A stretch of DNA of 39,966 bases from NCBI GenBank assembly GCA_030247525.1, contig JAOTSC010000009.1, forward strand, positions 1 to 39,966, given 5' to 3'. Below the pieces are notes generated by a model that was not told where the DNA came from, ran no database searches, and worked only from the letters and a program-made list of their open reading frames with translations. Positions 1 to 39,966 of this stretch are shown in pieces (the stretch's first letter is position 1; every line of letters begins with the position of its first letter). Source of the stretch: a bacterium. Its GTDB lineage: Bacteria > Electryoneota > JAOADG01. A program made the position numbers and the translations under genes.

Positions 1-162
1 GTCAACTACATCGTAACCACCTTCGGGCTCTTCTTCCGCTGCCATTGACGCGCGGGAAACGAGCACCTCTTGGCGCTTACGGACTTTCCTTATGACACGC
101 GACGGCGGAGACAGCTTCTGCTCTGCCTCCGCCGAAAGGAATTCGCGGGAAGAATTTTTCAT
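1..162 (-). CDS. hypothetical protein, N-terminal part only
   Basis: An open frame of 54 codons runs off the left edge of the window. Its ATG (160-162) overlaps the TGA stop of the upstream aminotransferase gene in the ATGA arrangement, which suggests translational coupling and supports it as a real gene. The visible N-terminus starts MKNSSREFLSAEAEQ and is charged, with a basic stretch (VIRKVRKRQE) followed by an acidic one (AAEEEPEGG). It shows no signal peptide or membrane segment and looks low-complexity or disordered. I do not recognise the family; the function cannot be judged from this fragment. Confidence 0.55.
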   Translation of the reverse strand, partial: MKNSSREFLSAEAEQKLSPPSRVIRKVRKRQEVLVSRASMAAEEEPEGGYDVVD

Positions 163-1199
163 ACGTGAGTTAACCAGCCATACTTATCGGGCGCTTCGCC
201 CTTAACAATTGCAAGGAAACGCTCCTGCAATTCTTTCGTGATCGGACCAATCTTACCGCGTGAGATATATGCACCGCCAAACGGCAGTTTCTTCTCAGCT
301 ACCACTTCACCAACTGCCTGACGATCCACCGAACGAATCGGCGTCACTTCCGCAGCTGTACCGGTAAAGAACAATTCGTCGCAAATGTACAACATTTCCC
401 GCGGTATATTTGCCTCAACCACTTTGAGACCCATATCGCGTTCCATTATCGTAATCGCACACATCCGGGTTATCCCGGGAAGAATCATTGCCGCCGCCGG
501 GGGGGTGTAAACAATTCCGTCACGGATGATAAATAGATTTTCTCCGCTGCCTTCGGAAACAAATCCTTGGGTATTCAATGCGATGCCTTCATCGAATTGT
601 TCATATCCTAATTCGTCAGCGGCAACTTTTTCTGGATCCAGTTCGGCGCGCATTGCAACCGACTCGATCTTTACTAATTGGCTATTCAAGTAGTTCGGTG
701 CGGTTTTCGCCATTGTCGGGAACGTATTGGGAGCGGCACGATTCCACGAACTCACCATCACATCAACACCGTTTAACGCTTTAGCGCCGAGATACTTTCC
801 CCAATACCAACTCATGATGACAACATTGATTGGGTTGTCTTTTGGCAGAACGCCAAGCGAATGGTATCCGCGAAAGACTAACGGACGGAGGTACGCCTCT
901 TTCCATTCGTTTACCTTGATCGTTTCGAGCGCTGCCTTTTCCAGTTGTTCAATTGTAAAAGGAACTCTCATCCGGCAAATCCGCGCGCTATCCGATAGCC
1001 GTCGCATATGCTCCTTCAAGCGCATAATCGCCGGACCATTTTTTGTATTGTAACAGCGGATACCTTCGAACACCGAGGAACCGTAGTGGAGAGCGTGAAT
1101 TCCAACATGTACATTGGCGTCTTTCCAGTCGACCATTTTCCCGTCGAACCAGATTTTCTTACCCTCATCGAACTCAACGCTTTTCTTCTTGGTGGGCAT
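159..1199 (-). CDS. ilvE: branched-chain amino acid aminotransferase (class IV PLP enzyme)
   Basis: Catalyses reversible transamination of valine, leucine and isoleucine with 2-oxoglutarate in the cytosol. The 346-residue protein has class IV aminotransferase hallmarks: HALHYGSSVFEGIR near residue 35, the PLP-binding lysine in TMAKTAPNY (about K165), EGSGENLF (216-223) and the C-terminal GTAAEVTPI. E. coli IlvE is about 309 residues; part of the excess is an insertion of roughly 18 residues at about 180-198, between the catalytic-lysine helix and the DEGIAL strand. The ATG is preceded by TGAGGT six bases upstream. The gene lies 43 bp downstream of an acyl-CoA dehydrogenase gene on the same strand, which fits a branched-chain amino acid catabolic operon, although the enzyme also serves biosynthesis. 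A D-amino-acid transaminase or ADC lyase is less likely because the EGIR and GTAAEVTP motifs favour BCAT. Confidence 0.93.
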   Translation of the reverse strand: MPTKKKSVEFDEGKKIWFDGKMVDWKDANVHVGIHALHYGSSVFEGIRCYNTKNGPAIMRLKEHMRRLSDSARICRMRVPFTIEQLEKAALETIKVNEWKEAYLRPLVFRGYHSLGVLPKDNPINVVIMSWYWGKYLGAKALNGVDVMVSSWNRAAPNTFPTMAKTAPNYLNSQLVKIESVAMRAELDPEKVAADELGYEQFDEGIALNTQGFVSEGSGENLFIIRDGIVYTPPAAAMILPGITRMCAITIMERDMGLKVVEANIPREMLYICDELFFTGTAAEVTPIRSVDRQAVGEVVAEKKLPFGGAYISRGKIGPITKELQERFLAIVKGEAPDKYGWLTHV

Positions 1200-1242
1200 T
1201 TGGACCTCACATTGATTTCAATCGGAAACAATCGGGCGACGA

Positions 1243-2385
1243 CTATCGCCCGAGTAGTGCGTTCGATAATATGAAGCGTTGCACTTCACTCGTGCCTTCA
1301 TATATCTCACAAACTTTACTATCGCGTAAATGTCGCTCTGCGGGATAATCCTTCATGTAGCCCGCTCCGCCATGAATCTGTACCCCTTCATTCGCGACTT
1401 CTACGCAAATCTGGGAGGAATACAATTTTGCCATCGCCGACTCGACCGAGTAGGGTTCACCTTGATCTTTCAACCAACAGGCACGATGGGTTAATAACCG
1501 AGCTGCATCGATTTTCATCGTCATATCGGCAAACTTGAAGCGAATCGCTTGGAAACTGGTAATCGGTTGGCCGAATTGCTTACGTTGCAGCCCGTATTCC
1601 TTCGCAGCATTCATTGCGGCAGCGGCGATTCCCAACGCTTGCGAAGCGATACCGATTCGTCCGGAATCCAACGTCGAGAGGGCAATTTTGATGCCGCTCC
1701 CCAGTTCACCTAACAAATTCTCTTTCGGGACGATGCAATTGTCGAAAATGATTTGTACACAATCGCTGCCCCGAATCCCCATCTTATCTTCGTGTTTCCC
1801 TACGATAAAGCCGGGAAAGGTTTTCTCGATAATGAGGGTAGATGTTCCTTTACTTCCCTTCGCCGGATCGGTCACACAGGTGACGATAAAGACGTCAGCA
1901 GTAGCGCCGCCGGTGATGAACTGCTTCGTTCCGTTTACGACAAAGTGATCGCCCTTATCGATAGCGGTGGTTTTCTGCGCGCCGGCATCGGAACCCGCTT
2001 CCGGCTCGGTGAGCATGAATCCGCCCAACCATTGACCCGAGGCAAGTTTCGGTAAATATTTTTCTTTCTGTGCCTGAGTACCATACTTGTATATCGGAAA
2101 ACCCGCCAGCGAATTGGTGACCGATAACACCACGCCAACGCTGGCATCCCCTGCAGAGATCTCTTCGATCATGAGCGAGTAACTAATAGAATCCATCCCC
2201 GCGCCGCCAAACTCCTCCGGCAACTGAATGCCGCAGAAACCCATGTCGGCTAACTGTTTCAGTTCTTCATGCGGGAAGGTCGCGGTCTCGTCGCGCCACG
2301 AGGCTTTGGGGGCAAGTACGTCACGGGCGAACTGACGGGCGGTATCCCGCACCATCTTCTGTTCGTCAGTCAGTGCAAAGTGCAT
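1243..2385 (-). CDS. acyl-CoA dehydrogenase (short/branched-chain type)
   Basis: FAD enzyme that introduces the alpha-beta double bond in an acyl-CoA and passes electrons to ETF. The 380 residues match the family length. Visible are the N-terminal helical domain, the signature MLTEPEAGSDAG near 123-134, the middle beta domain, and the C-terminal CEIYEGTSEVQR, in which E363 is the expected catalytic base. QIHGGAGYMKDYP is the usual late motif. TAGGAG lies eight bases before the ATG. Position 5' of the branched-chain aminotransferase suggests isovaleryl-, isobutyryl- or butyryl-CoA as substrate, but exact chain specificity cannot be read from motifs. A second, divergent paralogue is at 7305-8471. 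Confidence 0.93.
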   Translation of the reverse strand: MHFALTDEQKMVRDTARQFARDVLAPKASWRDETATFPHEELKQLADMGFCGIQLPEEFGGAGMDSISYSLMIEEISAGDASVGVVLSVTNSLAGFPIYKYGTQAQKEKYLPKLASGQWLGGFMLTEPEAGSDAGAQKTTAIDKGDHFVVNGTKQFITGGATADVFIVTCVTDPAKGSKGTSTLIIEKTFPGFIVGKHEDKMGIRGSDCVQIIFDNCIVPKENLLGELGSGIKIALSTLDSGRIGIASQALGIAAAAMNAAKEYGLQRKQFGQPITSFQAIRFKFADMTMKIDAARLLTHRACWLKDQGEPYSVESAMAKLYSSQICVEVANEGVQIHGGAGYMKDYPAERHLRDSKVCEIYEGTSEVQRFILSNALLGR

Positions 2386-2500
2386 TGAAAAGCTCCTAAG
2401 TGAAGCAATGTAACAAAAAAACGAGCGTTAGCTCAACTCGTCGAAAAGCAAAGTATCTTCCTAACCAAGATATTTACTGGAATAATCTTGCAGAAAGCAG

Positions 2501-2522
2501 ATGGGGTGGTGATCCACCCCAT
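2501..2522. terminator. 22-bp perfect palindrome, possible terminator or attenuator
   Basis: ATGGGGTGG and CCACCCCAT form a nine-base perfect stem around a TGAT loop. It lies 12 bp beyond the stop of the 3-hydroxyacyl-CoA dehydrogenase gene and before the acyl-CoA dehydrogenase gene in transcription order. There is no T-run after the stem, so an intrinsic terminator is unproven; it may instead stabilise or process the mRNA. Confidence 0.4.
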
Positions 2523-2534
2523 TACGTTTCGATG

Positions 2535-3386
2535 TTAGTACGAGTAAAAACCGCGCCCGGATTTACGACCGAGGTACCCGGCATCAACCATTTTGCGAAG
2601 TAAGGGACAGGGGCGGTACTTACTATCGCCCAATCCCTGATGTAATACTTCCATAATCGCCAAGCAAACATCGAGACCGATGAAATCGGCGAGGGTAAGC
2701 GGCCCCATTGGATGTGCCATCCCGAGTTTCATCACTTCGTCGATGGCTTCCTTCGTCGCAACCCCTTCATACAGCGCGTAAGCGGCTTCGTTGATCATCG
2801 GCATCAGCAAGCGATTCGCCACGAAGCCGGGGTAGTCATTCACTTCGACTGGGACTTTCCCCATCTTCTTCGCGGTGTCGGCGACGATGTCGTAGGTCTC
2901 TTGCGAAGTAGCCAGACCGCGAATCACTTCCACCAGTTTCATGATTGGCACCGGATTCATGAAGTGCATTCCGATGAAATTTTCGGGCTTTTTGGTCGAA
3001 GCGGCTAACTTCGTAATGGAAATTGAAGAAGTATTCGAGGCGACGATGGCTCCCTCTTTCACCTTCTCATTCAATTCCTTGTAGATAGCAAACTTGAGCG
3101 CTTCGATTTCCGGCACCGCTTCAATGACTAAGTCAGCTTCCCTGGTGCAATCCAATCCGACGCATGTCGTCAAACGTCCGAGTGTCGCGTTTTTGTCGTC
3201 CTCGCTGAGCGTACCCTTGGTTACTTGCCGCTCGAGATTCTTGGTAATTGTCTTCAATGCCCGGTCAAGAAATTCCTGCTTGACGTCGCATAAAAACGTT
3301 TTGAAGCCGGATTGCGCACTGACGTGAGCAATTCCATTCCCCATGGTTCCCGCGCCGATCACGGCGATGGTTTTGATTTCCGACAT
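2535..3386 (-). CDS. hbd: 3-hydroxybutyryl-CoA (3-hydroxyacyl-CoA) dehydrogenase
   Basis: NAD(P)-dependent oxidation of 3-hydroxybutyryl-CoA to acetoacetyl-CoA, or the reverse. With the start at 3386 the protein is 283 residues, the normal length of Clostridium-type Hbd. The Rossmann motif [10 protein letters not shown] is at 11-20, the catalytic His at about 141 ([15 protein letters not shown]) with Glu at about 153, and the C-terminal dimerisation domain ends with the typical KSGRGFYSY. The frame stays open upstream to 3446, but those 20 codons come from a palindromic repeat and lack homology to Hbd, so the internal ATG is preferred. It lies between the thiolase (upstream on this strand) and the acyl-CoA dehydrogenase, that is, consecutive steps of one pathway, though palindromic repeats and a GIY-YIG gene now separate it from the thiolase. 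Confidence 0.93.
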
Positions 3387-3410
3387 TTCTCTTTTTTCCC
3401 TCCCGTTGTT

Positions 3411-3445
3411 GTCATTGCGAGGAACGCAGTGACGAAGCAATCTCA
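3411..3445. repeat. palindromic repeat family 1, copy A
   Basis: A 35-bp unit with outer arms GTCATTGCGAGG and GACGAAGCAATCTCA. It is in the same orientation as the tandem array at 3485-3662 and opposite to copies at 3968-4003 and 20300-20333. It lies just upstream of hbd and accidentally extends that frame. Confidence 0.8.
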
Positions 3446-3457
3446 TTTGTTTTAGTA

Positions 3458-3478
3458 AGGGCGTATGGAATACGCCCT
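3458..3478. repeat. palindromic repeat family 2 (GGGCGTA type)
   Basis: AGGGCGTAT and ATACGCCCT pair perfectly around a GGA loop. A related element with arms TAGGGGCGCAT/ATACGCCCCTA lies at 4006-4033 on the other side of the GIY-YIG gene, and more copies occur at 17.6-17.8 and 20.1-20.3 kb. Confidence 0.7.
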
Positions 3479-3484
3479 AATCGT

Positions 3485-3662
3485 GTCATTGCGAGAGCGC
3501 CTTGCGCCGAAGCAATCTCAATACTAATCGTGTCATTGCAAGTGCGCCTTGCGCCGAAGCAATCTCAGTACTAAACCGTGTCATTGCGAGAGCGCTTTGC
3601 GCCGAAGCAATCTCAATACTAATCGTGTCATTGCGAGAGCGCTTTGCGCCGAAGCAATCTCG
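3485..3662. repeat. four-unit tandem array of palindromic repeat family 1
   Basis: Four 36-bp copies begin at 3485, 3532, 3580 and 3627, giving a period of 47-48 bp. Each reads GTCATTGCGAGAGCGC, then TTGCGCCGAAGCAATCTC, with one or two substitutions. The 11-12 bp between copies is also nearly constant (ATACTAATCGT or GTACTAAACCGT), so the repeated unit is the whole 47 bp and not a repeat with variable spacers. The centre contains an inner GCGC-CTT-GCGC palindrome. The array ends 5 bp from the stop codon of the GIY-YIG gene. Confidence 0.85.
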
Positions 3663-3666
3663 ACAC

Positions 3667-3960
3667 TCAAACCCGAACGCGATCCGATAAATCTTCCCAA
3701 TTAGGGTTCATCGAATTAATAAGCTTTATCTTATCCGCTCGCGACCCACCTTTGATCTGCTTTTCTCGTCGCAATGCATCGTTTATATCACCAGTCCATT
3801 CCAGATACACGAGCTTGTCGATGTTATAACGTTTTGTAAATCCTTTGGATAACTTCTGTTTATGCTCTTCCATTCTTCTGCCGATGTTTCCAGTTACACC
3901 GGTGTATAATACGGTATTGCTCTGATTTGTCATGATGTAGACAAAGTATTGTTTCTCCAT
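3667..3960 (-). CDS. GIY-YIG nuclease family protein (single-domain, UPF0213/YhbQ-like)
   Basis: A 97-residue protein consisting of one GIY-YIG catalytic domain. The first strand is YFVYIM (5-10), the YIG-equivalent is LYTGVT (18-23), the conserved Arg lies in NIGRRMEEH (28-29) and the metal-binding Glu in ALRREKQIKG (E66). The family-typical tail SMNPNWEDLS is intact. Known members are small nucleases of uncertain role. No good Shine-Dalgarno lies before the ATG. The gene sits between inverted copies of two palindromic families, and the five family 1 copies beyond its 3' end are in one orientation while the copy at its 5' end is in the other. It may be a passenger among repeats, or the repeats may be substrates of the nuclease; that link is inference only. 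Confidence 0.88.
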   Translation of the reverse strand: MEKQYFVYIMTNQSNTVLYTGVTGNIGRRMEEHKQKLSKGFTKRYNIDKLVYLEWTGDINDALRREKQIKGGSRADKIKLINSMNPNWEDLSDRVRV

Positions 3961-3967
3961 TGGTCAC

Positions 3968-4003
3968 TGAGAATGCTTCGTCGCTGCGCTTCCTCGCAAT
4001 GAC
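3968..4003. repeat. palindromic repeat family 1, inverted copy F
   Basis: TGAGAATGCTTCGTCGCTGC followed by GCTTCCTCGCAATGAC. It is the reverse complement of copy A type, placed 7 bp upstream of the GIY-YIG start codon, so the nuclease gene lies between family 1 copies in inverted orientation. Confidence 0.8.
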
Positions 4004-4005
4004 AA

Positions 4006-4033
4006 TAGGGGCGCATCAATTCATACGCCCCTA
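4006..4033. repeat. palindromic repeat family 2 copy
   Basis: TAGGGGCGCAT and ATACGCCCCTA form an eleven-base arm pair with one mismatch around a CAATTC loop. It immediately follows family 1 copy F and precedes the 3' end of the thiolase gene, where it could also act as a transcript-end hairpin. Confidence 0.7.
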
Positions 4034-4044
4034 CAATAGAATAG

Positions 4045-5232
4045 TTACATCGCTTCAATCGCTAAGGCAGTCGCTTCGCCGCCACCGTTGCAGAGTCCGG
4101 CGATACCCTTCTTGCCGCCGCCGGCAAGCAATTCATGCACCAGCGTTACCACAATGCGAGCGCCGGAGGAACCAATCGGATGGCCTAACGCAACCGCGCC
4201 GCCCCACGGATTCACCTTCTCCGCATTTAAGCCCAGCAATTGGTTATTCACGAGGGCGACAACGGCGAATGCTTCGTTTAATTCAAAGCAATCGACGTCA
4301 TTCTTCGACCAATCTAATTTCTTGAGCAATTTTTCGACTGCGCCGGCGGGAGCGGTCGTAAACCATTCTGGTTCCTGCGAATGAGTCGCCCAGCCGGACA
4401 CTTTAGCGAGCGGCTTCAAACCGTGCGCTTTCGCATACTCGGACGAGACGATTACCAAAGCGGCAGCGCCATCGTCGAGCGAGCTGGCATTGGCGGCGGT
4501 AATGGTGCCATCCTTCGCAAACGCGGGACGCAATTCCGGGAATTTATCGACTTTCGCCTTTTTCGGCTCTTCGTCTTCCTTCACGATAATCGGATCGCCC
4601 TTCTTCTGCGGAATCGTCACCGGAACGATCTCTTTTTCAAACTTTCCGGTTTTGATTGCATCCAAGGCACGATTATAGGAAAGTTTCGCAAATTCATCCT
4701 GTTGCTCGCGGGTAATCGAATACTTTGCAGCACAGGTTTCGGCGCAATTCCCCATGTGTTTATCGTGATAGACGTCCCAAAGGCCATCTTTGATCACGCC
4801 ATCGGTCACTTGCGCATGGCCGTAACCGACGCCGCCGCGCGCCCAATGGACATAATGCGGTACATTCGACATCGACTCCATGCCACCGGCGACGACGACG
4901 TCGAATTCCCCTGATTCGATCTGAGCCGCTGCCAACATCACCGCCTTGAGACCAGACGAGCAGACCTTGTTGACGGTCCACGCACCAGCTGAGGTTGGAA
5001 TACCGGCGGCAATGGCAGCTTGACGGGCGGGCGCTTGTCCGACGCCGGCCTGCAGCACCATTCCCATAATTACGTCTTGCACCGCGTCGGGTGCGACTCC
5101 GGCACGTTCGAGTGCCGCTTTGATTGCGATTCCGCCGAGTTGTGCGGCGGAAAAGGATGCGAGCGATCCGCGATACGCCGTGATTGGTGTACGTGCCGCC
5201 CCCACGATCCACGCTTCCGGATGAGAATGCAT
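4045..5232 (-). CDS. acetyl-CoA C-acetyltransferase (thiolase)
   Basis: Cleaves acetoacetyl-CoA (or a longer 3-ketoacyl-CoA) with CoA to acetyl-CoA, or condenses two acetyl-CoA. The 395-residue length is standard. The nucleophile C91 lies in NKVCSSGLKAVM, the NEAFAVV loop follows the second domain, the catalytic His is H351 in GHPIGSSGAR, and the proton-donating Cys is C381 in CNGGGEAT. AAGGGG precedes the ATG. With Hbd and the acyl-CoA dehydrogenases in the same strand and region, it fits the last step of a beta-oxidation or butyryl-CoA pathway. It could equally run in the synthetic direction (AtoB/PhaA/ThlA role); the sequence does not decide. Confidence 0.93.
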   Translation of the reverse strand: MHSHPEAWIVGAARTPITAYRGSLASFSAAQLGGIAIKAALERAGVAPDAVQDVIMGMVLQAGVGQAPARQAAIAAGIPTSAGAWTVNKVCSSGLKAVMLAAAQIESGEFDVVVAGGMESMSNVPHYVHWARGGVGYGHAQVTDGVIKDGLWDVYHDKHMGNCAETCAAKYSITREQQDEFAKLSYNRALDAIKTGKFEKEIVPVTIPQKKGDPIIVKEDEEPKKAKVDKFPELRPAFAKDGTITAANASSLDDGAAALVIVSSEYAKAHGLKPLAKVSGWATHSQEPEWFTTAPAGAVEKLLKKLDWSKNDVDCFELNEAFAVVALVNNQLLGLNAEKVNPWGGAVALGHPIGSSGARIVVTLVHELLAGGGKKGIAGLCNGGGEATALAIEAM

Positions 5233-5276
5233 TGGTTTCCCCTTGTTAGTTTTACAATTCCCATTGTGCTCCGCCT

Positions 5277-5333
5277 GTCATTGCGAGGAATGAAGGATGC
5301 AACCATGTGCATCCGAAATGACGAAGCAATCTC
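5277..5333. repeat. palindromic repeat family 1, expanded copy G
   Basis: The outer arms GTCATTGCGAGG and GACGAAGCAATCTC match family 1, but the centre is enlarged to 57 bp in all and contains its own hairpin, GGATGC paired with GCATCC. It sits in the region between the HicB-like gene and the thiolase gene and may form a cruciform or transcript hairpin there. Confidence 0.65.
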
Positions 5334-5361
5334 TATGATTAAGAATTTCTCTTACAACGAA

Positions 5362-5613
5362 TCAACTCATGCTAGTAACAATTGGAACTAATATCGGTTC
5401 TCTAATCACTTTACCACTTTTTTCTTTCATTTTATTCAAATCTCGGTTTGCTTCAAGAACAAGCGAAATCGCTTCTTTGAGATTCTCTCGGGTTTCTTCT
5501 AAAGTTGATCCTTGAGTGATAGCACCGGGAGTCTCTTCGGCATAACCGATCCACCACTTTTTTCGTTTGATGAAAACAGCGGTGTATTGGTTGAGTTTTA
5601 CCCGTTCTTGCAT
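5362..5613 (-). CDS. HicB-like (UPF0150) antitoxin-type protein without a HicA partner
   Basis: An 83-residue protein with the HicB partial RNase H-like fold: a strand YTAVFIKRKKWWIGYAEE, then PGAITQGSTLEETRENLKEA, the usual signature, and a helix. The C-terminal tail is basic and ends IREPILVPIVTS. HicB antitoxins bind the HicA mRNA interferase, normally encoded next to them. No HicA-like frame is found in the 37 bp upstream or 129 bp downstream, so it is an orphan: a remnant, a solitary regulator, or one acting in trans. GAGG lies seven bases before the ATG. It lacks an obvious DNA-binding C-terminal domain. Confidence 0.72.
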   Translation of the reverse strand: MQERVKLNQYTAVFIKRKKWWIGYAEETPGAITQGSTLEETRENLKEAISLVLEANRDLNKMKEKSGKVIREPILVPIVTSMS

Positions 5614-5650
5614 CGGTATTCCTCAAAAAAAGAATCACATATACAAGCGT

Positions 5651-6565
5651 TCACTCGCTCTTACTACCTTCCGCACTAAAATGAAACCTTGTCCCGGTTT
5701 GCCAAACTCTCCCCACCCGTACCCGTGGCGCATGGTCGAAGAAGAGGAGCCATTGTTCCGCACTCGCCCGTTCCAAAAGGTAGCGTTTCACTTTTTTCAC
5801 ATCGTCGGGAAACATGTCGTATTTCATGACCAGCGAGGGGTGAAGATGCGATGCCGTCGGAATCAAATCCGCCAAAAAGCACGCCGTTTGCCCCCCATCG
5901 GAAATCAATAATACGGCATGATCGCGGGTGTGTCCCCCCGTCGTCAATACGGAAATGCCCGGCAGGAGTTCCCCATCGTGATCCCACAACTCCAGTTGTC
6001 CGGTCTCCTGTAACGGAAGAATGTTTTCCAACGGGAAATCCCGTTTCGCCCGCGGCGGCGGTTCCTTCGCACACTCGAACTCCCCCCGCGCCATAAAATA
6101 CGTAGCCTTGGGAAACGCCGCTTTTAGATTGCCCAGCTCATCGTACTCGGTATTGCCGCCGCAATGATCGAAATGAAGATGCGAATTGATCACATGCGTT
6201 ATATCTTCGGGTGCGAATCCCAAGGTTGCTAAACCATTCACAAGCAGGCGCGGCCGCTCGAATTCGTAGTTCCGCCCTTCCTTGACCTCGTGTTTATTCC
6301 CGATTCCGGTATCGATCAGTATTTTCTTTTCGCCGTCTTGCACCAAGAGACAATTCAAACCAACTAACGTTCGACCGGTGTGACGGGTCTCGCCAGCCGG
6401 ACGGTCGCTCCGCTTCTCAGTCGAGGCGGCATCGTCCACTTGATCGGCAGTACGGAACATCGATTGACCGGACAATTTCATCCAGCCATCGGAGATCAGA
6501 TGGAGCGTAAACCTCCCGATCCGAAACGGCCCCTCGACGAACGGTAATTGTAGTTCAACACTCAC
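5651..6565 (-). CDS. MBL-fold metallo-hydrolase
   Basis: A 304-residue metallo-beta-lactamase-fold enzyme, probably binding two zinc ions. The metal motif HLHFDH is at 129-134, followed by a distal His in TGGHTRDH, an Asp in CFLADL and a final His in FFDHAPRV. The start is GTG at 6565, five bases after the stop of the HEPN gene, with GGTGGTGAA upstream inside that gene's end. The substrate is unknown; the family includes lactonases, thioesterase-like enzymes and glyoxalase II relatives. Presence among acyl-CoA genes would be compatible with a thioesterase or lactonase role, but the position directly behind a HEPN/MNT pair may be chance. There is no signal peptide, so it is probably cytosolic. 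Confidence 0.82.
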   Translation of the reverse strand: MSVELQLPFVEGPFRIGRFTLHLISDGWMKLSGQSMFRTADQVDDAASTEKRSDRPAGETRHTGRTLVGLNCLLVQDGEKKILIDTGIGNKHEVKEGRNYEFERPRLLVNGLATLGFAPEDITHVINSHLHFDHCGGNTEYDELGNLKAAFPKATYFMARGEFECAKEPPPRAKRDFPLENILPLQETGQLELWDHDGELLPGISVLTTGGHTRDHAVLLISDGGQTACFLADLIPTASHLHPSLVMKYDMFPDDVKKVKRYLLERASAEQWLLFFDHAPRVRVGRVWQTGTRFHFSAEGSKSE

Positions 6566-6570
6566 AATAA

Positions 6571-6975
6571 CTATTCACCACCAATATCGCTGTGGAAATC
6601 GCCTAGTTTACGAACTACCATTTCCAACCTGCCAATCTGTTCGATACAGTCGTCGCGGTCTAACCGAATATTCATCGAAGTATCGAACTCATAACGATAA
6701 AATACCGCGAAGTCGGTCAAATCCTGCAAGGAACGAAACTCTCCGGTATCTTGTTTATTCGCATCCAGTAAATCGAATAATACCCTTAGATCGTGAGTGA
6801 ATGGATAGTCTATCTCGATTGATGACAACCAACACTTCAAGAACTTCTCAACCGCTTGTTGTGCATGAAATCCGAAGACTTCGGTATCGAAATCCCCTTG
6901 ATTGAGCTTCCGTAACGTATACAAATCGCGAAGTCCGACACGATACAATCGAACCCCATCGTTACCGGTTTTCAT
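6571..6975 (-). CDS. HEPN domain protein paired with a nucleotidyltransferase
   Basis: A 134-residue all-helical HEPN protein (PF05168 type) with FHAQQAVEKFLKCWL and the following FTHDLRVLFDLL, the classic first two helices. The ATG at 6975 lies inside the end of the nucleotidyltransferase gene (14-bp overlap), so the two are translationally coupled; the frame is open further upstream but that stretch is the overlap with the partner gene and carries no homology. HEPN toxins cut RNA through an R-x4-6-H motif. I see FYRYEFDTS at the expected site but no His at the correct spacing, so RNase activity is doubtful and the protein may be an inactive or differently acting HEPN. Confidence 0.78.
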   Translation of the reverse strand: MKTGNDGVRLYRVGLRDLYTLRKLNQGDFDTEVFGFHAQQAVEKFLKCWLSSIEIDYPFTHDLRVLFDLLDANKQDTGEFRSLQDLTDFAVFYRYEFDTSMNIRLDRDDCIEQIGRLEMVVRKLGDFHSDIGGE

Positions 6976-7288
6976 ACAGAACTTTACCTTCCCGAAGCGC
7001 TCGTGAAACGATGTGATTCTTTGAGTTCCGGTATTGTGCAACTTCACTCGATGAAAACAGCAGAAAATCCGCCGGTGGAAATCCGAACGGAAGATGTGAG
7101 CGAATCTGTTTTAATAGATTCCAACGTCCCGATTCGCGGACGAGCGCATCATCTACCTCCACCAAAAAGTCGTAGTCTGATTGGTCGTTATAATCCCCTC
7201 TTGCTCGCGAACCGAACAGCAACATTCGTACCGGATGTACCGTTGCGACAACTCGTTGGACGATTTCTTCATAGGTATCGGATTTCAT
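6962..7288 (-). CDS. minimal nucleotidyltransferase (MNT), HEPN partner
   Basis: A 108-residue DNA polymerase beta-like nucleotidyltransferase. The GS-x10-DxD motif is complete: G26 S27 in FGSRARGDY and D38/D40 in SDYDFLV. In MNT/HEPN modules such proteins act as antitoxins, in studied cases by AMPylating the HEPN toxin. It follows an acyl-CoA dehydrogenase gene by 16 bp and overlaps the HEPN gene downstream. AGGGA precedes the ATG. Only the minimal catalytic core is present, so it is not a full-length resistance-type adenylyltransferase. Confidence 0.85.
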   Translation of the reverse strand: MKSDTYEEIVQRVVATVHPVRMLLFGSRARGDYNDQSDYDFLVEVDDALVRESGRWNLLKQIRSHLPFGFPPADFLLFSSSEVAQYRNSKNHIVSRALREGKVLYENR

Positions 7289-7304
7289 GTTTGTCCCTAC
7301 TCAA

Positions 7305-8471
7305 CTAAGCAAGCAGATTGCCCTTCTGTAAAATCTCGCGAGAAATAATCAAACGCTGGATTTCACTGGTTCCTTCGCCGATTTCGCACAGTTTCGCGTC
7401 GCGCATCATTCGCTCAACGTGATACTCTTTGATGTAACCATAACCGCCGTGTATCTGAATCGCCGTTAAACAAGTACGCGTGGCGACTTCGCTCGCATAC
7501 AACTTCGCCATCGACGATTCTTTGATGTAATCGCGGCCTGCATCCTTCAATTTCGCTGCGTGATAAATCAAGTGGCGAGCCGCTTCGATTTCGGTCGCCA
7601 TCGTCGCCAACTTCATCTGGGTCGATTGAAATTCGGCAATCGGCTGATTGAATTGTTTCCGTTCCTGGGCATACTTAGCCGAAGCGAGAAACGCTCCTTC
7701 CGCCAATCCTAATGCCATCGCGCCGATGGAAATCCGGCCACCGTCGAGGACGTGAAGGAATTGCTTAAAGCCTTCCCCCTCTTTGCCTAAAATATTCTCG
7801 GCGGGGATTTTGCAGTTATCGAAATGGAGTGTCGCGGTATCGCTCGCGCGGCATCCCATCTTGTTTTCCTTCTTACCAATCGAGAACCCGGGAGTACCTT
7901 TTTCAATAATGAATGAGGAAATTCCCTTGGTCTTTTTCGAGCGGTCGGTCATCGCGGTCGCGACAAAAGTATCGGCGTAATTGGAATTGGTGATGTAGAT
8001 TTTCTGTCCATTCAACACCCAACTGCCATTCTCGCGCACAGCGGTTGTTTGCGTCCCCCCGGCATCGCTGCCGGCTTCCGGTTCGGTCAATCCGAATGCG
8101 CCGATGACATCGCCCCGGCACATTGGCGGCATATACTTTTTCTTCTGTTCATCGGAACCGAAGAGATAGATTGGACCTAATCCCAACGAAGTATGAGCCG
8201 CGAGGGTGAGTGCCGTGGAACCATCCACTTTGGCAATCTCCTCGATGGCGACCGCATAGCCGAGATACCCGAGATTCGCACCATCGTACTCCTCCGGATA
8301 GGGAATCCCCATCAGTCCCAATTCGCCCATCTTCTTAACTTGTTCGAGCGGAAATTTTTGAGTCTCGTCATACTCAATGACGTGTGGTGCTAATTCATTT
8401 TGTGCGAAATCAGCGACCATCTCGCGCATCATGAGCACTTCTTCCGGCAACAGAAAATCTAAGTTTTGCAT
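7305..8471 (-). CDS. acyl-CoA dehydrogenase, second paralogue
   Basis: A 388-residue flavoprotein oxidising an acyl-CoA at the alpha-beta position. FGLTEPEAGSDAGGTQT is the family signature, QIHGGYGYIKEYHVER the late motif, and the catalytic Glu is about E366 in EIGEGTSEIQR. The ATG at 8471 is chosen because GGAAGGAAAG stands directly upstream; a TTG 21 bases further up would translate that ribosome site. It is clearly divergent from the copy at 1243-2385 (for example IGEGT against IYEGT). It is bracketed by two MNT/HEPN gene pairs, an odd position for a metabolic gene. Chain-length preference is not decidable here. Confidence 0.93.
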   Translation of the reverse strand: MQNLDFLLPEEVLMMREMVADFAQNELAPHVIEYDETQKFPLEQVKKMGELGLMGIPYPEEYDGANLGYLGYAVAIEEIAKVDGSTALTLAAHTSLGLGPIYLFGSDEQKKKYMPPMCRGDVIGAFGLTEPEAGSDAGGTQTTAVRENGSWVLNGQKIYITNSNYADTFVATAMTDRSKKTKGISSFIIEKGTPGFSIGKKENKMGCRASDTATLHFDNCKIPAENILGKEGEGFKQFLHVLDGGRISIGAMALGLAEGAFLASAKYAQERKQFNQPIAEFQSTQMKLATMATEIEAARHLIYHAAKLKDAGRDYIKESSMAKLYASEVATRTCLTAIQIHGGYGYIKEYHVERMMRDAKLCEIGEGTSEIQRLIISREILQKGNLLA

Positions 8472-8509
8472 TCTTTTCTTTCCTTCCCCCAATCAAGGAT
8501 TCGTCGTTG

Positions 8510-8851
8510 TTAATTACGTTCCATTATTTTTGTCAACGACAGTTTCAATAACGGAATTTCAGTCGTTGCTACTGTCCAGATCAAATCCAAATCAACATCA
8601 AAATATCCATGGGCTATGCGATTCCGGATGCCGACAATTCCTAACCAGTCAACATCACAATACTGGTTACGGATTTCCTCAGAAAGTCGTTTTGTCAATT
8701 CGCCAATAACGATCAATGACATCAAAATGGCATCTTTTAACATCTTCTCAGAACGAAGATGTTCTGGTGTTCTACCTTCGAGATATGATTCGATGTTACT
8801 AATAACCTCAAGGATTTCTTGAATTGTGATGTAATCGCTATGCTTTGACAA
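8510..8851 (-). CDS. hepT: HepT-like RNase toxin (DUF86/HEPN)
   Basis: A 113-residue HEPN-family RNase. The active-site motif R-x4-H-x-Y is intact: RNRIAHGY at about residues 76-83. In studied HepT proteins this motif cleaves RNA, and its Tyr is the residue AMPylated by MntA to neutralise the toxin. No ATG is available near the 5' end; a TTG at 8851 with GGAGG nine bases upstream is preferred over a TTG at 8869 that lies upstream of that ribosome site. It overlaps the end of mntA by 14 bp, so the pair is co-translated. It ends 39 bp before the acyl-CoA dehydrogenase gene, which may be read from the same transcript. Confidence 0.87.
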   Translation of the reverse strand: MSKHSDYITIQEILEVISNIESYLEGRTPEHLRSEKMLKDAILMSLIVIGELTKRLSEEIRNQYCDVDWLGIVGIRNRIAHGYFDVDLDLIWTVATTEIPLLKLSLTKIMERN

Positions 8852-9137
8852 GGAGTAAATCCTCCTCAATGGATTGCCGGAGTCTTGGCGACACCGCTCT
8901 GGTTGAAACCAAATCGACTCGCCTTCCCAACAATTCTTCTAAGTACTCCGCCAAATGAACAAATTTAAGACCGATACTTGGATCAAAATCGACCAAAATA
9001 TCGATGTCGCTATCCTCTGTAGCGTCGCCGCGAGCATAGGAACCAAACAAACCAATCGACCGTACCCGATACTTTTCTTGCAGTTCCGGCAAGTGCGCGC
9101 GCAAGACCTCCCGAATGGAATCCGGGGTTAATTGCAT
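8838..9137 (-). CDS. mntA: MntA-like nucleotidyltransferase antitoxin
   Basis: A 99-residue minimal nucleotidyltransferase with GS-x10-DxD complete: FGSYARGDATEDSDIDILVDF, G32/S33 and D44/D46. In characterised MntA-HepT systems it transfers AMP from ATP to the HepT tyrosine. The start at 9137 is set by GGAG six bases upstream of ATGCAATTAACC; the frame is open to 9182 but without a better site. The gene order MntA then HepT with overlap is the family norm. Together with the neighbouring 8510-8851 gene it forms a complete-looking type VII toxin-antitoxin module. Confidence 0.87.
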   Translation of the reverse strand: MQLTPDSIREVLRAHLPELQEKYRVRSIGLFGSYARGDATEDSDIDILVDFDPSIGLKFVHLAEYLEELLGRRVDLVSTRAVSPRLRQSIEEDLLLVKA

Positions 9138-9189
9138 TTCTCCACATTTCACATTTACATCGTTAGACACGTTTCTTTTCAACCCACTT

Positions 9190-10257
9190 TCAGTACAATT
9201 CTTCTAAAAACTCTAAAGCGAATTTTGTTTGCACTTTTCTTGCTTGGTACAAAGGAATTTTTAATGATAGTTGTTTTAGAATGTTTATTATTTTCGTTCT
9301 ATTTTCTGGTAGGATTTTGCAACCAAGGATAACACACGCCAAAGAACTGCGATCAAATCTTAATCCTACATTTGCAGATGTCTGATTTCCATTTTCATCA
9401 AGCGAAAAAACGATTACTCTAAATTCTCGTTCATATTTCCAACCATACGATTTTGTCAAAAATAAGTTCTTAATCAATTTATTAACATCTTTATTTTTAC
9501 AAACTTCATAAAAATTCCAGTCAGGAATATTACTTTTATAATCGACATATTCTCTGTAAATTTTTAATTTTGATTTCGATAAAATTTCCATTCGATTGTG
9601 TTGGAAACCGACAACAAACCCTTTATGATAATCAGCATAATGTGACCACATTAATGATTCATCATGTCGTTTGGTCAATGACAATACACCGTAATATTCG
9701 ACTGTATTATTGATATATCCCTCTTCCAAACCTTTCATGAAATCTCTGTTTGGGTTCTGAATTATTCGGTTTGCTTTGTTTTCTACCTCAACTTTTGATT
9801 TATCATCAGCTTCTAACATATCACAAATAAACTTCTTTTTGTCTTGATTGCTCCCATTCTGAAACGGGATTGGTAGTTTACAATCAAATGGATCATTAAA
9901 ATTTGATGGTGCTGAAAAGAAAAGCTCATTGTGAGTCAGTATTCGCAGACCATATTGAATCAACGCTCTGTATCTTCCACGCGGCTTATTTCTCCATTCA
10001 GGCGTTTTCTTAAAATCTCGATACTTAAACAACTGCCCGGCAAATCTCTCATCGATTTCCAGTTCCTCATCCCTAATCGTTCGCAATAGAATTCGTTTCG
10101 GTACTTTTCCCTCGTCAAAGTGACGCTTCACCGCTTCTCGAATCTTGAGTTTTAGTTCGCTAAGCGTTTCCGCTTCGGTGAAGATTGATTCGCCGATTGC
10201 CTTCGCAGTGTACCCACCTTTCTCCGCTTCTCGAATCTCGAAGATGATTTCGTCCAT
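9190..10257 (-). CDS. fusion of a HicB-like N-terminal domain and a DUF2971 domain
   Basis: A 355-residue protein (ATG at 10257; a GTG at 10293 in the same frame is possible). Residues 1-65 resemble the small HicB-like/UPF0150 family: GGYTAKAIGESIFTEAETL followed by KIREAVKRHFDEGKVPKRI. From about residue 76 a DUF2971 domain follows, with LFFSAPSNFNDPFDCKL, then ESLMWSHYADYHKGFVVGF, and SYGWKYEREFRVIVF near the end. DUF2971 is of unknown function and is often found in variable or defence-rich regions. The DUF2971 coding part (about 9190-9990) is strikingly AT-rich, while the HicB-like part has the base composition of its neighbours, suggesting that a transferred gene was joined to a local domain. 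It sits directly upstream of mntA-hepT. Confidence 0.75.
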   Translation of the reverse strand: MDEIIFEIREAEKGGYTAKAIGESIFTEAETLSELKLKIREAVKRHFDEGKVPKRILLRTIRDEELEIDERFAGQLFKYRDFKKTPEWRNKPRGRYRALIQYGLRILTHNELFFSAPSNFNDPFDCKLPIPFQNGSNQDKKKFICDMLEADDKSKVEVENKANRIIQNPNRDFMKGLEEGYINNTVEYYGVLSLTKRHDESLMWSHYADYHKGFVVGFQHNRMEILSKSKLKIYREYVDYKSNIPDWNFYEVCKNKDVNKLIKNLFLTKSYGWKYEREFRVIVFSLDENGNQTSANVGLRFDRSSLACVILGCKILPENRTKIINILKQLSLKIPLYQARKVQTKFALEFLEELY

Positions 10258-10306
10258 GTTGTTTCCATTGTTTTCTACAAATGGGATCGCCACGTCATTC
10301 CATTTC

Positions 10307-10332
10307 GTAAGTCGGCGAAGCGCCGACGTTAC
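10307..10332. repeat. palindrome between TonB-receptor and DUF2971 genes
   Basis: Arms GTAAGTCGGCG and CGCCGACGTTAC pair around AAG with one bulged base. There is no T-run on either side, so it is more like a dispersed palindromic element than a terminator. It may still protect the 3' end of the receptor mRNA. Confidence 0.5.
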
Positions 10333-10361
10333 TTCATTTCATTCCTCGCGAAGACAAGCTG

Positions 10362-12461
10362 TTACTTTTTCCACTCTAACGCCAGCGCGACGGTGTAGTT
10401 GCGCGGTAGCCCCGGCTCGAGGTATGCCGGTTGCGCCGTCGTCGGAATTTCCGGATTGATGTACGTCGAAGCGATATACTTTCGATCCGCAAGATTCTCC
10501 ACCATCGTCGTAAACCGTAGCGAGAGTTCCTTCGACACCGGTTGTTTCCAAACGATCCCGGCGTCTACCAATTGGTACGAATCGATTTTAAGCCTGTTCG
10601 CATCGTCGGCATAATAATCGCCAACTCCCCGCACTTTCGCCGATAAAGAAAGCTGAGAAAGCAGAATCGGACGATACTCCGCACTCAGCGAGTAAAACCA
10701 ATCAGGTACGCCCGCCACCCGGTTCTCAGCAAAGCTTTCCGCACCATCGATCGCTTGATATTCCCGATACCGGTGTTGTTGCCAAGTCAATGCGGCGCGA
10801 GTCGAAATCCCTTGCGAGAACGCGCACACCCCGCTCCACTCGACGCCATACCTTTCGCTGGACGCCTTCGATGCATAGTATTTGCCATTATCGTAAGGTA
10901 TCAATTCGTCGGAGACGGTAATCCGGTAAACGGCGATTTCGCTGCTCCAGCGCGACAACCATTTTTCACCAGCGCCAAAGATTTTCCAGCCGGCTTCTAA
11001 TGTGCGCGAACGCATCGGTTCGAGATTCGGATTCAGAATTGTCAACGTATCCCAACCCGGCGGCGGATTCACTTCGTTTCCTGCCGGCACTTCGATCCCG
11101 CCGCTATACTGCAAATAGAGGGATTGATCGACTCGCGGGAGCCAACTCACCGCGAGCCGCGGCGACCATACCGAAAATTGCTTTGCGTCGTCCAATGCCG
11201 GATGCAGCATATCGTGGAAATCGTAATCGACCCAATCGTTCCGGAATCCAATCGTACCGCGCCATTGCCGCCACTGCAGATTTCCGGTTAGGAACATGCC
11301 GTAGTTACGGACGATTTCGTCTTTCTTGTCCGATGTTACGGTACCGCGCTGGCCATCGACCAAATTCCGGAACTCGCCGATACCGCTTTGACTTGAAAAA
11401 TCGACACCCATCGCCGCTGTAAACGACAAAGATTCCGTATGCTGGAATTTGCGTTGTAACACGGCATCGCCGCCCCACAATACCCGGTCGAAATCGCGAT
11501 AAGTATTCCGTTCCGAACGTTCCAACCGCTTCGGATTGTAAAACGCGCGTATCTCGAGTGCGTGATTTCCGGGCAACTCCGCAATCAACCAACCGCCCGC
11601 CAATCCCAATTTATTGATTCTACGCTCGTCACGCCGTTGATAGGTCGCATTCGCCAGCGTCGGGTTTTCCGATACCTGCGCTTCCGTTAATGCACCGGGA
11701 ATCTTAAAGGAATTCTCGACGCCTGCGAGCGAGAAACCGTACTGCGCTGTTTGCGAAAGATTGCCCGCCATCGAGGCGCGAAAACCGGTACGGTCGCCAT
11801 CGGAGTGGTCTCGCCAGCCATCGTATCGGGAACGGTACACCACCGCGGAATACTGTTTTCCCGCATACGACCCTTCGCCGCTGATCGTCGAACGTTGATA
11901 TCCGTGTGCGCCGACATCTTGTTCTATCGAAACCGCCGGCGAACCGCTGCCGGTGCTGCTCTGCAAATGAAGGACGCCGCCTGAGGCATTCCCCCATAAC
12001 GTCGAAGCATTGGTGCGCACCACTTCGATCTTTTGCAAAGTGGATAACTCAACCAAATCGAGCGATGTTCTGCCATCCGGTTCGGTTAAGGGAATACCGT
12101 CGAGTAGTACCCGCACCCCGCGAATGGTGGCGGCATTGGAACGCTCGGCGGCTCCCCGCGACCCGAATCCGCGAATCGTTAAACGAACATCACTGCCGCC
12201 GTACCGTGACTGCGCAAATACGCCGGGCACTTCACTCAATGCCTTATCGAGACCGGCGCTAATGGCATTGCTTTGCTGACGGACTCCAATCACATTCACC
12301 GAATAAGGGGCTTCCAGTAATGTCGTCGGTTGCCGTTCCGCCGTTACCGTTATCTCACGCAGGGTCGTCGTCGCGGTAGTATCTGGCTTAGCGTTTGTGT
12401 TGCCCACTAGTCCGATTATCGCCAAAACTACAAAGAGACAGAAATTGAAATGTCGTTTCAT
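10362..12461 (-). CDS. TonB-dependent outer-membrane receptor
   Basis: A 699-residue outer-membrane beta-barrel that imports a substrate using TonB energy. The N-terminus MKRHFNFCLFVVLAIIGLVG is a signal peptide. A TonB-box-like stretch LREITVTAER follows at about 34-43, then the plug domain with SYGVTV-like strands, RLTIRGFGSRG, VLLDGIPLTEPDG, and KIEVVRTNASTLWGNASGGVL, and then about 500 residues of alternating strands forming the barrel. The C-terminus PRNYTVALALEWKK has the aromatic/hydrophobic alternation of a last strand. The organisation resembles iron-siderophore and cobalamin receptors, but the substrate is undetermined. It lies 59 bp downstream of the CoA-transferase genes and could be cotranscribed with them. 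Confidence 0.92.
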   Translation of the reverse strand: MKRHFNFCLFVVLAIIGLVGNTNAKPDTTATTTLREITVTAERQPTTLLEAPYSVNVIGVRQQSNAISAGLDKALSEVPGVFAQSRYGGSDVRLTIRGFGSRGAAERSNAATIRGVRVLLDGIPLTEPDGRTSLDLVELSTLQKIEVVRTNASTLWGNASGGVLHLQSSTGSGSPAVSIEQDVGAHGYQRSTISGEGSYAGKQYSAVVYRSRYDGWRDHSDGDRTGFRASMAGNLSQTAQYGFSLAGVENSFKIPGALTEAQVSENPTLANATYQRRDERRINKLGLAGGWLIAELPGNHALEIRAFYNPKRLERSERNTYRDFDRVLWGGDAVLQRKFQHTESLSFTAAMGVDFSSQSGIGEFRNLVDGQRGTVTSDKKDEIVRNYGMFLTGNLQWRQWRGTIGFRNDWVDYDFHDMLHPALDDAKQFSVWSPRLAVSWLPRVDQSLYLQYSGGIEVPAGNEVNPPPGWDTLTILNPNLEPMRSRTLEAGWKIFGAGEKWLSRWSSEIAVYRITVSDELIPYDNGKYYASKASSERYGVEWSGVCAFSQGISTRAALTWQQHRYREYQAIDGAESFAENRVAGVPDWFYSLSAEYRPILLSQLSLSAKVRGVGDYYADDANRLKIDSYQLVDAGIVWKQPVSKELSLRFTTMVENLADRKYIASTYINPEIPTTAQPAYLEPGLPRNYTVALALEWKK

Positions 12462-12520
12462 GATCAGGTCTTCTTAAACTCAAGAATGTTGTCCCCCCAA
12501 TCATTCAATAGAAAACATCC

Positions 12521-13180
12521 TTACCGATATTCGATGGTTTTCAAATCTGGCACCGCCAAAAACTCGGCTTCAGTTTGTGCGGAAATGTCGTCAACCCTTA
12601 GCCCTTCGGCGATTTCACAGAGGAACATTTGCCGTGTATGTTTTTCGATTCGGAAGACAGCGTTTTCGGTTATCACCATATCGACGCAGTGTACTCCGGT
12701 CAGCGGCAAGGTACATTTTCGCAAAATCTTAGCTGCACCTTTCGCGGTATGCTGCATCGCAACAATGACCCGCTTCGCCCCCGCGACCAAGTCCATCGCG
12801 CCGCCCATCCCTTTCACCATTTTCCCGGGAATCATCCAATTGGCAAGGTCGCCTTCCTGCGAAACCTGCATCGCTCCGAGAATGGTTAAATCGACGTGAC
12901 CGCCGCGAATCATCGCAAAACTATCGGCGCTCGAAAAGTACGATGCGCCGGGAACCGCCGTCACTGTTTGCTTTCCGGCATTGATCAAATCGGCGTCGAC
13001 TTCCGCTTCGACCGGAAATACTCCCATTCCCAACAGCCCGTTTTCCGATTGCAGCATGACAAACATCCCGTCGGGAATGTAATTAGCTACTAGGGTCGGC
13101 AAGCCGATTCCGAGATTCACCGCAAATCCGTCCTGCACCTCTAAGGCGGCGCGGCGGACGATTTTTTCTTCAAATGTCAT
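12521..13180 (-). CDS. scoB: 3-oxoacid CoA-transferase, subunit B
   Basis: Beta subunit of a class I CoA-transferase that exchanges CoA between succinyl-CoA or acetyl-CoA and acetoacetate. The 219 residues fit ScoB/AtoA. The catalytic glutamate is E46 in [23 protein letters not shown] precedes it and [18 protein letters not shown] follows, both family-typical. It follows subunit A by 63 bp. Its presence links acetoacetyl-CoA, the product of the Hbd/upstream steps, with free acetoacetate. The precise CoA donor (succinyl-CoA or acetyl-CoA) cannot be read from the motifs. Confidence 0.93.
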
Positions 13181-13243
13181 TCTTGTTCACCAATTATCGA
13201 AAATGGTTACACTCACAGCGCTATAAAACACGCATTCACGATT

Positions 13244-13951
13244 CTACCGAACGGTACGCCGCTCAATCCGCTTCTCGCGGGGAGCGACGATGATGTAGTC
13301 GACGAAAATTCCCGGGGTATGAACATTCTCTTGATCCAATGCGCCGAGTTCCACCAATTCTTCCACTTCGGCAACCACGATATCGGCAGCGGTCGCCATC
13401 ATGGGATTAAAGTTGCGAGCAGTTTTCCGGTAAATGAGATTCCCATAGGGATCGGCTTTCCAGGCGGCTACCATCGCAATCCTGCCGCGAATCCAGCGCT
13501 CCATCAGGTATTCGCGCTCTTCATTGGATTGATCGAGAAATATCTTTGTCTCTTTCCCTTCCGCGATTGGTGTACCGACGCCGGTCGGGGTATAGAACGC
13601 AGGAATTCCAGCGCCACCGGCCCGTAAACGTTCGGCAAAAGTGCCTTGGGGAACAAACTCAATCTCCAATTCGCCATCTAAGTACTGGCGCTCAAATGTT
13701 GCATTCTCACCAACATAAGTCGAAATCATTTTTTTGATCTGGCGGGTCTGCAACAACAAACCTAATCCCCAGTCATCGACTCCCGCATTGTTCGACACAC
13801 AGGTGAGGTTCTTCACCCGGCTGTCGCGCAGGGCGAGGATCAGATTCTCTGGAATGCCGCAAAGTCCGAACCCACCCAACAAGATGGTGTCGCCGTCATG
13901 CGGTTCGATTTTCGCAATCGCTTCCGTTGCGGAAGTGAGTACTTTGTTCAT
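13244..13951 (-). CDS. scoA: 3-oxoacid CoA-transferase, subunit A
   Basis: Alpha subunit of the same CoA-transferase, 235 residues. GGFGLCGIPENLI (26-38) is the CoA-binding signature, SNNAGVDDWGLG and the loop GGAGIPAFYTPTGVGT follow, and TARNFNPMMATAADI is typical of the C-terminal half. AAGG lies shortly before the ATG. The gene is first of the scoA-scoB pair and is read divergently from the ferritin-like gene; the 359-bp region between them probably holds both promoters. Confidence 0.93.
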   Translation of the reverse strand: MNKVLTSATEAIAKIEPHDGDTILLGGFGLCGIPENLILALRDSRVKNLTCVSNNAGVDDWGLGLLLQTRQIKKMISTYVGENATFERQYLDGELEIEFVPQGTFAERLRAGGAGIPAFYTPTGVGTPIAEGKETKIFLDQSNEEREYLMERWIRGRIAMVAAWKADPYGNLIYRKTARNFNPMMATAADIVVAEVEELVELGALDQENVHTPGIFVDYIIVAPREKRIERRTVR

Positions 13952-14310
13952 TGGATACCTTTTCGATTTCGCAACTAAATGCCATCCGATTCAATTCCGT
14001 GGTACGTCATCAATGCCATTCGATGCTACAAGACATTAGACTTCGTCGTAACAAAACAAAGGAAAGAATCAGTAAAAATATGGCGGGTAATGCCGCATAT
14101 TAACTTTCCCATTAACGAAATACAAGCCGATAGCGGTTGTTGGAACGATTTAGCCTGCTAATGTTTACCAATATCACGCTTCCAAGGGCGAGCCTCCCTT
14201 GCCAAGAAAAGGGAAATCCACCGGTTACCGCTTGTTTTTTTTCGGTTCCCGCATTATCCTTACCCAACGAATCCCCCAAGTCATAATTTTCGCAGTAAAG
14301 GAGTTGTTTG
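13952..14310. other. 359-bp divergent intergenic region
   Basis: No convincing coding frame is present. It contains an imperfect palindrome at 14077-14101 (arms AATATGGCGG and CCGCATATT), which could be an operator or transcript hairpin, and a short AAGGG/CCCTT hairpin near 14185-14202. AAAGGAG at 14297-14303 is the ribosome site of the downstream ferritin-like gene. I cannot assign a riboswitch class. Confidence 0.4.
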
Positions 14311-14844
14311 ATGGAGTATGTAGCATCGGCTGGCGCACTCGGCGCATTGAAACTTGCCATATCCGCCGAGAAGGAAGGATTGGAGTCTTATCTCAAGTAT
14401 GCGTTAAAGACCGAAGAAAAAACCGGTAAGGATATGTTCCTACAATTGGCATTGGATGAAGTCGATCACATGAATCTCCTCGAAGAGCAGCTTTTGCACC
14501 TCGAAGAGACAGGCAACTACCGCCCGAAAGATTTACCAAAAACGCTGTTGGAGAAGATCCGTCCCCATGTCGCCAAGCGGGCGGTCAAAATCTCCGGTGA
14601 GCAAGGATTATCCGCGCTCGACGCACTAAAAGCAGCATTAGAACACGAAGCGAAAGCGGTTCGATTCTATCAGGATTTTTATTATCACACCGATGATGTC
14701 GCCGCCCGCGGGATTTTCGGACGTTTGGTTGAAATGGAACAAGCCCATGTCGATCTAATTCAAGCGGAAATTGACTCGATTACCGGCAGCGGATATTGGT
14801 TCGGGATAAGCGAAATTACGCTCGAACATACGATGGACGAATAG
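14311..14844 (+). CDS. ferritin-like/rubrerythrin-type diiron protein
   Basis: A 177-residue four-helix-bundle protein of the rubrerythrin-like ferritin superfamily without the C-terminal rubredoxin domain. Carboxylate/His ligands are visible in both helix pairs: AEKEGLESYLKY with DEVDH (E50-x-x-H53), and EHEAKAVRFYQ with EMEQAH (E143-x-x-H146). Such proteins reduce peroxide or handle iron. AAAGGAG lies seven bases before the ATG; a TTG one codon upstream is not needed. A second ferritin-like protein of a different type is at 15937-16404, so the locus may serve oxidative-stress or iron handling. Confidence 0.82.
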   Translation: MEYVASAGALGALKLAISAEKEGLESYLKYALKTEEKTGKDMFLQLALDEVDHMNLLEEQLLHLEETGNYRPKDLPKTLLEKIRPHVAKRAVKISGEQGLSALDALKAALEHEAKAVRFYQDFYYHTDDVAARGIFGRLVEMEQAHVDLIQAEIDSITGSGYWFGISEITLEHTMDE

Positions 14845-14855
14845 AACCACTTTCG

Positions 14856-14893
14856 TTACGACGATGAAGTGATCATTCACTTTGTCGTCGTAA
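14856..14893. terminator. long hairpin after the ferritin-like gene
   Basis: Arms TTACGACGATGAAGTGA and TTCACTTTGTCGTCGTAA pair over about 17 bases with one mismatch around TCA. It starts 12 bp after the stop codon. There is no clean T-run (TAAAACAACA follows), so it may be a leaky terminator or an mRNA-stabilising stem. Confidence 0.5.
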
Positions 14894-14959
14894 AACAACA
14901 AGGTGTTTTCAAACCGTAGCGAATACTCAAAGAACTATTGCGCTCGGAACGGAGGAGCG

Positions 14960-15865
14960 ATGGTTTCCTCAAATCAAAGAATCCGCCGCTGGACTACATT
15001 GAGTGGCGCGCTTGCATCGTTACTCATCATGGCATGGTTCGCCTATTACGAAAATCTGTCATATCGGCAACTCGCGCAACCAACTTTTCGTTATTTACAG
15101 AACCGCACTTTCACGCATACCCTGCTTCAAGTCGTTTACCTCAATTTGATGCCCTATTATAATCCGTTGACGATGCAGTTTTTTGATGAGTATGAAAAAA
15201 ATCCCGTCGTCGATGGTAAACTACCGATCCTTCAATTACCGCCTCCGATCTCTTACTTCACTGATTTAGTCTACGGTTACAAAACGGGAAATGAAACGGT
15301 ATACCTGTCGCCAACTTTAACTCAGAACAAAATTCCTAAAGCAGAAATCGACACGATGCTTTCGTTGCGCTTTCCCTTTCGCGAAGGATGGCAGTGGGTG
15401 AATCGATGCCGCAAAGTTTTTCGAGTCGATTCAGTGGTTACCGAGAGTGGAAAGCAGCGAATCGTAAGGGAAGACACGGCATTTTACAGCGCGACATTGA
15501 TTGACCGTGAGAAATTCAAGCGGAGCATTCCGGCGTTGATTCAAGTAGGGATTGAACAGAGCGGGTTGTTGCGGGAAATCGAACTGGGAGCGCTTACCAA
15601 CGAACCGAAACACTATTCGGTTGCCATCGAAGCGGTAATCGATGGGAAGTCGTATTACACTTTCGGCGATAAGACGAATAAGATCGCAATCGATTCGTCT
15701 GCCGGGCTGCCATTTATTACCAGTGGGAAGATGTACATTTATACCGAACACGACTTTGAAAAATATTCACTTGACCTTCGTAAAACCGCGCTAATCTGGA
15801 TTTTTGCATTCTTTGTCGTATTTGTCGGGTTCACCATTCTTCACGTACGAAGCTGGTACAAATAG
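14960..15865 (+). CDS. hypothetical membrane-anchored protein, two TM segments
   Basis: A 301-residue protein whose family I do not recognise. A first membrane segment lies at about 14-29 (LSGALASLLIMAWFAYY) and a second at about 277-296 (ALIWIFAFFVVFVGFTI), with a large soluble domain between them that is probably periplasmic: basic residues precede TM1 and follow TM2. The domain is rich in Tyr and Pro in its first part (LPPPISYFTDLVYGY). GGAGGAG immediately upstream sets the ATG at 14960 although the frame is open to 14903. It may be cotranscribed with the ferritin-like gene, with a strong hairpin between them. Confidence 0.7.
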   Translation: MVSSNQRIRRWTTLSGALASLLIMAWFAYYENLSYRQLAQPTFRYLQNRTFTHTLLQVVYLNLMPYYNPLTMQFFDEYEKNPVVDGKLPILQLPPPISYFTDLVYGYKTGNETVYLSPTLTQNKIPKAEIDTMLSLRFPFREGWQWVNRCRKVFRVDSVVTESGKQRIVREDTAFYSATLIDREKFKRSIPALIQVGIEQSGLLREIELGALTNEPKHYSVAIEAVIDGKSYYTFGDKTNKIAIDSSAGLPFITSGKMYIYTEHDFEKYSLDLRKTALIWIFAFFVVFVGFTILHVRSWYK

Positions 15866-15894
15866 TACAGGGCGAACACAAGGTTCGCCCGTAC
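15865..15894. terminator. GTAC-GGGCGAAC palindrome between convergent genes
   Basis: GTACAGGGCGAAC and GTTCGCCCGTAC pair around ACAAG with a single unpaired base. It starts at the stop codon of the membrane-protein gene, before the convergent ferritin-like gene. It resembles the GGGCG-type family 2 palindromes and could serve as a bidirectional transcript end. Confidence 0.5.
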
Positions 15895-15936
15895 TCATAT
15901 CGAGTCGCTTGGAATCGATCTTGTAACGCTATTCGG

Positions 15937-16404
15937 TTAGTCGAGCAAAAGCTCACACTTGCGGATATGTTCCTGCTCGTCGGTGATAATATGGATGATA
16001 GCGTGGAAGAGCCCTTCCGAGTAAAACTCTTCCTCTTCGATTGTCTTCAGCGCCTTTAAAACTTCGCGATATTTCCGCACGGCGCCTTTCTCCATTTCAA
16101 TCGCCATCTTTAGCATCTTGACCGGATCGGTGACCAATTCCATTTTCACCGGAAGGCTTTCGTCGACCGTACCGCCCAAATTATTAATCCATTCGATGAA
16201 TATCTTCAAATCTCCGGTTTCATCGGCGGCGAGATGTTGGAACAATTCAGCAACTTTCGCACTGCGGAAGTCGACCGGTTTGCAGTTTATAGCAAAACTG
16301 TGGTACTGGGCAATCGCATTGATTTCCAGCGTGAGGGATTCGACCAATTTCTTGAGGACAAGCGCTTTACCGCTGTCGCTATTATGAGATTTTTTCGACG
16401 ACAT
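15937..16404 (-). CDS. bacterioferritin-like diiron protein
   Basis: A 155-residue four-helix protein resembling bacterioferritin in spacing. Expected diiron ligands by comparison with E. coli Bfr: E27 (LTLEINAIAQY), E62 (ADETGD), E105 (EMEKGAV), E143 and H146 (DEQEH). The position of Bfr H54 is occupied by Asp (D65), so one histidine ligand is replaced. The heme-ligand methionine of Bfr is not evident. It may be a Bfr variant or a DPS-like/ferritin-like protein that does not form 24-mers. The gene is divergent from the tRNA-Glu promoter. Confidence 0.75.
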   Translation of the reverse strand: MSSKKSHNSDSGKALVLKKLVESLTLEINAIAQYHSFAINCKPVDFRSAKVAELFQHLAADETGDLKIFIEWINNLGGTVDESLPVKMELVTDPVKMLKMAIEMEKGAVRKYREVLKALKTIEEEEFYSEGLFHAIIHIITDEQEHIRKCELLLD

Positions 16405-16509
16405 GTATTTCTCCCATCGTAAATTGAAATTTCCAAGTTGGATTTCCTACCGTTTTATCCAACGATGTTCTGTCTGCGAATCATCACAGGTGATACGAAA
16501 GTTCTTTCC

Positions 16510-16538
16510 TTGACATAGCAGGCAATCTACCGTATCTT
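16510..16538 (+). promoter_or_regulatory. sigma-70-type promoter of tRNA-Glu
   Basis: TTGACA at 16510-16515 and TATCTT at 16533-16538 are separated by exactly 17 bp. The expected transcription start is about 10 bp before the mature tRNA 5' end. This is the best promoter match in the window. Confidence 0.75.
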
Positions 16539-16555
16539 TCGGTTCGCCAAACTCT

Positions 16556-16628
16556 GGCGCATTCGTCTAGGGGTCTAGGACGTCGGCCTCTCACGCCGGT
16601 AACAGGGGTTCGAATCCCCTATGCGCTA
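16556..16628 (+). tRNA. tRNA-Glu (anticodon CTC)
   Basis: The cloverleaf folds: acceptor GGCGCAT with ATGCGCT, anticodon stem TCGGC/GCCGG enclosing CTCTCAC with anticodon CTC, and T arm AGGGG-TTCGAAT-CCCCT. The discriminator is A and CCA is not encoded. The first acceptor pair is G1-U72 rather than G-C. It has its own promoter and terminator. Confidence 0.95.
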
Positions 16629-16643
16629 CTTATCAAGGTTTAG

Positions 16644-16674
16644 TCCCGCATTGCCCATGCGGGCTTTTCTTTTT
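16644..16674 (+). terminator. intrinsic terminator of tRNA-Glu
   Basis: CCCGCAT and ATGCGGG pair around TGCCC and are followed by CTTTTCTTTTT. It begins 16 bases beyond the tRNA and separates it from the EamA transporter gene. Confidence 0.85.
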
Positions 16675-16700
16675 CATTCGGGTTGACTGGGGAAACGTGC

Positions 16701-17612
16701 ATGACTACTGCTCGCAAACCATTTCTGGGTACACTCAATCCGAAGGGAATACCATACCTACTCGCTGTCTACTTCTTTTGGGGCAGCACCTACTTAGCGA
16801 TCCGGATTGCGGTCCGGGGCGGTGATGGGATGCCCCCCTTTATGCTGGGGGTTATCCGCACCGGTATTGCCGGCACAATCCTCCTCACATGGTCATATTT
16901 CCGCTACAAGTCGATTCGCCTGACCAAAACCGAATTCATCGTAAATGCCATCTCCGGTACTCTCCTGTGGGTTGGTGGGAATGGGTTGGTCAATTTTGCC
17001 GAACAACGCGCCGAATCCGGTTATGCCGCGCTGTTGGTAGGTGCGCTTCCGCTATGGGTCACCATTATGGAAGGAATCATCGACCGGAAAGTGCCGACCT
17101 TGAAACTGGTGGGAGCGTTAGTGATCGGCTTTCTGGGTCTTGGGGTACTGCTCTTTCCGGTGATACAACACGGTGACTCCGGCGATATTCTTTCCGCAGT
17201 TGCGTTACTGGCGGCGCCGTTATGCTGGGGTGCCGGGTCGATTCTCATGCAGCGCAAGAAAAGTAGTCTCCCTTCGCTCACCAGTTCCGCGTATCAACAT
17301 CTCTTCGGGTTTGTCGCGATGAGTATAGTCTCCTTGCTCAGTGGGGAAACTCTGCATCCCCTTCCGCTTGAAATCTGGTTAGCGGTAGGATACCTCATCG
17401 TTGCCGGTTCGATAATCGCCTATACTTCCTATCTCACGTCGTTGACATTACTCCCGATATCGGTGGTTACCACGTATGCTTATGTCAATCCGGTCATCGC
17501 CGTACTGCTCGGTTGGTTGCTCATCGATGAACCGGTATCCGGGTGGACCTTGGGCGGCATGGCGCTCATCATCGCCGGTGTGGTCGGTGTCTTCCACGAG
17601 AAGAGAAAGTAG
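16701..17612 (+). CDS. EamA-family (DMT superfamily) transporter
   Basis: A 303-residue inner-membrane protein with about ten transmembrane helices in two EamA repeats. The first repeat begins GIPYLLAVYFFWGSTYLAIRIA and the second ends with ISVVTTYAYVNPVIAVLLGWLLIDEP, both classic. Members export amino acids or other small metabolites; the substrate is not predictable. The ATG at 16701 is preceded by GGGGA; a TTG at 16683 is a weaker alternative. It stands alone between the tRNA terminator and a palindrome cluster. Confidence 0.88.
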   Translation: MTTARKPFLGTLNPKGIPYLLAVYFFWGSTYLAIRIAVRGGDGMPPFMLGVIRTGIAGTILLTWSYFRYKSIRLTKTEFIVNAISGTLLWVGGNGLVNFAEQRAESGYAALLVGALPLWVTIMEGIIDRKVPTLKLVGALVIGFLGLGVLLFPVIQHGDSGDILSAVALLAAPLCWGAGSILMQRKKSSLPSLTSSAYQHLFGFVAMSIVSLLSGETLHPLPLEIWLAVGYLIVAGSIIAYTSYLTSLTLLPISVVTTYAYVNPVIAVLLGWLLIDEPVSGWTLGGMALIIAGVVGVFHEKRK

Positions 17613-17632
17613 GGGATTGCTGTGTTCGGTAG

Positions 17633-17831
17633 GGGCGTACCGCGTACGCCCGTTGTTTTGCAGATGGTGGCTACGGGCTGCCAAGCCCGTTGCGTAGGGG
17701 CGTATTGCAATACGCCCTTTTCTTGTGCGGGATTCAATACAGGCGAGGACGCCTGTCCCTACCAAGCCTTTGATACTATTGGGTACTGACAGGTCTCCAG
17801 ACCTGTATTTATGGGCGTGCGCTGCACGCCC
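17633..17831. repeat. cluster I of short palindromes (six in about 200 bp)
   Basis: Near-perfect palindromes at 17633-17651 (GGGCGTAC arms), 17673-17690 (ACGGGCT arms, preceded by GGTGGCT), 17698-17717 (GGGCGTATTG joined to CAATACGCCC), 17739-17756 (ACAGGCG), 17789-17806 (ACAGGTCT) and 17813-17831 (GGGCGTGC). Their flanks often carry TAGG or CCTAC. They fill the gap between the EamA gene and the 3' end of the LVIVD-repeat gene. They look like dispersed palindromic elements inserted side by side. Confidence 0.8.
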
Positions 17832-17863
17832 CTACCGATCCCCGAACCCCGAATTCCGAGCCC

Positions 17864-19987
17864 CTACTTCAGCAACACCATCTTTTGCGTTTGAGAAAAT
17901 TCCCCTGATTGCAAGCGAAGTAAGTAAGTACCGGTAGAAAGTGATGTTCCATCGAGGGTGACTTTATACGATCCCGGGTTTTGATGAAAGTTCACCAGCG
18001 TTGCCACTTCGCGACCGTTGATATCGAATACTTTCAAGTCGACTTTTCCCGTTTTCGGAATGGTGTACTCAATGGTGGTAGTCGCATTGAATGGGTTAGG
18101 GTAGTTCGGTTTCAGATTAAGAGACTGTGGTACTTCTGTTCCGACTCGATCCACCACTCCGAGTGCTTGCGAGCAGTCGTAGATACCGAATTCCTGTCCA
18201 GCGGCGACATAAGCGAGGTTACCGTTTACTGTAACTTTATATGTATGTGCAAACTCTGGTGTATCGTAAAAACCGACCTCAGTGGGATTCTGTGGATTGC
18301 TGACATTGATGATCCGCAAACAGTCGTAGTCTGCAATATAGGCGTAGCTGCCGGATACATCGACACCATAAGCAAGCCCTGTCGTTACGTAATAACCGAC
18401 TTCTAATGGACTTGCCGGATTGCTAATATTGATGATCCGCAAACCGTAGCTGTAGTCTGCAATATAGGCGTAGTTGCCCGTTATCTTTACATCAGAAGCA
18501 CTCCCAGGTGTATTGTAAGAACCGACTTCAGTCGGATTTGCCGGATTGCTGATATTGATAATTTGTAAACCACTAGTGCCATCTGCTACATAGGCGTGGC
18601 TGCCAACTACTTTTACACCATAAGCCCAGCCAGGTGTATCGTAAAAACCAATCTCTGCGGGATTTGCCGGATTGCTGACATTGATGATCCGCAAACCACT
18701 AGTACCATCTGCTACATAAGCGTGGCTGCCAGATACAGCGACACCATAAGCATTCTCAGGCGTATCGTAAGAACCGACTTCTAAAGGACTTGCCGGATTG
18801 CTGATATTGATGATCCGCAAACCGGAATAGTAGTCTGCGACATAGGCGTAGCCTCCTGCTACCGTAATACCATGAGCTTCTCCCGGTGTATCATAACAAC
18901 CAACCGACGTAGGATTCATAGGATTACTAACGTTGATAATCCGCAGGCCAGAGTTATCATCTGCGACATAGGCGTAGTTACCAGATACCATTGCATCAAG
19001 AGCATCGCCTTGCGTATCGTAAGAACCGACCTCAATAGGGTTTACCGGGTTGCTGACATTGATAATCCGTAATCCTGATAAATATGCCACGACATACGCG
19101 TAGTTGCCTGCCAACGTTACACATGTAGAAACTGGCGAATCGCAAAAACCTACCTCAGTTGGATTAAACGGATTGCTAATGTTGATTATCCGCAGAGATC
19201 CATCTCCCACATAGGCGTAGCTGCCTACAACCGTTACACAATATGCAAACCCTGGAGTATCGTATGAACCAACCGAAATTGGATTTGTAGGATTACTGAC
19301 ATTGATTATCTGTAATCCCGAAGTATAATCCGCTACGTAAGCGTAGCTGCCTGATACAGTAACACCATAAGAAATCCCCGGTGTATCGTAAAAACCGACC
19401 TCTACAGGATTTGCAGGATTGCTGATATCGATGATTCGCAAACTATAAGTATCATCTGCAACATAGGCGTAGTTCCCTGAAATGGCGACATCCCAAGCGT
19501 GACCCGGCGTATCGTAAAAGCCAACTGAAGTAGGATTTGCCGGATTGCTGATGTTAATGATTTGCAATCCCGAAGTACCGTCCGCGACATAGGCGTAGTT
19601 GCCCGCGACCGCTACACTTCGCGAATAACCTGGTGTATCGAAAAAACCGACCTCTATTGGATTTGCTGGATTGCTAACATTGATGATTCGAAGTCCAAAA
19701 TCTGCATCCGTAACATAGGCGTAGTTGCCGGAAACCTTTACATCATTAGCATTACCCGGCGTATTGCAAAAACCTACCTGTGTAGGATTTGCCGGATTTG
19801 TGATATTAACAATCTGCAGTCCAGAAGATCCATCAGCAATATAGGCGTAGTTCCCTGAAACATCGACAGCAAATGAGTACGTGCGCCAGAATCTGCCGAG
19901 ACAGCGGACATGTAAGCTGTCTTGCGCGAAGGAAATTGTGGAAAGGAAAAGAAGAAAACTTATAACCACAAAGCGAAGGTTTCGCAT
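17864..19987 (-). CDS. secreted LVIVD-repeat protein with C-terminal sorting-type domain
   Basis: A 707-residue exported protein. The first 21 residues form a signal peptide ending ISFAQ. From about residue 37 come thirteen repeats of about 42 residues plus a degenerate fourteenth, each of the form [20 protein letters not shown] followed by [14 protein letters not shown]. These are LVIVD repeats, which make beta-propeller blades, and fourteen would suit two seven-bladed propellers. From residue 611 a C-terminal domain with [18 protein letters not shown] and [11 protein letters not shown] resembles the type IX secretion sorting domain of FCB bacteria. It is likely a surface or released adhesion/binding protein. 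AGGAG lies nine bases before the ATG. Both flanks are occupied by palindrome clusters. Confidence 0.9.
18173..19879. repeat. 126-bp coding tandem repeats of the LVIVD protein
   Basis: The repeat shows at DNA level: near-identical blocks such as CATAGGCGTAG and GGATTTGCCGGATTGCTGA recur every 120-126 bp about fourteen times. Such an array can change copy number by slippage or recombination and may be misassembled from short reads. Confidence 0.85.
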
Positions 19988-20108
19988 TGTATCATTCTCC
20001 TGAAGTTGGATAGTAGCTGGTGTTTTCTAATCTGGATACTTATGTGTTAGTCAATATACAAAGTTATTGTTGTATTTGTGTAAAGAGTCACAAACTATCA
20101 AGAGATGA

Positions 20109-20296
20109 GGGGCGGCTGCCAGCCGGCCCTACGGAACGGGCTTGGAAGCCCGTAGCCACCATCATTCAATTCGGGCGGGCGTGGGAGCCCGCCCCTACCC
20201 AAATAAAGGATGGGCGTGTGCCATACAACCCTACGATACGGGTTTGGAAACCTCTTACCACCACTCTCTACTCATAGGGCGTGCGCGGCACGCCTC
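20109..20296. repeat. cluster II of short palindromes
   Basis: Palindromes at 20109-20129 (GGGGCGGCT arms, one mismatch), 20136-20153 (ACGGGCTT with AAGCCCGT, followed by AGCCACC), 20173-20194 (GGGCGGGC) and 20278-20296 (GGGCGTGC), with two degraded copies near 20212-20231 and 20238-20256. The 20136 element plus its flank is the inverted counterpart of the 17673 element, so related elements flank the LVIVD gene in opposite orientation. The remaining 120 bp next to the LVIVD start is AT-rich and should hold its promoter. Confidence 0.75.
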
Positions 20297-20299
20297 TAC

Positions 20300-20333
20300 T
20301 GAGATTGCTTCGTCGCTACGCTCCTCGCAAAGA
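20300..20333. repeat. palindromic repeat family 1, copy H, overlapping a gene end
   Basis: TGAGATTGCTTCGTCGCTAC followed by GCTCCTCGCAAAGAC, same family as 3411-4003 copies. It overlaps the 3' end of the peptidase gene and supplies its last six codons and TAG stop. Confidence 0.8.
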
Positions 20334-21179
20334 CAAATTCGCTTGCACTAATGCTCGGAGGATATTGGATACTGCAATAATGTCGCGCTCGAATACCCCT
20401 TCCTCGGCACAATGATAGGGGAAGATCGATGGCTCAATCGCAATCGATACCACTGCTTGCGGCGTCTCGGTATTCAGAATTTTCCCATACATCAGGTAAT
20501 CGTTGGTGTTGTTCCGGTGCAACACCTCGGGATAGTTCTTCGTGAACCACTCTTCGACTGCGGTCGTATTCTTTAGCAACTGCTCCGTCGGTTCGATTTT
20601 ATTGAATTCCCAATGTTTGCTGTACAATGCGACGCCCGCTTCCCCTTTGAAGAGCGGCGTCGTATCGATGGTCGCAACCAATGCAGGGATACGATTGGTG
20701 GCAATCAAATGCTTGGCGATCCGCTCCGCACCCATCCCGGAGTAGTACCCCTCCCCATTGTTCTTGAGTAAGTGAGGCGCTTGTTTCAATCCGGTACTCT
20801 CTTCCATTTCGGAAAAGAGGAATAGCAAGGTCGGCCGTTGCGGAATGTTGTGAATTTCTTCCAACAATGCGAGCAGAATCCCGACGCCGGTCGCATCGTC
20901 GAGTAACCCGGTTAGTTTCCCATCGACATTAGAAATCGGGAGCGAATCGGTGCGGTCGATGCCGAAGTGATTGATTTTATCGAGGTGCGCCGATACTGCA
21001 ATAAGCTTCGTATCTAGTGTCCCCGGTACCGTGATTATCATGTTGTTGAATGGAACAAACTCCACCGTCGCTCCCGGGACTTTCTCCGCTACTTTTAGTA
21101 ACAACGGATGCAGCCGTTCTTCGTGGCTGCTGAATGAGGGAACCTGCGCGACCGTCTCGACCCATTTTACGATATTCAT
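20316..21179 (-). CDS. zinc aminopeptidase of the M20/M28/M42 type
   Basis: A 287-residue metallopeptidase-fold protein. Metal and catalytic positions visible: VSAHLDK (H65, D67), GLLDDATGVG (D94/D95), SEMEEST (E126/E127) and the late His in FPYHCAEEGVF. These match co-catalytic zinc exopeptidases; the short length and lack of a clear dimerisation insert leave the subfamily open. No signal peptide, so probably cytosolic. The final residues LSLRGA and the stop are encoded by a palindromic repeat, so the original C-terminus was probably replaced. AGGA precedes the ATG. Confidence 0.78.
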   Translation of the reverse strand: MNIVKWVETVAQVPSFSSHEERLHPLLLKVAEKVPGATVEFVPFNNMIITVPGTLDTKLIAVSAHLDKINHFGIDRTDSLPISNVDGKLTGLLDDATGVGILLALLEEIHNIPQRPTLLFLFSEMEESTGLKQAPHLLKNNGEGYYSGMGAERIAKHLIATNRIPALVATIDTTPLFKGEAGVALYSKHWEFNKIEPTEQLLKNTTAVEEWFTKNYPEVLHRNNTNDYLMYGKILNTETPQAVVSIAIEPSIFPYHCAEEGVFERDIIAVSNILRALVQANLSLRGA

Positions 21180-21324
21180 GATTCATCCTGTGTTATTACC
21201 AGAATGTAAGAAATTTCAGGTACAAACAGGACATCGGGGAAAAATGTAACTTGGGGAGAATTTACTTGCATTGCGCGGTTTTACATGCTTTATTCCGCTC
21301 GCACTATTTCCTTGGGGGGAAAAA

Positions 21325-23280
21325 ATGAACCAGTCGAGTAATATCGAAGTACTCTTACGCGAAGAACATCGCTTTCCACCGCCGGACGACTTTCGCAAAA
21401 CCGCGTATGTCTCCGACGAATCGCTCCACGAAGCTGCCCGGCAGGATCCCGAAGCCTTCTGGCGGGAACAGGCAAAGTTTGTCGATTGGATGGAACCGTT
21501 CGACAAAGTGTTGGACGACTCGAATCCACCATTTTACCGCTGGTATGTCGGCGGCAAATTAAACGTCTCCAGCAATTGTCTTGACCGCCATGTCCAAGCT
21601 GGGAATGGCAATAAAGCGGCAATCATCTGGGAAGGGGAACCGGGCGACCGTCGGACGATGACCTACCGCGAATTGTGGCGTTATGTCAATAAATTCGCCA
21701 ATGCCTTGAAGAAACTGGGCATCGTCAAAGGGGATCGCGTCGCGATTTATCTCCCGTTGATTCCCGAAGCGGCGATTGCAATGCTTGCCTGCGCTCGTAT
21801 CGGCGCAATTCACAGTGTCGTTTTCGGCGGATTCTCGCCTGAATCGCTCCGAGACCGGATCAACGACGCCGAAGCGAAACTTTTAATTACTTCCGATGGC
21901 GGGTGGCGGCGCGGCGAAGTGTTACCACTGAAGCACGATTCCGATATCGCCATCATGCAATGCCCATCGATAAAACATGTGGTCATCGTGAAGCGCGGCG
22001 AGTTTTTGCTACGCGTCAAAGAGGGGCGCGACCACTGGTTTCATCGCTTGATGCAAGACCAACCGAATTGGTGCGAACCGGAACCGATGGATGCCAACGA
22101 CCCGCTCTTTACGCTTTATACAAGCGGCTCTACCGGAAAACCGAAGGGGATTCTCCATCATTGCGGCGGGTACTTGGTTGGCGTCAACCGGACGACGCAA
22201 TGGGTGTTCGATTTGAAACCGCAGGATGTGTTCTGGTGTACGGCAGATGTCGGTTGGGTGACCGGACACTCCTATGTCGTTTACGGGCCGCTCTCACTCG
22301 GAGCAACCATCGTGATGTACGAAGGAGCGCCTGATTGGCCGGAGAAGGATCGTTTTTGGGAGCTAATCGAGAAGCATGGCGTGACAGTCTTCTATACCGC
22401 GCCTACTGCGATTCGCGCCTTCATGAAATGGGGTACCGAACATCCGGCGAAACACGATTTATCGACTTTACGGTTGTTGGGAACCGTCGGCGAGCCGATT
22501 AACCCGGCAGCTTGGCTCTGGTATAACGAGCATATCGGTCACAACAAATGTCCGATTGTCGATACGTGGTGGCAGACCGAAACCGGCGGAATCATGATTT
22601 CTCCGCTTCCCGGGATAACGACCACTCGGCCGGGCAGTGCCACGAAAGCGTTGCCGGGGATCGATGCCGCAATTTTGAATGAAGCAGGTGAGGAAGTTCC
22701 GACGGGCTCCGGGGGGTTGCTCGCAATTCGGAAGCCGTGGCCGGCAATGCTGGCAGGTTTGTGGGGCGATCCTGAGCGCTATAAAGCGGTCTATTGGTCG
22801 AAATGGGGCGGTAAATACTACTTCCCGGGGGATGGTTCGCGGAAGGATGAAGACGGCAACTTCTGGCTGCTGGGCCGGGTCGACGATGTGATGAATGTCG
22901 CGGGGCACCGGATTTCGACGATGGAGGTCGAGAGCGCTTTGGTCTCCCATCCGTTAGTTTCGGAAGCCGCGGTCGTCGGGATCGAGCACGAAATCAAAGG
23001 GGAGGCGATTGCCGCGTTTGTGACGCTGAAAGGCGGAAAGATGGGCGATGCCGAACTGGTCGCTCAATTGAAAGATACCGTTGCCACGCAAATCGGCGCG
23101 ATAGCGAAACCGGAGAAAATCCTCTTCAGTTCCGACTTACCGAAAACCCGCAGTGGAAAAATCATGCGGCGACTCTTACGTGACATCGCGGCGGGACGCG
23201 TCCTCGGCGATACAACTACCCTTGCCGACCCCAGCGTCGTAGATTTCCTGAAGAAGAAGTACGAAGAGCAGGAGTCGTAA
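21325..23280 (+). CDS. acsA: acetyl-CoA synthetase (AMP-forming)
   Basis: Activates acetate with ATP and CoA via acetyl-AMP. The 651 residues match E. coli Acs (652). Motifs in order: P-loop [11 protein letters not shown] (265-275), [42 protein letters not shown], and the regulatory lysine K612 in RSGKIMRR, the target of acetylation in studied homologues. The ATG at 21325 has GGGGGGA shortly upstream; the longer frame start at 21271 lacks homology. A weak promoter (TTGCAT/TTTATT, 17-bp spacing) lies at 21266-21294. It supplies acetyl-CoA and complements the acyl-CoA genes of the window. Propionyl-CoA synthetase is a less likely alternative. Confidence 0.94.
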
Positions 23281-23316
23281 TTTTACTATAACGACACTCG
23301 CGTTCAAATAAATAGC

Positions 23317-23350
23317 AAGGAGCAATAACCGTAATGTTTATTGCTCCTTT
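23317..23350 (+). terminator. intrinsic terminator after acsA
   Basis: AAGGAGCAATAA and TTATTGCTCCTT form a twelve-base stem, followed by TTATTTGTC. It begins 36 bp beyond the acsA stop and, being symmetric, could also end the convergent gene at 23401. Confidence 0.75.
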
Positions 23351-23400
23351 ATTTGTCAATTTAAAAAAATATTTTTATTTATTTCTGCTATATATATACT

Positions 23401-23826
23401 CTAAGTATGCAACGGACACAACGTATTCTTGCAACTGGGACAGACGTGATGAGCGATTTCCCAGACGATGAAAAGGGCGAGCGCCCAAAAGAGGAGGGCA
23501 TGGTAGAGGTAACTCCAGAGCCAGACTTGCGGGAAGGCGACCACCGCAAAAAACGAACTTGCCATCCCCACCACATCCCACTTGGTGTATTTTCCTACCG
23601 GACGTTTCGGCATTTTCTTTGCCATCATCCCAAGAATAATATGACTACATTGGTGTTTACTACAACATTTACAGCAAAATGAGTAGACAATTCCCAAAGT
23701 ACCAAGGACAGTGACCACCAGATATAACCATCCATACAGCGCCGAAGATTGGAAAACCGTCCAAGCAGCGATACCGACCGCCAAAAAGAAGAGGAGGATG
23801 CTGATAAGACCGTGAACACGTTTCAT
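23401..23826 (-). CDS. four-TM membrane protein with two Cys clusters
   Basis: A 141-residue inner-membrane protein of a family I do not recognise. Hydrophobic segments at about 8-24, 30-48, 86-104 and 108-124 suggest four helices. Two Cys-rich motifs follow TM2 and TM4: FCCKCCSKHQC (C51, C52, C54, C55, C60) and HHVCPSCKNTLC (C129, C132, C137). With the N-terminus inside, both clusters would be cytoplasmic and close to each other, suggesting a metal or redox site. It converges on acsA and is divergent from the secreted protein gene. Confidence 0.65.
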   Translation of the reverse strand: MKRVHGLISILLFFLAVGIAAWTVFQSSALYGWLYLVVTVLGTLGIVYSFCCKCCSKHQCSHIILGMMAKKMPKRPVGKYTKWDVVGMASSFFAVVAFPQVWLWSYLYHALLFWALALFIVWEIAHHVCPSCKNTLCPLHT

Positions 23827-24020
23827 GAAATCTCCAGTAGATAGCGTTGATTTTCTACAAAACTAACAATCTGTGATTGCTCCTGCAATGTGAGAGACAA
23901 CCAGTTATTCTCAGAGAGATGATCAGGAATGTGAAATCTATTGTAACTAAACGAATACTCTTGCCTTCTTACAATTCGGTAGGTACCTTGAAACAGACTC
24001 CACTCCCTGAGAGGCATGCT

Positions 24021-25445
24021 ATGAAACACCAACGTCTTACCCACACCATCCTGTGTTTCCTTCTACTTGGATGCGCCATTGTTCCAACGGCGTTCGCACA
24101 AATCGTCGCGCCAGAAAGCGGTGTGTGGGATGACGCCCATTCGCGTTATCTTTTCTCCTGTGCTGGGAACGGCACTATCGTCTCACGATCACTGGGCGGG
24201 CAAACATCGATATGGGCATCCGGCTTAACGCAACCAAAAGGAATGGCACTACTCGGCGATACCCTCTATGTAACCGATGTTACAATCGTGCGAGCATACA
24301 ACCTGAATTCCGGTCAATTCTTATTCACCATGACATTTCCCGCGTCAAGTTTTTTGAATGATATCGCCGTCGATACGGAGTTCATCTTCGTATCAGATAT
24401 GCAAGTCAATGCAATATATCGGGCAACCGTCGGCAGCCGTGCCGGTTCACCCTATTGCGTCGGCAACGTACAAGCGCCCAACGGGATTTGGATTGATCAT
24501 CCGAATAATCGCGTCCTGTTTGTTTCGTTCCGGGTGAATTCACCGATCCAGTCGGTTTCACGTACCGAGAGCGGCAGTGCCACCACCGTTCGTACCACCA
24601 CACTTTCCGAATTGGATGGCTTCACCTGCGACCGTTGGGGTAGATACTATGTAACGAGTTGGACTACCAACTCGGTCTACCAAATCTCGTTGCAAGAGAG
24701 CTCTACTCCAGTCGTTGTTGCGAGTAATATCAACGGACCCGCTGATATGTTCATCGGACCGACCGATTCCGTTCTTGTTGTTCCAGCAATGAACGCCAAC
24801 CAAATACAATTTGTGCCGTTTTCCTTGCCGCCAACTGGACGAATAAATTCACTAACCGGTTCTCTGCGGTTTTACTTTCATCCTAATACACCTTGTTATG
24901 AAAACATATTCGTTACGAATACAGGAACCGTTCCGCTTCACATCGACTCGATCCGAACAAATCAAACGTATTTTTTCCCATCACCCGATTCCAGCTACAC
25001 GGTCGAACCCTCTGATACTATTTCGATCCGAATCGGATGTTTAGTCCCTTACGACACTTCTCGATTTGTTTGGGGAGATATCTATTTATTCAGTGACGAC
25101 CGATACCAGTTTGTAACAGTAATTTCCGCCCAAGCAAGCAATATCGACATGGCTGTTTCCGAACCATTTCAGAATCCAATTGGATTTTCTATATCGCCAC
25201 TATATCCTAATCCATTCAATGCTGAAGCAAAACTCCGGGTGAAAGTTACACAAGCGACTCACCTTCAGATTTCCTTACATAATCTCGAAGGGAGATTTCT
25301 CCAGTCCATCGAAAATCGAAACGTAACTCCCGGTGTATTTGACTACTCCCTCTCCTCACAATCGTTAGCAAATGGAGTATATTTTGTGCAAATACGAGGA
25401 AACGGGAGACCAATCGCGACACACAAAGCAGTCGTTTTAAAATAG
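24021..25445 (+). CDS. secreted beta-propeller protein with C-terminal sorting-type domain
   Basis: A 474-residue exported protein. The N-terminal signal runs to AFAQ (about residue 27); it contains LLLGC, which resembles a lipobox, but the later AFA-Q site and the C-terminal sorting domain favour ordinary cleavage. Residues about 30-270 have NHL/SMP-30-like propeller strands (GTIVSRSLGG, LDGFTCDRWGRYYVTSW). A choice-of-anchor-like Ig domain follows (NIFVTNTGTVPLHIDSI). The C-terminus has YPNPFNAEAKLRVKV and LANGVYFVQIRGNG, a type IX sorting-type domain like that of the LVIVD protein. The ATG at 24021 follows GAGAGG; the frame is open from 23877 but that part is not signal-like. Function beyond secretion is unknown. 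Confidence 0.8.
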   Translation: MKHQRLTHTILCFLLLGCAIVPTAFAQIVAPESGVWDDAHSRYLFSCAGNGTIVSRSLGGQTSIWASGLTQPKGMALLGDTLYVTDVTIVRAYNLNSGQFLFTMTFPASSFLNDIAVDTEFIFVSDMQVNAIYRATVGSRAGSPYCVGNVQAPNGIWIDHPNNRVLFVSFRVNSPIQSVSRTESGSATTVRTTTLSELDGFTCDRWGRYYVTSWTTNSVYQISLQESSTPVVVASNINGPADMFIGPTDSVLVVPAMNANQIQFVPFSLPPTGRINSLTGSLRFYFHPNTPCYENIFVTNTGTVPLHIDSIRTNQTYFFPSPDSSYTVEPSDTISIRIGCLVPYDTSRFVWGDIYLFSDDRYQFVTVISAQASNIDMAVSEPFQNPIGFSISPLYPNPFNAEAKLRVKVTQATHLQISLHNLEGRFLQSIENRNVTPGVFDYSLSSQSLANGVYFVQIRGNGRPIATHKAVVLK

Positions 25446-25473
25446 AATTATTTTGGTGTTGTCGATTGTGTAA

Positions 25474-25506
25474 ATCGGGTGGCTTCACGTCACCCGGTTT
25501 TTTTTG
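25474..25506 (+). terminator. intrinsic terminator
   Basis: CGGGTG and CACCCG pair around GCTTCACGT and are followed by a run of eight T. It ends the secreted-protein transcript and precedes cmk. Confidence 0.85.
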
Positions 25507-25565
25507 AAACAATCTTCCGAGCTTGCATTCTCGGTGGAATAATGTATGTTATAGGAAACTTTTTG

Positions 25566-26288
25566 ATGGAGCGAACCTTGCCCCTCGGATCCCTTCGATT
25601 CACATTAGAACAATTGCCGGTTATCGCGATCGATGGTCCGGCAGGAGCTGGAAAAAGCGCAGTTGCAAAACTAGTCGCTTCGGCTCTGCAACTTCCTCAT
25701 ATCGACACCGGCGCGATGTACCGTGCATTGACATACAAGGCGATGCGCAAGGATGTTTTATTAGAAGATGGGCTAATGCTTGCTGAGCTTGCCGACAACA
25801 GTATGATCACTTTCACAGCCGATGGAAAGACGATTCTCGACGGTATCGATGTTTCCGATGCGATTCGGTCCCCCGAAGTATCTGCAAACGTAAGTGCGGT
25901 ATCGGCGCATCCTGCCGTACGAGAGCGGATGGTCGATTTGCAGCGAGCAGCCGGTGCATTAGGCGCGGTTTTAGAAGGTCGCGATATCGGAACGGTGGTG
26001 TTTCCTGATGCGATTCTTAAAGTATTTTTAATCGCATCCGACGTCGTTCGGGCGAAACGCCGTCAACTTGATTTACAATCGATGGGAGTTGAACGGACAT
26101 TGGAGGAAGTACTCGAAGAAATCCGCCGGCGCGATAAATTCGACAGCGAGCGTGTCACCTCCCCATTACGCAAAGCACGCGATGCAAAATCACTCGACAC
26201 CTCCAATCTTACGATTGAACAAGTTGTCGGAACAATCGTTCAATGGGCGAATGAGAATGGAGTCGGAATCGTATGGCAGGCAGTTTAA
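25566..26288 (+). CDS. cmk: cytidylate kinase
   Basis: Phosphorylates CMP/dCMP with ATP. With the start at 25566 the protein has 240 residues (E. coli 227). P-loop GPAGAGKS is at 24-31, IDTGAMYRALT follows as the CMP-binding segment, LEGRDIGTVVFPDA is the signature, and RRRDKFDSER lies in the lid. AGGAAA lies seven bases before ATG 25566; an ATG at 25542 (with GGTGG) is also possible. It opens a plus-strand operon: the plsC start codon lies 16 bp inside its 3' end. The cmk-plsC adjacency is common in bacteria. Confidence 0.92.
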   Translation: MERTLPLGSLRFTLEQLPVIAIDGPAGAGKSAVAKLVASALQLPHIDTGAMYRALTYKAMRKDVLLEDGLMLAELADNSMITFTADGKTILDGIDVSDAIRSPEVSANVSAVSAHPAVRERMVDLQRAAGALGAVLEGRDIGTVVFPDAILKVFLIASDVVRAKRRQLDLQSMGVERTLEEVLEEIRRRDKFDSERVTSPLRKARDAKSLDTSNLTIEQVVGTIVQWANENGVGIVWQAV

Positions 26289-26932
26289 CCGCTCGTACAA
26301 GCCGTCGGTTCGGCTATTGGTTCATTCAGTTGATCGCCCGTTGCGGACTTAAAGCGCTGTTCGGCATGAAAGTTGTTGGTCTGGAAAATGTTCCCCGAAC
26401 CGGAGGGCTGTGGTTAGTCTCCAATCATCAATCGAATTTTGATCCACCAATTGTCGGTTCGACCGTACCTCGGGAAATTTATTTTGCTGCAAAGAAATCA
26501 CTGTTCAAAGGACTGTTGGGAAAAATCATCGTGTATTGCAATTCGATACCGGTGAATCGAACAGGATTCGATCTGGATATCGTTCGTAAAACGACAACGC
26601 TGGTGAAAAACGGGAATGCCGTTATCATTTTTCCCGAAGGAACCCGTTCATTGGATGGTACATTTCTTCCCATTAAAGGCGGCGTCGGGATGTTACTGCA
26701 GATGGCTCCAGCAATGGTATTACCCATCCGGATTGAGGGGAGTTGGCGGCTCGATAAAAAAATGTACCGGAAAGAAAAACTCTGTTTGTATGTTGGAAAA
26801 CCAATTCCACCCGAACAATTTCTCAATGTGGAAGGGGAAGGCACTGAGCGCCATGTAGCCATCGCCAACGCTGTATTTAACGAAATCCGTAAGTTAGGAA
26901 ATGGTAATCCGGAACGTGCAGCGAATGAGTGA
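26273..26932 (+). CDS. plsC: 1-acyl-sn-glycerol-3-phosphate acyltransferase
   Basis: Acylates lysophosphatidic acid at position 2 to form phosphatidic acid on the membrane. The 219 residues contain the catalytic H-x4-D motif in NHQSNFDPP (H52, D57), the substrate-binding VNRTGFD region, and PEGTRS (121-126). It starts within the end of cmk and its stop overlaps the start of the next gene (ATGAGTGA), so three genes are translationally linked. An N-terminal amphipathic/hydrophobic stretch (YWFIQLIARCGLKALF) would place it at the membrane. Confidence 0.9.
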   Translation: MAGSLTARTSRRFGYWFIQLIARCGLKALFGMKVVGLENVPRTGGLWLVSNHQSNFDPPIVGSTVPREIYFAAKKSLFKGLLGKIIVYCNSIPVNRTGFDLDIVRKTTTLVKNGNAVIIFPEGTRSLDGTFLPIKGGVGMLLQMAPAMVLPIRIEGSWRLDKKMYRKEKLCLYVGKPIPPEQFLNVEGEGTERHVAIANAVFNEIRKLGNGNPERAANE

Positions 26933-27995
26933 ACCACCTCAATTCCTTCCCGAGCCGGAGCAATGCGAAATCCTCACGCGGCTCTTTACGCAGCACTATG
27001 GCAGCGATTGCACATCAATTAACAGGTTAAAAGGTGACGCGAGTGCTCGTTCCATTTTCCGGCTGACTTCTGCAAAGAATACCAGCGTTATTGGAGTATA
27101 TGGACCACATCCGGAAGAGAACCGCGCATTTCTTGCCTTTACCAAAGAATTCATGTCGGCGAAGCTACCGGTACCTCAACTGTTAAGTAGTGAAGATTCT
27201 GGTTTTGCGTATTTGCTGGAAGACTTGGGCGATGAGACACTCTTCCTGCGATTAAACTCCTTACGTGGTGAAAACCACCGACAGTTTCCCAGCGATGCTA
27301 TCGGATCGTTCTACCGGGAGGCGGTTCAGCAGTTAGTACAATTCCAAACGAAAGTACATCTCGCGCCGCTTCGGCAATTTTGTTATCAGGGTGATGTCTT
27401 CGATGGTGCCGCATGGCAACGCGATCATCAGTATTTTCTGAATATGTTCGTTGCGACGTTACATCCCGATAAATTCGACCGGAAGGCGTTATCGGAAGAG
27501 TTCACGCAACACTACGCTCTACTATCCGACTTTCCGAAGGGATATTTTTTATATCGCGATTTTCAATCGCGTAACATTATGGTCACTCCACTCGGTCTTC
27601 GCTTTCTCGATTATCAGTCGGGACGGGAAGGGTCGCCAGTCTACGATATTGCATCGTTGTTGTATGACGCCCGAGCAAATCTCCCCGAAGACTTCCGGCA
27701 AGAGTTGCGCGAACTGCATTGCGAAGTCTTTTCCGATCAAACCGGGGTGAAACCAAAAATTCTGCGAGAAGCATTTGCGCCATACGCCCTATTGCGTATT
27801 CTGCAAGCGCTCGGCAGTTACGGCAATAATGGAATAAAACAACGGAAACCGGGCTATGCCGATTCGATTCCGTTTGGCATTCAAAACGCTTTGACGGTAC
27901 TGGAAACCGATACCCGATTACGAAAATTCACCAACTTACAACGTCTGCTTACGCGTATCGCCGAGCAGGAATCTTGGATAAACCTTTTGTCATAA
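26925..27995 (+). CDS. amgK: AmgK-like sugar kinase (aminoglycoside phosphotransferase fold)
   Basis: A 356-residue APH-fold kinase. By resemblance to AmgK, it probably phosphorylates MurNAc or GlcNAc at the anomeric carbon in cell-wall recycling. Visible: GDASARSIFRL near 38-48, the typical AmgK glycine-rich start; VPQLLSSED and YLLEDLGDETLF; the catalytic loop YRDFQSRNIM with D212 and N217, in which Tyr replaces the usual His of the APH Brenner motif; and LDYQSG with metal-binding D229. The ATG at 26925 overlaps plsC by eight bases; an in-frame start at 26901 is possible. It is directly followed by the RapZ-C/MurU-like fusion, and an AmgK-MurU pair forms the known anabolic recycling route to UDP-MurNAc. 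Substrate is inferred from family and neighbour. Confidence 0.8.
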   Translation: MSEPPQFLPEPEQCEILTRLFTQHYGSDCTSINRLKGDASARSIFRLTSAKNTSVIGVYGPHPEENRAFLAFTKEFMSAKLPVPQLLSSEDSGFAYLLEDLGDETLFLRLNSLRGENHRQFPSDAIGSFYREAVQQLVQFQTKVHLAPLRQFCYQGDVFDGAAWQRDHQYFLNMFVATLHPDKFDRKALSEEFTQHYALLSDFPKGYFLYRDFQSRNIMVTPLGLRFLDYQSGREGSPVYDIASLLYDARANLPEDFRQELRELHCEVFSDQTGVKPKILREAFAPYALLRILQALGSYGNNGIKQRKPGYADSIPFGIQNALTVLETDTRLRKFTNLQRLLTRIAEQESWINLLS

Positions 27996-28016
27996 CGGAA
28001 ACGATTTGAGAATTCG

Positions 28017-29156
28017 ATGGATTTGTTGATACGCATCTACAGTTTTGGTTTTAGTACAGGTAATCAACCCCTTGATCCAACTGGTAATGGCGGCGGATTT
28101 GTTTTCGATTGTCGAGGACTCTACAATCCCGGTCGCGTCGACGAACTTCGTAACCAAACCGGACGCGACTTTGCTGTGTGTTCGCTGCTTGACAACGAAT
28201 CCGACGTCGCGGGTTTTCTCGATCATACCTATGAGTTAATCATAAATATCGCTACTACCTATAAGATGCGTGCGTTTACCGATTTATCGGCGGCATTTGG
28301 TTGCACCGGCGGACGGCATCGTTCGGTGTACTGCGCCGAGCACATCGCGAATCGGTTACGTACTGCCGGTTATAAAGTGAGGGTCGTTCATTGGCAAATG
28401 GAACGGGTAGAATCTCGATTTGCAACCCGTCGGGCGATGGTTTTAGCGGCGGGACTGGGTACCCGATTGCAGCCGATTACCAACACCATTCCGAAAGCTT
28501 TGGTAACCGCACACGGTAAATCGATGTTGGATTGGACGCTCGAATCGCTGGAACGTGTGAATTGCCGGGAAATCACGATCAATAGCCATCATCACGCCGA
28601 TCAAATTGAATCATGGATTGAGGAAAAACGTTCACAACTAAACTCAACCATATTGCACTATTCTTTTGAACCAGAGATTCTGGGAACCGGCGGTGGCATC
28701 CGCCAGGCGGCGCGTTGGCTTCACAGCCCAACTCCGGTACTTATTCACAATGCCGATATCTGGAGCGACTTTGACTGGGAAGTACTCTATACGCTTCATC
28801 GCAAAGAAGATCTCGCATCGCTGGTTGTTCAGAAACGGCAAAGTAGCAGCTATTTGTTAGTCGACGAAGAGCAGCGGGTATGTGGATTAGAGACGAAAGG
28901 CATTCGCCGGATTGTAGCTACTCCACATGGCGAACTTTCGCAATTTGGATTCTGTGGTGTGCATTTAGTTTCGACAACGCTACTGGAGCAAATTCATACG
29001 CTAAAACATGCGTCGATTATCGAGAGCTATTTAGAATGGATCGCAAACGGTGCGACAGTTCGAGCTATCACTCTTGCCGGAAACTGGTTTGATATGGGTT
29101 CCCCGGAAAAACTGGAACAATTATCACACTTTTTACAAACGAAAATGAATTCGTAA
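28017..29156 (+). CDS. fusion of RapZ C-terminal domain and MurU-like nucleotidyltransferase
   Basis: A 379-residue protein in one uninterrupted frame. Residues 1-135 resemble the C-terminal domain of RapZ: IYSFGFSTGNQPLDP, FVFDCRGLYNP, and the hallmark GCTGGRHRSV (95-104), ending with the VRVVHWQME strand. The N-terminal P-loop ATPase of full RapZ is absent. Residues 138-379 are a sugar-1-phosphate nucleotidyltransferase: MVLAAGLGTRLQPIT (141-155), EILGTGGGIRQAA, metal-binding D247 in NADIWSDFDW, FGFCGVHLV, and GNWFDMGSPEKL, close in pattern to MurU, which makes UDP-MurNAc from MurNAc-1-P. In E. coli the RapZ C domain binds GlcN6P. The fusion next to an AmgK-like kinase suggests sensing of an amino sugar coupled to UDP-sugar formation; the coupling is inference. 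Internal ATGs at 28399 and 28437 might allow a shorter NTase product. Confidence 0.82.
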   Translation: MDLLIRIYSFGFSTGNQPLDPTGNGGGFVFDCRGLYNPGRVDELRNQTGRDFAVCSLLDNESDVAGFLDHTYELIINIATTYKMRAFTDLSAAFGCTGGRHRSVYCAEHIANRLRTAGYKVRVVHWQMERVESRFATRRAMVLAAGLGTRLQPITNTIPKALVTAHGKSMLDWTLESLERVNCREITINSHHHADQIESWIEEKRSQLNSTILHYSFEPEILGTGGGIRQAARWLHSPTPVLIHNADIWSDFDWEVLYTLHRKEDLASLVVQKRQSSSYLLVDEEQRVCGLETKGIRRIVATPHGELSQFGFCGVHLVSTTLLEQIHTLKHASIIESYLEWIANGATVRAITLAGNWFDMGSPEKLEQLSHFLQTKMNS

Positions 29157-29167
29157 GTGGTGTATCA

Positions 29168-30592
29168 ATGGACTCTTTGAACAAAATCATCAATGATGCG
29201 ACTCAGCTTCATCAGGAAGGTAAACTTGATGAGTCGATAGCTCTTTGGCGCAAGGCTTTGCAAGAAGCGGAGTTCAATAAATTATTGGAATTGCGTGCCG
29301 AGATTCAGAGTCAGTTAGGCGCACTTCTTTTTGAACGTGAACAAATCGAGGAAGCGTTTCTAATGCTGGAAGAATCGCTGACTTATTTTATCGATAACAA
29401 GCTACTTTATAAAGCCTGTTCGGCTTATGCGAATTTAGCAATTCTTCATCGTACCAATGGCAGAGTCGATGACTCTTTCGAGTGCTATAATAAATCACTG
29501 GAAATTGCCCAGCAACTCAACGACTCGGCAAGCGAAGCTTCAATTCTTGGCAGTTTAGCCGGGATGTTGTACGAGCAAGGAAACCACACTGCAGCGTCGG
29601 TGTATATCGAAAAAGCGATTGCCTTGCACCGTGAATTGGGAAATCAATCTCAAATTGCTCGCTTGTTGTCCAGTGCAGCGAAAGCGCACATCGAATGGGG
29701 AAGACTCGCCGAAGCCCGATCCGAAATTTCTGAAGCATTGTCTATCGCAGAGTTATTAAACGATCGCAATACGATTCTCATTCTGCGCGATACACAAGGG
29801 TTACTCGAGATAACAACCGGAAATTGGCAGGAGGCATCAGAAATATTGCGGAATGCCATTGTTTTGAGCCGTGAGTTGGAATACACCCGGATGGAGGGAA
29901 CACTGCTTTGCAATCTGGGCATCGCACTGATGATGCAAGGCAATGCCGAGGAAGCGCTCGAAGCATTTTCGCAAGCGGCGGCCATTCAATTTAGAATCGG
30001 AAACCGGCGCTCAGAGGCGGTTGCAATAAACAATTATGCCGATTTGTTAGCTGCCCTGGACCGTAGTGAAGAAGCCTACCACAGCTATCATCAAGCGTTG
30101 GAAATCAACCGCGCAGTGCATAATCGATTCTCGGAAGCTATCCTGCTCGATGGTTTAGGGTTGTTAGCGGTTGAGCGCGGAGAGCCGGATGAAGGAATCC
30201 AAAATTACGAACAAGCAATAAATATTCTTCGCGAGATAAACGCGAATTTTGAGTTATGCACTACGCTTTGCCGGGCAGCTCGGGTATTTGCGATTTATGG
30301 TCGCACTGAAGACGCAGAGATGTTTACTAAAGAAGCAATCCAACTCGCTACACAATTCGATTTGGAACATGACAGGATCTACCTCGAAACTGCTCAAAGC
30401 CGGATGGCAGCATTGCACGAAGACAATTCTTTAGCGTTGCACCACTATCAAACTGCGGCCACTCTGTTCGAGAAGTTCCAAATCGGAGCGCGAAACGCGT
30501 ACGGGAAAGAACTCGGTAGGTTGCGCAGCGAGCTACTGGATATCGGAATTGGTGATGATTTGCTGTCTTACCCTTCCCATTGGCGGGATTGA
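29168..30592 (+). CDS. TPR-repeat protein
   Basis: A 474-residue protein built of about ten to eleven tetratricopeptide repeats of 34-40 residues, for example SACSAYANLAILHRTNGRVD, LLCNLGIALMMQGNAEEALE and AILLDGLGLLAVERGEPDEG. There is no signal peptide or membrane segment, so it is cytosolic, and no enzymatic domain is seen. The gene starts 11 bp after the RapZ-C/MurU fusion and ends at a strong terminator, so it is probably last in the cmk operon. It resembles scaffold TPR proteins; the binding partner is unknown. Confidence 0.82.
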   Translation: MDSLNKIINDATQLHQEGKLDESIALWRKALQEAEFNKLLELRAEIQSQLGALLFEREQIEEAFLMLEESLTYFIDNKLLYKACSAYANLAILHRTNGRVDDSFECYNKSLEIAQQLNDSASEASILGSLAGMLYEQGNHTAASVYIEKAIALHRELGNQSQIARLLSSAAKAHIEWGRLAEARSEISEALSIAELLNDRNTILILRDTQGLLEITTGNWQEASEILRNAIVLSRELEYTRMEGTLLCNLGIALMMQGNAEEALEAFSQAAAIQFRIGNRRSEAVAINNYADLLAALDRSEEAYHSYHQALEINRAVHNRFSEAILLDGLGLLAVERGEPDEGIQNYEQAINILREINANFELCTTLCRAARVFAIYGRTEDAEMFTKEAIQLATQFDLEHDRIYLETAQSRMAALHEDNSLALHHYQTAATLFEKFQIGARNAYGKELGRLRSELLDIGIGDDLLSYPSHWRD

Positions 30593-30613
30593 TTCTTTCC
30601 AATGCAAAATAAC

Positions 30614-30644
30614 AAAAAAAGGAGCGACGAATCACTCCTTTTTT
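30614..30644. terminator. bidirectional intrinsic terminator
   Basis: AAAAAAAGGAG and CTCCTTTTTT pair around CGACGAATCA. The A-run on one side and T-run on the other make it functional in both directions. It lies between the TPR gene and the convergent subtilase gene. Confidence 0.85.
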
Positions 30645-30661
30645 GATATCGAATGTTGGAA

Positions 30662-33649
30662 TTATTTCTTGGGTTCAGTAACCAAATGGATTGGTTCAGC
30701 TGGAGCAAATCGATAAATCGCAGTACGGCGAAATGCTTGCTGAATCGTTCCATTGCCAACGTAATCGGTAGCGTCGCCTAACACCGCAATCACGCGGTAA
30801 TAGCGATAGGGTACTTCCATCACGGTTATAGTTGTTGTTGTATCCGATTGAGTGGTTAACGCTGTCCACGAATCTGTTACTTCGGGAGTGCTCGATTCTT
30901 CCACCCGATAGGTTGGTGGCTGTATTAATAGCTCACCAAAGTTGTCGGTTCGCACCGCTTGCCAATCCAGCCGTCGGGTAACACCATCGACAACGGTGAT
31001 TGCCAACTGCTCGGGTACCGCGGGAATAATCGGTTGTATTACATTCATCGTCAGCGGTACGCTGAGCGGCATATTCAACGCATTACCCGTAAAATCAAGC
31101 GAACCGACAAATTGGGCCCCAACGGCGCGATTGCGTGCATCCCAAAAAATCGAAAGGTTCGTGCTGCCGCCAGCCGGAATCGAAAAAGTCGTTTGGGATG
31201 GGATGTTAAACGGAATCGTTTGTTGGAAGAGAATTGCATGATTCGCCGGAACAGTGGTATTGTGAAGCACAGTTAAATGGCGGGTGCGAGTCTCGTTTTG
31301 CATGCCAATCGTCGCGCTGTTTAACGTACCACTCATCGTTCCATACTGGTAGAGTACTCTGCCATCCGCATAGAGAATCGCTTGAAAATTAAGTGATGTT
31401 CCGCTCGCGTATCGTCGAATACCGTCCCAAGAAAAAACCGCTCTTCCATTCGCTTCATCCATGAATACATACATTACTCCTGGACTCTGAACGAGCAAAT
31501 CATCCCAGAATACCGCGAGAAATGCATTATGAGCATTCGATGGTAATGGGCTATTCGAGTAACTGGAATCGTTTGTTGCCGTTAACGATAACCAGCCGTT
31601 CGTACACATCCATACTTGATTGAACTGCCCACCGTAAAACGGGAAATTAAAGGGGAGTGTATACGGTCCCCCAAGTTGATCGTCGCCGCTAATGCCAATA
31701 GAACCGCTGGTTGCATCAATCCAATTAAACGTGGGGCCACCAACATCGGTAGAACGTCGATAAGCAACCGTTGTTCCGGTGTCGGGTAGCGTTGCCGTCA
31801 ACGCACTCCCACCGGTGTTCGTCAAGGTGACTACCGTTCGCAAAGTATCGCCAGTAACTATGGTTTGAACGATTGGATTAGGAACGACTGACAGAATCGC
31901 TGGGCTGTAAATCGTAAAATTGGCATTCGAGGTATCCCCTTGGGTCAAATCCTCAATGTTCAAAATTCGGAAGCGCGCGGTCGTTGTTGTAGGGCCAGTT
32001 ACCATCCAGTTGTAGCTGTTCGAAGCTAATGTGCCAGTATAAAGATTCTCCCAATTTGCTGAGGGGTAGTTACGATTCAGTTCGATGCGGAATGCAGTAA
32101 TCGGAGAATAGGTCGACCATTGGATACTCTGAGAACTGCCGATTGGCCAGGACTCTCCCCCATTCCCAGTTTGCAAAGCGATTTCCGAAGTTGGTACGGC
32201 TAATACTGCTGCATAAGCATCGATTATCCCAACCCCCAATCGACCGACATAGGTTGGGTTTTCCGCATCAATGTTGTGCGCGGTTGTCAGAAGATAGCTT
32301 TCTAATTCGTCATCGGTCATTCCCGGCCGCCGAGACAATACTAACGCTGCTACTGACGCGGCAGTTGGGCTTGCCATTGAGGTGCCGCTCCACGCTAAAT
32401 AGTCGTTGGCATGATAGGTGTTGTTCGCCATCGTCGACCAAATGGAGACACCTGGCGCTGAAATGTCAACCCATGTTCCGTAATTCGAAAATGAAGCGCG
32501 AACATTCCCGGTACCCAATGCGGCAACGGCAAGCATATTAGTGTAAGCCGCGGGATACGACATTGTCTGAGAATTATTGTTTCCAGCAGCAGCAAACATA
32601 AGGCAATTGTTCGCCCGAGCGTAGTTAATCTCATCCTGATATGGTTGAAAAGTTCCACTACCGCCAAAGCTAATGCTGATTATGCGAGCGCCCCGATTCA
32701 CCGCATAATGGATCGCCGGAACAAAGTCTTCATCGGTACCGGAACCTCGCAATGTCGTTCCAGATAACCAAGCAAAGCCAGCCCGTAGACAGATTGTTTT
32801 TACATTAAAGCTTGCAGCGGAGACTCCGAGGCTATTGTCAGTGCGAGCCGCAATGCTGCCGATAACGTGGGTGCCATGCCCGTGGACGTCGCCGGGGGAA
32901 TTGTCCCGCGGTCCATACTCTTCTCCAACGGCTGGCGTTTCATCGGTTAATGTATAACTGACAAAATCGTACCCGATAACATCGTCGATATAGCCATTGT
33001 TGTCTTCATCAATACCGTTGTTGTCGGCGGTCGTAAACTGATCGTCGTGATCGATATCTTCCGCGGAGTTAATTTGGATGTTTTGGACTAAGTCCGGGTG
33101 GAGAAAGTTAACCCCGGTATCGATGGTCACTGCTAAAATTGTGCTATCGCCCCGTTGTAAATCCCATGCCTGTTTTCCGTGACAGGAATCGATCCCCCAA
33201 GAGTTTTGTCCATTTAGCGCCCAATCGTTGGGTTGATAGGAAACTGTCCGAAACGGGATTGGCGAAGCATCATCGACTGCATTGGAAAGCTTGAGTTCGG
33301 CAGCCAACGCCCATAAATCCTCCTCCCGGCTCAGTTTCGTTTGTTTCGGATCGATTACAATCTTGTAATCGCGGTAGAGATTATATTCATAGAAGTAACG
33401 GTTACGTTTCGAAATTGGGTCATGGGGAATCAGCGGTAGCAGAGCTGTAACATTGTATCTGGTAAGGATTTCATCAATTTTCGGGTTTCCGACCGGGGCT
33501 AAGATTGTTCCATCTTCCAATTGAGGAGTATTCTCCGAGAACGCAGGTGTTATGCGGAGCCATACCCGATTGGGTGTATATTGTGGAATCGCAAACGCAA
33601 CAGAAGCAAAGAATACGAAAACCAAGCGAAGTAGTAGCGACAACTTCAT
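30662..33649 (-). CDS. secreted subtilisin-like serine protease (S8), multi-domain
   Basis: A 995-residue exported protease. Residues 1-20 are a signal peptide (LLRLVFVFFASVAFA). A short pro-region follows to about 140. The S8 domain has the triad D177 (VTIDTGV), H258 (GHGTHVIGS) and S424 (SGTSMASP), with oxyanion N357. The insert DEDNNGYIDD (214-223) looks like a calcium loop. After it come a Kre9/KNH-like domain (GGESWPIGSSQSIQW), an Ig-like/choice-of-anchor part and a nidogen-like segment (MCTNGWLSLTATNDSSYS). Unlike the two secreted proteins upstream it ends PIHLVTEPKK without an obvious sorting domain. The start at 33649 follows GAGG; the longer frame to 33772 is not signal-like. Function: extracellular protein degradation or processing. 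Confidence 0.9.
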   Translation of the reverse strand: MKLSLLLRLVFVFFASVAFAIPQYTPNRVWLRITPAFSENTPQLEDGTILAPVGNPKIDEILTRYNVTALLPLIPHDPISKRNRYFYEYNLYRDYKIVIDPKQTKLSREEDLWALAAELKLSNAVDDASPIPFRTVSYQPNDWALNGQNSWGIDSCHGKQAWDLQRGDSTILAVTIDTGVNFLHPDLVQNIQINSAEDIDHDDQFTTADNNGIDEDNNGYIDDVIGYDFVSYTLTDETPAVGEEYGPRDNSPGDVHGHGTHVIGSIAARTDNSLGVSAASFNVKTICLRAGFAWLSGTTLRGSGTDEDFVPAIHYAVNRGARIISISFGGSGTFQPYQDEINYARANNCLMFAAAGNNNSQTMSYPAAYTNMLAVAALGTGNVRASFSNYGTWVDISAPGVSIWSTMANNTYHANDYLAWSGTSMASPTAASVAALVLSRRPGMTDDELESYLLTTAHNIDAENPTYVGRLGVGIIDAYAAVLAVPTSEIALQTGNGGESWPIGSSQSIQWSTYSPITAFRIELNRNYPSANWENLYTGTLASNSYNWMVTGPTTTTARFRILNIEDLTQGDTSNANFTIYSPAILSVVPNPIVQTIVTGDTLRTVVTLTNTGGSALTATLPDTGTTVAYRRSTDVGGPTFNWIDATSGSIGISGDDQLGGPYTLPFNFPFYGGQFNQVWMCTNGWLSLTATNDSSYSNSPLPSNAHNAFLAVFWDDLLVQSPGVMYVFMDEANGRAVFSWDGIRRYASGTSLNFQAILYADGRVLYQYGTMSGTLNSATIGMQNETRTRHLTVLHNTTVPANHAILFQQTIPFNIPSQTTFSIPAGGSTNLSIFWDARNRAVGAQFVGSLDFTGNALNMPLSVPLTMNVIQPIIPAVPEQLAITVVDGVTRRLDWQAVRTDNFGELLIQPPTYRVEESSTPEVTDSWTALTTQSDTTTTITVMEVPYRYYRVIAVLGDATDYVGNGTIQQAFRRTAIYRFAPAEPIHLVTEPKK

Positions 33650-33920
33650 TGCAACCTCACGAAACATTGTTAATCGGAGTATCTCCGAGTTACTGGCAGG
33701 GTAACCATAAGGTAGCGTTTTCTTATCCACATTTTGCAAATCGAAATCCAAGCTTAACATATTTATCATCAATAATCTTTATTTAAATGCAAACCAACCA
33801 TCGAATTCCCTTTGCATTACACGGATTCGATTTTTCATCGATTCAGAGTAATCGAAAACCTTTTTTGTATATTGTATTTCAGCGTGTTAGTAATAATCTT
33901 CGATTACTGGATTCCTAAAC

Positions 33921-35132
33921 ATGCATATCGTCAATATCGACAAAGTAAAATCGGGTGACATTCTCGGAAAATCACTTTTTTCAGGAACAGGTGAACTTTT
34001 GCTTGCTTCTGGATTTCGGTTGGATGATGGCGCATTGGATGCAATTCGCCGTGCCGGCTACCGGCACATCTATTTGATGGATGGCGATAGCATCGAAGCG
34101 ATTCCTCAAGACGTCATCTCGGAAGCTTCCCGTTTGGGTACGATATCCGCTGTCCGTAACGCATTCATTGAGGCGCAAAAAGCGCTGCAGGAGGCAACTT
34201 CGAAAGCGAAGAGTGCGTCTGATACTGGGGTAAACATTGCGGAGTTAAAGCGGAGTGTTGATATCACCGCTCTGAAACAACAAGTATCCGACTTAATACG
34301 TGACATTATCGATCAAAATAGTCGGGTATTCAATTACATACCTGTCAAATCAAACATCGACTATGTTTATCAGCATGCGACCGATGTCGCTTTGCTTGCA
34401 TTACTGCTGGCACAGGAATTTGGTTATTCGGTGCGTGACATGTATGCCATCGGGATCTCAGCTCTTCTCCATGATATTGGAAAAGCGATCTTTCCTGTAC
34501 TACTTGAAAAATCCGATGCTCAAATGACGCGAGACGAGCGGATGATGTACCGGGAACACCCCACTTACTCGATGTTGTTGCTGAAAAAAAGTTCACCGCA
34601 GGCATACATCGAGCATGCAACCATCCTGCAACACCATGAACGGGTCGATGGCTCTGGCTTTCCACAAGGTTTAAAGAGCAAAAACATCCCTCCGATTTCT
34701 GCCAATGCTCTGGATCGAAAAGAAAAAATGATGATTCGCCATGCCGAAATTCTTGCCGTCGCTGATGAGTACGACAATCTTATGAATGGGCACTCAAAAC
34801 AATCCTTCTTTACTCCAGAGCAAGCCCTTAGCAAAATGAAATCGGAAGCAGGTAGATTATGGAACAGTTATGTAGTGAAAGCACTTACCCGCATAATCCT
34901 ACTTTATCCCATCGGTTCAATAGTAGTGATTCGTGAGACAAGCTCGAAACGGTTTGTCGGGTACCGAGGGGTCGTCTACGAAACAAATCAAATCGATCAA
35001 ACCCGCCCAATTATTCTCTTGAAATGGAACTCAGTCGGTGCACCGATCACTCCGAAAGTGATTGATCTTGCTTATGAAAATGTGGTACGATTGGAAATGG
35101 TTTTGGATGTTTCCGATAGTCTGGATAATTGA
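33921..35132 (+). CDS. HD-GYP-type phosphodiesterase (variant GxGFP)
   Basis: A 403-residue protein probably hydrolysing cyclic di-GMP. An N-terminal region (1-140; MHIVNIDKVKSGDILGKSLF) resembles the DUF3391 part seen before many HD-GYP domains, with a coiled-coil-like stretch at 80-125. The HD-GYP domain follows: H152, HD at 184-185 in ALLHDIGKAIFP, and HHERVDGSGFPQG (238-250), in which Phe replaces the Tyr of GYP. A tail of about 110 residues (SIVVIRETSS, PIILLKWNS) is small beta-rich, of unknown function. No receiver domain is attached. It is divergent from the subtilase; no other c-di-GMP gene is nearby. Confidence 0.88.
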   Translation: MHIVNIDKVKSGDILGKSLFSGTGELLLASGFRLDDGALDAIRRAGYRHIYLMDGDSIEAIPQDVISEASRLGTISAVRNAFIEAQKALQEATSKAKSASDTGVNIAELKRSVDITALKQQVSDLIRDIIDQNSRVFNYIPVKSNIDYVYQHATDVALLALLLAQEFGYSVRDMYAIGISALLHDIGKAIFPVLLEKSDAQMTRDERMMYREHPTYSMLLLKKSSPQAYIEHATILQHHERVDGSGFPQGLKSKNIPPISANALDRKEKMMIRHAEILAVADEYDNLMNGHSKQSFFTPEQALSKMKSEAGRLWNSYVVKALTRIILLYPIGSIVVIRETSSKRFVGYRGVVYETNQIDQTRPIILLKWNSVGAPITPKVIDLAYENVVRLEMVLDVSDSLDN

Positions 35133-35215
35133 CGCTCAACTGTTTCGTAGAACTATTATAATATACCCACTTCCGAGTATTCGTTTATTATTCTATTCAT
35201 TCACTTGATTTAGCG

Positions 35216-35221
35216 TATAAT
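35216..35221 (+). promoter_or_regulatory. -10 element candidate upstream of D-glutamate cyclase
   Basis: A perfect TATAAT lies 61 bp before the start codon in an AT-rich gap. No good -35 element is found at 16-18 bp spacing, so the assignment is tentative. Confidence 0.3.
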
Positions 35222-35282
35222 ATTTACGACATTACTTCAATGATACCGGCAAACCACCGATAGGCACAGGACACTTACGAAA

Positions 35283-36164
35283 ATGCCGTTACAAAACGCG
35301 TCCAACCCCGACAACTTGTTTTCCGCTATCGAACCCGCTCTCATTACCGATATCGGCAGCCGCGGTATTGGCAAACTCAGTTGCCCGGGCGATTTGCAAC
35401 GCTGTTGCGAACAGTTGCTTACGGCAAACCGGGTAGGGATTGCCACAGGATTTTATCTAACCGACTCGATTGCGAGCGAGACTGATGGGCCATTAGGTGC
35501 GCTCTTATTGTCGGTTGGGTTACACCAACTCAAGAAAACGACGGTGGTCATTTCCGACCGCTATACTGCACCACTATTGCGACGCTGCGTCGACGCATTA
35601 CAACTGCCTTGTACAGTGGCTGTTGCCGATGCCGTCGATTTATCGACACTCGATCATTTAATCGCCATCGAACGAATCGGGCCAGCCAGCGATGCTGCCA
35701 GTTACTCGATGCATGGAGTCGCGCTGCAGTATGGCAACGACTCGTTAGCAGATTTGTTTGAAACGGCTTGTTCCCGCGGCATTCCTACGACCGGTATCGG
35801 CGACGGTGGTAATGAAATCGGAATGGGAAAAGTAGCAGAATTGGTGGTGAACCATATTCCGCGTGGTGCGTTAATTGGCTGCCGGGTCGCGACCGATTCG
35901 TTGTTGGTGTGTGGAATTTCGAATTGGGGAATTTGGGGAATCCTTGCCGGAATGTCGTTCGATACGGGAACAAATCTGTTGCCAACCCGGGCGGTGGAAA
36001 CGGAGATATTGGAATCGCTGGTGCGGGAAGGGGCAATCGACGGGGTGACAAAGCAAGCGATTGCCACAGTAGACGGATTTACTTTAGAAGAGCAATTTTT
36101 GGTGCGCGAACGAATCGAACGGCTTTTAGCGGGATTACCAATTCCCATCGAAAGTCAGGCGTAA
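35283..36164 (+). CDS. D-glutamate cyclase family protein (DUF4392)
   Basis: A 293-residue protein of the D-glutamate cyclase family (PF14336), which converts D-glutamate to 5-oxo-D-proline. Signature segments: GIATGFYL and ETDGPLGALLL (66-76), AIERIGPA (128-135), and GIGDGGNEIGMG (171-182), which is the family's most conserved block. There is no signal peptide, so cytosolic. D-glutamate is a peptidoglycan component, so the enzyme could serve wall-amino-acid turnover like the amino-sugar genes at 26.9-29.2 kb. It stands 12 bp before the XRE regulator on the same strand. Confidence 0.85.
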   Translation: MPLQNASNPDNLFSAIEPALITDIGSRGIGKLSCPGDLQRCCEQLLTANRVGIATGFYLTDSIASETDGPLGALLLSVGLHQLKKTTVVISDRYTAPLLRRCVDALQLPCTVAVADAVDLSTLDHLIAIERIGPASDAASYSMHGVALQYGNDSLADLFETACSRGIPTTGIGDGGNEIGMGKVAELVVNHIPRGALIGCRVATDSLLVCGISNWGIWGILAGMSFDTGTNLLPTRAVETEILESLVREGAIDGVTKQAIATVDGFTLEEQFLVRERIERLLAGLPIPIESQA

Positions 36165-36176
36165 GGAGATGGCGAA

Positions 36177-36623
36177 ATGAGTGATGCAGAACAACGAGCG
36201 AAAATCGGGGAGCGCATCCGTAAACTTCGCGAGCGCGCCGGTTTATCGCAACAGGAGTTGTCCGACTTATCCGGGATAAGCCGCGTACACCTCTCTGGTT
36301 TAGAGCGCGGTGTCAGCTCGCCGACGGTCGATAAGCTGTTACAAATCGCCCGCGCGCTAAAAATGCAAGCGAGCGATTTACTGGAAGGCAACGCTTCGCT
36401 CGATGCTTCGCAACGCTTGCCCGATGCCGGTTTCGGAATTTACCCGGCGCTGCAGGAACTGCTCGAATCGGCAAACGATTTGGTATTGTATCAAATCACA
36501 CCGGATGAAATTGAGTTGTTGAAATCGGTACGATTTCAACAACAGACCTTCCAACCATCCAAACAATTCTTTCTCGATGTACTGCTCGATTTGCGACGGC
36601 GGCGGGGACGGAACGGCGAATGA
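36177..36623 (+). CDS. XRE-family transcriptional regulator
   Basis: A 148-residue DNA-binding protein. The N-terminal 70 residues form a Cro/C1-type helix-turn-helix: IGERIRKLRERAGLSQQELS and ISRVHLSGLERGVSSPTVDKL. The remaining 75 residues (ALQELLESANDLVLYQITPDEIELLKSVRF) are not a family I recognise and may sense or dimerise. GGAG lies 11 bases before the ATG. The stop overlaps the start of the next gene (ATGA). Its coupling to AddB/AddA-like nuclease genes is unusual for a housekeeping repair operon and suggests local control. Confidence 0.85.
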   Translation: MSDAEQRAKIGERIRKLRERAGLSQQELSDLSGISRVHLSGLERGVSSPTVDKLLQIARALKMQASDLLEGNASLDASQRLPDAGFGIYPALQELLESANDLVLYQITPDEIELLKSVRFQQQTFQPSKQFFLDVLLDLRRRRGRNGE

Positions 36624-39550
36624 GTTGGCGACCGGTAGCGGTAGAAGACCTGTATCGGGAAGTCGCTGCGGAACTTTCACACCGACGTACCCCCTTTGAA
36701 CGCACGTCGATCTTGGTTCCCGACCATGCCGCCCGCGAACGCTTGCTGCGTTTTTTACACGAAAATTTTCCAAACGGATTCGCCGGAGTGGAAGTTGTTA
36801 CCCTCCACAGCTTTGTCGAACGGATTTCGCCCGATCCGCCCCATCCATCGAAAGAAATTCTCCAATTACGATTCCGGAAGTATCTGCATAGTTTGCCGGA
36901 GCAGCACCCCTTTGCTCCGTTGCGCCAATTTACCAGCGGTGTCCGCACCTTGATCGCCGCCGCGGAAGAGATGATCGAAGCGGATGTCGAAACGCCGCCA
37001 AAGTTGTTATCGGCGGAGTTGATACCCTTTGCGAATGCGTTGTTGGAAGTAAAGTTGTTTGCCCAAAAAGCGCACGTCGGACACCGGGCGGTACAATACC
37101 GGAATGCCGCGAATGTCATTCAGAATCTGACTTTCACCGACAGTGCCGCGAGTGTGCTGCCAAGCAAACTAATCTTTGTCGGATTTTACGATTTTGCCAC
37201 TTCACAATGCGATTTTTTCTTAGCATTAACTCGGGCAATTCGCCGCCGCGATGGCAATACGACTGCGATTTGTTTTCTGCTTCCTACCGCCCAGCTTGCA
37301 TACGCCGGGTATACGCGCCGTATCATTCCCTTCCTGCAAAAGACATTGGGACTTTCCGAGGCGGGGCTTGCAGACGCATCACGTGCCGATCAGCGTCTTT
37401 CGGGAGAGTATTGCGAGAACAAAGCCGAAGCAATTAATGCGCCTGACGAAGCTGGTGAGATTGATGCGCTTTTGCGGAAAGCGGTTGAATATTCCATTGC
37501 GGGTATTCCCTATTCGGAGCAAGCGATATTACTCCCCTCACTGGAGCCGTATGATGCCTTGCTACGGGAAGCGGCGGCGCTTCACGATGTACCGTTACAA
37601 TTTATCGATGGGGCTCCGCTTCATCGTACCGAAGTTGGCAACCGGGTACTTGCGCTGTTGCGATGGATCGACGAACCGGACGAACTCGCGTTTGTCGAAT
37701 TCGCATTGCGGGCAATCGGAATTCAGGAACTGCCTTCGCAAGTATGGAAAGCGATTCAAAGCGAATACAATACCGACACGAATATCCCGTTGCCGATTCG
37801 ATTTCAGGCAGTCGCTAAGCGGCTCTCGCCAAACAGCACTGCCCGCTGTAATGCAATCCTCGCTGTTTTACAGTCGCCATCCGGCGAAAAGCTGTGTGAG
37901 CATTGGCGTAATCTACTCCAATTATGGCAGCAGGAAATACCATCATCGGACACCGAGCCGTACGATACACTGCGCAAAATAATTACCGAGGCGGCGTTAT
38001 GGTTTGCCGAAGAGCCTCGGATGGAGAGCAAAGAGTGGCATTCGCTGTTACTGCGAAAGCTGCTTTCCGAACAACAATCGCCCGGAAAAAACCGGGCGGG
38101 GGTTTGGGCCGGCAGAATTCATGCTTTGCGCGGGGCGTTGTTCCGGGTAGTTCATCTTCCCGGCGGCGGCGCGACGATGCCGGGTGGCGACAGTGCGGTG
38201 TTACCGGAAGCGATTCGCTCAGCATGGAATCAAGAAGCGATTTTGCCGTACTTCGGTACTGCTGCCGACCGGGAAAGCGAAATGCAATGGTTGTTTGCGA
38301 TGGCAATCGGACAAGGGGAACATTGCGTCGTCACTACGCCCAAGTATACGATTTCAACTGGTACCGAAACCTCCGAATCGCCATTGTTCGACGACTACCG
38401 GCGTTCTTGTCATCCACAGGATGCTGCCGGGAAACTGCTCGCGCCGTTAACGAACCGGCTGCAATTAGCCAAGCGGTTCTCGCTTTCGCCCAGCGACGCC
38501 GAAGTGTCGCGGCGGCTGAGGTTGCCGACCGGCGTCACTCCCAACGACAACCCGGCGTTTAGCACCACCCAGCTCAAGGTACAGGAGTGGGGCGATTTAC
38601 AAGGCGTTGCCATTTCCGAAACTCAATTGAACCGGATTCGCGACAGCCATATTCTGGGGAATTTCTTCGAGTGCCCGCTCCGGGGATTGTTTTCACACTT
38701 ACTTACCATCGATGTTGCCGACCGCGACGATCCGACTGCCCGCTTACTCGGAAAAGTTGTACACAAAGTGTTGGAAAAGTGGCAAAATTCGCTCGCGCTT
38801 GCCGAAGCCGCGAATTGGGAAGAGACGATTGCGAGCGCGATCCGCGAAGTGGGTGGCAGAGCGGCGATGAGCGATCCAATCGAATACGCCTTACTTGCGC
38901 GTGGAGCGAAATCGAGGCTACTGATCTGGCAAAAACTACGCAAAGAATTACCGGGCGAAGTGGTTCATACTGAGATGGAAAAGTGGATCGGCACCAAAGA
39001 GCAGCCTGAGAATATCCCATTGAGTAACGGGGAAAGCGCACCGCTCAAAGGGCGGGTCGATGTCGTGGAAACCATGTCGGATCATACGATCCGGTTACTC
39101 GATTTTAAAACCGGGCGAGTCGATACCGAGAAAAAAGAAACTCATACCATTACCCATGTACTACAGGGTCCGCTCTACGCGATTGCCGCCGAGTTGGGAG
39201 GGTGGGGACAAGTTGCCGATGTCATCTGGATGTATTTGCATCCCAAAGCGCATACGAATTGGAAGTTATCAGGTGATGAGCTGACAACCGCGAAAACACA
39301 AGCCCTCGCATTGGTCGCAACGATTCGGGAAAACACAAAATCCGGTTGTTTCTTCCCCACCCCGGAACCGTTGCCGTTTCATTCGGAATCGGTTTGTTCG
39401 CATTGCGATTTTGAAAGCATCTGCGGCGAGCGGGTACAGATTCTTACAGAGAGTAACATAACGAATGTGCAGCGTAATGTAATCGCGGGATTACAATATC
39501 GCCGACAATATGAAGCCGTTGCGACAGCGGAGGATGGCGAAAATGAATAA
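36620..39550 (+). CDS. addB: AddB-like protein with PD-(D/E)XK nuclease and Fe-S cysteines
   Basis: A 976-residue protein related to AddB, the nuclease/scanning subunit of AddAB DNA-break repair. The N-terminal helicase-like part begins with ILVPDHAARERLLRFL and VVTLHSFVERI (motifs Ia-like), but I see no Walker A, so it is an inactive helicase fold. The C-terminal nuclease has H714-region GKVVHKVLEKW, D814 (GRVDVVE) and D828-F-K830 (LDFKTGR), the PD-(D/E)XK signature. Four Cys that in AddB/Cas4 hold a 4Fe-4S cluster are present: C685 (ECPLRG) and C926, C929, C935 (CSHCDFESIC). It starts within the XRE stop and overlaps the helicase gene by eight bases. Confidence 0.85.
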   Translation: MSWRPVAVEDLYREVAAELSHRRTPFERTSILVPDHAARERLLRFLHENFPNGFAGVEVVTLHSFVERISPDPPHPSKEILQLRFRKYLHSLPEQHPFAPLRQFTSGVRTLIAAAEEMIEADVETPPKLLSAELIPFANALLEVKLFAQKAHVGHRAVQYRNAANVIQNLTFTDSAASVLPSKLIFVGFYDFATSQCDFFLALTRAIRRRDGNTTAICFLLPTAQLAYAGYTRRIIPFLQKTLGLSEAGLADASRADQRLSGEYCENKAEAINAPDEAGEIDALLRKAVEYSIAGIPYSEQAILLPSLEPYDALLREAAALHDVPLQFIDGAPLHRTEVGNRVLALLRWIDEPDELAFVEFALRAIGIQELPSQVWKAIQSEYNTDTNIPLPIRFQAVAKRLSPNSTARCNAILAVLQSPSGEKLCEHWRNLLQLWQQEIPSSDTEPYDTLRKIITEAALWFAEEPRMESKEWHSLLLRKLLSEQQSPGKNRAGVWAGRIHALRGALFRVVHLPGGGATMPGGDSAVLPEAIRSAWNQEAILPYFGTAADRESEMQWLFAMAIGQGEHCVVTTPKYTISTGTETSESPLFDDYRRSCHPQDAAGKLLAPLTNRLQLAKRFSLSPSDAEVSRRLRLPTGVTPNDNPAFSTTQLKVQEWGDLQGVAISETQLNRIRDSHILGNFFECPLRGLFSHLLTIDVADRDDPTARLLGKVVHKVLEKWQNSLALAEAANWEETIASAIREVGGRAAMSDPIEYALLARGAKSRLLIWQKLRKELPGEVVHTEMEKWIGTKEQPENIPLSNGESAPLKGRVDVVETMSDHTIRLLDFKTGRVDTEKKETHTITHVLQGPLYAIAAELGGWGQVADVIWMYLHPKAHTNWKLSGDELTTAKTQALALVATIRENTKSGCFFPTPEPLPFHSESVCSHCDFESICGERVQILTESNITNVQRNVIAGLQYRRQYEAVATAEDGENE

Positions 39551-39966
39551 TCCTCCCGACCTGAAAGTACGATCACTGGTAACGGCAACGCCGCCGCGCT
39601 CCCACTGGCTCTCGGCGGGTGCCGGTGCCGGTAAGACCGAGATTCTCGTTACCCGCATAGCGAATTTAATTGCCGCGGGATTCGATCCAGCAAAAATCAT
39701 TGCGATTACTTTCACCGAAAAAGCAGCCGGCGATTTGAAGAAACGGGTGATGCAACGCTTGCGCAACGACGCTAAGATGTCGGCGAATGGTCTTCCCGAA
39801 CAGTTCCACGGCTTGCAACAAATGTTCGTTGGGACAATTCACTCGCTTGCCCGCCGGGTCGTACGCAATGCGCCGCTAACCGCCGGCATCGAGCCGGATC
39901 CCGAAATTCTCGATGGGGTGACCGCCGATAAGCGCATTCGGCAAGCGATCCGGAGCTGGCAACGAA
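39543..39966 (+). CDS. addA: AddA/UvrD-like helicase, N-terminal part
   Basis: 141 codons are visible before the window ends. Walker A is SAGAGAGKT (24-32), motif Ia IAITFTEKAAGDLKKRV (53-69), and FVGTIHSLARRVVR further on, as in superfamily 1A helicases such as AddA and UvrD. The ATG overlaps addB by eight bases with GGAGG nine bases upstream. Known AddA carries a C-terminal nuclease domain; whether it is present here cannot be seen. Confidence 0.9.
   Translation, partial: MNNPPDLKVRSLVTATPPRSHWLSAGAGAGKTEILVTRIANLIAAGFDPAKIIAITFTEKAAGDLKKRVMQRLRNDAKMSANGLPEQFHGLQQMFVGTIHSLARRVVRNAPLTAGIEPDPEILDGVTADKRIRQAIRSWQR

Follow-up and report, generated by a model that had tools for sequence, protein, structure and literature searches.

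What does the C-terminal domain of RapZ do when it is joined to a sugar nucleotidyltransferase and placed behind a sugar kinase? This question is posed by one frame in a 39,966-nucleotide stretch of DNA from a bacterium of the phylum Electryoneota (assembly GCA_030247525.1, contig JAOTSC010000009.1; the whole stretch is termed the window). RapZ has been studied as an RNA adapter, and most bacteria possess its C-terminal domain (RapZC) without the RNA-binding residues. The AmgK-MurU pairs of Pseudomonas, in turn, are devoid of RapZC. No publication linking RapZ with AmgK or MurU was found in a literature search that left most subscription journals outside, and the phrase "RapZ C-terminal domain" occurred in a single paper of the literature searched, which concerns E. 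coli RapZ. The fusion described here, and the triad of kinase, RapZC and MurU to which it belongs, are real and conserved and represent an apparently undescribed form of an established salvage pathway; database architecture pages may list such fusions. The best explanation, to which we assign a somewhat better than even chance, is a MurNAc salvage module in which RapZC acts as a putative phospho-amino-sugar-binding regulator of the salvage step, independently of RNA.

Architecture and predicted fold of the fusion protein

The frame at 28,017-29,156 (plus strand) starts with ATG and comprises 379 codons uninterrupted by a stop. An earlier note, drawn from the letters alone, had read it as an N-terminal RapZC (residues 1-135) followed by a MurU-like nucleotidyltransferase, and both halves were confirmed by profile searches and predicted folds. 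Residues 4-128 (28,026-28,400, plus strand) match the Pfam family PapZ_C (PF22740; E 7e-29) with 100.9 bits against a gathering cutoff of 27. The MurU-like domain spans residues 139-374 (28,431-29,138, plus strand), of which 140-374 match NTP_transferase (PF00483) with 76.4 bits against a cutoff of 21.2, and features the motifs LAAGLGTRL, TGGGI, NADIWSDFD and NWFDMG. Among NCBIfam families, MurU (NF045761) and RapZ (NF003828) fit best, the latter over its C-terminal part only; the MurU score of 119.7 bits lies under the equivalog cutoff of 250 and is still that of the best family.

AlphaFold2 modelled the whole fusion with a pLDDT of 96.8 and a pTM of 0.93, and its RapZC domain with a pLDDT of 93.7. 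In Foldseek comparisons, the predicted fold of residues 1-132 resembles the C-terminal domain of E. coli RapZ (5o5s; TM 0.86/0.92), and the RapZC model gave no significant match besides RapZ, while the best PDB match of the whole model is MurU (4y7u; TMt 0.83). The high pTM suggests that the two halves are held in a fixed mutual placement. The proposal that internal ATGs yield an additional, sensor-free nucleotidyltransferase found no support, as Met128 is not conserved, Met141 lies within strand 1 of the nucleotidyltransferase, and no obvious ribosome-binding site was seen at either codon.

The fusion follows, with the spacing of 21 bp given in the earlier note, a gene for an AmgK-like anomeric sugar kinase, itself devoid of RapZC (26,901-27,995, plus strand, or from the ATG at 26,925). 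This protein matches the APH family (PF01636) with 45 bits, and its best NCBIfam family is AmgK (NF045759), albeit with 50.2 bits far under the equivalog cutoff of 550. Its motifs GDASARSIFRL and YRDFQSRNIM are common to 13 other triad kinases in the alignment. Since both the kinase and the MurU half score below the curated equivalog cutoffs, they are relatives rather than certified equivalogs, and their substrate is an inferred one.

Distribution within the phylum

Of the 39 genomes of the phylum, five contain PF22740, in one copy each and always within a two-domain frame of 382-409 aa that directly follows the same kinase. The other four fusions are 46-52% identical to that of the window, and the catalytic residues of the MurU domain (G146/G148/R150, K160, D247, D359) are invariant in all five. 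An assembly or sequencing error, or a chance joining of two genes, is thereby ruled out, for the same kinase and fusion recur in four independent genomes. The genome to which the window belongs (98% complete) contains neither the N-terminal domain of RapZ (PF03668) nor a second RapZC.

A RapZC-less pair was observed in four further genomes of the phylum (G003-G006, loci L135-L138), with the MurU-like gene first and the AmgK-like kinase second. In three of these genomes the MurU-like protein is extended by an additional tail, and the pair is present only in genomes that possess AnmK and lack MurQ.

One module in three fusion states

A scan of bacterial genomes combined with domain classification yielded 72 loci other than RapZ, the five of the phylum included. 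At 59 of them RapZC is appended to the kinase at its C-terminal end, and a MurU gene usually follows; these loci belong mostly to Bacteroidota and Elusimicrobiota, as exemplified by L023 and L017, which share with the window the three parts, their order and the RapZC subfamily but carry RapZC on the kinase instead of on MurU. In the phylum of the window, RapZC is joined to MurU at all five loci, and this MurU-fused form is the rarest fusion state. At two loci (L018, L067) RapZC is a separate gene between kinase and MurU. The term self-contained, used in the earlier note, is no more than half right, for the occurrence of RapZC on the kinase or free-standing elsewhere makes it the third component of a broader module.

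The search that retrieved loci L006-L085 used the motifs FGCTGG[RK]H and G[NM]WFDMG, and the invariance of these columns is therefore biased among them. A motif-independent sample of 198 Bacteroidota genomes was drawn with a hidden Markov model, and its loci carry CTGGQHRS. In 24 of these genomes PF22740 was present, in 20 frames of 478-524 aa and four of 134-149 aa, and in none of the 198 did it occur in a frame of RapZ length. The order kinase, RapZC, MurU was kept at 11 of 12 inspected loci, and three of the four short-frame loci consist of three separate genes. Hence, RapZC appears to be a regular third partner in AmgK-MurU operons, with an order retained in Bacteroidota, Elusimicrobiota and others and with the kinase fusion as the commonest state.

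In a tree of RapZC sequences, many of whose inner forks lack resolution, canonical RapZ forms one group (support 100/97) apart from the triads, and the domains of L021 and L026 are placed between the two. At these two loci (L021:4898-6066 and L026:3295-4520) RapZC adjoins a MurU-like gene with no kinase beside it, in genomes that possess AnmK and lack MurQ.

Conserved and altered features of RapZC

The C-terminal domain of E. coli RapZ binds GlcN6P, about 10-fold more tightly when isolated than within the full-length protein (PMC7073468), which indicates that the domain can work alone. Its pocket comprises His190, which is essential, T248, G249, H252 and R253, with C247 nearby (PMC9841335). 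The residues C247, T248, G249, H252 and R253 are all kept in the window protein as C96, T97, G98, H101 and R102, within a phosphate-binding loop CTGGRHR (residues 96-102, corresponding to E. coli C247-R253; 28,302-28,322, plus strand) that is also a C-X5-R string. Cys96 and Arg102 are invariant in 85 of 85 sequences, the Cys column lying within the search motif and Arg102 outside it; D31, R33, N37, P38 and S103 are likewise outside the search motifs. After removal of the search motif, identity amounts to 49% for RapZC, compared with 41% for the kinase and 41% for MurU, and RapZC is the higher in 91-93% of pairs.

The resemblance to the E. coli domain thus extends to the fold, the CTGGxHR pocket and the DxR...NP motif. 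On the other hand, the window protein lacks the N-terminal P-loop ATPase (PF03668), is joined to a sugar nucleotidyltransferase, and has Gly39 in place of His190, a Gly being present in 92% of the 72 triad domains. Furthermore, column counts in the alignment revealed a triad-specific glycine-rich insert, GNGGG (residues 23-27; 28,083-28,097, plus strand), directly before FVFDCR; canonical RapZ does not possess this insert, and the FDCR string likewise distinguishes the triad domains from the E. coli one. The loss of His190 in most triad domains speaks for a changed ligand and, together with the glycine-rich insert, suggests one that is other or larger than GlcN6P, for instance a phosphate of MurNAc or GlcNAc. 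An invariant phosphate loop combined with an altered opposite wall would fit a phospho-amino-sugar sensor with such a changed ligand.

As regards RNA, the contacts of E. coli RapZ are mostly changed in the window protein (K170S, K194E, R211N, R238F and K270Y, with R196 kept), and the C-terminal basic KRK tail is absent from its RapZC. Since the genome moreover lacks the N-terminal domain, an RNA role for triad RapZC was rejected and, as judged from these residues, is unlikely. No GlmY/GlmZ-type RNA was found in the window with Rfam, in keeping with the earlier supposition of a module that operates without such RNAs.

Support for MurNAc salvage

The module resembles the AmgK-MurU pathway of Pseudomonas and Tannerella forsythia in that an APH-type kinase stands beside a MurU-fold uridylyltransferase and replaces MurQ, but differs from it by the addition of RapZC, by sequences under the AmgK and MurU equivalog cutoffs and, within the phylum, by the absence of AnmK from the module genomes. 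A profile of the triad kinases matched nine genomes of the phylum, namely the five with triads and G003-G006. All nine lack MurQ, and 28 of the 30 kinase-less genomes possess it, a mutual exclusion (Fisher p 2.6e-7, the genomes not being independent) that supports the assignment to MurNAc salvage made in the earlier note, as do fold and motifs. The exchange of MurQ for the kinase also occurs inside two families of the phylum (f2, f4). Outside it, MurQ and an AmgK-type kinase can coexist, as in Bacteroidota (Tannerella) and Elusimicrobiota. Within the phylum, only the genomes G019 and G024 lack both MurQ and an AmgK-like kinase.

MurA is encoded in all five module genomes of the phylum, which makes salvage an additional rather than the sole route. 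AnmK is absent from these five; its absence was rejected as a general rule for triads, given that it occurs in triad genomes outside the phylum. The genomes of L018, L021, L026 and L034 possess AnmK and lack MurQ. The family TIGR01449 matches HAD proteins in 12 of 12 genomes tested, none of which is clearly MupP.

T. forsythia, which lacks MurA and MurB, reportedly relies on AmgK and MurU (PMC7670621), and both proteins support labelling with MurNAc probes when placed in E. coli (PMC13041923). The Tannerella genome of our scan (L023) encodes a kinase-RapZC fusion plus MurU, and judging from this locus the AmgK of T. forsythia itself probably carries RapZC. The module is of relevance to MurNAc-dependent species of this kind, and because AmgK-MurU salvage skips MurA, it bears on the bypass of fosfomycin.

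Possible functions of RapZC in the module

By analogy with the respective families, MurNAc would be phosphorylated at C1 by the upstream kinase, and the MurU half of the fusion would then turn MurNAc-1-P and UTP into UDP-MurNAc, thus bypassing MurA and MurB. In the model, the N-terminal RapZC is predicted to be rigidly docked on the uridylyltransferase, where it most likely holds a phosphorylated amino sugar in the putative CTGGxHR pocket. Ligand-bound RapZC would then probably adjust or gate the salvage step without RNA, the ligand and the sign of the effect being a guess. A sensory or allosteric role is our best guess, which has to accommodate two observations: AmgK-MurU pairs without RapZC (G003-G006; Pseudomonas) demonstrate that the domain is dispensable for both reactions, and the alternation of the fusion partner between kinase and MurU is left unexplained by a simple MurU-specific allosteric switch.

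The position of RapZC between the two enzymes, fused to one or to neither, would also suit a dimerising scaffold that joins kinase and uridylyltransferase so that MurNAc-1-P is handed on without ligand control. The rigidity of the AlphaFold2 fusion model (pTM 0.93) and the dimerisation of the C-terminal domains of E. coli RapZ (PMC9841335) speak for this arrangement. A scaffold, however, has no need for an invariant pocket (C, T, G, G, H and R together with D31, R33, N37 and P38) that is conserved above the level of the enzymes, and we regard it as a serious but rather unlikely contender. Doubts of another kind concern the sugar itself, since the scores well under the AmgK and MurU cutoffs, as well as matches to RmlA, HddC and GMP-type nucleotidyltransferase profiles, would permit activation of GlcNAc, a heptose or a surface glycan sugar instead of peptidoglycan salvage. 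That MurU is both the best family and the best fold, that AmgK-type kinases exclude MurQ in the phylum, and that T. forsythia AmgK and MurU take MurNAc (PMC7670621, PMC13041923) renders this highly improbable.

RapZC might instead be catalytic. Its CX5R loop (CTGGRHRS) would then process an amino-sugar phosphate and could, for instance, strip MurNAc-6-P of its 6-phosphate ahead of AmgK in place of MupP. The invariance of Cys96 and Arg102 in all 85 sequences, along with D31 and R33, would agree with such chemistry, as would the inactivity of both C247A and C247S in E. coli RapZ, for which a possible catalytic SH group was raised by the authors (PMC9841335), and the phosphatase activity reported for the RapZ homologue YvcJ (PMC7525490). 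In addition, MurNAc-6-P is without a known outlet in the AnmK-positive, MurQ-negative genomes of L018, L021, L026 and L034. Conversely, Foldseek matched RapZ only and no phosphatase fold, E. coli RapZ binds GlcN6P with no report of cleavage found, and HAD phosphatases, possibly with MupP among them, are present; the five module genomes of the phylum, lacking AnmK, have no known source of MurNAc-6-P. Homology of RapZC to LMW-PTP was rejected, since the C-X5-R-S string alone is common, the hhalign profile comparison gave a probability of about 5%, and the Foldseek list contained no such protein. Altogether, catalysis of this kind seems improbable. A broader idea would make the C-terminal domain of RapZ, originally or even now, an enzyme or a handler of substrate in the salvage of muramic acid, with the RNA-binding RapZ of enterobacteria as a late re-use. 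In the triads the domain, through its CX5R loop with the invariant Cys and through D31 and R33, would carry out chemistry on a phosphorylated amino sugar between the AmgK and MurU steps. This idea is, in our judgement, decidedly speculative and would not be expected to hold.

The company that RapZC keeps with AmgK and MurU in several phyla, fused to either of them, ties the domain directly to sugar-nucleotide chemistry, and the triads offer small purifiable proteins for measuring its ligand and effect.

Genomic surroundings of the module

In the window, kinase and fusion are part of a plus-strand run of five genes between two terminator-like hairpins, of which solely these two stay together at other loci. 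The hairpin 5' of the run (25,472-25,500, plus strand) has a 12-pair stem and a T tail, and the closing one (30,615-30,644), found on the minus strand and with T-rich flanks on both sides, has a 13-pair stem and a T tail; both are consensus matches only. The run opens with cmk for cytidylate kinase (25,479-26,288, plus strand; PF02224, TIGR00017 above cutoff), whose true start probably lies 3' of the first GTG and which is a same-strand neighbour rather than a conserved part of the module. It is followed by a gene for a PlsC-type acyltransferase (26,273-26,932, plus strand; PF01553, E 5e-25) that overlaps both neighbours and is not kept at other triads. The last gene, identified by Pfam search, encodes a TPR protein (29,168-30,592, plus strand), starts 11 bp behind the fusion and is absent as a conserved neighbour at other triads.

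Elsewhere in the window, a minus-strand run of genes (162-13,951), as judged by eye from the starts and ends of the reading frames, resembles CoA-ester metabolism, with apparent acyl-CoA dehydrogenases, a thiolase, a 3-hydroxyacyl-CoA dehydrogenase and CoA-transferase subunits. Moreover, large secreted-looking proteins are encoded at 17,867-19,987 and 23,877-25,445, the C-terminal end of which resembles a type 9-type sorting tail.
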